Source: Liolophura sinensis (lineage: Eukaryota > Mollusca > Polyplacophora > Chitonida > Chitonidae). From it: a stretch of 64,000 nucleotides of DNA. The notes below the pieces were generated by a model. The model saw only the letters and a program-made list of their open reading frames with translations, searched no databases and was not told the origin of the DNA. Location of the stretch: the NCBI RefSeq assembly GCF_032854445.1, contig NC_088305.1, positions 7,195,606 through 7,259,605 of the forward strand, given 5' to 3'. Numbering within the stretch: position 1 is the first letter of the stretch; every line of letters starts with the position of its first letter. Of this stretch, positions 1 through 64,000 are shown in pieces. The position numbers and the translations under genes were made by a program.

Positions 1-239
1 CTGTCTTTACGTCTGTATGCAAAATTGGAGGTATTGGCATACGATTCAAACTAGGAGGAGCTTTATCCAAAAACTTGAAAGTGTGAAGTTGTTGTTGATT
101 GTGTTTAGAAGAGGTTTTTTTGACTTTGAATAACAATTCAAACTATGTAAAAAATGATAATATTACAGGAACTATATACAGTGGAGTATGAGAAAATTGA
201 TTGGCCATCACAGCGGAATAATGTCTCATCCGCAGACCT

Positions 240-715
240 ATACACACCACACAGCTGGCTGCTTGACACTGCTTACTGTAAGTCCTCACTTGTTCTACGA
301 TTCAACAATGCCTACCCTAACCCTTCTAATTTTTGGGACAGATAGTAGTAGTGTTAAAAATAGAATATAACATTTCTTTGTCAACCGTTTGGAAAAGTAA
401 GGATTCGAGTATGTTGTTCATTAGATGGTCTAACCATGTGAAAAAAAAGAAACTCAAAATTCCTGCTGGAAGTACATTTATGAGCTAAAATGAGCAGACC
501 ATGTGTCCCAAAAATTAGAAGAAATAAGGTACTGTAAATTCTTGCCCTGCTACTCAACCCCGCCTACTGTAAATTCTTGTCCTCCAGCTCGACAGAGCCC
601 ATTGTAAATCCCCACTTGCCCTGCTACTCAACAGTGCCTGTTGTAAGTCTCGACCCTACTACATGGCAGTACCTACTGTAAATTCTTACTCAGCCACTCA
701 AAAAAGCCCAGGCAT
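240..715. repeat. Degenerate repeat around CTGTAAATTCTTGCCCTGC
   Basis: Irregular returns of CTACTGTAAATTCTTG and CTGCTACTCAACAGTGCC (for example near 262, 530, 563, 600, 650 and 675) separated by 35-60 bp. No coding signal. Confidence 0.5.
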
Positions 716-819
716 AATTTGATGTCAACAGCATGTTCCTAATAATTAACTCACCTGTTATTAGCTTGGCCTAACAAAAATAGCCCATGGCAATATTAAA
801 GTTCCCACCCTGCCACTCG

Positions 820-2720
820 ACAGTTGTACAGATGTACTTGTGTGTTATACAGATGTACTTGTGTGTTATACAGATGACATATGTGTTATACAGATGTATG
901 TGTGTGTTATACAGATATACTTGTGTGTTATACAGATGTACATTTGTGTTATACAGATGTACATTTGTGTTATACAGATGTACTTGTGTGTTATACAGAT
1001 GTACATTTGTGTTATACAGATGTATGTATGTGTTATACAGATGTACTTGTGTGTTATACAGATGTACATTTGTGTTATACAGATGTACATTTTTATTATA
1101 CAGATGTACTTGTGTGTTATACAGATGTACATTTGTGTTATATAGATGTACATTTGTACATTTTATACAGATGTACTTGTGTGTGTGTTTTTTTTTTTTT
1201 GTTTTTTGAGTGGTGTTTTACGCCGTACTCAAGAATATTTCACTTATACGACGGCGGCCAGCATTATGGTGGGTGGAAACCGGGCAGAACCCGGGGGAAA
1301 CCCACGACCATCCGCAGGTAGCTGACAGACCTTCTCACATACGACTGGAGAGAAAGCCAGCATGAGCTGGACTTGAACTCACAGTGACCCCATTCTTGAG
1401 AGACTCCTGGGTCATTACACTGCGCTTGTGCGCTAACCAACTGAGCCACAGAGGCTCCACTTGTGTGTTATACAGATGTACATTTGTATTATACAGATGT
1501 ACTTGTGTGTTATACAGATGCACATGTGTGTTATACAGATGCACATGTGTTATACAGATGTACTTGTGTGTTATACAGATGTATGTGTGTGTTATACAGA
1601 TGTACTTGTGTGTTATACACATGTGCATTTGTGTTATACAGATGTATATTTGTGTTATACAGATGTACTTGTGTGTCTTACAGATGTACATGTGTGTTAT
1701 ACAGTTGTATATGTGTGTAATGCAGATGTAAATGTGTGTTATACAGATGTACTTGTGTGTTATATAGATGTACATTTGTGTTATACAGATGTATGTGTGT
1801 GTTATACAGATGTACTTGTGTGCTATACAGATGTACTTGTGTGTTATACAGATGTGCATTTGTTATACAGATGTACCTTTGTGTTATACAGATGTACTTG
1901 TGTGTTGTACAGATGTACTTGTGTGTTATACAGATGTACATGTGTGTTATACAGTTGTATATGTGTGTAATGCAGATGTAAGTGTGTGTTATTCAGATGT
2001 ACTTGTGTGTTATACAGATGTACATTTGTGTTATACAGATGCATGTGTGTGTTATGTAGATCTACACATGTGTTGTGCAGGTGTAAGTGCATGTTATGCA
2101 GGTGTAAGTGCATGTTATGCAGGTGTAAGTGTGTGTTATTCAGATGTACTTGTGTGTTATACAGATGTACATTTGTGTTATACAGATGCATGTGTGTGTT
2201 ATGTAGATCTACACATGTGTTGTGCAGGTGTAAGTGCATGTTATGCAGGTGTAAGTGCATGTTATGCAGGTGTAAGTGTGTGTTATTCACATTACTTGTG
2301 TGTTATACAGATGTAAGTGTGTTATACAGATGTACATTTGTGTTGTACAGATGTAAGTGGGTGTTATGCAGACGTACACGTGTGTTGTGCAGATGAAAGT
2401 GTGTCATGCACATGCAAGTGTGTCAGGCAGATGCATGTGTGTGTCATGCAGAGGCATATGTGTGTCATGCAGAGGCACGTGTGCCATGCTGAGGCACGGG
2501 TGCATAATGCAGATGCATGTGTGTGTTGTACAGAGGAACGTGTGTGTCATGCTGATGCACGGGTGCATCATGCAGTGGCACGGGTGTGTCAAGCTGAGGC
2601 ACGTGTGTGTCATGCAGAGGCACATGTGTGTCATACAGAGGCATGTGTGTGTCATGCAGATGCTCGTGTGTGTCATGCATATGCATGGGAGTGCCATGCA
2701 TATGCACGTGCGTGTCATGC
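820..2720. repeat. 21-bp minisatellite, split by a SINE
   Basis: Unit approximately TTATACAGATGTACTTGTGTG, about 17 units before and about 60 after the SINE at 1209-1458. Units drift rightward: TTATACAGATGTAC dominates to ~2000, TTATGCAGGTGTAAG around 2080-2290, and GTCATGCAGAGGCAC from 2400 to 2720. The period is a multiple of 3, so spurious ORFs appear in most frames. Confidence 0.95.
1209..1458 (-). mobile_element. Family-A SINE inside the 21-bp array
   Basis: Preceded by a T-run (1188-1205) in place of the usual AAATA tail. ACTTGTGTGT occurs on both sides (1175-1184, 1459-1468), though this is also array sequence. Confidence 0.92.
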
Positions 2721-2729
2721 AGCCATTTG

Positions 2730-3350
2730 ATACTTAAAGGAGAAGAAAACTTAAAACAATGACACTATAGGCTGACTAGAGCACATTTTTTTCTATCTGG
2801 TGGTGCCTGCTGCATAATTTTGCGACTTTTCTGAAAAAGCTGGCATAAACCGCTGAGTTCATGGGCGTCCTCCATCTTAAACACCCTGTAATTTATGCTG
2901 GGGGTATGTTTCCTCTCCGCCAGTGAGAGTCGTTAAAACTGCCCGGCTTGTTCGTGTAAATTCAAAACCTGCGTCCAACATTCCGGCTTCCCCATTGTCA
3001 AGTGGAGAACGAACTGTACTGTTTGCTACCTTCTGGAAAGAAGAGTTCTGCCGGAAATGTACAGCAAGTATTCTCCTAACACAGAAAACTTTACGTCTAG
3101 TTCTTAGGCAAAATGGAATCGCCCACAGCAAATTTTGGCGCTGACTTACTTTATAATTTATCAACTTGAGGTACATATTAGAATTTTTTTATGGCATGCA
3201 TGCATGAGGAAATGCGTACTCTTTTCAATGGTATTTGTTTGATATTTAAATTTTCTTCTCTGTTTACACTACGTGTAAGTATGCTTTGTGAAACTGACAC
3301 CTGGTGTCCTGAGCAGACTTCCTCTCATTGTATGATTTTTTCGGTTTCAG
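2730..3350 (+). other. LSS intron sequence, no feature recognised
   Basis: Less AT-rich than its surroundings with a 73-codon open stretch (2923-3144) that matches no family I recognise. It ends in the T-rich tract and CAG acceptor of the LSS exon at 3351. It could be an old interspersed repeat. Confidence 0.3.
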
Positions 3351-6300
3351 ATCTGCTGGATTGGTACGAGTATTACCACAGCCAAAACTGGCGTCAGAAG
3401 TCCCTGGCTCTGTTGTATGATCATATTTGTGCTGATGACAAATTTACAAAGACTATCAGCATTGGCCCGGTAATTGTCACAAACAATTCTCTTTTTTGGA
3501 TTGATGGGGGAAGAGTAATTTGAGTAAAAACTCGACTTTGATGAAATCTTAGCTTTGTTTGAAACAGTATTTTGTCAGTTTAATTATTTTCTGGCCTTCT
3601 GATGTGGGTTTTCGTCTGTACAGTGGCAATCTGGATCATGGGCTGAAAGGAAAAGAGAACAGTCAGTAATTTAATTGCCAGCAGGGGGCCTCCGTGGCTT
3701 AGTCAGTTAGTCGGTTATGACCCAGGAGCCTCTCACTAATGCGGTCGCTGTGAGTTCAAGCCCAGCTTATGCTGGCTTCCTCTCTGGCTGTACATGGGAA
3801 GGCCTGCCAACAACGTGCGCATGGTCGTGGGTTTCCCCTGGGCTCTGCTCAATTTCCTTCAACCTTAATGCTGGCCGCCATCGTACGTCGGTGTAAAACA
3901 CCAATCAAATAAATAAATAATAATAAATAACCAGCAAAAAAACCATCAGACCTCACCACATAAGTGACAAGTGTCCTGGGTACACATGCCCGTGGCATGG
4001 AACAATGCTTTTGAATGGTGTGTTCTACAAGGTTGATATTCATGTAACAAGTTAATCAGAATCCTGCAAAATGTGTCATTAGGTGATGACACAGATTAAG
4101 GTGAGATACACAAATACAAGTAAAATTTTGATTTTTCCTCAAATTCATAAATATTTCCTCCACATTGCCTTCAGTATCATGAGAAATTTGAGAAATAGTT
4201 CTGATGGATATTGAAAGGAACATCACAATATTGTGAAGTTCAAAGGTGATAAAGCGTCTGGTAATATGTCATTTTATGCTTCTGTTTTGATCAGATTTCC
4301 AAGGTGATTAACATGCTGGTGCGATGGTTTGAAGAAGGTTCACAGTCTAAAGCCTTCAGACAGCATCAGTTTCGTGTAGCTGATTACCTGTGGTAGGCAT
4401 TCATGCAGTGATATATACCCTCAGACCTGAACAAACTCGACCACAGACATAGGCCATTTGTTGCCATGTTCAAAGACAGTTATATGTACTGTATCTGATC
4501 TGGACAGAAGTTTGTATAGTTTGTGCGAAGTTCACATGAAATCTGTTGTAGCTACCCAGTCAATGTATTTTAGTCTTCATAGTGGTATGTGTGTATATTT
4601 TCAAGTTTCAAAAGTCTACTGGTCTAATTTGTTGTGGATTTAGGGTACTTTTGGCAGTTAAAACAACAGCGATTTTAAATGTGTAGGTCAAGGCAAATGG
4701 CATTTCCCAGGGAAGAGCTAGAGCCCACTTTCTTTCACTTTTAAACCTCATGATCATAGAAAAAAAAATACACCCAAACAATACATAAACAGTACACTTA
4801 TTAGTATTGTGCAAGGGAAATGACATTAATAAATAAAGTAATTATAAAACTCTGTGAAGCCTACACTTTTTTTTTGTCTCTGCTGATGTATTCTGATATT
4901 TTACAACATTAAACAATATTGTTTAATCATGAATCCGTGCTTGTACATTTGTATATCTGTGTACAGTTTCTAGCCTCGTTTGTATATCTGTGTACAGTTT
5001 CTAGCCTCGTTTGTATATCTGTGTACAGTTTCTAGCCTCGTTTGTATCATCTGGCAATATTTGCCTTTACGGAAATTCTGCTGATTTTTCATATTTCGTT
5101 TCTCAGGATGGGTCTGGACGGCATGAAGATGTGTGTGAGTATTTTATTGCTTTGTGTAGCTAACAAAACTGATAACTTTTAGATGTGAAATTGTAATTCA
5201 AATGCTCATTCATTTGTTATATACAAATTTGTCATTTGCACATACATGTACATGTATATATTTGTCTTTTTCACCTACTTGTATTCTTTTTTAACAAAAC
5301 CAGTATAATTTCTATTTTAGAGGCTATGTCCCAAAAGTCTTCTCTCATATAAAAATCCTTGAGCATGGCCTTCAGCATCATTCAATCAGTCAATCAATCC
5401 TAACATGTATAAATGGAGGTCAGTTCCTGAAGCAGAAGAGGACACTTCTGTTCATTCATTTTGCAAACTTCTCTAAAGGAAAGCTCTTCTTCCTCTTCTA
5501 CGCATCGTACAGCTAGAAGAGAAGAGGGGGTCAAAAACAGTCAACCACATGGTGATTGCCACCCTCGCTCTGTTTGATTCGTCACAGGAGAGATGGGTCT
5601 TCAGAAGGGTGCTAATTGCACACACTTTGGGTAATATGTGACTCTATGCACTGGTATACATGTTACAGGGTACCAATGGCTCACAGCTATGGGACACTGC
5701 ACTGGGAATACAGGCATTTATTGAGAGCGAGGCGTACACAAAATCTGAGTTTGACGACTGTTTGACTAAAGTGCACGGATTCTTGAAATATACGCAAATA
5801 CCAGAGAATCCCCCAGGGTATAAGAAGTACTACAGACAGATGAGCAAGGTGAGCAGTGTGTTCCACGTAATTATCTCCCCTTGTGATATTTCCAGCGTTT
5901 GAAGTTAGTTTGCTCAGCGAAATTGGAGGCCTCTACTGTTTTACACATGACAAGATAAACTATCAGTTTGTCTCCAAGTATTACACATGATGTAACCCCT
6001 CAGCCTGTTACACATGACATAACCTCTCATCCTGTTACTCATGATATAACCTCTCAGCCTGATAGACATGATATAACCTCTCAGCCTGTTACACATGATA
6101 TAACCTCTCAGCCTGTTACACATGATATACATGTAACCTTTCAGCCTGTTACACATGATATAACCTCTCAGCCTGTTACACATGCTATAACCTCTCAGCC
6201 TGTTACACACGATATAACCTCTCACCCTGTTACACACGATATGACCTCTCAGCCTGTTACATATGATAAAAACATTTGGTTTGTTACTCATGATATAAAC

Positions 6301-9300
6301 TGTCGATTTGTTACACATGGTATAAACTTTCAGTTTGTTAGGCATGATATAAAACTGTCAGTTTATTACACTTGAAATCTCTCTATTGGTCTGTAAGCAT
6401 TACAAAGGATATGAACTCCAGTTTGTTACTGGTGATATAAATTCTTAGGTTGCTACACATAATATAGACTTTGGGTTTGTTACTCATGATATAAACTGTC
6501 CATTTGTTACACGATATAAACTTTTAGTTTGTTATGCATGATAAAACTGTTGGTTTGTTACACATGATATAAACTCCCGATATGTCATGTACAGGGTGGT
6601 TTCCCGTTCAGTACGCGGGACTGTGGCTGGATCGTGTCTGACTGCACAGCAGAGGGTCTCAAGGCTTTACTGTACCTCCAGGAGAAGTGTGTGAACCTCA
6701 AGGACCAGGTCACGGAGGGTAGATTGTGCCAGGCTGTGGATGTGGTGGGTAACCATGGGAACACTTTTAATGTAAATGTACATGCGCAGAATATTATAGA
6801 CACACATGTACGCATACCCTGTATGAGTAACAACCTTATACAAAGGCTGTTTTCTCTCAGTGTTGTCTCTAAATTGCAATGAAAATTCTTTTCTTAACAT
6901 GGAAAAAAGAATCGTGTAGAATAAACATAAACATGACTTTTACCTTACTGGTCTAGTGCGACCCCATCCACCCCCGACACAGTCAAATTTCTGCATCAAG
7001 TAGTGTGTGTGATAAGGTTTGGTAGAGTGTTACACAACGGTTTAAGTAAGGAAGTTAAAACATGACCATGTAACTATAAAAGGTTTCACAAACTTTCGAC
7101 TCACTTTTACCCGTCGGTCTCTTACCTTTGTCTTGTATTATTTATAAATCCCTTTTTCAAACACCAGAACACACAATACAGCAAGTACTGTTACAAATGT
7201 TCATTTGTGTTTCAGTTGTTGAGCATGAGGTGTCGTGACGGGGGATTTGCCACATATGAGGACATGAGAGGAGGAGTCTTGTTAGAGATGCTCAACCCTT
7301 CAGAAGTCTTCAGTGAGAACATTTATATTGTGTCTAGAATCCTGAAATACTCGCTTGTCTCCAGTTCTTATATCATTAATACTTGAGGGGCCTCCGTGGC
7401 TCAGTTGGTTAGCTTGCTAGCGCAGCATAATGACCCAGAAGCCTGTCAACAATGTAGTTGCTGTGAGTTCAAGCTCAGCTCATGCTGGCTTCCTCTCTGG
7501 CCGTACATGGAAAGGTCTTCAGCAACCTGCGGATGGTCATGGGTTACCCCCGGGCTCTGCCCGGTTATCTCCCACCATAATGCTGGCTGCCGTTGTATAA
7601 GTGAAATATTCTTGAGTACGGCGTAAAACACCAATGAGATAAATAAATAAATTATTAATGCTTTCGTAGGGCCACATGGGTGCACTTCAAATTCTCAACC
7701 GTTTTGATCACAGACTTAGTTCATGTTTAGGCATATCGGTATTACAGAAATGTTAACTGATTTGAACGGGTTATTTCATGATTTTTGTTAACAAGTACTG
7801 TTACCTGAACAGTACACATGTACTGTTACCTGAACAGTACATTTTGCTTTTCAAAATCTGTGAAATTTTATTTTCAGATTGCATTTTATAAAAGTACTAA
7901 AAAGTTATAATTTTAGTACTGGTGAAATTTTTTCTAGGATTTAGATTAGCTCGTACTAAAGGAAAGGTAATGGGCACAATATTCTTGTCAGTTCGTATTA
8001 ATCAACATTTTTTATCTGAAATATTTGCCTTAAGTAACTGCATGTAACTGTTATATTTATGTTCAGGTGACATAATGATTGACTACACATATGTGGAGTG
8101 TACCTCAGCTGTACTTCAGGCCCTGAAGAAGTTCACCTCAGTCTATCCCGCCTACAGGGGACCAGAAATCAGGTAACGTGAGAATTGTAAGAGCAGTATC
8201 CTTGTCCCGTGGCCTCAGATGTGGCCCCTGCGGATGGGAGGGGCTCATACAGGCTTCAGACCCCTAATTAATGTTCCATGATTACTGATAATGTTAACAT
8301 TTGGTGCTGTAAACTCAGCCGTGGATATTCTGTTGCCTATAAGCATCAATGCCTACCATGCCCAGCCTGTGAGAAAGAAGCCATGAAAGTTCGGACGTAG
8401 ATTCATTGAGCTTTTAATCCTGCATCTATGTCAGCAGCTAAGAGGGGTGAAAGGGGTGTCACTCGCAGCCTCATCACTAACTGGCACCTTGTGCACTCAC
8501 GCTAACCATTTTAGACTTTCACCAGTAAAACACCTGTTGGGATGTACCTTCAGTATCATATGATGAGATATAATTTCGTGTTTCTGCTTCAGTGAGATAT
8601 TAAAGGAAGGATTGAAGTACATAACGGGTAAACAACGAGAGGATGGATCTTGGGTAGGGTAAGAAATTTATGTCTATAAGTTAAGAGCTTATATCTATTA
8701 AGAGATGATGTTATATTCAAGCAGAGCTGGTTTATCCCATGTTTCCTACCACCATAATGCTGGCCGCCGTTGTTAGGTGAAATATTCTTGAGTACAGCGT
8801 AAAACACCAATCAAATAAATGTGTAAATAAGAGCTGGTGTGTCAAGCAGAGTGGTGATTCCTGACAGGACAGCATATGGTGGGTTCACAGGTTCTGCTAC
8901 CGAGCTTTTCCATAAAGGCCACACGAACTGAATTTGTTGTTTTATGGGCAGAATAAATAATTTTTCAATGTTAGAGGAGGGAATACATTTAAGAATAAAA
9001 ATAGAACTTGAAAATCATTCAATTTGTTGAAAACATGGACCAACATAAACACATTCACATGCTCGGAAAGTCTTCAAAGAAAAATGTATTTTCAGTTTCA
9101 TTTTTATACCATTTCTGGATTGCTTAAGGTCTGCTCACCCGTAAACCACAAAATAAAATTGGCAGCGTCAGAGGTACATTGTGTACCGGGAGACACTTTC
9201 ACGCAACGTTGTCACTTTTCTCGTAATTTTTTTTTTCATAAAAGACATTGTAATGGTTAAAGAGCCATTAGGCGACGTCATTTAAAAGAAAAGTTACGAA

Positions 9301-12300
9301 AAATAAATTTGGGAAGTTTCCTGAAAGTGGCTCCAGTGATATGTATTGTTCACTACGACGAACCAAAAGAGAGTCTTTACAGCTTCTTTACTCCGATGTA
9401 CAGCCATAGAGGCCTGGAGGGCCAAAAAAACCTGTTTTTTTTATAACATATGTATAGTTTGGTCTCTGTGCCATTTATTTGTGTTTGAGTGACATCCTGT
9501 AAATTACAAATTCTCTGTGACCTTGTGGCTCACTCGACTAAAGAGTCACTCTCAAGCAGTAGATCAGTACTGCGACAGTCTGCCAACACAATCGGAACTC
9601 TGCCAAACTTTCCTGAAGGGTATTGGTGTAGATTCCCAGCGAGTATGGCAGAGTTTTGGTGCTGATGTACTTTACACATGTACAACACACCTCATGACTC
9701 CTCGTCGACATACGAATGAAAAATCGTTGAGTACGATGTAAAAAAAAAAAAAAAGAATCCCAGATTGCTTACTCACACTGCTGTTCACTGTTGTTACAGG
9801 AGCTGGGGTGTGTGGGGTGTATAAAACTGTCCATTTGTTACACATGGTATAAACTTTCAGTTTGTTAGGCATGATATAAAACTGTCAGTTTATTACACTT
9901 GATGAAATCTCTCCATTAGTCTGTACGCATTACACAGGACATGAACTCCAGTTTGTTACTGGTGATATAAATTCTTAGGTTGCTACACATAATATAAACT
10001 TTTGGTTTGTTACTCATGATATAAACTGTCCATTTGTTACACGATACAAACTTTTAGTTTGTTATGCATGATAAAACTGTTGGTTTGTTACACATGATAT
10101 AAACTCTCGATATGTCATGTACAGGGTGGTTTCCCGTTCAGTACGCGGGACTGTGGCTGTATCGTGTCTGACTGCAACACACCTAATGACTCCTCGTCAA
10201 CATACGAATGATAAATTGTTGAGTACGATATAAAAAAAAAAAAAAGAATCCAAGATTGCTTACTCACACTGCTGTTCACTATTGTTACAGGAGCTGGGGT
10301 GTGTGTTTTACCTACGGAGCTTGGTTTGGGCTGGAAGCCTTTGCTTGTTTGAGTCACACATACAAGGACAGGTAAGTTTTTAGTCTGGGTAATATTTACA
10401 TGCAGAACTTAACAGTTGACAACATGAAGTGTCTTTTACAGGTAGGAACCCTGGTTAACAGTGGGATTTTCCAGTGGATTATCAAATGTTCATTGGTTTT
10501 AGGACAAAACCTAAGAAGAGTTACATGGACAAGTAAATGTACTGGTGATCTTAAATTCTGGAAGTGATCTCTGCGGAAAACATCTTTTTATCTGCCTGTT
10601 TTTTTGTTTTTTTTGTTGTAGTCACCCGCAAAAATAAAAAGTGAAATGAAAGCTTTTATAACAAAATAAAAGTCTTACCTCCATAATTTCTTTAAAGTCA
10701 CCTCCATATGAAGGAAGCCATGGGTTTTGATTTTATTTATTTATTTGTTTGATTGGTGTTTTATGCCATATTAAAAAATATTTCGCTTATTCGACGGTGG
10801 CCAGTATTATGGTTGGAGCAAACTGAGCAGAGCCCTGGGGAAACCCACGACTATACGCAGGCTGCTGCATGACCTTCCCATGTATGGCTGGCGAGGAAGC
10901 CAGCATGAGCTGGACTTGAACTCACAGCAACTGCATTGGTGAGAAGCTTGTGGGTCATTGTGCAGGGCTGGCATGATAAGAGTTATTGTACATGATGTAA
11001 TCAGGGGCATCCTACATTTTTAGCAGACTTCTAGAAGTGACATCACCATTGAACTGTTCAGAATCAAACAAAATGAGCAGCTTTGTCATTGGCCAAATCT
11101 GAGGTCATTTACATGTACTGAAGGCCTACTTTATCAAACCCCACAGTGCATGACTTCTACCCTTGTGCATGACCTTTCCATCAGTGCATGACTTTTACCC
11201 TAGTGCATGACCTTTCCATCAGTGCATGACTTTTCCATCAGTGCATGCCTTTTCCACCAGTGCATGATTTTTGCACCACAATCCGACCACAGAGGGGCAC
11301 TACTTAGGCCCTTGTGGAACTGTTAACGTGTATTGTAGGCTACCATATAGTGTTGTTGTTGTTGTTGTTGTTGTTGTTGTACATGTCTTGCTACATCATT
11401 CGCCTTTCACAGTTACATGTGCTGCAGTGAAGATTACAGTCTTACAGTTAGTATCTCAATATTCTACATGTATGTTTATCGTACCATGTACAGTTTGTTT
11501 GCAAAGAAAGGGTGAACAACGTGATGAAATAAAACTGTTGTTGTTGCAGCCCTGTGCCTGATGCAGTGACAAAGGCCTGTGCATTTCTGGTGGGTAAGCA
11601 GCGCGAAGACGGCGGCTGGGGCGAGGACTTTGAGTCGTGTGAGCAGAGACAGTACGTGGAGAGCAAGACGTCACAGATTGTCAATACCTGCTGGGCACTG
11701 CTAGCCCTTATGGCTGTCAGGTGAGTTACCATGGCAACCGTCTGTAACAAAGACGGTAAACATAACCCATGATAATCCTTCTTTTGATAATTCAGTAAGC
11801 TGGCTTGGAAAAAAACAGCACATTGAAATGTTAATGTTAAGGCAAATTGTTGTTAGTGACCAGATTTACAAGATTAAGGGCAATTGGTATCAAGATTATT
11901 TTGTCCCAATTCATTTCATGTTCAAGCCATTTCTTTGTTACTCAATAATTTATCCAGCTTGATGTTGTCATTACATAAAGCCAGAGATATGATGTTCAAA
12001 ATATCTTCTCTTATCCAAAAAGTCTTGGACAAGCTTTTTTTTTTTGCTACATGTCACATTGGTATGATTGCAGGAATGTGTTTAAAGTTGACTTGAAGTG
12101 TTCAGTTGATACCCTCAAGTTAATACTCTTGGATATTTGAATGAATAAAATCCTGAATATAATTTAAGACGTACGGCTTAGAGAGAAAACCACTGACAGT
12201 GCGATAGCTGGCAAATCACACATAACCGATGACAGTTTTGTGACATTGTGCATCTGTTGACTTCTTCATGCTGGCTACTCTCCAGCGGTAAATGGGAAGG

Positions 12301-14059
12301 ACTGCCAGCAACCGGAGGATGGTCGTGGGATTCCCCCTTGCTCTGCCCGGTTTCCTCTCACCATGCTGGCCGCTGTCGTATAAGTTAAGTATTCTTGAGT
12401 AAGGCATAAAACATCAATCAAATAAATAATAAATAAATCTGTTGACTTGCAGGTATCCCAAACTGGATGTGATAGAGAGAGGCATAGAGCTGGTGATGAG
12501 GAGACAACTGGAGAATGGAGACTGGCCACAGGTGAGTGGGTAATAGTGTTATTGTTGTTATTTCATTGATACCATACGTTGTACTTGTTTGCAGTCAGAT
12601 GTATGTGTATGTATATATATATATATATGTATATACATGTGTGCGAGAAATTGCAGAGAGGAAATTGCAGATCTAAGCAGAGAGGAAACAAGCATGTTTC
12701 CAGGCTCATTTACATGTACCTACATGTACATTTAGCCTTTTGATGTGGAGCCACAACCAAACTGTCTTGAGTTGAATTTGAACTCTCCACCTCAATTGTC
12801 AACTCATCAGGCAGGTACTTCATCTTCATGTGGCTTTATAGCCAGCGATCACTATGGTTATGCGAATGAAATATTCTGAACTGTTAAACCTCTTAGGAGT
12901 GAATCTTAGTTTTCTTTCATCAATACACAGTCAATACACAGAATTCCGTAAAGCCTTATGTGCAACGATGATCATCTCCTGTGAAAACAACGTCAAGTTG
13001 ACAAAGTAATACCCAACATTCACAAGGCAATTGCCAACAATCTTTTGCATATGTTCTGCTAGAGTTATCTCCCCTTGTCTTCCAGATTATTAAGTAAACT
13101 TTCGGACAAGATGGCTTGCTTTCAGCTATCCATGTACAGGTTCAGCGAACTATAAACTATTATTATTTTTTATTGTACTTTTTCGTTGTAAATATTATTT
13201 TTTATTACACATTTTCAGTGTATAATAGAACATGTACTATCTTCACAGGCAGTGTATTAAAGATTGGCCAGTAAAACTGGTGCTTCTAAATGGACGCTAC
13301 AAAAGTACAAAATTGATCAATTATGTTGCTCGTCTCAAATGAATTGTAAATCAGCATTAAATAGCAAATACATGATGTATTTTGATGACAGTGATCTATT
13401 TATTTATTTAGTGGTTAGCCCGCTAGCGCAGCATAATGACCCAGGAACATCTCACCACTGCGGTCGCTGTGAGGTCCAAGTCCAGTTCATGCCGGCTTCC
13501 TCTCCGGCCGTACGCGGGAAAGTCTTTCAGCAATCTTCACATGGTCGTGGGTTTCCCCCGGCTCTGCCTGTTTCCTCCCACCATAGTGCCGGAAGCTGTC
13601 GTATAGGTCAAATATTCTTGAGTACGGCATTAAACACCAATCAAATGATTCAATAAATTTAATTATTTAGTTATTTATTTCATTGGTGTTTTACTTTCCA
13701 CTCAAGAATATCTCACTGATTAGTAAATTAAGATGGGAGGAAACTGGGCGGAACTGGTGGAAACCTGTGACCATCCACCGGTTACTGTAGACCTTCCCAT
13801 GCACTGGACTTGAACAAACAGCAACCCAGTGCCATGTTGGTGAGTCATTCTACTGCCTGACTGAGCTTTGCCTGGTAAACTAAATAAATAAATAAATAAA
13901 TATTTGTAAACTTTTTATCTTTTCTAACAGGAGAACATCAGTGGCGTGTTCAACAAATCTTGCGCAATCAGTTACACAGCCTACAGAAACATCTTCCCCA
14001 TCTGGACACTTGGGCGCTTCCAACGTCTCTACCCTCACAGCTCATTGGCCAAACACTGA
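3351..14059 (+). CDS. LSS: Lanosterol synthase (oxidosqualene cyclase), C-terminal 12 exons; 5' part off window
   Basis: Converts 2,3-oxidosqualene to lanosterol at the ER membrane, the first cyclic step of sterol synthesis. Coding exons by splice consensus and phase: 3351-3469, 4295-4392, 5107-5134, 5669-5848, 6595-6744, 7216-7312, 8067-8172, 8593-8658, 10291-10371, 11550-11720, 12453-12531, 13931-14059 (TGA). All join in one frame, giving about 433 residues of an enzyme usually near 730. Recognisable blocks in order: [47 protein letters not shown] with the catalytic Asp (codon 6640-6642), QW-type repeats [28 protein letters not shown] and GDWPQENI, then [14 protein letters not shown] near the C-terminus. 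The first exon starts in mid-codon, so about 300 N-terminal residues lie upstream. Introns hold SINEs, a 27-bp minisatellite and partial copies of its own exons. Cyclase identity is near certain; lanosterol rather than another triterpene product is inferred from animal context. Confidence 0.93.
3685..3930 (+). mobile_element. Family-A SINE
   Basis: Full length but diverged (GGCTTAGTCAGTTAGTCGG head), in an LSS intron. Confidence 0.9.
4951..5046. repeat. 31-bp repeat, 3 units
   Basis: Three near-identical copies of TGTATATCTGTGTACAGTTT followed by CTAGCCTCGTT, about 60 bp before the 28-nt LSS exon at 5107. Confidence 0.9.
5955..6590. repeat. 27-bp minisatellite in LSS intron
   Basis: Unit about TGTTACACATGATATAACCT plus CTCAGCC; roughly 12 regular units to 6260, then degenerate GTTTGTTACACATGATATAAAC variants up to the acceptor at 6594. 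A second stretch of the degenerate part is at 9821-10120. Confidence 0.93.
6595..6744 (+). CDS. LSS: LSS exon carrying the catalytic DCTAE motif
   Basis: A 150-nt phase-0 exon between TGTACAG and GTGGGT. It encodes [12 protein letters not shown], then [19 protein letters not shown]. The Asp of DCTAE protonates the epoxide in this family. The exon follows directly on a 27-bp minisatellite (about 5955-6590), and its first ~50 nt are copied at 10125-10176 in a later intron. Confidence 0.9.
7387..7652 (+). mobile_element. Family-A SINE
   Basis: Full length, in the LSS intron after the exon ending at 7312. Confidence 0.93.
7795..7840. repeat. Tandem pair of small hairpins
   Basis: GTACTGTTACCTGAACAGTAC occurs at 7795-7815 and 7820-7840, each with perfect 8-bp arms and a 5-nt loop. 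Confidence 0.9.
8741..8830 (+). mobile_element. Family-A SINE, 3' tail fragment
   Basis: Only the CACCATAATGCTGGCCGCCG to AATCAAATAAAT end is present, in an LSS intron. Confidence 0.85.
9515..9755 (+). mobile_element. Family-B-like SINE in LSS intron
   Basis: Head GACCTTGTGGCTCACTCGAC, tail ATCGTTGAGTACGATGTAAA and an A-run. The tail is part of the block duplicated at 10174-10307. Confidence 0.7.
9683..10308 (+). pseudogene. Templated insertion carrying partial copies of two LSS exons
   Basis: Bases 9821-10176 copy 6290-6646: the end of the 27-bp-type array, the acceptor and the first ~52 nt of the catalytic exon, with TGG changed to TGT. This copy is flanked by a ~130-bp direct duplication (9683-9815 and 10174-10307), which includes a SINE tail, an A-run, a polypyrimidine acceptor and the first bases of the next LSS exon. 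The left acceptor (AG at 9798-9799) leads only into GAGCTGGGGTGTGTG; the right one (10289-10290) leads into the complete exon. Both left-hand copies are decoys without a coding continuation. Confidence 0.8.
10731..10970 (-). mobile_element. Family-A SINE, 5'-truncated
   Basis: Tail and middle present; the head ends near the TGGGTCATTGTGC point. LSS intron. Confidence 0.88.
11140..11275. repeat. Short repeat, CAGTGCATGACTTTTACC type
   Basis: About six variants of AGTGCATGACTTTTCCATC in an LSS intron, with no coding potential. Confidence 0.8.
11351..11380. repeat. (TGT)n microsatellite
   Basis: Ten TGT/GTT triplets in an LSS intron. Confidence 0.9.
12267..12440 (+). mobile_element. Family-A SINE, 5'-truncated
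   Basis: Begins at CATGCTGGC and ends AATCAAATAAATAAT only 12 bp before the acceptor of the LSS exon at 12453. Confidence 0.88.
13411..13659 (+). mobile_element. Family-A SINE
   Basis: Missing the first ~20 nt of the head; next to an oppositely oriented copy. LSS last intron. Confidence 0.9.
13661..13875 (-). mobile_element. Family-A SINE, diverged
   Basis: Inverted neighbour of 13411-13659, with about half of the central domain changed or deleted; ends 55 bp before the last LSS exon. Confidence 0.8.
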
Positions 14060-14289
14060 CCAGGCTATCTACCCTCTAAACATGCAATAGACTCTTCTAT
14101 CTTACATTAAATATGTATACATGTGTGTGTTAAACATGCTTGTATATGGGTATGACAGATACATTTATCATAGAATGATGTATCTGTAAATTTGTAAAAT
14201 TTAATGTTGAATGTTAAGTCAAGCAAGATTTATATTTTGTACTAGAAAAGGTAGTATGTGTATGTAAATGTAATGGAAGTTTGTGATTG

Positions 14290-14552
14290 GCCAAGGTGGT
14301 TAGCATGCCAGTGCCATGCAATGACCCAGGTGTCTCACACCAATGCAGTCGCTGTAAGTTCAAGCCCAGCTCATGCTGGCTACCTCTCCGGCCATACGTG
14401 GGACAGTCTGCCAACAACCTGCAGATGGTTGTGGCTTTCCCATTGGCTCCGCCAGGTTTCCTCCAACCATGATGCTGGTCGCCGTTGTATAAGTGAAATA
14501 TTCTTGAGTACAGCATAAAACACTGATCAAATAATTACAAAAGTAAGTAAAT
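14290..14552 (+). mobile_element. Family-A SINE in LSS 3' flank
   Basis: Starts at GCCAAGGTGGTTAGC and ends AACACTGATCAAATAATTAC. Confidence 0.88.
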
Positions 14553-15473
14553 ATTTGTTAGTGAACTTGTACAAGTACAAGCGTTTGTCTCCAGTTTTCT
14601 TGTTGTTAAGTTTTGAAACCATTTTCTTAATTATTTATTGATTCATGACTTAATTGTTGTACTGCCTTGTACTGTATTGTTTATGTTTTGTTTGTTTTTT
14701 TTTTTATAGTGTTGGGTATGCATATTTGTGCTTTTTAACCCTGTATTTGTATGTGAATGAAGTCTTCCATATATGTTAGATGACAGCTGCGTATTTTACA
14801 AAATTAGTGTTTACAATTATTTTTAATAATTGCATGTGCTTATTCAGGGTAAAGCTACTTAAATACCATTCTCCAGTTTTAGTTCTTTTTCTTAATTTTG
14901 TTATTGGCTGATATATTTCTGCATCAATATTCTTTAAAGAAAAACATACATATAAAGATTTGATTTTTTGTATTGTCATATTGAATATTTATGTTATGTA
15001 CTGCATGTATTTTTTACTTAAAATCTGTACTTATTCATTAATTTAAGAACTTTGTTGATATATTACCTTTGATTTTATAATTAACATTTCGTGCACAAGT
15101 GCTTAATATTGTTACAGTTAATACACTTTTATGTACAATGTATCATAGCCATTTTATCTTGTATCAACATGTAACAAGTGCTTTTAGTTTCACAAGGAAA
15201 AACCCAAGATGAGGATGTGAATACTAAGTCATGTATATAGTTACAGTTACTTAAACTTGCGTTAATAATTAACAGATAATGTCACATCATTTTTATGAAT
15301 TTAAGTTATAAAATAATTACATTTACTTAACGTTATTTTACCATGTATATGCTGTAAAAGAGAATGTATTTTTACATGTGCCAGTACCATAAACAATTGT
15401 ATACATCACTAGACTGTATGTCACTACTTACAGAAGTACATTACAATCTGTACTTGACCTGTCATATGGTGTT

Positions 15474-15479
15474 AATAAA
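15474..15479 (+). terminator. LSS: Candidate LSS polyadenylation signal
   Basis: AATAAA in GTTAATAAAACATTCC, about 1.4 kb beyond the LSS stop codon, with no competing plus-strand gene downstream. Confidence 0.35.
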
Positions 15480-15593
15480 ACATTCCAGTGTAGAAGAAAA
15501 CATTTTCTTGGAATCCAAGGGGATTTTTCAATATCTGAAATCATGGGTTGTTTAGTGCATACTTGTCCATATGATATTTTAATATCCACCCAC

Positions 15594-15690
15594 CCTGTTT
15601 CCACCCGTCGTAATGCTGATCGGCATCGTATAAGTGAAATTTTCTTGAAAAGGGCATAAAACACCAAATAAAACAAGTAAGTAAATAAAA
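15594..15690 (+). mobile_element. Family-A SINE, 3' fragment
   Basis: CGTCGTAATGCTGATCGGC to ACACCAAATAAAAC. Confidence 0.8.
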
Positions 15691-15829
15691 TCAGATCACA
15701 AAATACGTGTTTTTAGTGCTAATTTTGTGTGGAAAAGCTAATTGGTAACTTGCCAGAGGCTGGAGGTTTATCCAAAACTCACTGTCCTCAGTGGTGTTAC
15801 ATGTATATTAAATGGGATTGCTAGGTGAA

Positions 15830-16770
15830 TTGCTTAGGTGATCGTACTGTCCAGCACCAATATGACCAACACACTGAGCCTAGCGATCCACCTTCCACCA
15901 ATACGACCTACACATTGAGCTCAGAGACCACCTTCAACCACCATGACCAACACATTGAGCTCAGAAATTCACCTTTCTCCAATGACCTACACATTAGCTG
16001 GGAGACCACCTTCCACCACCCTGACCTACACATTTAGCTCAGAGACCATCTTCCACCAATGTGACCTACACATTGAGCTGAGAGATCACCTTCCACTAAT
16101 ATGACCTACACATTGAGCTGAGAGACAACCTTCCACTAATATGACCTACAAACTGAGCTGAGAGACAACCTTCCACTAATATGACCTACACATTGAGCTC
16201 AGAGACAACCTTCCACTAATATGACCTATACATTGAGCTCGGAGACCACCTTCCACCACAACCTTCCACTAATATGACCTACACATTGAGCTCAGAGACA
16301 ACCTTCCACTAATATGACCTACACATTGAGCTCAGAGACAACCTTCCACTAATATGACCTACACATTGAGCTCAGAGACCACCTTCCACTAATATGACCT
16401 ACACATTAGCTGGGAGACCACCTTCCACCACCCTGACCTACACATTTAGCTCAGAGACCATCTTCCACCAATATGACCTACACATTGAGCTGAGAGACCA
16501 CCTTCCACTAATATGACCTACACATTGAGCTCAGAGACCATCTTCCACCAATGTGACCTACACATTGAACTGAGAGACCACCTTCCACTAATATGACCTA
16601 CACATTGAGCTGAGAGACCACCTTCCACCACTCTGATCTACACATTGAACTCAGAGACCACCTTCCACCAATATGACCTACACATTGAGCTGAGAGACCA
16701 CCTTCCACCGATATGACCTACACATTGAGCTGAGAGACCACCTTCCACTAATATGACATACACACTGAGC
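15830..16770. repeat. 40-bp minisatellite
   Basis: About 23 units built on CTACACATTGAGCTCAGAGA then CCACCTTCCACTAATATGAC. Units differ at GAGCT(C/G)AGAGA and CACTAATATG/CACCAATATG. Intergenic, downstream of LSS. Confidence 0.93.
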
Positions 16771-16779
16771 ATCCACCAG

Positions 16780-17640
16780 CATGGCCAGTCATATACACAC
16801 TTATGCTCACATCGCGAAAGGAGATCTGTATGTCACGAGCTAAGACTTTGTCAGATACTTACCAATGTACTCGTTTTCTTCTGTAAAACAAAAAATAACA
16901 ACAGAAGACGATATGTTTTCACACAGCTTGCAAACGTCTTTCATGACTAGGCGGGAAATTGACGACGCAAAGCTTAAAACCCTGTTGAGATTGTTCCTTG
17001 GTCCTGCATGCATTTTCTGCCTGAATTAGGGGAGCCTCCGCTGGCGTAGGGGCGTCTGGCGTCCCTTTCGTAGAACTCGACATGCCCTGTAGTCCAATCG
17101 GCTGTGCTCATGTTTAAACCTTTCATTCGATCACTTCGCGTCTGGCTTACAACGCGTTAGGTGTGTCGGTTATCTAGCTTAAAGCGCCACGTCATATACT
17201 GCCAACCAGTCTATCAATCATTTTGCATTTGTCACCGTTGATTGTGGCGAGTCTTTTTTTTTTAATGTTGTGTAATGTTAAGTACATGTCTCTCATGGAT
17301 GGCTCAGCAGGATGCAGTAATTAATAATCTATCTCATCTAGAATTTATCCACGATATTTTGTAAGACGTCACTCTTGTCAGTTATGAGACGTCTTATTTG
17401 ACGTGAATTGGCAACATGCCAATCTCAAGGTATTAAAGTTGTATGAAGTCTATTATTAGTTTTGTTGTGGATACTGAGAAGTGAAAAAAAAAGCTTTAAA
17501 GAAACTTAAAAGCCGAACTATGTGCTGTATTGGCTGGAATAAACATAGATGGAATTACAGCGTTTGCAAAGAATCACAAATGCAGTTAGTAGGTGTTTTC
17601 CTTATAAATTATGTAAATTCTTTGCCATACCAAACGGCAT
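16780..17640. other. Intergenic, no gene seen
   Basis: Ordinary single-copy-looking sequence between the 40-bp array and a SINE fragment; no ORF with recognisable content and no tandem structure. Confidence 0.4.
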
Positions 17641-17800
17641 AGGGTGGTTAGCACGCCAGTGCGGCGCAATGACCCAGGTTTCCCCCAGGCTCATTTCGGT
17701 TCCCTCCCACCATAATGTTGGCCGCCGTCGTGTAAATGAAATATTCTTGAACACGGCGTAAAACACCAATCAAATAAATTAAACAAATAAACAAACAAAC
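17641..17800 (+). mobile_element. Family-A SINE, internally deleted
   Basis: The head jumps from GACCCAGG straight to TTTCCCCCAGGCTC. Confidence 0.87.
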
Positions 17801-18093
17801 TACATAGGTTTGTTTGGAGCTTTCCAGGACGGTAGCATTCAAAAACTTGCAGAATATAGAGTAAAACCAGAGCAGCGACGACTGTGTGATAGTTGTCAAA
17901 GGGTGAAACATAACCGGTGAAATACGGCCCCTTGTCAATTTACCCGAGTGATTGCTTTATTCCAAATGTTTGTGAAAATGCTTAAATAACGTTAAACGCT
18001 GAAACAATACAAACGCTGCCCGGCAGGACAGCCCACTGTATCAATCCCACAGTTAACGTACTCACATAAGATCCAGCTAATGCTAATATCCAG

Positions 18094-18133
18094 CCTGCAA
18101 TGTCGAGAAAAATTATTTTCTCGACATTGCAGG
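18094..18133. other. Perfect 18-bp inverted repeat (hairpin)
   Basis: CCTGCAATGTCGAGAAAA, a 4-nt spacer ATTA, then the exact reverse complement. It abuts the truncated SRCR exon, and the right arm is the end of that exon (GCC TGC AAT GTC on the minus strand). Confidence 0.9.
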
Positions 18134-18366
18134 CGGCACAAAACACGGCTCGGAACATTGACAAACCACGGAATGCCTGTGCCCGGTTCCCAGAGGGTAG
18201 GAATCCCCGAACCTTACCCGTCCCCGACAGAATCCCAGCTGACGGCAGATCACTTGGGCGTCCTCGTCGTCCCACTCTCGGTCACAGACCGTTCCCCACG
18301 TGTCGTTCAGGAAGATCTCCGCGCGACCGTCGCGTTTACGGTGTCCGTCCATCAGGCGCACATTGC
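18113..18366 (-). pseudogene. Broken SRCR exon (sister copy of SRCR1)
   Basis: On the minus strand, after TTTGCAG, the product NVRLMDGHRKRDGRAEIFLN...RQLGFCRGRVRFGDSYP closely matches SRCR1 at 24766-24480. Compared with the intact copy it has lost a 6-nt HI pair and about 65 nt between GTTCCGAG and the GTGTT(T/C)TGTGCC block, which shifts the frame. It then runs into a perfect hairpin (18094-18133). SRCR2, SRCR3 and the PAN exon are absent, so this is a pseudogene. Confidence 0.8.
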
Positions 18367-18534
18367 CTGCAAACACAGAGGAACGAACTGGTCACCTGTT
18401 CTCATTCTTCATTCTTCATAGAAGATAGAAGAGAGGCTACATGACACGTTACCAAAAATTTGAGAGACAACTGAACAAAAACAAATACTTGTTGCATATT
18501 CAAGAGCTAGGTATTCAAGAGAGTGACAGATGAC

Positions 18535-19665
18535 ACTCTATGAAAGGGGCATTTTCTCTTTAAGCAGCCGAATAAAGGAATTGTTTCTAATAGTCATTGA
18601 AGAAAGACCTAGCCTCTTAAAGCCACTAAGGAAGGGACATTTTCTCTTCAAGCAGCTGGCGAAAAGGAACTTTTCTCTAAAAGCCACTGAAGAAAGGGCC
18701 TGGTCTCTTAAGGCCACTGAAGAAAGGACATTATCTCCTTAAGCAGCTGAAGAAAGAAACTTTTCTCTTAAAGCCACTGAAGAAAGGACATTTTCTCTTT
18801 AAGCAGCTGAAGAAAGGAAATTTTCTTTAAAAATCACTAAAGACAGGACCTGGTCTCTAAAAGCCACTGGTGAAAGGGCATTTACTCTTTAAGCCGGTGA
18901 AGAAGGCAACTTTCTCTAATAGTCACTGAAAGAAAGACCAGGCCTCTTAAAGCCAATAGAAATGACATTTTCTCTTTAGGCAGCTGAATAAATGAACTTT
19001 TCTCTCAAAGTCACAGAAGAAAGGACTTGGCCTCTTTAAGTCACAGAACAAAGGACCTGGCCTTTTTAAATCACAGAACAAAGGACCTGGCCTCTAAAAG
19101 TCACGGAAGATAGGATGTGGCCTCTTTAAGTCACAGAACAAAGGACCTGGCCTCTTCAAGTCACAGAAGATAGGACCTGGCCTCTTTAAGTCACAGAACA
19201 AAGGACCTGGCCTCTTAAAGTCACAGAAGAAAGGACATTTTCTCTCTAAGCAGCCGAAGAAAGGGAATTTTCTCTAAAAGTCACTGCAGACAGGGCCGGG
19301 CCCCTTAAACCCACTGAAGAAGGGACATTTTCTCTTTAAGCAGCTGAACAAAGGAATTGTCTCTAACAGTCATTGAAGAAAGGCCTAGCCTCTTAAAGCC
19401 ACTAAAGAAGGGACATTTTCTCTTTAAGCAGGTGATGAAAAGGAACTTTTCTATAAAAGCCACAGAAGAAAGGGCCTGGTCTCTTAAGGCCACCGAAGGA
19501 AGGACATTTCTTCTTTAAACAGATGAATAAACGAAGTATTCTCTAAAAGAAACTGAAGAAAGACCTGGCCTCTTAAAGCCACTGAAGAAAAAACATTTTT
19601 TCTTTAAGTAGCCGAAGAAAGGAACTTTTCTTTAAAAGCCACTAAAGACAGGGCCTGGTCTCGTT
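18535..19665. repeat. 30-bp array, duplication unit 1
   Basis: About 37 units alternating GAAGAAAGGACATTTTCTCT with TTAAGCAGCT and GAAGAAAGGAACTTTTCTCT with TAAAGCCACT. Confidence 0.9.
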
Positions 19666-19904
19666 TCGCTGCTGTTTGAATGAGTGATTATGGCTTAATA
19701 GCACCACTGCGGGATTATTGCAGTCACATTGGGACGAGCCACTGATGGAAGATCCTCTTAAGTAGGGTTATAATGTCAAAATGAGATATTTGATCATACA
19801 ATCTGTGCCTCTATTTTCTGTTAGAATGGTATAACGGTCTATATCAAGTGTCCCCCGAATGCTGGCCTAACTTTAATGGACATTATACATATATACACCA
19901 ATAC

Positions 19905-19960
19905 CTGGTTGAGTCCACTCTAGAAGGATAAACACAAAACACACAGCCGTAAAGCCTGCA
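19905..19960 (-). pseudogene. Remnant of leader exon in duplication unit 1
   Basis: Counterpart of 26999-27056. It keeps the hydrophobic stretch in one frame (AVCFVFILLEW) and a donor-like CAG/GTATTGG, but lacks the ~40 nt holding the acceptor and first codons seen in unit 2. Confidence 0.4.
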
Positions 19961-20049
19961 TGTTTTATTTATGTGTTTGGCTGGTACTGAAATGTGACTG
20001 TTCATCGTATAACGATGATGACTGACGCTTGATATGGCCGCAGTTTTTC

Positions 20050-20800
20050 AAAACTAGTGTTAAGACATGATTATTCACTCATCCATGACGAGGATCACTC
20101 ATGGCATGGCTGCGATGTTTCCAAACTGGCGTTAAACCATACTTATTCGCTCATCCATGACGAGGATCACTCATGCTATGGCTGCTGTGTTTTCAAACTG
20201 GCGTTAAACCCTTCTTATTCACTCATCCATGACGAGGATCACTCATGACATGACTGCAATGTTTCCAAACTGGCGTTAAACCATACTTATTCGCTCATCC
20301 ATGACGAGGATCACTCATGCTATGGCTGCAATGTTTTCAAACTGGCGTTAAACCATACTTATTCACTCATCCATGACGAGTATCACTCATGACATGACTG
20401 CAATGTTTCCAAACTGGCGTTAAACCATTCTTATTCACTCATACATGGCGAGGATCACTCATGGCATGGCTGCGATGTTTACAAACTGGCGTTAAACCAT
20501 ACTTATTCGCTCATCCATGACGAGGATCACTCATGCTATGGCTGCAATGTTTTCAAACTGGCGTTAAACCATTCTTATTCACTCATACATGGCGAGGATC
20601 ACTCATGGCATGGCTGCGATGTTTACAAACTGGCGTTAAACCATACTTATTCACTCATCCATGACGAGAATCACTCATGACATGGCTGCAATGTTTCCAA
20701 ACTGGCGTTAAACCATTCTTATTCACTCATCCATGACGAGGATCACTCCTGACATGGCTGCAATGTTGCCAAACTGGTGTTAAGCCACAATTATTCATGC
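20050..20800. repeat. 72-bp array, duplication unit 1
   Basis: About 10 units containing CATCCATGACGAGGATCACT, GGCATGGCTGCGATGTTT and CAAACTGGCGTTAAACCATA. Variants GACATGACTGCAATG and GCTATGGCTGC alternate, suggesting multi-unit copying. Confidence 0.92.
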
Positions 20801-21783
20801 CTTTATGATGATCCCCCAACAGCTCAAAGCGCATAAAACTTGCTCAGTAATTTTTAGTCCTGATATGACATATGACAGCCTGATCATCATTGTTTGTTCG
20901 CATTGACGGTTGTCATGGTAAACAAACCAATCCTGAACTTTCCTGAATTTTATATTTTAACAAATGTATACAAGATGGGGAAAAATAGCCCATCTTGTAC
21001 TTCAATGACTATCCTGTTTAATTCGTCGACAAAAAAGATTAATCTTATATACACTTTTTAAATTTTTTAATAAAGTGAGAGATTTTGAAAGTTTTCAAAA
21101 ATTGTTTTAAAATTTCCATAGGATTATCTCGTTGATTATTCTCATTATCGGCTGTTTATTTAATAATGTGTCAACATTTTCCCAATGGTATGAGAAGCTG
21201 GAGAAATATCTTTTGGGGATTCTTCTCATCAAAATTGAAAGAAAATAAACCCGTACACTTTTAAAAATTATTCTGTTTTATAATCAAAATACAAGCGAAA
21301 TTAAGATGACAACATTAGTACAAAGGGGTAAATGTTAGAAGATTTCAAATATTAAAGTTGACAGTCTACAATTTATTCCTCGAAAACAGAAAACAGTCAA
21401 AAAAGAAAATCTACAACTCTCATGACTCTCCCTATGGGACAAGAAAATTCTGCGCATATTACAGTTCAACCTCACTACTGTGTCACGTCCTACGCCGCCA
21501 TAAATTTGTGTAAAAAGAAACGCAGTAGTGCATGGGCTTGGAACTCATGGAATTATCTCATGAAATACAAAGAAATAAAACAGTTATATTGCCCGCAGCT
21601 ATTCACACAGGCGACACCAGATCACCAGGCGCCGCCTGCTTTGATCTGCTGGAGAAGACCACCAAACTGGCGTTGAGTCATAAATATTCTTTCATAAATG
21701 ACGAGGATCATTGCTATGGGACGATGAAACCTGAAAATGGTCGCCAGAAACCACCACAGATCGCTAACTTTGATAGTTTTGTT

Positions 21784-21902
21784 TGATTTATTTATTTGAT
21801 TGATGTTTTACGCGGTACACAAGAGTATTTCATTAATACGACTGTCGCCAGCATTATGGTGGGTGGAAACCGCGCAGGGTCATGGGGAATCCCACGATCA
21901 TT
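21784..21902 (-). mobile_element. Family-A SINE fragment, duplication unit 1
   Basis: Counterpart of 28577-28690; it predates the duplication. Confidence 0.87.
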
Positions 21903-22589
21903 ATCAGATTGTTTTATAATATCGTTAATATCAACTTGACGCAGACTACATTTGCATTTTAGCTCAAAACAAGATGAAGAAAACATATAGGGCCTATGTT
22001 TTCAATCTGACCACATAAATCCACATATAAATTCAGCTTGTCCCAATGCCCTGACAGTTGATCGCTCCAGGAAGGGAAAAGGCTGCATTTGTTAACCAAA
22101 ATAAACTCATTACAAGACGGTCATTTAAAACAAAAATGATGTTTATATCATGCGTTTTGCTTTAATCAGATGATGTCCTCTTGGCATTCCAAAAAGCATG
22201 CTAGTGAAACCTTATTATCTGCATGACATAATGAAACAAGTCTTAAAATCATGCAATTCATTGTAGTTATTTAACAAAAATATAAAATAATACATGCTGG
22301 ACCGTGACAATCCCTGTTAATCCTTTGTGGTATTGTTATCACTATTGGTAGTGGCGCTTATAAAGTTTTTTATTCCCGTTGTAGTTGTTTATTGTCTACC
22401 TTGCTGTAAGGTCATTTGTCTTTGTCTTTTATTTCCGCACCCATTCAACAACTTTTTCACCACTCTGTTCTCTAATAAATAAATTCATATTATATCCGCG
22501 GGATAACACAAGCCCCTCGGAGTTTCCTCCGCCGTATCATGCGATGCTGTAAAACTTCAAAATTCGTACCGTGAAGCAAATAATAAAAA

Positions 22590-22748
22590 ATGAATACGTC
22601 AGTACATTCAGCTCGTATCATCCACAAACACCGAAATTTGTATAAGGCTCCAAAGAAAAGCCGTTTCTCCTACAAGACATTTCTAGCAATTGCTTTTGAA
22701 CACATAGACTGTAAGGTAACTGAAGACTTTGCTTATGCTTTCTTGTAA
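22590..22748 (+). pseudogene. Truncated copy of the 83-codon ORF in unit 1
   Basis: The first 30-odd codons are identical to 29456 onward. Later substitutions include CAA to TAA, giving an early stop at 22746-22748; alignable sequence continues beyond it. Confidence 0.3.
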
Positions 22749-22834
22749 GGCCTATATTCCAGTATTTGTCATACCCAGAGAGACGGCAGTGAGGCTGACG
22801 GGTTCAGGACACCGGGCATAAGAGCGGACATCCT

Positions 22835-23510
22835 GACTTGAAGCCTATGTCGGATCAACAAGCGCTAAAGCCTCTGTCGAACCACCAAGAGCTAAAGCCT
22901 TTGTCGGACCAGCACGAGCTAAAGTCTCTGTCGGACCACCTAGCGCTAAAGCCTCTGTCGAACCACCAAGAGCTAAAGCTCTGTCGTACCAATAGGAGCG
23001 AAAACCACAGTCGGATCAGCAAGAACTAAAGCCTCTGTCGAACCAGCAAGAGATAAAGCCTCTGTCGGACCAGCAAGGGCTAAAGTCTCTGTCGGACCAA
23101 CAGGAGCGAAAACCTCAGTCGGATCAGCAAGAACTAAAGCCTCTGTCGAACCAGCAAAAGATAAAGCCTCTGTCGGACCAGCAAGGGCTAAAGTCTCTGT
23201 CGGACCACCAAGCGCTAAAGCTCTGTCGTACCAACAAGAGAGAAAGTCTCAGTCGGATCAGCAAGAACTAAAGCCTCTGTCGAACCAACAAGAGCTAAAG
23301 CCTCTGTCGGACCAGCAAGAGCTAAAGTCTCTGTCGGACCACCAAGCGCTAAAGCTCTGTCGTACCAACAAGAGAGAAAGCCTCAGTCGGATCAGCAAGA
23401 ACTAAAGCCTCTGTCGAACCAACAAGAGCTAAAGCCTCTGTCGGACCAGCAAGAGCTAAAGTCTCTGTCGGACCAGCAAGCGCTAAAGTCTCTGTCGTAC
23501 CAGCAAGAGT
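22835..23510. repeat. 27-bp array, duplication unit 1
   Basis: About 25 units of GCTAAAGCCTCTGTCGGACC plus AGCAAGA. In one plus frame the unit reads LKPLSDQQE; in one minus frame AGPTEALAL. A ~160-bp block ending CGTACCAACAAGAGAGAAAG recurs. Confidence 0.92.
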
Positions 23511-23837
23511 GGGACCCGACCCTGCGGCCTCATTGGCCAGTACCGGGTGGGCGGCGGTGAGAACGAGGCTGTACATATATGTAAGCACATTCATGTAAGA
23601 ATATGTATGTGATTGTTTTTAGAGCTATATGTATGTTTTAGTGCAAATTAACCAAAAAAATGAACACAAAACATATACATGTAGTCACAATCAGCTTAGT
23701 TTAGAAGGTCGATTTATGGAACAGGGCGCTGATGTCAGATCTAATCATGACCCTATCTTTGTTTGAACCGCTATCCTTAGAAAACCTTTTTATGGGAAAA
23801 CGGAGCATTAAATACAGAGGCGTCAAGCGTGGATGTC

Positions 23838-25676
23838 TTAGCACTCTGAACAGATGACGCCAGCGTCCTCGGAGTGACCGCAATTGTGTCGTTTAGTGCT
23901 CCTAGGGCACGACAAGACGTTCAGTTCGTTCCCAGTGCACTGGACGTCATCCATGAAGATATTGTTCCCTCCAGAGCCGAAGAAACCCTTTGTCTTGGCC
24001 ATCCCGCCGCAGAAGCCCAGTTGACGACAGACCACTCTAGCGTCCTTGTCGTCCCACTTGTCGTCACAAATCGTCCCCCAAATGATGTCCTGGAACACCT
24101 CCACGCGACCCTCACGCTGGTGCTTCCCATCCGCCAATCGCAGACAAGGGAACTCGAACATGCACTCCACGGCGACGTCTTCATCGTGTTGGCAGTTGTG
24201 TTGCGACTCGTCGATTGCCGGACAGTCTAGAATGCTTTTCTCAATCCCTGTACAGGCGACGTTGTCCAAGTGGATGGGTCCCGTACCTTGTCCGAAGTCC
24301 GTGATGGGTCTGGTTTTACCGGTGCAGTAACCTAGCTCCTGACACACCACCATCGCGTCCACATCGTCCCAGCCGTCGTCGCATACCGTCCCCATGCTAT
24401 CGTTCATGAACACCTCCAGGCGGCCCGAAGACGACGTTCCGCCAACCAAGTCTACATTGCAGGCGGCACAGAACACGCCGGCTTCCTGACCGCGCTCGCA
24501 ACCTCCATGTCCAGGTTCACCGGGACACTCCATGAAACTGTTCTCGGAACCTTGACAAGCTACGGAATGCCTGTGGATGTGCCCGGTTCCCGGAGGGTAG
24601 GAATCCCCGAACCTTACCCGTCCCCGACAGAACCCCAGCTGACGGCAGATCACTTGGGCGTCCTCGTCGTCCCACTCTCGGCCACAGACCGTTCCCCACG
24701 TGTCGTTCAGAAAGACCTCTACGCGACCGTCGCGTTTACTGTGTCCGTCCATCAGGCGCACGGTGCCTGCAAACACAGAGGAACGAATCTGTCTGACGCA
24801 TATACGTATACCATACTTTATCATGCTAAATCTGTATACCGTGTAAACTGCTGAGTAAGCAATCAGACGTATGTACTTATTTCAGTGGGTCGTTCATACA
24901 TTTATTGATTTATTTCATCGTTGTTAAACACCTGATTTAAATTTGGTTCACCCTTAGGATTACTTTATAGGTTAAAAACCACACATCCAGTAGAATGTTA
25001 TCCTACCTTCCACACAAACAACTTCAAAACATTTTCATGATCAACAGGGGCCGATCCAACAAAGCCATATCTGACATTAGTCAAGATTTGATATATGATC
25101 TGATTATGAAAGATTATTTTTCAACCACAATAATGTTTTCTTAAGAAAACAAAGTCTAAAAATCCCACTTGGACACAAATACAGCTCAGAATATGAAGTT
25201 TGATTTAAATCCTTATTTTTGGACCGCAGGAGTTAAAAATAAGGAACACTAACAAGTGTTATGTTACTATGACTATAATTATACTTTGAACTGTAAAGTC
25301 TAAGCATTATATCGAATTTTTAAATTCTGACTAAAGGCAAAAATCACTTTGCATGGAATAAGCCACTGCGTATTAATCAACTGTGACAACGAGGGCCCGA
25401 CCATGAATAAAGAAATGGGGAGAATACCAGGAGAAGTTCCTCGAAGCATTGTCACGTGAATGCTCATGTTGACTTTGGTCATCACACCTTCACTGACAGG
25501 TCTGTGGAGCATTTCACACCTGCCCTGATCACGGAGGTAGTTCACGCCCGTGCATTCCTCATTCTTGTAACACTGGGCAATGCAGTGGCCGATGGAGGAG
25601 GATTTCTTCTTGACTACGCCCTGGCTTTGTACCACACGCCCATCCTCTGTGACCGGCATGAGGGAACAGGTGAAAC
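23838..25676 (-). CDS. Secreted PAN/apple - triple SRCR protein
   Basis: Two minus-strand exons join in phase 1. Exon 25676-25428 encodes a PAN/apple-like domain (FTCSLMPV, CIAQCYKNEECTGVNY, RCEMLHRPV). Exon 24766-23838 encodes three SRCR domains and ends in ICSEC-TAA. Each SRCR shows the family pattern (for example WGTVC, DDEDAQVICRQLGFC, then Cys-Gly before a C-terminal Cys): SRCR1 from VRLMDG, SRCR2 from VDLVGG, SRCR3 from LRLADG. There are seven visible cysteines in SRCR1 and SRCR2 and eight in SRCR3. SRCR domains bind ligands on secreted or surface proteins; a role in recognition or immunity is inference. A signal-peptide-like exon lies upstream at 27075-26999, which would give a protein of about 415 residues with no membrane segment. 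It sits beside a decayed sister copy (18113-18366). The 5' end and first Met are not fixed. Confidence 0.75.
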
Positions 25677-26039
25677 CTTGGGAAACATATATATACATAT
25701 ACATGCATACTGAAACTTCTGTTACTGACCTAGTTCTTTTGTACGCTGACATGTAGTTCTTTTGTACGCTTACAGCCTAAAGTCATTTTCAACACCACAT
25801 GTATTTTGGCCTCTTCACTACGGAGTGTATTTATAACATCCCAGTCAAAAAGTCACCATACTTAAATTACTGTCTCAATGAAACGCCCTATCAAAGACAC
25901 CAGGCAGGCTACATGGCACAAAAAGAACTTTACCAAGAATTTGAGAGACGACTGAACAAAAACAAACACATGTTGCATATTCAAGAGCTACGTATTCAAG
26001 AGAGCGATGACTTGGCATGATGTGAACCAGATGACACTG

Positions 26040-26625
26040 TATGAAAGGGACATTTTATCATTAAGCACCTGAATAATGGAATTGTTCTATAAACCCCACA
26101 TAAGAAAGGATCTGGCCTCTTAAAGTCACAGAAGAAAGGACATTTTCTCTTTAAGCAGTCGAAGAAAGGAAATTTTCTCTACAACCAACTGAAGACAGAA
26201 CCGGATCTGTTAAAAGCCACTGAAAAAAATGACATTTTCTCTTTAAACAACTGAAGAAAGGAACTTTCTCTAATAGCCATTGAAGAAAGATCTGGCCTCT
26301 TAAAGTCACTAAAGAAAGGACATTTTCTCTTTAAGCAGCTGAATAAAGGAACTTTTCTCTAAAAGCCACTGAACAAAGGACATTTTCTCTTTAAGCAGAT
26401 GAATAAACGAAATATTCTCTAAAAGAATCTGAAGAAAGGCTGGCCTCTTCATGCCACTAAAGAAAGGACATTTTCTCCTTAAGCAGCTGAAGAAGGGAAC
26501 TTTTCTCTAAAAGTCAATGAAGAAAGACCTGGCCTCTTAAAGCCACTGAAGAAAAAACATTTTCTCCTTAAGCACCCGATGAAAGGAACTTTTCTTTAAA
26601 AGCCACTGAAGACAGGAACTGTTCT
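26040..26625. repeat. 30-bp array, duplication unit 2
   Basis: About 19 units of the array at 18535-19665. Confidence 0.88.
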
Positions 26626-26998
26626 CGTTTCGCTGCTGTTTGAATGAGTGATTGTGGCCTAATAGCACCACTCCAGGATTATTGCAGTCACATTGGGACG
26701 AGCCACTCTTAGAAGATCCTCTTAAGTAAAGCTTTCTCTAAAAGCCACCAAAGAAAGGAACTTTTCTCTTTCAATACTGCTTGAATGAGTGATTATGGAC
26801 CAATAGCACCACTTCGGCATTATTGGGACGAGCCACTGTTAGAATATCCTCTTAAGTAAGGTTATAATGTCAAAATGAGATATTTGATCATACAATCTCT
26901 GCCTCTGTTTTCTATTAGAATAGCATAACTGTCTATATCACGTGTCACCCGAGTGTTGGCCTATCTCGAATGGACATTATACATATACACACAAATAC

Positions 26999-27075
26999 CT
27001 GGTTGAGTCCACTCGAGAAGCATGAACACAAAACACACAGCCGTAAAGCCTGCAGTCAGGTGCGGTGTACGAATC
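26999..27075 (-). CDS. Candidate leader exon of the PAN-SRCR gene
   Basis: Read on the minus strand: acceptor CTTTTCAG, then 77 nt, then donor CAG/GTATTT. In the frame whose end phase fits the PAN exon it encodes IRTPHLTAGF followed by a hydrophobic stretch TAVCFVFMLLEW and TQP-G, which looks like a signal peptide. The first base completes a codon ending in G, so a Met split over the upstream intron is possible but unproven. A related remnant lies at 19905-19960 in duplication unit 1. Confidence 0.4.
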
Positions 27076-27189
27076 CTGAAAAGTTAAAGACTTTTATTTA
27101 TGTGTTTGTCTGGTACTGAATTGTGACTGTTCATCGTATGACGAGGATGACCGACGCTTGATATGGCTGCAGTTCTTCAAAACTGGCCT

Positions 27190-27480
27190 GAATACATGAT
27201 TATTCACTCATCCATGACGAGGATCACTCATGACATGGCTGCAATGTTTCCAAACTGGCGTTAAACCATGATTATTCACTCATACATGACGAGGATCACT
27301 CATGACATGGCTGCAATGTTTCCAAACTGGCGTTAAACCATTCTTATTCACTCATACATGGCGAGGATCACTCATGGCATGGCTGCGATGTTTCCAAACT
27401 GGCGTTAAACCATACTTATTCACTCATCCATGACGAGAATCACTCATGATACGGCTAGAATGTTGCCAAATTGGTGTTAA
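27190..27480. repeat. 72-bp array, duplication unit 2
   Basis: About 4 units of the array at 20050-20800. Confidence 0.9.
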
Positions 27481-28576
27481 GCCACAATTATTCATGCCTT
27501 TATGATGATCCCCCAACAGCTGAAGGCTCAGTTCTAGGCTATTTTTATAAAATCTTCTCTAATTTGCATAAAACTTGCTCAGTAATTTTTTAGTCATGAT
27601 ATGACATAAGCCTGATAATCATTGTGTGTTCACGTTGGCGGTTGTCATGGTAACCAAATCTATCTTGAACTTTCCTGGATTTTATATTTTAACAAACGTA
27701 CACAAGATAGGGCAAAATAGCCCATCAGAAAAGTATTTATTAGGGAGATTACTTCAACGACTATCCTGTTTAATTTGTTGATAAAAAGATTAATGTTATA
27801 TACATTTTTAAAAATTTTTAATAAAGTGAGAGATTTTGAAAGTTTTCAAAAATTGTTTTAAATTTTTAAAATTTCTATAAGGATTATCTCGTTGATTATT
27901 CTCATTATCGACTGTCTATTTAATAATGTGTCAACATTTCCCCAATGGTATGCGAAGCTGGAGGAATATCTTTTGGGGATTCTTCTCATCAAAATTGAAA
28001 GAAAATAAACCCGTACTTTTTAAAAATTATTTTGTTTTATATTATCATACAAGCGAAATTAAGATGACAACATTAGTACAAAGGGGAAAATGTTAGAAGA
28101 TTTCAAATATTAAAGCTGACAATCTACAATCAAATCCTGTAAAACAGAAAAAAAAACAAAATCTACAACTCTCAGGGTTCCACCTATGGGGCAAGAATTC
28201 TGCGAATATTACAGTTCAACTTCCCAATTGTGTCACTCCTAAGCCACCATAAATTTGTGAAAAAAGAAACGCAGTAGTGCATGGGCCTGGAACTCATGGC
28301 CTGAATTTCTGTTTACTATGACAATTATCTCATGAAATACAAAGAAATAAAACAGTTATATTGCCCGCAGCTACACCTAGTCACCAGACCAGGCGCTGCC
28401 TGCTTTGATCTGCTGGAGAAGACCAACCAAGACATGGCTAAGATGTCACCAAACTGGCGTTGAGCCATAAATATTCTTTCATTCATGACGAGGATCATTG
28501 CTATGGGTGGATGAAACCTGAGAATGGTCGCCAGAAACCACCACAGATCGCTAACTTTTATAATTTTGTTTTATAT

Positions 28577-28690
28577 ATTTCTTTCATTGATGTTTTACGC
28601 CGTGCTCAAGAGTATTTCGTTGATACAACTGCGGCCAGCATTATGGTGGGAGGAAACCGGGCAGAGCCCTTGGGAAACCCACGATCATTA
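28577..28690 (-). mobile_element. Family-A SINE fragment, duplication unit 2
   Basis: Shares its truncation point (CCCACGATCATTAT) with the unit 1 copy. Confidence 0.87.
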
Positions 28691-28701
28691 TAATATTCTT
28701 G

Positions 28702-28950
28702 TATTTATTAATTTGATTGGTGTTTTACGCCGTACTGAAGAGTATTTTATTTATACGACTGCCGCCAGCATTATGGTGGGAGGAAATCGGGCAGAGCCCG
28801 CGGGAAACCCACGACCATGCGCAGGTTGCTGAACCTTCACGTGGGGCCGGAGAGGAAGCCAGCATGAGCTGGACTTGAACTCACACCGACATAATTGGTG
28901 AGAGACTCCTGGATCATTACGCTGTGCTAGAGCGCTAACCAACTGAGCCT
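28702..28950 (-). mobile_element. Family-A SINE, unit 2 only
   Basis: Full-length copy placed next to the shared fragment and absent from unit 1, so probably inserted after the duplication. Confidence 0.9.
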
Positions 28951-29455
28951 TGCATTTGATAACCAAAATAAACTCATTACAAGACGGCCATTTAAAACAA
29001 AAATGATGTTTATATCATGCGTTCTGCTTTAATCAGATGATGTCCTCTTAGCATTCCAAAAAGCACGCCAGTGAAACCTTACTGTCGGTATGACATAATG
29101 ACACAAGCCTTAAAATCATGCAATTCATTGTAGTTATTTAAGAAAATATAAAATAATACATGCTGGACCGTGACAGTCCCTGTTAATCCTTTGTGGTATT
29201 GTTATCACTATTGGTAGTGGCGCTTATAAAGTTTTTTATTCCCGTTGTAGTTGTTTATTGTCTACCTTGCTGTAAGGTCATTTGTCTTTGTCTTTTATTT
29301 CCGCACCCATTCAACAACTTTTTCACCACTCTGTTCTCTAATAAATAAATTCATATTATATCCGCGGGATAACACAAGCCCCTCGGAGTTTCCTCCGCCG
29401 TATCATGCGATGCTGTAAAACTTCAAAATTCGTACCGTGAAGCAAATAATAAAAA

Positions 29456-29707
29456 ATGAATACGTCAGTACATTCAGCTCGTATCATCCACAAACACCGA
29501 AATTTGTATAAGGCTCCAAAGAAAAGCCGTTTCTCCTACAAGACATTTCTTGTAACTGCTTTTGATCACACAGAATGTACGGTAACTGAAGACTTCGCTG
29601 ATGCTTTATTGCAAGGCCTATATTCCAGTATTTGTCATACCCAAAGAGACGGCAGTGAGGCTTACGGGTTCAGAACACCGGGCATGACAGCGGACATCCT
29701 GACTTAA
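29456..29707 (+). CDS. Hypothetical 83-codon ORF in duplication unit 2
   Basis: ATG to TGA, 83 codons, beginning MNTSVHSARIIHKHRNLY and ending GMTADILT. Basic N-terminal half, no signal peptide or membrane segment, family not recognised. The same stretch in unit 1 (from 22590) stops after 53 codons. It runs directly into a 27-bp array. It may be a fragment of a lost exon or chance; coding status is weak. Confidence 0.25.
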   Translation: MNTSVHSARIIHKHRNLYKAPKKSRFSYKTFLVTAFDHTECTVTEDFADALLQGLYSSICHTQRDGSEAYGFRTPGMTADILT

Positions 29708-29895
29708 AGCCTCTGTTGGATCATCAAGCTAAAGCTTCTGTCGGATCAGCAAGAAAAAAGCCTCTGTCGGGCCACAAAGAGTTAAAGCTTATGTCATGCC
29801 ATCAAGAGCTAAAGCCTCTGTCGGACCAGCAAGAGCTTAAGTCTCTGTTGGGCCACCAAGAGCTAAAGTCTCTGTCGCACCAGCAAGAGCTGAAT
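29705..29895. repeat. 27-bp array, duplication unit 2
   Basis: About 7 units of the array at 22835-23510, directly after the 83-codon ORF. Confidence 0.88.
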
Positions 29896-29962
29896 CCGAC
29901 CCTGCGGCCTCATTGGTCAGGATCGGGTGGGCAGCGGTGAGAACGAGGCTGTACATATATGT

Positions 29963-31010
29963 GATGGACGAGACGGCGCGGGCCGCAATCTGGTCAGCCA
30001 CTATACAGGCCTATACACGTGAAGATAAAAAATTTCACATAATCTATATAATCTAATAAGCCTAATTAAGAGGCACTTGGTAAAGGGTTCCGTAAACAGC
30101 TTTTGACATTCGCCTAAAATAAGTCAACTTCAGCACAAAGCTGGGTGTTTTGTCTCAGGTTTGTATTGAAACAACACATATTAAGAATCGTGTTTAAAAT
30201 ACTTACTTAAACCAAAATGACTGTCACTTCAAATGTCAAATGAAATCGACTGACCTGTGATCCTTCCATATATCTAATACTACTTCCATTTCCACTGATT
30301 AACTTCACAAAGTAAGGTATTTTGGCAACTCTAAAATATGACGCGTGCATGGCGATACATGCGTGATTCAATATTTCGCCTTTATTTAAAACATTTGCAA
30401 GAATTCTTATCGAAAATAGTATATGTAAAACCGAAATACTGAATCATGTATTACCTTGCGGCCCTTGATGGAGTAACCATTGGATCCCGTCATGCAAAGG
30501 TACAAGTTGTTGTTTTTCATACACAAAAGATACATATTCACCTCCATACCACTTTTTTTTGAATTCCCATTTCACTAGGAGTTAACGGTTGAAATTCGAA
30601 ATTGAGGCTGGATTTCCCCTGTACTTACCTGGCCATTTTGTTATTCGCGATGTGACCTTTTCTCAGTTACCTTTAAGAAGCACGTTAACTAGACTAGACC
30701 CAAGAAAGCCAAAGACACTTCTGATGTACCTCGCTCTGCTGAAATTTAGTATCTTCTTCTTTGTTCCATCTGCATGAATTATTCAGCGACAGCGATGGAT
30801 AAAGTTGGCACCCATCCAAGTCTACTATGACACGCGCTGAGTCATTGTTGTGTAGTCAACATAAAAGCAGGGTGAATTTTTACACAGGATAGGGATTATC
30901 CTAAATTATAAGACATTTCGATTGACGAACTATAGTACACTTGCATGTTCCCAAAATGAAAATAGTACTGTAAGAAATAGGAGAAGGCCTTTTAGAGTTA
31001 ACAGTAGACA
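29963..31010. other. Intergenic, no gene seen
   Basis: AT-rich single-copy-looking sequence between the segmental duplication and the 31-bp satellite. Short ORFs only (for example 30589-30777), none recognisable. Confidence 0.4.
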
Positions 31011-31014
31011 TTTT

Positions 31015-33140
31015 GAGAAAGACGTAGACCGCTTTATAGTAATAAGAATATACAGTAGACCGCTTTATAAGGATAAGAACGTACACTAGACCACTTTATA
31101 AGGACAAGAACGTACAATAGACCGCTTTGTAAGGATAAGAATGTACAGTAGAAAGCTTTATGAGGACAAGAATGTACAAGGTGTCCCAGAAGTCGCGCAC
31201 CATCCAGGTTGAGATTGAATGCTTGAGCTACAGAACGGTGTGTTGCCCCATTTCTTCCAAACATAAAAACCAATTCAACTCTGTCTTGTACTTTTAGTTT
31301 ATTAGCCATAATTAACTGTGAAAGAGAGAAAAAAAATTTAAAATCAGTATTAATCTGAAACACAGAAAAAAAATGAAAATCAGGATGGTGCACGACTTTT
31401 GGGACACCCTATACAGTAGACCGCTTTATGAGGACAGGAATGTATAGCAGACACATTTATAATGACAAGAATGTACAGTAGACCGCTTTATGAGGATAAG
31501 AATACACAGTAGACCGCTTTATAAGGACAAGAATGTACAGTAGACCGCTTTATAATGATAAGAATGTACTGTAGGTCGCTTTATAAGGATAAGAATACTC
31601 AGTAGACCGCTTTATAATGACAAGAATGTACTGTAGGTCGCTTTATAAGGATAAGAATACTCAGTAGACCGCTTTATAATGACAAGAATGTACAGTAGAC
31701 CGCTTTATAAGGATAAGAATACACAGTAGACCGCTTTGTAATGATAAGAATGTACTGTAGGTCGCTTTATAAGGATAAGAATACACAGTAGACCGCTTTA
31801 TAATGACAAGAATGTACTGTAGGTCGCTTTATGTACAGTAGACAGCTTTATAAGGATAAGAATGTACAGTAGACCGCTTTACGAGGACAAGAATGTACAG
31901 TAGACCGCTTTATGAGGACAAGAATGTACAGTAGACAGCTTTATAAGGAAAAGAATACACAGTAGACCGCTTTATAAGGACAAGAATGTACAGTAGACCG
32001 CTTTATGAGGACAAGAATGTACAGTAGACAGCTTTATAAGGATAACAATATACAGTATACCGCTCTATAAGGATAACAATATACCGAAGACCGCTTTATA
32101 AGGACAAGAATGTACAGCAGACACCTTCATAAGGATAACAATATATAGTAGACCGTTTATAGGTATAAGAATGTACAGTAGATCGTTCTATAAGCATAAG
32201 AATGTACAGTAGATCGCTCTATAAGGATAAGAATGTACAGTAGATCGCTCTATAAGGATAAGAATGTACAGTAGATCGTTCTATAAGGATAAGAATGTAC
32301 AGTAGATCGTTCTATAAGGATAAGAATGTACAGTAGATCGTTCTATAAGGATAAGAATGTACCGTAGATCGCTCTATAAGGATAAGAATGTACAGTAGAT
32401 CGTTCTATAAGCATAAGAATGTACCGTAGATCGTTCTATAAGCATAAGAATGTACAGTAGATCGCTCTATAAGGATAAGAATGTACCGTAGATCGCTCTA
32501 TAAGGATAAGAATGTACAGTAGATCGTTCTATAAGGATAAGAATGTACAATGGAACGCTTTATGAGGACAAGAATGTACAGTAGACCGCTTTATGAGGAT
32601 AAGAATGTACAGTAGACCGTTCTATAAGCATAAGAATGTACAGTAGACCGTTCTATAAGCATAAGAATGTACAGTAGATCGTTCTGTAAGGATAAGAATG
32701 TACAGTAGATCGTTCTATAAGGATAAGAATGTACAGTAGATCGTTCTATAAGGATAAGAATGTACAGTAGATCGTTCTGTAAGGATAAGAATGTACAGTA
32801 GATCGTTCTATAAGGATAAGAATGTACAGTAGATCGCTCTATAAGGATAAGAATGTACAGTAGATCGCTCTATAAGGATAAGAATGTACAGTAGATCGCT
32901 CTATAAGGATAAGAATGTACAGTAGATCGTTCTATAAGGATAAGAATGTACAGTAGATCGCTCTATAAGGATAAGAATGTACAGTAGATCGTTCTATAAG
33001 CATAAGAATGTACCGTAGATCGCTCTATAAGGATAAGAATGTACAGTAGATCGTTCTATAAGGATAAGAATGTACAATGGAACGCTTTATGAGGACAAGA
33101 ATGTACAATAGACCGCTTTATAAGGATAAGAATTTACGCA
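31015..33140. repeat. 31-bp satellite, about 60 units
   Basis: Unit ACAGTAGACCGCTTTATAAG then GATAAGAATGT. Two subfamilies: GACCGCTTTATAAGGACAAG flanks a homogeneous core (about 32160-33060) of GATCG(T/C)TCTATAAGGATAAG. The array is interrupted at 31177-31411 by a MITE. Confidence 0.95.
31177..31411 (-). mobile_element. Mariner-type MITE (235 bp) inside the 31-bp satellite
   Basis: Terminal inverted repeats of ~29 bp with four mismatches (AGGTGTCCCAGAAGTCGCGC at the left; AGGGTGTCCCAAAAGTCGTG on the opposite strand at the right), flanked by TA on both sides (31175-31176, 31412-31413). On the minus strand it keeps a start codon and a short transposase-like N-terminus (MANKLKVQDRVELVFMFGRN, then a V-A-F-N block) before losing coding sequence. 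It is an internally deleted derivative of a TA-targeting Tc1/mariner-superfamily element. Confidence 0.75.
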
Positions 33141-33530
33141 GATCCAGAACCTCCATTGAAATTCTTTTGCGTTCACACATTCTTTCGTGTTCACACATTC
33201 TTTCGTGTCGACACATTCTTTCGTTTAATATAAAATAATATAAATGAGATAAGCACAGGATAAACATGTGTACATTTCGCTATTGAAAAGGGCTCAGATC
33301 TTCCGCGTACTTAAATAGCTTCTTCTATCTTTTATCTTTTTTGTAGCTCGATGCCATCGTGCTTCCTGAGTTGCTGTATATACGTATGCCTGTGTTGAAC
33401 GTTGTGCTTGACAAATTTTCAGCCATATGACTGCGAGGAGTCATTCGGTGTGTGTATATATACTGTGTATTCTCGTGGATGGGCGAGTTTATGTTGTCAA
33501 AGTGCTAACGTCGATGAATTACATGTATAC
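33140..33530. other. Intergenic, no gene seen
   Basis: Three copies of TTCACACATTCTTTCGTG-like sequence near 33173-33222, otherwise unremarkable. Confidence 0.4.
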
Positions 33531-33539
33531 GTATCATCT

Positions 33540-33655
33540 CGCAGACACCAGATATGACACTCCACCCAGTCACATTATACTCTCAACTCCCAAGGCTGAG
33601 CGCCAAGCGAGTCAGCAACAAATACTATTTTTAAAGACTTTGGTACCGAAGACAT
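33540..33655 (-). mobile_element. Family-B SINE, middle fragment
   Basis: GACACCAGATATGACACTCC is the reverse complement of the middle of 47240-47440 with few changes. Confidence 0.65.
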
Positions 33656-33814
33656 AACACGTAAATTGTCGCCCAGTAACAGGACTACATGCATGTTCAT
33701 AAATAAAGAGCTAACAAAGTATATTCGTTAAACCATAGCCGTGGTGTTCATGAAAGCGAGGAAACTGCAAACTCAACCAAACCTCATGTCAACAGCTATA
33801 GTATATGGTCCCAC

Positions 33815-34090
33815 GGGGCCTCCGTGGCTCAGTTGGTTAGCGCGCTAGCGCAGCGTAATGAACCAGGAGTCTCTCACCAATGCGGTCGCTGTGAGTTCAA
33901 GTCCAGCTCATGCTGGCTTCCTCTCCGGTCGTACGTGGGAAGGTCTAACAGCAACCTGCGGATGGTCGTGGGTTTCCCCCGGGCTCTGCCCGGTTTCTAC
34001 CCACCACAATGCTGGTCGCCGTCGTATAAGTGAAATATTCTTGAGTACGGCGTAAAACACCAATCAAATAAATAAACAAATAAATAAATA
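33815..34090 (+). mobile_element. Family-A SINE, full length (reference copy)
   Basis: tRNA-like head CCTCCGTGGCTCAGTTGG (A-box region) and GTGAGTTCAAGTCCAGC (B-box region), a middle domain (CATGCTGGCTTCCTCTCCGG, GCGGATGGTCGTGGGTTTCC), tail AGTGAAATATTCTTGAGTAC / GGCGTAAAACACC and (AAATA)n. Flanked by an imperfect target duplication TATGGTC(C/T)CA. It resembles tRNA-headed SINEs with a conserved central domain reported from molluscs; the family name is not asserted. Confidence 0.93.
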
Positions 34091-34094
34091 TATG

Positions 34095-34510
34095 GTCTCA
34101 TACGTCAACTGCTATCGTATCTGGTCGTATAACATGTGAACTGCTTTGGTATCTGCTCACATACCATGTCAACTGCTATCGTATCTGCTCACATAACATG
34201 TTAACTGTTATCGTATCCGGTCACATAACATGTCAACTGCTTTGGTAACTGGTCACATAAAATGTCAACTGCTTTGGCATCTGGTCACATAAAATGTCAA
34301 CTTCTTTGGCATCTGGTCACATAACATGTCCACTGCACTGGTATCTGGCAACATAACATGTCAACTGTTTTGGCATCTGGTCACATAAAATGTCAACTGC
34401 TTTGGTATCTGGTCACATAACATGTCCACTGCACTGGTATCTGGCCACATAACATGTCAACTGCTTTGGTATTTGATCACATAAAATGTCAACTGCTTTC
34501 GTATTTGGCC
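34095..34510. repeat. 32-bp minisatellite
   Basis: About 13 units of CTGCTTTGGTATCTGGTCAC then ATAACATGTCAA, starting directly after a SINE. Confidence 0.92.
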
Positions 34511-34944
34511 CCACACGACATAATGGTCATGATTTCCAGAGTTTTGGATCAAGAAACGTACCACAATGATTCAAGACCTGATATGACCCAGCGATTTTTT
34601 TTACAAAATGATTTATTTGATTTATTTATTTGATTGGTGATACATATTAATGTGAAACATTCAACTGTGGGCTACGTTCGCAAACAGTGGGAACGTTAGT
34701 TTTTCTTAAACACTTCTCAGGTATTTTATGCAAAACAAATCAAAACTTTATTTCTGAGCTAAATGTAGCTTTCCGCTTTTGTTGCTGTCAAAAAGTGTAT
34801 TACTTTGACCCTTCATAAGAACCCTTCACTTTGGAACTGAGCGTACACAAAACGCTCCAATAGCTAAAATGTTGAACTTTCGAACAAGGGGGCCTTGTGA
34901 CCGATTACGTGTAGTTAATATGCATGCTGCTTCACCGCAATTAC

Positions 34945-35125
34945 TCAGCGGCCTTTTACCAACTAAAGCGACCGCTGTGTGTTCAAGTCCAGGTCATCCC
35001 GGCTTCCTCTTCGCTCGTACTTGGAAAAGTCTGACAGCAACCTGCGGATGGTTGTGGGTTTCCCCCGCGCCCGTTTTCCTGCCACCATAATTCTGGCGTG
35101 ATATATTCTTGAGTATGACGTTAAA
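34945..35125 (+). mobile_element. Family-A SINE, diverged
   Basis: Keeps GTGTTCAAGTCCAGGTC and CTGCGGATGGTTGTGG; the tail is shortened. Confidence 0.78.
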
Positions 35126-35356
35126 CCTAGATCATAAATCCGATAAGTTCCTAATAAAATTAACCTGATTCGCAAACATTCAAACTATACACAAAACGTT
35201 GTTGGATACAGTATAAAGCAACAAAAAAAAAAATAAGTGAATAAGGAAATCTATTACTAGATGCACACTAGATGCACAGATGTACCAATAATAATAATAC
35301 CAAAATAATACTGTCTATATAATAAAAACAACCAACAGTTTCAGACTTAATCCTCA

Positions 35357-35362
35357 TTTATT
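35357..35362 (-). terminator. METTL18: METTL18 polyadenylation signal
   Basis: Minus-strand AATAAA (TTTATT on plus) 260 bp beyond the METTL18 stop codon. The 3' UTR contains a (GTCT)n run just after the stop. Confidence 0.5.
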
Positions 35363-35573
35363 CCATTCATTTTGTATGACGTTACACAGTGATGGAAAAA
35401 CAAGGAATAAGAAGCAGAAGTTGGACACCAGTGAAAGTACAAAGAACTCACAAATGTACACAGTGAATACTATAATTATTACAGTTATATGCTCATATCA
35501 AACCAACAGTTGAACAGAAGCGGTGATATGCTTGACAGACTGTTGTCCTAATCCTATCAAATCTACCTCTGCC

Positions 35574-35603
<30 letters not shown>
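35574..35603. repeat. (GTCT)n microsatellite
   Basis: Seven CTGT/GTCT tetramers in the METTL18 3' UTR, 18 bp beyond the stop codon. Confidence 0.9.
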
Positions 35604-35604
<1 letters not shown>

Positions 35605-35620
35605 TCAAGAATCCAATGCG

Positions 35621-38600
35621 TCAGGACAGTCGCTGGAGACATAATACTTCTCTCTGAACACCTGCAATTAAAATTTGCCCTTTTATTTCTTTAGTAGATT
35701 GATGGGAAGATTATAGTAGATTATTTTTTTCATAATAGCCGGAAGAAAGTGCAAAGATAAGAGAAAACCCTCCACTTTGCCAGGTGCCTGACAAACCTCA
35801 TATGGAGTGAATATGAACGTACAATCTCACTGGTCAACCGTCCGAAATTTCCAGCGAGTCCATCATTTCAACCATCTGAGCTAGGAAGCCTGAAATTATA
35901 GTCCCCACAATTCTGCGCCTTCTACTTTTCACACAAAAAAAACTACCTATGTGCAGTCAGAGGAAGTTTCTGTTTTCTGTTGGAACAACTATATAATATC
36001 TTAAATTTATTTCATTATTTCATTAGTGTTTTGTTCCATACTCAAGCATATTTCATTTATACATGTATGAAAGAGGTTAGCATTATGGTGAGTGGAAATT
36101 GGACATAGCCTCGGGGAAACCCATGATCATCCGGTTGCTAACAGACAGAGTTCTAATACATGTACAAATATGGTTTCGTTCACATGGTGAACGGCACAGA
36201 TGTAACCCTTGTCTCGCACCATATCCTACCTGGGGAACTGAAGGCACTTAATTCCCCTCCCCACCACACTTTTCCTAAAGAGCACCCATTTTTCACGGAC
36301 AGGCCCTTGGACTCTCGCCTACTTCCATACTTAGCCGCTCTCCCCTCTTTGGAAACGGTTTGGCTGCCTTCATCCCGCCTTTGACAATTTAACATGTTTA
36401 AGACTATTGAACTATAAAACATTTCCCACATGTACCATGCAGTCGCCATGTATAATTACACTAACTGCATTGCACCTAAAATTTAGCATTTTTCACCTGA
36501 AACATTTTGTTTGACTGGCTGATTCAGGGCCACTTTAGTGTGTGAGTGAGTGCTTGTCAATTTTCAGTCATATTACCACGAAGGAATCCTTAGAGCGAAT
36601 GTATTGTGCCTCTTTGTTGCAGGACGGATTTCCACCACTCTTTTATTTAGTACTGCTTCAGAGATGCCTTACCGAAGGCAAGTAAGCCACACCACCCGAC
36701 CATTACACTGATACAGGTCAACCAGTCGTTGCACCATCCCCTTCATGCTGAATGTGAAAATGTGTAATTTCTCTTTTAAGGTCTTAGGTGTGAATTGACA
36801 CAGGATTTACCCTGGATCTACTGCCTCCCGAAGCGGACGCTCCACCAAGGGCCACTTTAGAGTTTTATGTGACGTTTGATTACTTTGCTACCGATGTATT
36901 TATTATCAGGAGAACATTAGTGTCGGCATCAAAAGTATAATTTTACTTAGTAAACACCAGGTGAAATGCAGTAACTGCATTTAGATATTCATGTGTATAT
37001 TGCCACTGGCCAGGATGTGAACATTAATTCGCAGTATGTATTCGCAGTTAAAAATATCGCAGTATGTAAGTTAAATATGCTTACCTGTCTTATGTGTAAC
37101 AGTGGATTCCACGCTGAAAACCTTCTGCTTCTTGACAAAATTCACAAAATCTGCAACTCCGCCTCCCACACCAAAATAGTACACCTTAGCTGCCACATAT
37201 CTGCTATGAGTTAAAGGCTAACTACAGGATTTTAATGAAAGCTTTCCAAACAGAACAGGCAACCTTATACAACTGGTTGCTAAGTATAGCATGGCACAGA
37301 CAACCGCATGAACCAGAAGCGGAGCAAACCAATGCGGGGGATGGGGAGGGGACTGGTGGGCTAGGGGGCTGGGGGGGGAGGGGGGGCGTTTGGGTTGAGG
37401 AAACCAAAGCGAGTGGGGGCGTATGGGTGGAGGAAACCAATGTGGGTGGGGGTGGGGGGGGAGTTTGGGTGGAGGAAACCAAAGCAGGGGGGCTGGGGGA
37501 GTTTGGGTTTAGGAAACCAAAGCGAGGACCAGAGTTAACCACAGATCATTGTCAAATTATTGATGGACAAGTGTGATGTGCTCACCATACTCATCCAATG
37601 TCGGTGGAATTAAAGACAAAAAGTTTTCAACGAGCGTTGGATGGCCCTGTCACTTAGGCCCATGAACTGTCGAATCACAACAACAAGTAAATCGTAAGTC
37701 AACGGTAGACTAGGTTTTGAACCAATCAGAGTGAACAAGTACAACTGACCAACTCCCGACAACGTTAAAAGGATACATTTTTCCAGTCTCTGTGCTGAAC
37801 TTGTAAAATAAGTGATGGAGTTTCTTGTAGTTGGTTGGTTGATATATTGTCTCTGATGTCAGAATGATATCAAACCTGAAACGTAAGACATCATATTGTT
37901 CACATTCGCTTACGTTCAGAATAATCATCATCCTCGCAATACTTTTTGGTACTGGATCTTGGAATTTTCTAACAATTTTATCTGAACATTACACCAATTT
38001 TAACTGTTCTATTTATTTATTTATTTGATTGGTGTTTTACACCGTAATCAAGAATATTTCACTTATATGACGGCTGCCGGCAATATGGGAAACCTACGAC
38101 CAAATTGTTGTTTCATCACATTAATAGTGGAGGAAGGTATGAACGTAAAATCAAAAACTTGGATATCATCTAATTTTTGGATAATATGGATTATCCTGGC
38201 AACTTTTCTTGCTGGTTACGTATCTGCATGCTTGGAAAACCCAGAAAATCAGGAAAAATCATTAAAAAGAGTTGGCTCACAAATAAAAATTAAAATAAAA
38301 TTTGTGTCAACTAATACTAATGAGGTGGTGAAAAATGCATATTTAATTTATAGACCCCAAAAATAAGCTCAAATATCAAGTGTCAAATCTTGATCTGTCA
38401 GAAACGGCTTTGTGGAACCAGCCCTATAGGCCTATAAGACTCTGATCTGAATGTGAACTGGCTGCAGCTGCGCAGCTTGATGTAAACAGGTCCTTACCTG
38501 GCCTCCTTGTCTTCTAGCAGTGAACTCAATGATCCCCAGTCCCCACAGTAGAAATGACACATGCCCTCCACAACATCCCGAGGGGCGTTCAGTAAACAGT

Positions 38601-41600
38601 TAGGCATCGTGTAGTCTGTGATCACCTCCTTGTTCTGTAACACACTACTCAGTTAATCTACATAACGGAGAGGGTAAACAGCCATACAGGGCCTACTATA
38701 AGGTGCTGTACAGCAGATATTAAAGTCTTTATGTAAAACGGATAGATGTGTCTGTCGGTTACCAGAGACTTGAAATGCCACACAGATGGGAACCAGCATT
38801 CTGAGGGTATTTCTTCTGCCACATGTGGGACTGCATGTATACTAAATTAAAATCTGATCATGGCCAATTTAATAAGCTGGTAATTTTGACAACTAAAATT
38901 ACTTCAGAATTAAGAAGTCATCTTCAAAGTATATTGATCATATCTTGAGCATTAAGTTTCCTGAAAAGGTAGTGAAAATTCTGAGACACGGTAACAAATT
39001 AATCATTAGACCTTACTCTGGGGCCCCAGTAGAGCTCACTCTGGGGCCTCAGTAGAGCTCACTCTGGGGCCTCAGTAGAGCTCACTCTGGGGCCTCAGTA
39101 GAGCTCACTCTGGGGCCTCAGTAGAGCTCACTCTGGGGCCTCAGTAGAGCTCACTCTGGGGCCTCAGGCATAGAAACTACAAGCAGCAAAATCTGTACCC
39201 TTGAAATTAATAAAAGTAATTCAGATATAATTAAGGGGTCAATATCTTCAAAGCATGTTCATCAAGAATATGTACTGAAAACTTAAATAAAACTATAGTC
39301 TAGAACTTCATGTATGAAGTCATGAAGTTCTGACCTGAATAAAAAAGTTTAGTACTGTGCCTGGACACCAACAAAGACACCTGGACACCAACAAAGATAC
39401 CACTCTAACAACACACTGGTTTACTTTGAGACATTATAAAGCTAACAAAAAATGATCATAATTTTGTTGAAACTGGATGAAATGAACAAAAAAAAAACCT
39501 GGAGTGTAACATTTCTTGGTGAAGTCATGTACTAAGCTTCAAGTGAGCATAAACAACGGTTTTGAAAGGCAGTCAAGAACAAGACAAAAATGGTCATACT
39601 ATCACTGAATGAATAAAACAGAATAAAACTCAAAACATGATCTTTAACTCATCATGCTGAATCCAAGTACTATGTTTTAATTCAATATGAACAATGTTGA
39701 AAAAAGTCAGGAAAACAGTCAAAGTACAAAAAAACATGACTAAAACAGTCATAATTGATTTGCAGGCAAAAACTTTGTTTTAGCATATGCTTGTAACTTC
39801 AGTTTCTATTTGAAATTTTATACTGATCACTAAAACTGCAGATCAATATTTGTCACATTTTATCACTTTTCTGTAGGCAATCTTCTTTACAACAGAAAGT
39901 AAACAACCTAAAGCTTTAACCCAAAAATTGCTGTATCAGGAACAAATAAGTATTATAAAATATAACTTGGGGCATGTTTGGTGCTAAAACTTACAATTCC
40001 CCATTAGGATATCATCTTACACTTTATTAAGAACAACAGAACTTAGGCCAAATTTGTATCTTTGTCATGAACACTATGAACGTATTTCATGCACAAAAGT
40101 CCTCTCATATCCTAATTTTCAGAATGAAAAACAAGAAACAAATATCCTCCCACTGTAACACGAAGGCCTTAGTTACCAAAGAATGAACTAAGCAGGATGA
40201 AAATGTTTACTTGTACAACTCACATAGTCCTGGAAGGTGACATTTGCCTGGTGTGTGAGGGTGTACAGACCGGGTAGTCCTGCTCCACAGCCTAGCTGAT
40301 GAGGAGAAAATACACCCTGTTATAATACATGCTGGAAGGTGACATTAGCCTGTTGTGTGAGGGTGCACAGACTGGGTAGTCCTGCTCCACAGCCTAGCTG
40401 ATGAGGAGAAAATACATTCTGTTATAATACATGCTGGAAGATGACATAGCCTCCTGTGTGAGGGTGTACAGACCGGGTAGTCCTGCTCCACAGCCTAGCT
40501 GATGAGGAGAAAATACATTCTGTTATAATACATGCTGGAAGATGACATAGCCTCCTGTGTGAGGGTGTACAGACCGGGTAGTCCTGCTCCACAGCCTAGC
40601 TGATGAGGAGAAAATACACTCTGTTATAATACATGCTGGAAGGTGACATTAGCCTGTTGTGTGAGGGTGTACAGACTGGGTATTCCTGCTCCACAGCCGA
40701 GCTGATTAGGAGAAAATACACCCAGTTATAATACATGCTGGAAGGTGGCATTAGCCTGTTGTGTGAGGGCATACAGACTGATGAAGAGTAAGTACACTCT
40801 GTTATAATACATGCTGGAAGGTGACATTAGCCTGTTGTGTGAGGGCGTACAGGCCGGGGAGTCCTGCTCCACAGCCTAGCTGATGAGGAGAAAATACACC
40901 CTGTTATAATACATGCTGGAAGGTGACATTAGCCTGGTGTGTGAGGGTGTACAGACTGGGTAGTCCTGCTCCACAGCCTAGCTGATGAGGAGAAAATACA
41001 CCCTGTTATAATACATGCTGGAAGGTGACATTAACCTGTTGTGTGAGGGCATATAGACTGATGAAGAGAAAATACACTCTGTTATAATACATGCTGGAAG
41101 GTGACATTTGCCTGTTGTGTGAGGGCGTACAGGCCGGGAAGTCCTGCTCCACAGCCTAGCTGATGAGGAGAAAATACACTCTGCTATAATACATGCTGGA
41201 AGGGAACATAAGGCTGTTGTGTGAGGGCGTACAGACTGGGTAGTCCTGCTCCACAGCCTAGCTGATGAGGAGAAAATACACCCTGTTATAATACATGCTG
41301 GAAGGTAACATAAGGCTGTTGTGTGAGGGCGTACAGACTGGGTAGTCCTGCTCCACACTCTAGCTGATGAGGAGAAAATACACTCTGCTATAATACATGC
41401 TGGAAGGTGACATTAACCTGTTGTGTGAGGGCATATAGACTGATGAAGAGAAAATACACTCTGTTATAATACATGCTGGAAGGTGACATTTGCCTGTTGT
41501 GTGAGGGCGTACAGGCCGGGAAGTCCTGCTCCACAGCCTAGCTGATGAGGAGAAAATACACTCTGCTATAATACATGCTGGAAGGGAACATAAGGCTGTT

Positions 41601-44600
41601 GTGTGAGGGCGTACAGACTGGGTAGTCCTGCTCCACAGCCTAGCTGATGAGGAGAAAATACACTCTGTTATAATACATGCTGGAAGGTGACATTAGCCTG
41701 CTGTGTGAGGGTGTACAGACTGGGTAGTCCTGCTCCACAGCCTAGCTGATGAGGAGAAAATACACCCTGTTATAATACATGCTGGAAGGTGACAGCCTGC
41801 TGTGTGAGGGTGTACAGACTGGGTAGTCCTGCTCCACAGCCTAGCTGATGAGGAGAAAATACACCCTGTTATAATACATGCTGGAAAGTGACATTGGCCT
41901 GTTGTGTGAGGGCATACAGACTGATGAAGAGAAAGTACACTCTGTTATAATACATGCTGGAAGATGACCTTAGCCTGCGGTGTGAGGGCGTACAGGCCGG
42001 GGAGTCCTGCTCCACAGCCCAGTTGATGAGGAGAAAATACACTCTGTTATAATACATGCTGGAAGGTGACATTAGCCTGTTGTGTGAGGGCATACAGACC
42101 GGGTAGTCCTGCTCCACAGCCTAGCTGATGAAGAGAAAATACACCCTGTTATAATACATGCTGGAGGGTGACATTAGCCTGTTGTGTGAGGGTGCACAGA
42201 CCGGGTAGTCCTGCTCCACAGCCTAGCTGATGAGGAGAAAATACACTCTGTTATAATACATGCTGGAAGGTGACATTAGCCTGTTGTGTGAGGGTGTACA
42301 GACTGGGTATTCCTGCTCCACAGCCCAGCTGATGAGGAGAAAATACACCCTGTTATAATACATGCTGGAAGGTGACATTAGCTTGTTGTGTGAGGGTGCA
42401 CAGACCGGGTAGTCCTGCTCCACAGCCTAGCTGATGAGGAGAAAATACACCCTGTTATAATACATGCTGGAAGGTGACATTAGCCTGTTGTGTGAGGGTG
42501 TACAGACCGGGTAGTGCTGTTCCACAGCCTAGCTGATGAGGAGAAAAGACACCCTGTTATAATACATGCTGGAAGGTGACATTAGCCTGTTGTGTGAGGG
42601 TGTACAGACCGGGTAGTGCTGTTCCACAGCCTAGCTGATGAGGAGAAAATACACCCTGTTATAATACATGCTGGAAGGTCACATTAGCCTGTGAGGGCGT
42701 ATAGGGCCAGGAAATTATCATGCGTTAGACAACAGAACAATCCCCACAGCATTTATAAATTGTGAACATAAGCAAAGCCTATTTTAGGAAACATGAGGCT
42801 GTGAAGCTGAGTTTTGTAGAAACTCCCATGTCATTTAGACAGTATTTTAACTTTTCCATGCCAGTAAAGCAAGCAGGCCAAGTAAAATAACAAAAGCTTG
42901 GATACCTGTGGGCTGAATCAATCTTTGGTACTGTATTTTTCATGAGTTAAAAAAAACAAAAAATAAATACAGTAAACAAATACAAAAAGTAGATAAGCCT
43001 CTGAAATATTGCTATACATATACCTCCAAAACGCTGAGTCCTCGAAATGCAATCTCTAAACTGCTCAGGTGATTCACCAGATCCAATGAACATTCCCAAA
43101 CCTTCAGACCACCTGTGTGGGGGAGAAATAAACCAGAGTTTTACAGGTACATGTCTAATATCAACTTGATCATACCTGAAACATTCAGTCAAAGGCTCAC
43201 AAATAATCAGAACTTGCCAATGCTGCTAAATACATGTGTGTTTATATCACAGATGCTGTACGGTTTTGCAGCTTCATTATTAGACTCAAATGTTTTACCT
43301 ACTTCTTTAGTCTTTGTTTCTATGAAGAGGCTCATGTGTGTGGTTAAATATGAGAAAGTTTGTTAATAACTTAAAACTGAAGTTAATAACTTAAAACTAA
43401 AGTTTAACTCAAGGACTCTGGTTCCTCCACCCATAAAAACTGACTGGACAGACATTGTACATGCAGAAGTGAAAACTTTTTGAATATGGTGTTTTATTTA
43501 TTTATTTTTTTATTTGATTGCTGTTTTACACCGTACTCAAGAATATTTCACTTATACGATGACGGTCAGCATTATGGTGGGTGGAAACCGGGCAGAGCCC
43601 AGGGGAAACCTACGACCATCCACAGGTTGCTGGCAGACCTTCCCACTTACGGCCGGAGAGGAAGCCAGCGTGAGCTGGACTTGAACTCACAGCGACCGCA
43701 TTGCTGAGTCATTACGCTGCGATAGCGCACTAACCAACTGAGCCACGGAGGCCCCAATATGGCGTTTTAAACAATAAGTAATCAAATAAATAAAAAAATA
43801 AATATGTGCATGAGAAATTCGATCAGCTCTTTTCTCTTAGTTCACTGTATACTCCCCACAAAGTAAGAGGACATGCCGTTAGCACTATATTCTTAAAATC
43901 GAAACACAAACCAAACTGTAGCATACATGTATGAATCAAAGTAAAAAATGTGTTTTCATTTCAAATTTCAATGTCTTCAGGGGCATGATTTATCTTTAAT
44001 GTTTTCTTCACAAAGTACAGACTAAAAAAAATTGTTTTACGGGCAAAATAAATCTTTTCTTCAATGTGAGAGAGGGTATAAAAAATAAAACCAAAACCTG
44101 AAAATTGTCTAACTTGTGGATAAATGTAGATTATCTAGAACACTTCACATGATTGAATAGCCTTTTAAAACAGGAAAATTATTCATCAGCACTGGACAAC
44201 ATAAAAGGTGGATTTTCTGTTTTATTTTTATTCTATTTCTGATCTCTTATTTAGATGGTCCATAAAAATTTGCGAAAGAAAAACAGTTTAACCTTCATAC
44301 ACTCCTGGTAGCAGATCTGACTGAGTGGAGACAGCCTGTGAGATGGCAGACAGTTCACAACTCTCAGCACAAAGCTGCTCCTCAACTTCCTGACAATCCA
44401 GGTACCTAAGCGTTGTCTGTTCATTACAGACGAACAGGTGCTTTGTAACACCCTCAAACTTCTGAAATGCATGAAAACAGTATACCAACTATCATAAAGG
44501 TGAGCTGCAAAGGTTTTTAATATACGTGTACCTCAGAAGTAAACAAAGTTTGCAGAGTAAATATGTGGTGATGACTGAGTTGCATTTCTATTATTTTGCG

Positions 44601-46334
44601 TATGTACACAGCAATTTGTAGCTCAAGTTTGACCAAATATAAAACACAAGTCTTGGTAGTCCATAATGAATACTTTGGGATTTTGGATCATTGTGATGTC
44701 AAAATGTCATCCATCTCACTGTCAAGGACTTCACAAAAATTGTTACATTTTCATCACAAATACAGTGTAGGAATGATATGCAAAGAGAAATAAAAACAAT
44801 ACCAGAAAATACAGAAGCCTTGTATATACTCTAATAAGCCATTTTCGCATTTCACACAGCCACCATTTCTTTTAACAGAAATGTCGTGAAATCTCGCATT
44901 ACAAGGAAGCTGGGTTATAATTTTCACACAACAGCTTATGCTTTAACCTAGCAACAGCAGGCTTATACTACATTAAATATCTGTTTCACTGATTGTTGTT
45001 TCATTGCACTGGAAATTGTTTACCCATTCGCAGTAATTTCTGCGAAATTAAGGGAAAACACAAGGGAAAAACTGAAAATGCCAAGCAAACTGTGCTACTT
45101 TGAAAGGTTGCTGTTTTATTGGCTGTGAAAAGCAGCACCACTCTTACACTTCAAAGGTCACTGTCCGCAACTGGGTGATAATTAGACTACCACTGCTCTA
45201 ACTTTCCAGTTATTTCCTGCATTGGCTATTCCATATTTTTGTAATACATAGGTTAATACCCTTTTAAAGGATTTACCTCCCTTGACAATAGGTATGTGCC
45301 CTTACCATGTATTTCAGTATTACAGCATATGGGACTATTGAAAATATTGCCTTTTACTTTGTCAGTTTCTCAATGCACAAAAGCATATTATAATAATTTC
45401 AAAGTAGTTAACTTTACCAGAAATTTTACAAGCCGATTTTTAGTCACAGCTGATCACTGTAGTTGTATAAATTTCAGCACACCAGTGCATCCAAATGCTA
45501 GCAGCATTGCATAGTTGAACTTAAACCAAAGGGGGGTAATCCATGAAAAGGGAAGTAATCTATATACATGTACATGTATTACAAAAGCACAGAATAGACA
45601 TCAGACAATGTTTCGCAGGTGATCTATGGCATAGGGCTTTCTGGGCTTAGAATCCATCCTGAACCAATTATCAGTCTGTCCCTCCACCTCTTCCCCCCGC
45701 CAGGTAAAACTAACAAATGATCCAAAATGGTACGTCACCTTAAGATCTGCACAGAGAGTCATTTCTTCGGCAGAGTTCTTGTCAGTCTGACTTTTTACAA
45801 CTGGTGTCCCCTCATCCTCCTCATCTGAAACAAAAAAACACTCATGAGCATTCATTTAAATGGTTTTGTATCTCATTTCTTCACTTTAAATTATTTACTT
45901 TTATTTATTTATTCATTTACTTTCATTTTATGTATTTTGTTTGTATGTTGCATGACGTTAGTGTACCTGTATCTCCATGGATGTGGGCCTGAGAATGTTT
46001 GAAAACAAAACCAATTCAATTTGTCTACCTAAACCAGCTCCATGCCCAAACAATGGTTTTCAAAGCTCAGGAAAACCCAACACTGGTCGCAGAGCATTTT
46101 ATCGATGTGGCATTGTACAATACAGAGTATTCTTTGCGTGATTTTATGTAAAATTTCCAAAAATATCTAAGCTGTTGTGGGTAGACCCTACATAAGTTCA
46201 TAACATACTGGCCTACATGCATGACGAATGAAAACTGAAAACTGAAAATTACATTTTCTAACGGTTTTGACTTCAACATCGTTTTCTCCGCAGCTGTTAC
46301 TTGTGGAAGGATCGGGAAAATTGAATTTGAACAT
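35621..46334 (-). CDS. METTL18: Histidine protein methyltransferase 1 homolog, complete, 9 exons
   Basis: A SAM-dependent class I methyltransferase; in other animals and fungi this family methylates a histidine of ribosomal protein L3. Minus-strand exons: 46334-46253, 45824-45739, 44461-44293, 43112-43024, 40295-40224, 38634-38498, 37875-37777, 37200-37085, 35661-35621 (TGA). They total 891 nt (296 residues) with every phase matching; the human protein is somewhat longer, mainly at the N-terminus. Landmarks: start MFKFNFPDPS; SDLLPGVYEGGLKVWEC; SAM loop VLELGCGAGLPG (about 140-150); FQDY; ILTSETIY (about 216-223); YYFGVGGG (about 252-259). The ATG has A at -3. It shares a 210-bp promoter region with GTF3C4. 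Intron 4 holds a large array built from exon 5, and introns 5 and 7 hold smaller arrays. The splice site after exon 1 (AAAAT/GTAATT) is the least certain join. Confidence 0.9.
36000..36145 (-). mobile_element. Family-A SINE, old 3' half
   Basis: TTAGTGTTTTGTTCCATACT to ATCCGGTTGCTAACAGAC, strongly diverged. METTL18 last intron. Confidence 0.7.
36533..36853 (-). mobile_element. Family-B SINE
   Basis: Minus-strand copy from the GTGAGTGAGTGCTTG end to CCCGAAGCGGACGCTCCACC; the tail is altered. METTL18 last intron. Confidence 0.75.
37330..37515. repeat. G-rich repeat in METTL18 intron 7
   Basis: Five variants of GTTTGGGT(T/G)GAGGAAACCA separated by runs of 4-8 G on the plus strand. Read on minus it gives a spurious poly-proline ORF. 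Confidence 0.85.
37777..37875 (-). CDS. METTL18: METTL18 exon 7, ILTSETIY motif
   Basis: A 99-nt exon after TTTCAG, before GTATCC. It encodes FDIILTSETIYQP then NYKKLHHLFYKF, the most recognisable block of the METTL18 family. Confidence 0.88.
38011..38103 (-). mobile_element. Family-A SINE, 3' fragment
   Basis: TTTGATTGGTGTTTTACACC to GGGAAACCTACGACC. METTL18 intron 6. Confidence 0.82.
39006..39170. repeat. 23-bp minisatellite in METTL18 intron 5
   Basis: Seven nearly perfect units of TCTGGGGCCTCAGTAGAGCT plus CAC. Confidence 0.93.
40224..40295 (-). CDS. METTL18: METTL18 exon 5, SAM-binding glycine loop
   Basis: A 72-nt phase-0 exon, read on the minus strand after CTCATCAG and before GTGAGT. 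It encodes LGCGAGLPGLYTLTHQANV followed by TFQDY. It is the terminal unit of a ~25-copy array and the only unit with GACTAT plus a GTGAGT donor; the others read CATGTATTATAA at that point. Confidence 0.88.
40296..42700 (-). repeat. 102-bp exon-derived minisatellite in METTL18 intron 4
   Basis: About 25 units counted from the recurring ATACATGCTGGA. Each full unit holds the 3' splice site CTCATCAG and 66 of the 72 nt of exon 5 on the minus strand, then CAT GTA TTA TAA in place of the last two codons and the donor. Four shorter units (near 40776, 41049, 41428 and 41917) lack about 25 bp around the glycine-loop codons. A ~381-bp block at 41026 recurs at 41407. Confidence 0.93.
43491..43755 (-). 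mobile_element. Family-A SINE, full length
   Basis: Complete from tail to GAGCCACGGAGGCCCC, in METTL18 intron 3, in the same orientation as the gene. Confidence 0.93.
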
Positions 46335-46544
46335 CTTAGTTTATATGTAAATCACTAAACTCAAAATCAAGATCTCCAAATGCAACACCACCATCTCACC
46401 ACACGTGTGTTTTACGGGTTGCAGTCTGTCAAAGATGTAAGGCGTGCGTCTATTGGTGAATTTATTTACCTCTCGTACCTTGCTTTGGACTGAGCCAATT
46501 GCAGCCAGCGTAACATTCAAAACATTTTCCCTTGAGTGTACAAA
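46335..46544. promoter_or_regulatory. Divergent METTL18 / GTF3C4 promoter region
   Basis: The two start codons (46334 minus, 46545 plus) are only 210 bp apart and point away from each other. The interval has two CCAAT cores (ATTGG near 46452 and CCAAT near 46494) and ACACGTGTGT (E-box-like CACGTG) near 46399. There is no obvious TATA box. Untranslated first exons would have to fit in this space or start inside the neighbouring gene. Confidence 0.65.
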
Positions 46545-49500
46545 ATGGGGGTGGATGATAACACACGTGTGTTGTGTTTTCGACAAATTGTCCCTCATAG
46601 AAATGCCCTTTCTCTCTCCGTGGACGGAAAGCTGGGTCTGTGCACCAGCACGGGGTTATATATAATGGTTGGTGGCATAGTGTTTCATTTATTGCGTTGT
46701 ATTTTTCCAGTGAAATACAGGTGCACTTGCGCTGGAGTTGTCTTTGTCAGCCAGTTTCAAATTCTCAGTTTCACATCACAGTTCTCAGACTGTGAGTGAA
46801 CTTGATTTGATTTGTTTATTTGATTGGTGTTTTACGCCGTACTCAAGAATATTTCACTTATGCCACGGCGGCCAGCATTATGGTGGGAGGAAACCGGGCA
46901 GAGCCCAAGCGAAATCCACGACCATCCGCAGATTTCTGCAGACCTTCCCACTCACTTACACTGAACAACCATGGATGGTATGAACATTTTTTCCTCTGAC
47001 AGTTGCTTTTCTAGTGATTCCACTCAACTATAACTTTGCTTGAATCAAATGCAACATTTTAACCAGTAATAATTCATGAATTCATAAAAGCATATTAAAA
47101 ATAAATAGAAAGTAATGCTGTTTATGGAATACACAGATACCTTCATATGTATATTTGAACATTCTTACTGGTGTCTTATGCAAGACTCATGATCACTTTT
47201 ATAATGTCAGATTTATGGCTCATGTACATATGGTTAGAGCAAGGGAACAGGACTGGTTGTCTCCATGTCAGTATAATGTGTCTGGGTGGGGTGCCATATC
47301 TGGTGTCTTCAGCATGACATTTCAGTGTTGGACTCACCCTGCCAGAAGAAGACACAGTATTCGTACACACACTTAATGACTCCATGTCGCCATATGACTG
47401 AAATATTGTTAAGTACGACGTTAAACCCCAAGCATTTACTTACACCTACATATTACTGTATTTACTCGTGTAGTTTTTATTTCAACTATGCTGAAATCGC
47501 CCTTGACATTCAGTTTGTAAACCATGGGTTTACTCCTGAAGGGACGTTTAATCATTTCTGATAGTTGCAAATGAATGTTTCGTCTATATTAATAAAAATA
47601 ATATAGACTTATAGGATTCATAAAACGTGCAATTTTCATTTGCTAATATGCAGTTTAGGTTGTGTGCTAACTTTCAAGAGTAGAAAAAATGTTAACATTC
47701 TTGTGGCGTGAAAATGAGGTCAAACTACCACCTTCAAGTCATGTAAGTACCCAGTGGCCGGATGAGTCAGGAAATTAATAGGCCTACAATGAAGATTAAG
47801 GTGGCGTCGATAGTGACAGCTGCAAATACAACTCAGTTGTCCAAGAACCTAAGTAAAGGGACACAGTCCCACTATGTTTTCAACATGAACGATCAGTGCG
47901 AAAATTTCCGACCTTTGACCAAAAATATCCATATAAGCAGGGAGGATGTAAAAAAAAGGTGTAAACTGCAAGCCTACACATCCATCTACCCACCCACCCC
48001 GACAAAAAAATAAGCGGGATTTATGTTTTGGCATAGTTCACAATGTTTTACGTTGCTTTTCATGAATCCTTTAACATGTATATGTAGAAAATGTAAAGAA
48101 ATATTCTCTTGTCTCAGAATCGCAGGGTGGATATTAGAGGACAAATTTGCTCATTATCTCGGCTGTTACAAAAACAATTTTATTTCATCTTTCAGACGTT
48201 GTTGCGGCAAGCCAATCAGACGGCACAACGAAGCGTAACAGAAATTCAGCTGAAATCTCCGGACTCTCCACCTCAGTTTGATGTCGGACTGAAGACGGAG
48301 AAGCTGGTGAACTCATTTGCAAAAGGTTCAGACTATGAACATGTAAAACGTCTCAGGCCATACTCGTTTTCACTCTGAATAATTGATGTTAATGAATTCA
48401 TAATGTTTTGTTATTTTGGGTTGTGGGGGGGGGATGGGGGGAGGGGAGGTACATGTACGTGCATGTTGTGAAACAATTAATTTGAGCATGTATGTACAGT
48501 AGCTATATGGGGCCCCTGTGGCTCAGTTGGTCGGCATGCTAGTGCAGCGTATGACCCAGGAGCCTTTCACCAATGCGGTTGCTGTGAGTTTCAAGTCTAA
48601 CTCATGCTGGCTTCCTCTCCAGCCATGTAGGAGAAGGTCTGCCAGCTAACTGTGGATGGTCGTGGGTTTCCGCCCACCATAATGCTGGCTGTCGTCGTAT
48701 GAGTGAAATATTCTAGAGTGCGGCGTAAAGCACCTATTGAATAAATAAATAAATACAGTAGCTAAAGTCCACAGTAATTGACACACATGATGTACATGTA
48801 CCATAGTCTTTGAGACTTGTACAATTATCTAAGTGGCAGAGCAAAACTTCGCAAGTCAGGTTTCTTATAACCTTTTCCAGGTCAGGGGCCTCCAGCGCAA
48901 TGACCCATCAGCCTCTGGCAAATGCTGTTGCTGTTAGTTCAAGTCCAGATCATGCTGACTTTTTCTCCAATCATACATGTACATGGAAAGGTCTGGAATG
49001 GTTATGGGTTTCCCCCTGTCTCCGCCTGGTTGCCTTCCAACATAATTCTGGCTGTATGAAAATATTCTCAAATATGGTATAAAAATGTAAAACACCAATC
49101 ATATAAATAAATTAAGCTGTTATCCAACAGAGTTGCCGCAGTCCACGCTGCCAGTCTTTTGCCACTTCTGGTAGCTTGACGTGTATAAAGTTCATAATAA
49201 TGGGGAAAAATGTGGAAAAAAATTGGCAGGAATAAACTGGATTTGAACCACAGACCGCTAGATACATTGTCCATTGCACCTTGTGTAAAACAAGTGAAAA
49301 GAAAAGAAACATTGATCTCAGACAGCAGTGCTGTGCTATAGGTATAGCTGTCGAGGACAGCAATTTCGGGGGTCGGCTCTGCACGCTTGGCATAAATTCC
49401 ATGCTGAATAGTAAAAGTAAGAACAAACAAAAAGCAAAAATGTAAAGGAATGTACTGGATTTGAACCCTAGACTACCAGGCAGTCCAGCGTAGAGATTAG

Positions 49501-52500
49501 GCAGCTTTTATCTTCTACTGATAACTGAGAAGAAAAGACAGAAACAATATATTGTTGCATAGCAGGTGCCAAATTCATAATTCGGAGGTCAAAGTATTTT
49601 CAGAAATGTTTCTGTTTGTTACAGTTGTGCAGTTTTTAGAGTTGACCTACTTTTGAGCTAATTTCACTGGCCAGTTACAGCATAATTTGCATACCAGACT
49701 CAATTAGTTTTGGAATCTTTGTAGGGCCATCCTCTTAAAAACTGCTAAGAAAAATTTCATGTCAATAGCTTCATCTGTTTTGGAGAAGACGATTTTTTAA
49801 GCTTATCAGTAAAATTCAAAATGGCTGCTAAATCATGTGACTGGCCAAACAATACAATATGTCACCACTTGCTTCATCTGTTTGTTGTTAAAAGTTTTTC
49901 TACCTTTACCATTTTTGGCAATATTGCAATTTTACGAGCTGACTAAGAATAATAAAAGAAATCTGAACGATTTCAAGAGGTGTCCCACTAGGATAGTGTG
50001 AACCCCTAATTAAGAAATAAATAAAAAATAAAAGTTAAATGTCATAGTACCATGTCCGCTTCGGGACCGGTAGATCCAGGATCAATCCTTGGTCGAGTCA
50101 CACCTAAGACTTTAAAAGAGGAAGTTGTAACTTCCTCGCTTGGCGTTCAGCATGAAGGGGATAGTGCAACGACTGGTTGACCCGTATCAGTATAATGGCT
50201 CGGGCGGGGCGGCTTACTTGCCTTCGGTAAGTCGTCTCAGTGATGCAGCACTAAATAAAAGAGCAGTGGAAATCCGTCCTGCAACAAGGAGGCACATTAC
50301 ACGTGCATGCACCCTAATGATTCCTTCGTCGTCATATGACTGAAAAATTGTTGAGTACGACGTTAAACCCCAAGCACTCACTCACTCACTCACTCACAGT
50401 ACCATGTGATTTAGAAGAAAAAGTATGAAAATTAAATATTTGTGAAAGTGGGCGATATCATCTGATGTCAAAGGCTCCTAACTTGTTCAGTCAGGTAAAT
50501 GATCTTGGTGGCTTATCCTGGACACTCCAATTTTCCTCCTCCTGCAATAGCATAAGTGGAGAATTCTTTAAAAAAAAAAAAAAAATTTAAAACAACTTGT
50601 AAAAAAAAAAAAATTAAAACAACTTGTAAGTAAATAAATACTGCATTTGACATAAAATTTTTGTCAGTGATAGGGTAACTTAAAGTGTGTTGCCCTATTT
50701 GGTAATGTTGAAAATGAAAACAACCCAAAGGCATTAATTTATTGTGTCTAAAATGTGTAGTAAGTTGAATAACTTCAGCCATGGTTTAATTCGTCTATTT
50801 AAAATTCAATTTACTGTAGTTCACCCAAAGTTTGTTGTCAAAATGCACTTTCAGATGCATACTATGGCCTTAATGTGATACTTTTGGTGCCAGACAAAGT
50901 TTTTCTAATAAGAAATTAATCAAACTGGAAAAACACCGTGAAATATAGTGATTTACAATGTTTATTTATTAATTTATTAATTTAATTGATGTTTTATGCT
51001 GTACTCAAGAATATTTCAGTTATATGACAGCGACCAGCATCAAGTGGGAGGAAACTGGGCAAAGCCCAGAGGAAACCTACAACCATCCGCAGGTTGCAGC
51101 CAGACCTTCTATCTACAATGTAATTTTACCCTTATTTCTCTTCACGTTTGTGCTGACAGAAGATCAGGATAAGGTTGGGCTGGACACTACACTGAAACAG
51201 ACGCTGTTAGACGCAGACTCTGTCAGCTTCCATTACAAGACAGTGCGATGGTCTCCAGAGGGTATGACAGAAGTGGGCGGGTAACTATGAGCAACTCGCA
51301 CTCCTCCTGCTGAACAGATAGAATGAGTTCTTCTGCACACTTATCGCTATTTGGCTAAAATATTGCCAATGTGGCTTTAAAGCTTGTTGCTTCTTTCATC
51401 CAATTCTCTCAATTCGTGATTGACTCTAGTCATGAAAGAAAATTTACGGCGCAATTGAATGAGTTCAGTATTATGAATACATTAAATTAAGGAAGGCACA
51501 GAAGCAAAGTGGTATCACGATTTGGCGTACAAACTGGACCACCATATTATTAAGGAAATGCATACTCATGGTTTTCATTTCTATTTAAAAATGCATTTGC
51601 TTATTTTACTAGTTTTGAAGAATGTGAATGTTGTTGTGGTTTACAGGTGCCTGCTGGCTCGCCTTACATCCGCAAACAGGGTCTACATCTATAAAGAGGA
51701 GGAGAAAGCACGCCCAGAATGGGAGGAGGTAAAAGAGGTCTCCGTTAAACCTTCTGATATGCTCTGTTTCATTAACCCACATGCACAGTGTACAGCTTTA
51801 GCTGATGTCGTACCCTGAGGGTTGTCATCCATTAATGGGGAAAGCAATGTTAAAGTAAATATTAGGGGAGCTCAGGTTTTGTACACATGTGTAGCACAAT
51901 AACTGTAACAGTAACTTTTTTAATACAATGCAATTTTTTTAATAATCAATTCAGACATCTCGATCTTAACCATTTAAGCCTGGTTTTAAGACAGGTCTTG
52001 ACATTATAGTAGCTCTTTAAGGGCTGTACCACTGACCTTCCATGCCAATCAGACAAATGGTGCCTGTTTCCTGTTTCTCCCTGCTCCAGGTTGTTGACTT
52101 ATCTCAGCTGTACAACCAGTGTCTAATGGATGGCTGGCCTGTGCTCAACAAGTTTAGTGTCTCCTTCAAAGATATAGAGAGCAGAATCTATTCAATGGCT
52201 GCCACAGGTAAGTTTGATGAAAGCATATTGAAAAATATGTAATTTTGATGGTAAAACTGTTCTGTAATGTTAAAACTGTTCTCTGATGTTAAAACTGTTC
52301 TCTGATGTTAAAACTGTTCTCTGTTATTCTCCTACAGGTTAAGGAATGTTATGTAGACTGATCTGACCGTTTTGTTATCCCAGGATAACTATATTCACAT
52401 TTTTGTGTTTGGACTGGCACTCACATGGCTTGCTCACATTCACAGCTGTGGGATGCTCATTAAAGTTTCAGAAAGTTGATTTATACTGAACCCCTGCGGC

Positions 52501-55500
52501 CTGTTCTTTTACCGTTTTACAATGTTTAGGGTCCTAGACCACCAGATTGTTAAAATCCTGAGCTGTTGATCATTTCAAAGTTATATATCCGTCCATATTT
52601 ACATTTATTAAAGTTCAACATCTCTTCTCATTTCAAGTTTCATAATGACCACTGCCTTCTGCCTGTTATGATGCTGGATACATGTACATGGCTATCCTGG
52701 TTCCTGGGCCTCATGACTGCAAACAGTAGGAATATGTGGCCCAGGCATCTGGATGATCAACTGCTCAGGGTTTTAATGGAATGAGCCTGCGTGTTCAAAA
52801 CTACATGTTATTATGGACCTGTTGGTGAAAATCGCCAGAGACCCATTATAGAGACCTGACAAAATGTGAAGAAATTGCCGGAAGTAGTTTCATCCAAGTA
52901 CGTTTTCATCCATGTCCTTGAGCTTAATGAAATAGTGTGCATGTTGTGATCAAATTTTAGAAATTTCCTTTCGTGATGTTTTCTTCATTGTCTGTTGGGA
53001 TTTATATTTTATGATTATGCACCGAAAAAAAAAATTAGTTATGTTTGGAGTCGTGCTTTCATTTATTTTTTCGTTTAGTTTCGTGTCACGAAAGGTTATC
53101 GATTGCGCTTGCGCTATTTTGAGGATAGAGACAGTAAATGCGATAGACCAGTCGATACCTTGATTGCCTGTGATAGTGTATGTAGCAAAAAGATGTGAAC
53201 ATCCACAGGTTGCTGACAGACCTTCCCACATATGGCTGGAGTGGAAGACAGCATGAGCTGGATTTGAACTCACTGCGACCACATTGGTGAGAGGCTCCTA
53301 GGTCATTACACTGCGCTAGTGCGCTAACCGACTGAGCCACGGAGGCCCCCTAAAATATGAGATGATACGCTTCTATAATTAAAACAGAGTGTACAGAATG
53401 CGCATGACAATTTGTGTGTATGTCTAAATTCCTGAAAGCTATATAGTAAATGCAAGATTTAAAGCAAACTATCCTGTCAAAATCAAAATTAGATCTCAAA
53501 AGTAGTTTACTTGCGCGACGCTCTCCGCGACGTGTTAGTTTTCAGAAACTGAGGTTTACTGCAAAGTATCATGTACTACTACCCGGAGAATGACGACTAA
53601 ATGTTTGTATTGGTGACATTATCTCGTGTTTGCCATAAAGAAGAGGTAGCAAGGGCTGAAAAAATGGTCGTTTGGGTTACTATACAGCAAGTTCTGATAC
53701 TGTACTGCATTAAATCATCCTAATATCGCGCCCAATGTATGGTTTTAAATTTACACCAATCGTTAATCATTTGTGCTATGTTAACGTGTCATCGAGGGTC
53801 CAGTTTGCAACGTATACACGTGTCTGTGATTTCTGAGGGGAGAAGCTAATGCAATGAAATTCAATCACAAGAACAGTTAGTGATCAGAAACACTTCAGAT
53901 TTATACTATATACTGCCAATAAATAAAACACAAATAATAAATTTTTGTCTACAAATGTAGGCCTACATTTGGATTTAGCATAACAAGCGTGTCATGTTTT
54001 GATCCCAAAGTGGCAGTTGTGTACAGAAATGTTTCGACAGGTAAAGAAAAGTACCAGTCCCATTAGGCTAGTTACCATACTATCGCAACCCCTGTCTTTC
54101 AATTTTCTCAACCCCCTTCACTCAATCAACTTCACACTTTCCAGGTGTATTGCTTGGGATGCAAAATAGTGAAGTGTTAAGTATTTTTAAAAAAATGTGT
54201 ACTGCGGTCGGCTTACCCAGTACTCCCTCTCTTGGAAAAGTAGGGAGTACTGTATTACCTCTGAAAATTATCTGTAGCACTGCTTGACACTGCACTCCTT
54301 GGGTTACTGCCCAGTAGTTGATCTTCCTAATTGTGTGAATGCCAACAAACGTTTTAGACAAAGTTTTTCATGGTCTGTTGAAGAAGTTATCTGTTAAATT
54401 GTGGAATGAGCTGTTAATTACGTTTGCTATATGTAATGAACATTAACATATAATTTTGGAAAGATGGGAAAAAAGGGTGACAGTTTGCACATGTGTTTTA
54501 TGTGTCCTTGCCATATTCGTACTGTTGAAATACAACTATAAAATGTGAGGACCAAAACATGTATTGTGATAAGTTACCTTGATCTGTTGCCACATACCGC
54601 AGTGGTACAGATAATGAAGATTTTCATGCTCACACAAACCAGAAAAATAGAAATGGTAACGAATGAGTTGCAAAAAAAAAAAAAAAAATTGAGAAAAATG
54701 TCTGCAATCTTACAATATATCATAATGTGACATTCTGGTGCAATGCATTCTCTTTAAAGCCACGTAATAATGAGTTGGGGCCGGGTCCTCTATTACAGAC
54801 AGAATAACTGATAGGCCCTTTTTATTTATTGTCCTTGATATACTGAAGACTATTTCACTTTTATGATGGCCGCCAGCATTATAGTGGGAGGAAACAGGGC
54901 AGAACCTAGAGAATGTAACAGTATATTAAATATGAATTAAATATGCTTCTGTTAATATTTGTTCTTTGACAACTGTATTGACCGCTGAGTTTAGCCAAGA
55001 TTTTAGAAATACGATATGACTTAATACATGTAAACATGTAATAACAGTAATAACTATTACACTTTTGAACAACTGGGCCCGGTTAAATTGCCCAAAAAAT
55101 TCATGTACTGAGTAAGCTAAAATGCTGATTTGTCTTGTACTGATTGTGATACTTTGTGAAGCATCTCCACGTTTAGTGTCCTCAATACCTACACCTTTCT
55201 CCTAGATTTTTTTAATTCAAGGGAGATAAGTAAAAATTATTTTGTTTGCAATGAAAGATGATGGGTTGTCTCCCTTGGTATGACAGGCTATAGACGTATG
55301 TACACCTGCATGTATTCAGTTGATACTTGTTAAAATTGGAAATTTACAAGGCAGTATAACAGATGAAGTTACCTGAATGACCCAGTTTCATACTGAAATT
55401 AAATGCTCAGACAGAAATGTGGTCTGATAGATGACAATATTATAATTTCAGTATGTGATGCTAAACTATAATCAAATAAATTTGTGATTAAATATGATTG

Positions 55501-58500
55501 TAATATTACAGTTACTTAAGAGAGTTGTCAGGTAGGTCTACAGGTGTGCTTGATGATGAAGGAAAAAATGAGCAATATTAAATTTTAATCAACGAGATAA
55601 CTAAATACATATGTCTTACGACCAGAAAAATGTAAAGGAGAGAAAATTGGTCTTTTGCCACTTTTAGCACTGTGATATCTTGAGAAAAAAAAATTCTAAA
55701 ATTTTGCTATTTTGCTTACTAGATCCATCTAAATGAATCCTGTTGGATCCCACCATGCAATGTAAATGATGGGTGAGCCAGTATGACCTCCAAGTCTGAT
55801 CTAGCCTGTGTACATATAGTTCACCTGGCTTACATTGTTCTTCTTGTCCCTTACAGACATCGCCTGGTCACCTAAATGGGATTGTGTACAAGAAGACTCG
55901 GACATTGAGAAGAATCGGCCAAAATATTCCGGGGGTTTGGAACAGGACAGTTTTTCTCTGCTCGCTATGGCTGTGCGCAGTGGTGAGGTGGTGTTATGGA
56001 AAGTCCTCTGCCAGACTAGATCCAGGTTAGGGTTTTTATACACCGAAGTGGCGAATTGTACTATGATAAAGCGTTGTCTGTACAGGTGGTGTTATGGAAG
56101 GTCCTCTGCCAGACTAGATCTAGGTTAGGGTTTTTATACACCCAAGTGGCGAATTGTATTATGATAAATCGTTGCCTGTACAGGTGGTGTTATGGAAAGT
56201 CCTCTGCCAGACTAGATCCAGGTTAGGGTTTTTATACACCGAAGTGGCGAATTGTATTATGATAAAGCGTTGTCTGTACAGGTGGTGTTATGGAAAGTCC
56301 TCTGCCAGACTAGATCCAGGTTAGGGTTTTTATACACCTAAGTGGTGAATTGTATTATGATAAAGCATTGTCTGTACAGGTGGTGTTATGGAAAGTCCTC
56401 TGCCAGACATTGTCTGTACATATTTTGGTGTTAGCACTGTATCTACAGGACCACTTCACTTAACAGTTGTAGCTTAATCTAAAACTTTATTTGCAATAGA
56501 AACAGTTTTAATCTTAGCTTAAAGTCATATGTCATGTCCAATGTGGTTGGCATCGAAAATAAAAAAAAATTGTCCTGAAAAGTTGTTAAAAGCATACCGG
56601 TATATGAAGATGTAAATGCAGACATCTTGACTGACCAATATCCTGTAAACATCTTCATTTGAATATTACATTGTTAAAGACTTAAGCCTATCCTGCATAC
56701 TGGCAGTATAGACATATCTAGTCTCTGTCGCTCCATCACTGTTGAGAATTGTCACTCTCCTGCTCTCAGAGTGTAGTTTGTCACATAAGCTGAGTACATG
56801 TGTGATTGGAACATGTCATTTAACTAGGAGATTCTTACAGCAGCAGAGGGGCCTCTCTGGCTTAGTTGGTTAGTGTGCTAGCACGACGTAATGACCTAGG
56901 AGCCTCTCATCAGTGCGGTGGCTGTGAGTTCGAATCCAGCTCATGCTGGCTTCCTCTCTGGCCGTAAGTGGGAAGGTCTGCCAACAACCTGCAGATGGTC
57001 GTGCGTTTCCCCTGGGCTCTCCCTGGTTTCCTCCCACCATAATGCTGGCCACCATCGTATAAGTGAAAATATTCTTGAGTATGGCATAAAACACCAATCA
57101 AATAAATATAGCAGCAGATGGTTAAATGTAGTGTGTGCGACCAATTATTTCCAATAATTCCTAAAGTAAATACCAGCCTTCGTCATCTTACCAGAAATTC
57201 AGGGTCAGTGCTGATGGTATAACAGTCTGACTCCACATCATTCCTCTCCTTTAATAACCCCTACACCCCTTGTGTAATTCTGCTTTAACCAATGGTGCTA
57301 GGGTGATTTTAATCTGATTTGATTTAAGCATTTGCATTCAAACTATACGATCCACACTCTACCCGAGGGAAATCCACGACCATCCGCAGGTTGCTGCAGA
57401 CCTTCCCACTTACGGCCGGAGAGGAAGCCAGCATGAGCTGGACTTGAACTCACAGCGACCGCATTGGTGATAGGCTCCAGGGTCATTATGCTGCGATAGC
57501 GTGCTAACCAACTGAGCCACGGAGGAGCCCCTCTGTTTTTTAATCTCTGTGCTACAACATCTGCCCTCTGTCCACAGTGATAACATTTAAAGGCCATTGG
57601 CCTGTATAAAAAAACACATTGTCTTATTCTATATACATATAATCCTATATACATACGATTTTCTAGTTTGTATATTATATAAATGTTATGGTTTTCAAAT
57701 TTTAACTTATGATTGGTTCATTTTAACTGTTTTTAAACATGTTTTTCTATTTTGGATTGATTTTTGGTGTTCTCATGCAAACTATTCAGTGACTCTTATT
57801 TTTAAACTTGTTCTCGCTATGATATGGCTGAAAAATGGCCAATGTGACGTTGAGCCATAATCATTCATTCATTCAATCATAGTGACGACTGGAGCTTGGT
57901 TCTGACCACCTGGGTGAGCGACTCTGAGCCTCAGTGTATACAGTGGTGTCCACACTCAGACAGACAGACAGGTAACTACCATGCCTTCTGCATAATAAGC
58001 TGAATCGATATTTCAGATGTCTTGTGGGTCAAGACAAGGCTCTCACAAACTAACAGTGCCGCTGAGCCGATACACTCTGCACAGCAAGATGTATATCCAG
58101 TCGATCAGCTACCAAGAGATCATGCATCTCAGGTGTGTTAGTTTGCGAGATCCTTTATCTTGTCTCTTCTAATCCTGTGTGAACTGGCGAGACTGCTCAG
58201 GCATTTTATTTTTTTTTTCTGTTGTAGTTCTGGCAAAAAGAAAAACAAAAAGAAAGAGAAACTAGCTATGAGAGGAAAATAGAAAAACTTTAAAAATTTG
58301 AATTTAACATTAGATTATGATCTTTTTTTTTGTGGAGGGTCAGCCAGGTTACACTAAATGACCATATTTGTACTGATGGCATAACTTGGCAGGGTTGCTG
58401 GCCGTGGGTTGTCACAGTGGGGAGGTGTTTGTGTTGGAGGTGTCCCTGGGGGAGGAGATTGAGGTGCTACAGAAGATTATCCTGTGGGCAGAGAAGGACA

Positions 58501-61500
58501 GGATGGCCGTGTCGTGTCTCACATGGGTGAAAAGGGTGAATATAACCATAATTTCTCAACCTTTTCGCATATGGAAGAGCAACTTTCAGTGTAATTAGTG
58601 CACATTGCGGGGCCTCCGTGGCTCAGTCGGTTAGTGCGCTAGCACAGCGTAATGACCCAGGAGCCTCTCACCAATGCGGCCGCTGTGAGTTCAAGTCCGG
58701 CTCATGCTGGCTTCCTCTCCGGCCGTAAGTGGGAAGGTCTGCCAGCAACCTGCGGATGGTCGTGGGTTTCCCCCGGGCTGTGCCCGGTTTCCACCCACCA
58801 TAATGCTGGCCGCCGTCGTATAAGTGAAATATTCTTGAGTGCGGCGTAAAACACCAATCAAATAAATAAATAAATAAATAATGCACATTGCTAAGTTAAT
58901 TTTGTAGACAAAACTTCCATTGGTTGGATTGGCTAATTTGTGGGCTTCACAAAAAGTTTAATTTTATCAGTCTACACAGAACAATGACAAGGTGATATTC
59001 TCGCATATTTTTAGCTACTCTCATGTTACTGTGTTACTATTTGCATGCACTGTCATGCACTATTCTTCATGGCAAATGGGTTTCCACCCTTCACAAACTT
59101 GAGCCTGGAGGATGTCAGTTACGTGTATGTGGTGTTGGCATGATAGAGTGGTATATTCTTCATGGCAAATTGGTTTCCACCCTTCACAAACTTGAGCCTG
59201 GAGGATGTCAGTTATGTGTATGTGGTGTTGGCTTGATAGAGTGGTATTTTCTTCATGGCAAATGGGTTTCCACCCTTCACAAATTTGAGCCTGGAGGATG
59301 TAAGTTACGTGTATGTGGTGTTGGCATGATGGAGTGGTATATTCTTCATGGCAAATGGGTTTCCACCCTTCACAAATTTGAGCCTGGAGGATGTCAGTTG
59401 CGTGTACATGGTGTTGGCATGATAGAGTGGTATTTTCTTCATGGCAAATGGGTTTCCATCCTTCACAAACTTGAGCCTGGAGGATGTAAGTTACGTGTAT
59501 GTGGTGTTGGCATGATGGAGTGGTATATTCTTCATGGCAAATGGGTTTCCACCCTTCACAAATTTGAGCCTGGAGGATGTCAGTTACGTGTACATGGTGT
59601 TGGCATGATAGAGTGGTATATTCTTCATGGCAAATGGGTTTCCACCCTTCACAAACTTGAGCCTGGAGGATGTCAGTTATGTGTATGTGGTGTTGGCATG
59701 ATAGAGTGGTATTTTCTTCATGGCAAATGGGTTTCCACCCTTCACAAACTTGAGCCTGGAGGATGTCAGTTACGTGTATGTGGTGTTGGCATGATAGAGT
59801 GGTATATTCTTCATGGCAAATGGGTTTCCACCCTTCACAAATTTGAGCCTGGAGGATGTCAGTTACGTGTATGTGGTGTTGGCATGATAGAGTGGTATAT
59901 TCTTCATGGCAAATGGGTTTCCACCCTTCACAAACTTGAGCCTGGAGGATGTAAGTTACCTGTATGTGGTGTTGGCATGATAGAGTGGTATATTCTTCAT
60001 GGCAAATGGGTTTCCACCCTTCACAAACTTGAGCCTGGAGGATGTAAGTTACGTGTATGTGGTGTTGGCATGATAGAGTGGTATATTCTTCATGGCAAAT
60101 GGGTTTCCACCCTTCACAAATTTGAGCCTGGAGGATGTCAGTTATGTGTATGTGGTGTTGGCATGATAGAGTGGTATATTCTTCATGGCAAATGGGTTTC
60201 CACCCTTCACAAACTTGAGCCTGGAGGATGTAAGTTACGTGTACATGGTGTTGGCATGATGGAGTGGTATATTCTTCATGGCAAATGGGTTTCCACCCTT
60301 CACAAGCTTGAGCCTGGAGGATGTCAGTTACGTGTATGTGGTGTTGGCATGATAGAGTGGTATTTTCTTCATGGCAAATTGGTTTCCACCCTTCACAAAC
60401 TTCACCCACATTATGTGGGCATTTGTTGCTGTTATTTTTACCTGCTTTTAGTTTTACTTATTGATTATTTTTGCTCTTCAGGTGGATTGTTGTGTATTGC
60501 TCGTCAGTAAGGAGGTCTTTATCATGGGATTTGCTCTCCAAAAGAAGGGAGATAACTTTGATTGTATTTCTGCAACACACACCAGGGGACATCACGCTAT
60601 TAGAGGAACAGGTGAATGATTTCAGAGTTAATCTTTTTGTCCGCTTAGATTCTGTTATCTGTTCGGCAATGTACATGTACGTGCTGGAGTGGGTAGAACA
60701 TTTTATGCCGTGTGTCCATCTGCACTGCATTTCTTTTGCCATTACTCGTCCGTTAATTCTTCGGAGAACGGGAATTACATAAATATGCTGCAATGTTTCT
60801 AAGAGCTTCACATGATTTTTTAATGTATGCATTAACACAAAGTGACTGGAACATGTCATATTTTGAATGCATTGGGCAAGGATTTATTGTTGGGGTGGAT
60901 TAATTGTGAAGAAGAATCACATTTGTCGAGTAAAGCTAAATGATATTAAGAATCCAGTCTGAATTGCTTTCCTAAATTGAAAATAATTGCAGTGTTTTAA
61001 AGCTCATTGTATTTTTTGGACAGTAATACAGAGACGAAAGTTTTCTGTCATGTCCGCTTTTGCCTGGCTTGAAGTCACGAAAGAAGAGATAATGTTACCC
61101 ATCACTAACAAAATTCCATTCACGCCATTTAAACATTTTCATCTTGTTTTCCTTTCTGGTCTTTGCAGCATTTGCAGTGTCGTCAGGAACAGATAACTCC
61201 TGCGTGTTGATGTCGTCAGGAGACGGCTATCTTCAGAGGCTGACGGTTGACCTCAGATACGGTGGTAAGGCAAACGTTGGACCAGCTCAGATAGCAATGT
61301 CTGTATTTATTTATTTATTTATTTATATGATTGGTGTTTTACGCCATACTCAAGAATGTTTCTTGATGACTAATGTTTTTTATGACGGCAACCAGCATTG
61401 TGGTGGGAGGAAACCGGATAGAGCCCGGGGAAAACCCACGGCCATCTGCAGGTTGCTGCCAGACCAGTTTGGTAGGGAATTTTTTTTTTCTTGCTGATTC

Positions 61501-63719
61501 AAAAAAGTATGGATTGTAAAAAAACTGACATTGTGGAAAAGGCTTTAAGCTCAATAAAGCTTTTGAGTATGGCCCTATGTGGAGGACCTACATGTGTTTG
61601 TATTGATGACTTAAATGATTTATTTATTTATTTTTTTAATTGGTGTTCCATACTCAAGAATATTTCATGTAAGCAACAGCGCCCAGCATTTTGGTGGGAG
61701 AATACCCACGACCATCCGCAGGTTTTTGCCATACCCTCTCTCATACGGCAATAACTTAAATGTGCAGCTCACGGCCTCCGCGGCTCAGTTGTTTAGCACG
61801 CTAGTGCATTGAGTCTCTCACCAATGCGGTCGCTGTGAGTTCAAGTCCAACTCATGCTGGCTTCCTCGCAGGTCGCATGTGAGAAGGTCTGCTGCAACCT
61901 GCAGATGGTTGTGGTTTTCCCCCGGGGCTCTGCTCGGTTTCCACCCACCATAATGCTGACCGCCGTTGTATAAGTGAAATATTCTTGAGTACGGCGTAGA
62001 ACACCAATCAGATAAATAAATAAATAAATGCGCAGTTGAATTCTTAGTAATGAGCAGCATGCTGTGTGGGGAGTGGCTGAATGGTTAAGCTAAAATAAAC
62101 TTGACGTCTTTTTTTATAACTCCATACTCACAAATTCTTCACTTGTGCGTTGGTTGCTGTTCCTCTAGGCAGAGCAAATAAGTATCAGGGGGAAAACCAC
62201 CAAACTTTGGCAAGTTGCAGATGAACTTTCCAACATGTACAGATGTACAGATATGCACACCATATTGGTTCAGCTAGCGATGAAGAGACAAGTGTCTTTT
62301 AAACCACTCCCACATTGACCACTCCTTCAAATAAAACAATAAGCAAATATTATGGCACTGGCAGGATTTGATCATTTATGGTTGAGGTCTATATGATTGT
62401 ACTGTAACGAGTCAGAATGAACTGAAACTAAACTGAAAGTGAAACCTAAACTGAAAAGACATTACATCAGTGGTCATTACAGTAACGTTTGTTCAAAATA
62501 AGGATGTCAGTGACGGTAAAAGCGAGTAAGACATGCTGAGATTCCAGGTATTGGAAACTTGCTAGCTAGCAGCCATTGTGTGTGTGGTTTGCATTTGAAT
62601 TTGATTTGGCTGTGACTCCCAGATGTTCCAGGTAAATCACATCGGTTGAGTCCAGATACTCTACACTGGAAATAAGCAGTCTTGAGCTATCAGCACATGA
62701 AAACTATTTATTTTAAAAAGTGATTAGAATTATCAAATCATTAACAGTAAAAAAAACTCATTGTTGCTGCATTGTCAGACATCACCATAGCAACAGAAGT
62801 GCTTCAGGTGCCCCTGGAGAAGAAGAAGAAGTGGCTGATCCATGGTATAGACATCACACGTAATGCCATGTCGGTGATGCTGATAGCCAGGTGAGTGGTT
62901 AAGATGGTGTCCATTTCACAAGATGTAGGTTCAGTACTTAGCCTCTGACTTCAGTTCCTTGTGATTCTGCAGCCTTCACTGTTTTATGTTCCTTGTTAAT
63001 ACCATGAACAAGCTACTCATAGGGCCGATACTATACAGTTTGTTTTATTTTTTTGATTGTTAATTTCTTTGATTGCTAATTTCTTTGATTGTCAATTTCT
63101 GTCATTGTTAATTCCTTTGATTGTTAATTTCTTTGATTGTCAATTTTTTGATTGCTAATTTCTTTGATTGTCAGTTTCTTTGAATGCTAATTTCTTTGAT
63201 TGTCAATTTCTGTCATTGTTAATTTCTTTGATTGTCAATTTTTTGATTGCTAATTTCTTTGATTGTCAGTTTTTTTGATTGCTAATTTCTTTGATTGTCA
63301 GTTTCTTTTATTGTCGATTTTTTGACTGTCAATTTCTTGGATTGTTTATTAACCTCATACACCAGAATTTTTCTCTTAGTGCATCAGTTTTATGATTTGA
63401 AGAAACAGGAGTGAAAAGTGCAAATCACCAACATTTACCAAGTTGTTGAAGAACAGTTTGTGATGTACAAATCTGCACACCTCATTGGTGGAAGACTTCT
63501 TTGAGCATTAGACTGCCCCAGTGGCCTCACAAGCGCTGTTAACTGCAAAGTGTCTCACACAACAGCGAGGACGGGGGAATCTGCAAGTTCCCTGCGGGAG
63601 AGGTTATATAAATTCTGTCATGCAGTACTGTTTTTCTTTAAAACAAGTATTTATCGTTATTTTTTTGTTTCAGTCCCACGTCCAAATTTGATCACCTGGC
63701 TTTTCGAGATCCATATCAG
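46545..63719 (+). CDS. GTF3C4: General transcription factor 3C subunit 4 (TFIIIC 90-kDa subunit), 5' 12 exons; 3' part off window
   Basis: A TFIIIC subunit with an N-terminal beta-propeller; the complex recognises Pol III promoters in the nucleus. Exons: 46545-46667, 48196-48325, 51160-51280, 51647-51728, 52090-52207, 55857-56025, 57883-57971, 58393-58526, 60482-60611, 61169-61264, 62779-62890, 63674-63719. They total 1350 nt, all phases match, and the last ends phase 0 at a donor, so the gene continues. Family-like blocks: VRWSPEG with CLLARLTSANRVYIY, VVDLSQLYNQC, DIAWSPKWDC, SLLAMAVRSGEVVLW, CIQWCPHSD joined to GLLAVGCHSGEVFVLEV, CVLLVSKEVFIMGF, SCVLMSSGDGYLQRLTVD and ITRNAMSVMLIA. The repeated W-P and G-x-V pattern fits propeller blades. 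The start ATG has A at -3 and G at +4. Exon 1 (donor ATG/GTTGGT) and exon 2 are the weakest calls. Confidence 0.85.
46803..46952 (-). mobile_element. Family-A SINE, 3' half
   Basis: GTF3C4 intron 1; stops at CAGACCTTCCCACTCAC. Confidence 0.88.
47240..47440 (+). mobile_element. Family-B SINE, 5'-truncated
   Basis: Shares GTCAGTATAATGTGTCTGGG and the GTACGACGTTAAACCCCAAG tail. Confidence 0.83.
48509..48753 (+). mobile_element. Family-A SINE, full length
   Basis: Flanked by the 11-bp duplication TACAGTAGCTA (48495-48505, 48754-48764). GTF3C4 intron 2. Confidence 0.93.
48885..49114 (+). mobile_element. Family-A SINE, internally deleted
   Basis: The head lacks the A-box half and the rest is diverged; ends ACACCAATCATATAAATAAA. 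Confidence 0.85.
49235..49515 (-). repeat. Two tRNA-like B-box segments
   Basis: CTGGATTTGAACC occurs at about 49237 and 49459, each followed by AGAC(C/T) and a short anticodon-arm-like stretch. The reverse complement GGTTCAAATCC fits a B box. They look like remnants of another tRNA-derived SINE; no full cloverleaf was found. Confidence 0.4.
50056..50397 (+). mobile_element. Family-B SINE, full length (reference copy)
   Basis: A different SINE: body with AGTATAATGGCTCGGGCGGG and tail TTGAGTACGACGTTAAACCC then CCAAGCACTCACTCACT. Flanked by AGTACCATGT (50046-50055, 50398-50407). GTF3C4 intron 2. Confidence 0.9.
50961..51114 (-). mobile_element. Family-A SINE, 3' half
   Basis: Ends about 45 bp before the GTF3C4 exon at 51160, so its sequence borders that acceptor region. 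Confidence 0.87.
52257..52335. repeat. 20-bp repeat in GTF3C4 intron
   Basis: Four units of GTTAAAACTGTTCTCTGAT, shortly after the exon ending at 52207. Confidence 0.85.
53200..53350 (-). mobile_element. Family-A SINE, head half
   Basis: Keeps ACTGAGCCACGGAGGCCCCC; the tail half is missing. GTF3C4 intron. Confidence 0.87.
54820..54910 (-). mobile_element. Family-A SINE, 3' fragment
   Basis: ATGGCCGCCAGCATTATAGT with a diverged tail. Confidence 0.8.
55988..56408 (+). repeat. 98-bp tandem repeat containing the 3' end of GTF3C4 exon 6
   Basis: Units start at 55988, 56086, 56184, 56282 and 56380 (the last cut short at about 56408). Each carries the last 38 nt of exon 6 (GTGGTGTTATGG to ATCCAG), a GTTAGG donor and ~54 nt of intron ending in TGTCTGTACAG, which looks like an acceptor. 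Only the first unit is contiguous with the rest of the exon. Confidence 0.92.
56848..57110 (+). mobile_element. Family-A SINE, full length
   Basis: Flanked by GCAGCAGA at 56840-56847 and 57111-57118. GTF3C4 intron. Confidence 0.93.
57361..57532 (-). mobile_element. Family-A SINE, head half
   Basis: From CCCGAGGGAAATCCACG to GCCACGGAGGAGCCCC. Confidence 0.88.
58017..58274 (+). other. Unresolved exon-like segments in a GTF3C4 intron
   Basis: After TATTTCAG at 58009-58016, a 116-nt open segment ends at CATCTCAG/GTGTGT (58132). After GTTGTAG, 58228-58274 encodes a Lys-rich run (SGKKKNKKKEKLAMRG). Read from an internal AG at 58037 the frame would fit between exons 57971 and 58393, but the second segment is followed by GA, not GT. 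The direct join 57971-58393 is in frame and gives a better propeller blade, so these are treated as optional or non-exonic. Confidence 0.25.
58609..58881 (+). mobile_element. Family-A SINE, full length, perfect target duplication
   Basis: The cleanest copy in the window, flanked by TGCACATTGC at 58599-58608 and 58882-58891. It lies in the GTF3C4 intron just before the 93-bp array. Confidence 0.95.
59065..60405. repeat. 93-bp minisatellite in GTF3C4 intron, open on both strands
   Basis: About 14.4 highly similar units. Because 93 is a multiple of 3, one plus frame (59023-60510, 495 codons) and one minus frame (60409-59060, 449 codons) stay open with 31-residue repeats. Differences between units are mostly amino-acid-changing (L/F, Q/K, R/C, Y/F, C/H). 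Five units read ATGTAAGT, a good splice donor, where the others read ATGTCAGT. Confidence 0.93.
61304..61468 (-). mobile_element. Family-A SINE, 3' half
   Basis: Begins with a (TTTA)n run 40 bp after the GTF3C4 exon donor at 61264. Confidence 0.88.
61618..61748 (-). mobile_element. Family-A SINE, 3' half, diverged
   Basis: Lacks part of the tail and the GGGCTCTGCCC block. Confidence 0.83.
61771..62029 (+). mobile_element. Family-A SINE
   Basis: Nearly complete, with a short deletion in the head; opposite in orientation to its neighbour at 61618-61748. Confidence 0.9.
62110..62330. repeat. Possible old interspersed repeat, related to 63390-63540
   Basis: Both share a CACCAA...CAAGTTG...AGATG or TGATGTACA...TGCACACC...ATTGGT order of blocks. 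Similarity is weak and judged by eye. Confidence 0.3.
63045..63350. repeat. 15-bp repeat, TTCTTTGATTGTTAA type
   Basis: About 20 degenerate units alternating TTAATTTC, CTAATTTC and TCAATTTC with TTTGATTG, in the last complete GTF3C4 intron of the window. Confidence 0.88.
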
Positions 63720-64000
63720 GTGAGAAAATATGTCATTCCCAAGACTTGACAATATTCATCTTTTTCTATAATCTAAGAATAGGCTGTTTTATGGATACTC
63801 TAGCTAGTGGTAATATGCTGGGCCAGTAAAGTTCCAGTAGTTTTTGTCCATTTGAATTTCGAGGTTTTTGAAATTCAAAGTAAAAAAGTCTTCACCTACA
63901 TAATGTACGTATTATATATAATGTATTATTAATGGATGATGAGATGCTGTATGTTGGGATGTACATGTGTGTATTGTGTGATATGTTTGTCTGTCATTTT

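Follow-up and report, generated by a model that had tools for sequence, protein, structure and literature searches.

How might a gene stay spliceable when the start of one of its exons, splice signal included, is repeated again and again in the preceding intron? This question is raised by METTL18 of the chiton Liolophura sinensis, which lies on the minus strand of a 64,000-nucleotide stretch of contig NC_088305.1 (the window; all positions below refer to it).

Eight exons of the gene were placed within 37085..46334, i.e. exons 1-4 at 46253-46334, 45739-45824, 44293-44461 and 43024-43112, and exons 5-8 at 40224-40295, 38498-38634, 37777-37875 and 37085-37200 (all minus strand), and the reading frame is open across all of them. 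A short C-terminal last exon was looked for at the locus and not found. The best solved-structure match of the gene product was 4rfq, 'Histidine protein methyltransferase 1 homolog' (E=2.2e-37), which we take to be METTL18; the match supports the gene assignment of the first-pass annotation. Exon 5 encodes, as had also been proposed, the glycine-rich SAM-binding loop LGCGAGLPG...FQDY (exon translation LGCGAGLPGLYTLTHQANVTFQDY). It has a CATCAG acceptor and a GTGAGT donor at its two sides, and exon 4, its upstream partner, ends at the donor GAG/GTATAT. A Pfam search of the genome returned five Methyltransf_16 matches, on contigs 1, 3 and 4; since METTL18 itself was not among them, this search is uninformative on METTL18 paralogues.

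Within intron 4, the start of exon 5 and its splice signal are present as 24 tandem decoy units. Splitting the minus strand at CATGTATTATA gives 25 units. Of these, 24 are decoys (40332..42670), in which the acceptor and 66 nt of exon 5 are present but the donor of that exon is missing; the remaining one (40331 down to 40224) contains the functional exon. Each decoy is made up of 36 nt of intron end, with pyrimidine tract and AG, and the first 66 of the 72 nt of exon 5; in the functional unit the intron end (40296..40331, minus strand) consists of TTATAAC, which by eye resembles a branch point, the pyrimidine tract and CATCAG. The acceptor AG is intact in 23/24 decoys, and all 24 have TAA (21) or TAG (3) after CATGTATTA. 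TRF rows of period 102 together cover 40230 to 42692, and the mean pairwise difference among the 20 near-full-length decoys is 0.07. The first-pass annotation had described about 25 units of 102 bp at 40224-42700. The number holds when the functional unit is counted, but the lengths are 102 bp in 17 decoys only, with four of 76 bp (all carrying the same 26-nt deletion), two of 101 and one of 99, and a 33-nt truncated exon piece before the first unit (42671..42703, minus strand) moves the upstream end to about 42703. Unit splitting agrees with it on the single junction, common to all 24 decoys, and on the functional exon as the last unit, where alone the final 6 nt of exon 5 (GACTAT) and the GTGAGT donor occur. 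To speak of a coding exon turned into a minisatellite was an overstatement, as the repeated unit is an intron-exon boundary with no visible coding constraint.

Tandem arrays are a frequent site of assembly errors, and a shorter array might have been expanded during assembly, or two haplotypes joined. We give this hardly any credence: identical units occur in just two pairs, which leaves most of the units distinguishable; like arrays occur at nine sampled loci; and the HiFi reads behind the matching published assembly averaged 8,347 bp at 14x (PMC11068029), which exceeds the 2.4 kb of the array. When the whole genome was searched at the DNA level with one unit, very common words being skipped, 27 matching pieces came back, all at the METTL18 locus, and the best match of the exon 66-mer elsewhere in the window (outside 40201-42720) was 11 nt; chance is therefore excluded. 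Within the reach of that search, a dispersed transposable or satellite repeat was rejected as well. None of six other METTL18 exons that were tested carried an array (0/6).

Minisatellites at intron-exon boundaries form a named class in amphioxus, the 'mirages' (PMC3087553; PMC3902484), and RT-PCR there suggested that regular splicing is undisturbed by them (PMC3087553). As in those mirages, the tandem units of METTL18 include the edge of an exon together with the splice signal, and an authentic copy stands beside the duplicates in an otherwise intact gene; both an acceptor-side form (BflGb6) and a donor-side form (BflGb9) are presented for amphioxus. The METTL18 units are arranged head to tail, are of minisatellite size (76-102 bp) and extend across a boundary of the host gene, splice signal included, and the array is gene-specific and non-dispersed, which by our reading is a further trait of the published mirages. 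Length instability among alleles or cells, and concerted evolution of the array that spares the boundary unit, are likewise counted among mirage traits. In contrast to amphioxus, a cephalochordate, the host is a mollusc, known from the sequence of one assembly, and there are 24 decoys as against the 6 and 3 repeat units given for two BflGb6 haplotypes. In the literature searched, mirages as a named recurrent class were found in amphioxus only, with no earlier case from a mollusc. The array belongs, as a large example, to a repeat type that is known but seldom described; the first-pass annotation had called it unusual, but it is not singular, given a named class in amphioxus and arrays at 9/100 exon matches sampled here.

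Related arrangements are known from human genes. PMC4526556, citing Turri et al. 1995, reports that the minisatellite of IFI6 (6-16) supplies several splice donor sites. There, too, a minisatellite containing splice sites adjoins an exon; unlike the METTL18 array, which is acceptor-side and read from DNA, it lies on the donor side, and mRNAs make use of its units as donors. For human genes in segmental duplications, internal tandem repeats where exon and intron meet are described in PMC2812944, which also cites the model of Rogers 1989, i.e. intron gain via internal tandem duplication. Such duplications share with METTL18 the tandem copying of splice-competent sequence within a gene; in contrast to them, the METTL18 copies sit inside an existing intron, and no new intron or exon is evident.

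We consider it quite likely that the METTL18 array is such a mirage, i.e. a minisatellite whose units happen to cross an intron-exon boundary, is mostly neutral and leaves the last copy to be spliced. The anatomy, the single locus, the near-identical decoy and real acceptors, the lack of visible coding constraint and the like arrays at other exons are direct observations. The array would have started with a tandem duplication of the 36-nt intron end and the 66 nt of exon 5, and may then have expanded through replication slippage or unequal exchange, in part with several units copied as one block, presumably as a mostly neutral, ordinary minisatellite birth in a minisatellite-rich genome. Under exon definition the spliceosome would recognise an acceptor together with a donor at the far, downstream side of the exon, and GTGAGT follows only the last copy. 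The array would thus be tolerated because the decoy acceptors lack a good partner donor; METTL18 splicing would be expected to survive, with the last copy probably used in the mRNA.

Splice-site scores bear on this point. Positions -20..+3 are identical to those of the functional acceptor in 13/24 decoys, so that a choice of exon from the acceptor sequence alone is impossible. On the donor side, the best GT in a consensus-like unit scores 4.0 versus 7.3 for the real donor, and the weak donors within the unit score 4.0, 3.5 and -0.1. Left in the decoys as a possible donor is a weak GTATTA after CAT. Since the in-unit scores overlap those of the weakest true METTL18 donors (exon 7, -0.1; exon 3, 2.9), a decoy could still be included as an exon. 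Use of the CAT/GTATTA site with the CATCAG acceptor would yield a 69-nt, in-frame, stop-free extra exon, and some units might accordingly serve as alternative cassette exons for METTL18 variants, as 17/24 units have an open 66-nt frame, one more has an open 63-nt frame, and the site scores the same as the exon 7 donor (-0.1 each). We nevertheless hold this to be extremely improbable, because that score falls short of 7.3, the 5th percentile of the 58 donors in our profile (a biased comparison, as these were picked for good score), the units are without coding constraint, and the fold would very probably not survive a second SAM loop. In Dscam-type arrays, every copy forms a full exon, with an acceptor and a donor of its own. 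Such mutually exclusive or tandem alternative exons, and complete alternative exons as the normal state in general, were rejected here: no decoy has GACTAT/GTGAGT, four carry the deletion and two are frameshifted.

Array turnover by multi-unit blocks is clear. Units 12 and 16 are identical, as are 13 and 17, units 11 and 15 differ at one base, and a pair formed by a long C-rich-type unit and a 76-bp unit occurs four times (7-8, 12-13, 16-17 and 19-20). In a quick tree the exon unit groups with the inner units 18, 4, 21, 9 and 10 (split support 0.811), from the first of which it differs at 2/102 bases, as against six from its neighbour 24; the boundary unit is therefore not plainly left out of the evolution of the array. 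No signal of coding constraint or selection on the decoy exon sequence was found by the synonymous test (distinct changes: 14 synonymous, 18 non-synonymous; P=0.18 against an expected synonymous fraction of 0.32), by diversity or by frame damage. Pairwise diversity of the decoys is 0.085 in the exon part versus 0.041 in the intron part. This lower variability of the intron part is the opposite of coding constraint, yet it is not explained by plain neutrality; with 10/36 variable columns in the intron part versus 28/66 in the exon part, it may be chance.

The decoys might also form a functional cluster of acceptors that tunes METTL18 output: splicing to a decoy would read CAT GTA TTA TAA, with a stop within 12 nt, and a share of the transcripts would be retained or degraded. 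Mammals have decoy exons by which intron retention is promoted. The AG preserved in 23/24 decoys, the TAA or TAG of every decoy and the in-frame stop that follows the exon part wherever the frame is kept (18 units) would fit, as would the over-representation of the intronic minisatellite CeRep25B near alternative splicing regions of C. elegans, reported in PMC4039745. However, 1/44 counted bases of the decoy AG has changed versus 28/860 over the whole intron part, i.e. changes are about equally frequent in the AG columns and in the others, and the AG is neither purged nor specially kept. The unit also shows no unusual RNA fold (z=-0.07), and like arrays at unrelated exons, on either side, point to a side effect. 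We therefore regard such a function as very unlikely.

The frequency of splice-boundary arrays was surveyed in 100 short exon matches from this genome (40 kinase, 60 kinesin), nine of which have an array across a splice boundary, three on the acceptor and six on the donor side. Automatic exon ends were rough: eight of the nine arrays were flagged automatically, L072 with a wrong donor that was then read by eye, and L057 was added by eye. Two arrays are small (L072, about 2 copies; L114, 2.4 copies), and without them the count is 7/100; arrays near but not across a boundary (L069, L075, L083 and L112) were left out. The kinase matches were not filtered for stops, which occur in 17/40, including L072, as against 0/60 kinesin matches, and reflect either a match running past the exon end or a pseudogene. 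In a first sample, made up of 30 long kinase matches and searched more strictly, with exon ends not located and no positive control, none had an array (0/30). Within its small size, the survey suggests that boundary arrays may touch many genes of this chiton. In L057, L072 and L114 a decoy donor outscores the functional one; therefore, the lack of a strong partner cannot be the whole rule, and distance must also matter.

Arrays cover 9/200 boundaries versus 9.2% of intronic flank positions (11618/126300; two-sided binomial P=0.019). For the 169 boundaries placed by both scoring steps the figure is 9/169 (P=0.084), and under a strict 8-nt rule, which leaves out L057, 8/200 (P=0.0095) and 8/169 (P=0.045). 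Simulation gave P=0.0004 for 9/200, treating edges as independent, though several stretches overlap or share a gene. Boundaries are thus not in arrays more often than intronic positions and, if anything, are under-represented, so that splice sites as array hotspots are not supported; since the binomial P depends on the boundary set and the simulation assumes independence, we limit the claim to this.

If the sampled rate holds, boundary minisatellites would be a common source of cryptic splice sites in a mollusc, and might also give rise to new introns and altered exons. It is tempting to speculate, though we think it unlikely, that they occur genome-wide in this chiton (at about 1 in 11 short internal exons), each as a store that rewrites the exon edge. 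Because the repeat does not include the real donor, every unequal exchange of the last copy with a full-length one further inside would leave an exon that can be spliced, its first 66 nt now supplied by the array. Part of the evolution of coding exons would then be concerted with that of the minisatellite in their own intron. The METTL18 array is in any case a natural test of how the spliceosome chooses one acceptor among 25 almost equal ones, given that local acceptor sequence is nearly constant among the units and only partner donor and position vary.

A probable second boundary array lies in the window itself, on the plus strand at 55986..56408 (98 bp x 4.3; exact exon end approximate). Its host gene is weakly similar to TFIIIC_delta, and two fragments of this TFIIIC-like gene, joined as a query, had no PDB match at E up to 1. 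The array takes in the 3' end of an exon together with its CAG/GTTAGG donor.

The METTL18 gene lies on the minus strand, where eight joined exons give a single open frame (a short last exon was looked for and not found), and its product finds its top solved-structure match in 4rfq, ‘Histidine protein methyltransferase 1 homolog’ (E=2.2e-37, residues 110-275), which we take to be METTL18, with METTL21B (6.7e-8) and METTL21A (8e-6) as distant next matches; Pfam reports Methyltransf_16 (E=2.9e-11). Exon 5 (40224-40295, minus strand) encodes LGCGAGLPGLYTLTHQANVTFQDY, a peptide that aligned to the LGCG segment of 4rfq.

Intron 4 (40296-43023, minus strand) is mostly array, i.e. 24 decoy units (40332-42670), tandem copies of the acceptor and the start of exon 5, and an exon remnant of 33 nt (42671-42703), both on the minus strand; the last copy is the exon unit, holding the functional exon. 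The unit is laid out as CATGTATTATAACAG.GTGTATTTTCTCCTCATCAG, then the first 66 nt of exon 5. The acceptor AG is kept in 23 of the 24 decoys and a TAA or TAG follows downstream of CATGTATTA in all of them, while the final six bases of exon 5 and its donor occur in none. Queried at the DNA level with one unit, the full genome (632 contigs, 609,464,459 bases) yielded 27 matching pieces, all at the METTL18 locus. The exon 5 array of the first-pass annotation is real and was described correctly in its main points; its unit of 102 bp holds for 17 decoys, the others measuring 76 bp (four), 101 bp (two) and 99 bp (one). A published chiton assembly (PMC11068029; 632 scaffolds, 609,495,693 bases) was made with HiFi reads averaging 8,347 bp at 14x, which exceeds the array length; the species name of that chiton, first given as Liolophura japonica, has since been corrected to L. 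sinensis (PMC12441733). Eight clustered hemocyanin domains are consistent with a mollusc.

The METTL18 array is a large example of an already known kind. In the papers searched, its closest described counterpart is the amphioxus ‘mirages’, minisatellites spanning an intron-exon boundary, found in Adh, in TnC and in two globin genes; PGBD5 has similar repeats (PMC3087553; PMC3902484). There, RT-PCR suggested undisturbed splicing, and the two haplotypes of BflGb6 carry 6 and 3 repeat units (PMC3087553); tandem repeats at human exon-intron boundaries are described as possible intron formers (PMC2812944). Among the matches listed in the open-access literature, no report of a boundary minisatellite in a mollusc was found.

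Nor is the exon array singular within this genome, since arrays across a splice boundary were also present in 9 of 100 sampled short exon matches from two large families, kinase and kinesin (7 of 100 without the small L072 and L114). In particular, they were found in 5 of 40 short kinase matches (up to 300 bp, taken by rank, stop-containing matches kept), on the acceptor side at loci L037 and L039 and on the donor side at L048, L057 and L072, and in 4 of 60 kinesin matches taken as a replicate (up to 300 bp, by rank, no stops; about 35 loci, not all independent), on the acceptor side at L078 and on the donor side at L074, L114 and L116. The positive controls were METTL18 exon 5 and the TFIIIC-like exon; six further METTL18 exons were tested and all proved negative. 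In a stricter search, run without control, no repeat touched any of the 30 best (long) kinase matches. The interest of the METTL18 array lies in the apparent rate of such arrays in the genome, together with its number of near-identical decoy acceptors.

There was no sign that arrays target splice sites. Boundaries fell within arrays in 9 of 200 cases, or 9 of 169 counting those placeable by automatic scoring, against 11618 of 126300 intronic flank positions (9.2 %). This shortfall reaches significance with all 200 boundaries (P=0.019) but not with the 169 (P=0.084), so we conclude no more than that arrays do not favour boundaries. Array coverage of exon bodies, with rough automatic ends, was 2 %.

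Decoy acceptors kept their AG in 6/6 cases at L037 (decoys defined by pattern, excluding one place beyond the array), 6/6 at L039 and 5/7 at L078, and decoy donors kept their GT in 5/6 at L048 (a seventh place being unreadable), 5/5 at L057, 1/1 at L072, 2/2 at L114, 8/8 at L116 and 0/3 readable decoys at L074. Unlike at the other loci, GT has become GG in all three of these kinesin decoys, the functional copy being intact. A decoy donor outscored the functional one at L057, L072 and L114. At the kinase locus L057, the decoy donors (AAG/GTAAGC in four of five) score above the functional AAG/GTATGC and are spaced 65 nt apart, which makes them a good test case for distance rules in donor choice.

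In METTL18, positions -20 to +3 are identical to the functional acceptor in 13 of 24 decoys, and positions -20 to +20 in 11, so the acceptor's own sequence cannot decide the choice. Judging from the sequence, the likeliest rule, although not proven, is exon definition, by which the sole GTGAGT would pick the last copy. Against a profile of 58 automatically chosen donors of the same genome, the functional donor of exon 5 reaches 7.3, compared with 4.0 and 3.5 for the best GT sites in a consensus-like unit (its CAT/GTATTA site, -0.1), yet other true METTL18 donors score as low as -0.1. In the 18 frame-preserving units, a reading frame continued beyond the decoy runs into a stop at the fourth codon.

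The array may have grown by unequal exchange, as the similarity among units has the pattern such growth would leave. Units 12 and 16 are identical, as are 13 and 17, and single positions separate 11/15, 1/2, 22/23 and 10/18; the exon unit is nearest to unit 9 (2/99 differences) and unit 18 (2/102), and differs from the adjoining unit 24 at 6/102. At unit columns 81 and 87, six bases apart, the exon and the units between them show every one of the four combinations, a pattern compatible with exchange between units or with recurrent mutation. The copies bear no sign of coding selection: their exon part holds 14 synonymous and 18 non-synonymous distinct changes, against an expected synonymous share of 0.32 (P=0.18). 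Diversity was 0.085 in the exon part versus 0.041 in the intron part, with changed bases at 83/1479 and 28/860, respectively, and 1/44 counted in the AG; the intron part is thereby less diverse for no evident reason. An unusual RNA fold of the unit was looked for and none was found (z=-0.07).

The window holds another array, at 55986-56408 (98 bp x 4.3), which probably spans the donor-side boundary of an exon in a TFIIIC_delta-like gene (a weak match below cut-off, E=6.7e-4, 19.5 bits versus 27), the exon end being unsettled because a donor-like GTGAGG directly precedes the array. Tandem repeats of period at least 10 make up 25 % of the window, whereas among the intronic flank positions sampled elsewhere they account for about 9 %. 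Within one gene, presumably an oxidosqualene cyclase, a segment of about 350 bp occurs as two direct copies (6297-6646 and 9824-10176, 96 % identical) and carries a putative acceptor, GTACAG, with roughly 50 nt of exon, an exon-edge copy that is dispersed, not tandem. The array at 59061-60402 (93 bp x 14.4, 95 % matches), whose period is a multiple of 3, stays open throughout in a single frame on each strand, with an ORF of 504 aa on the plus strand and of 465 aa on the minus strand; the preceding exon has a weak WD40-like match below cut-off, and the array is not assigned to any exon. Finally, three array pairs with nearly the same units recur in the same order in 18555-23509 and 26117-29891 (30-bp at 18555 and 26117, 72-bp at 20030 and 27159, 27-bp at 22841 and 29705), which suggests a larger duplicated block.
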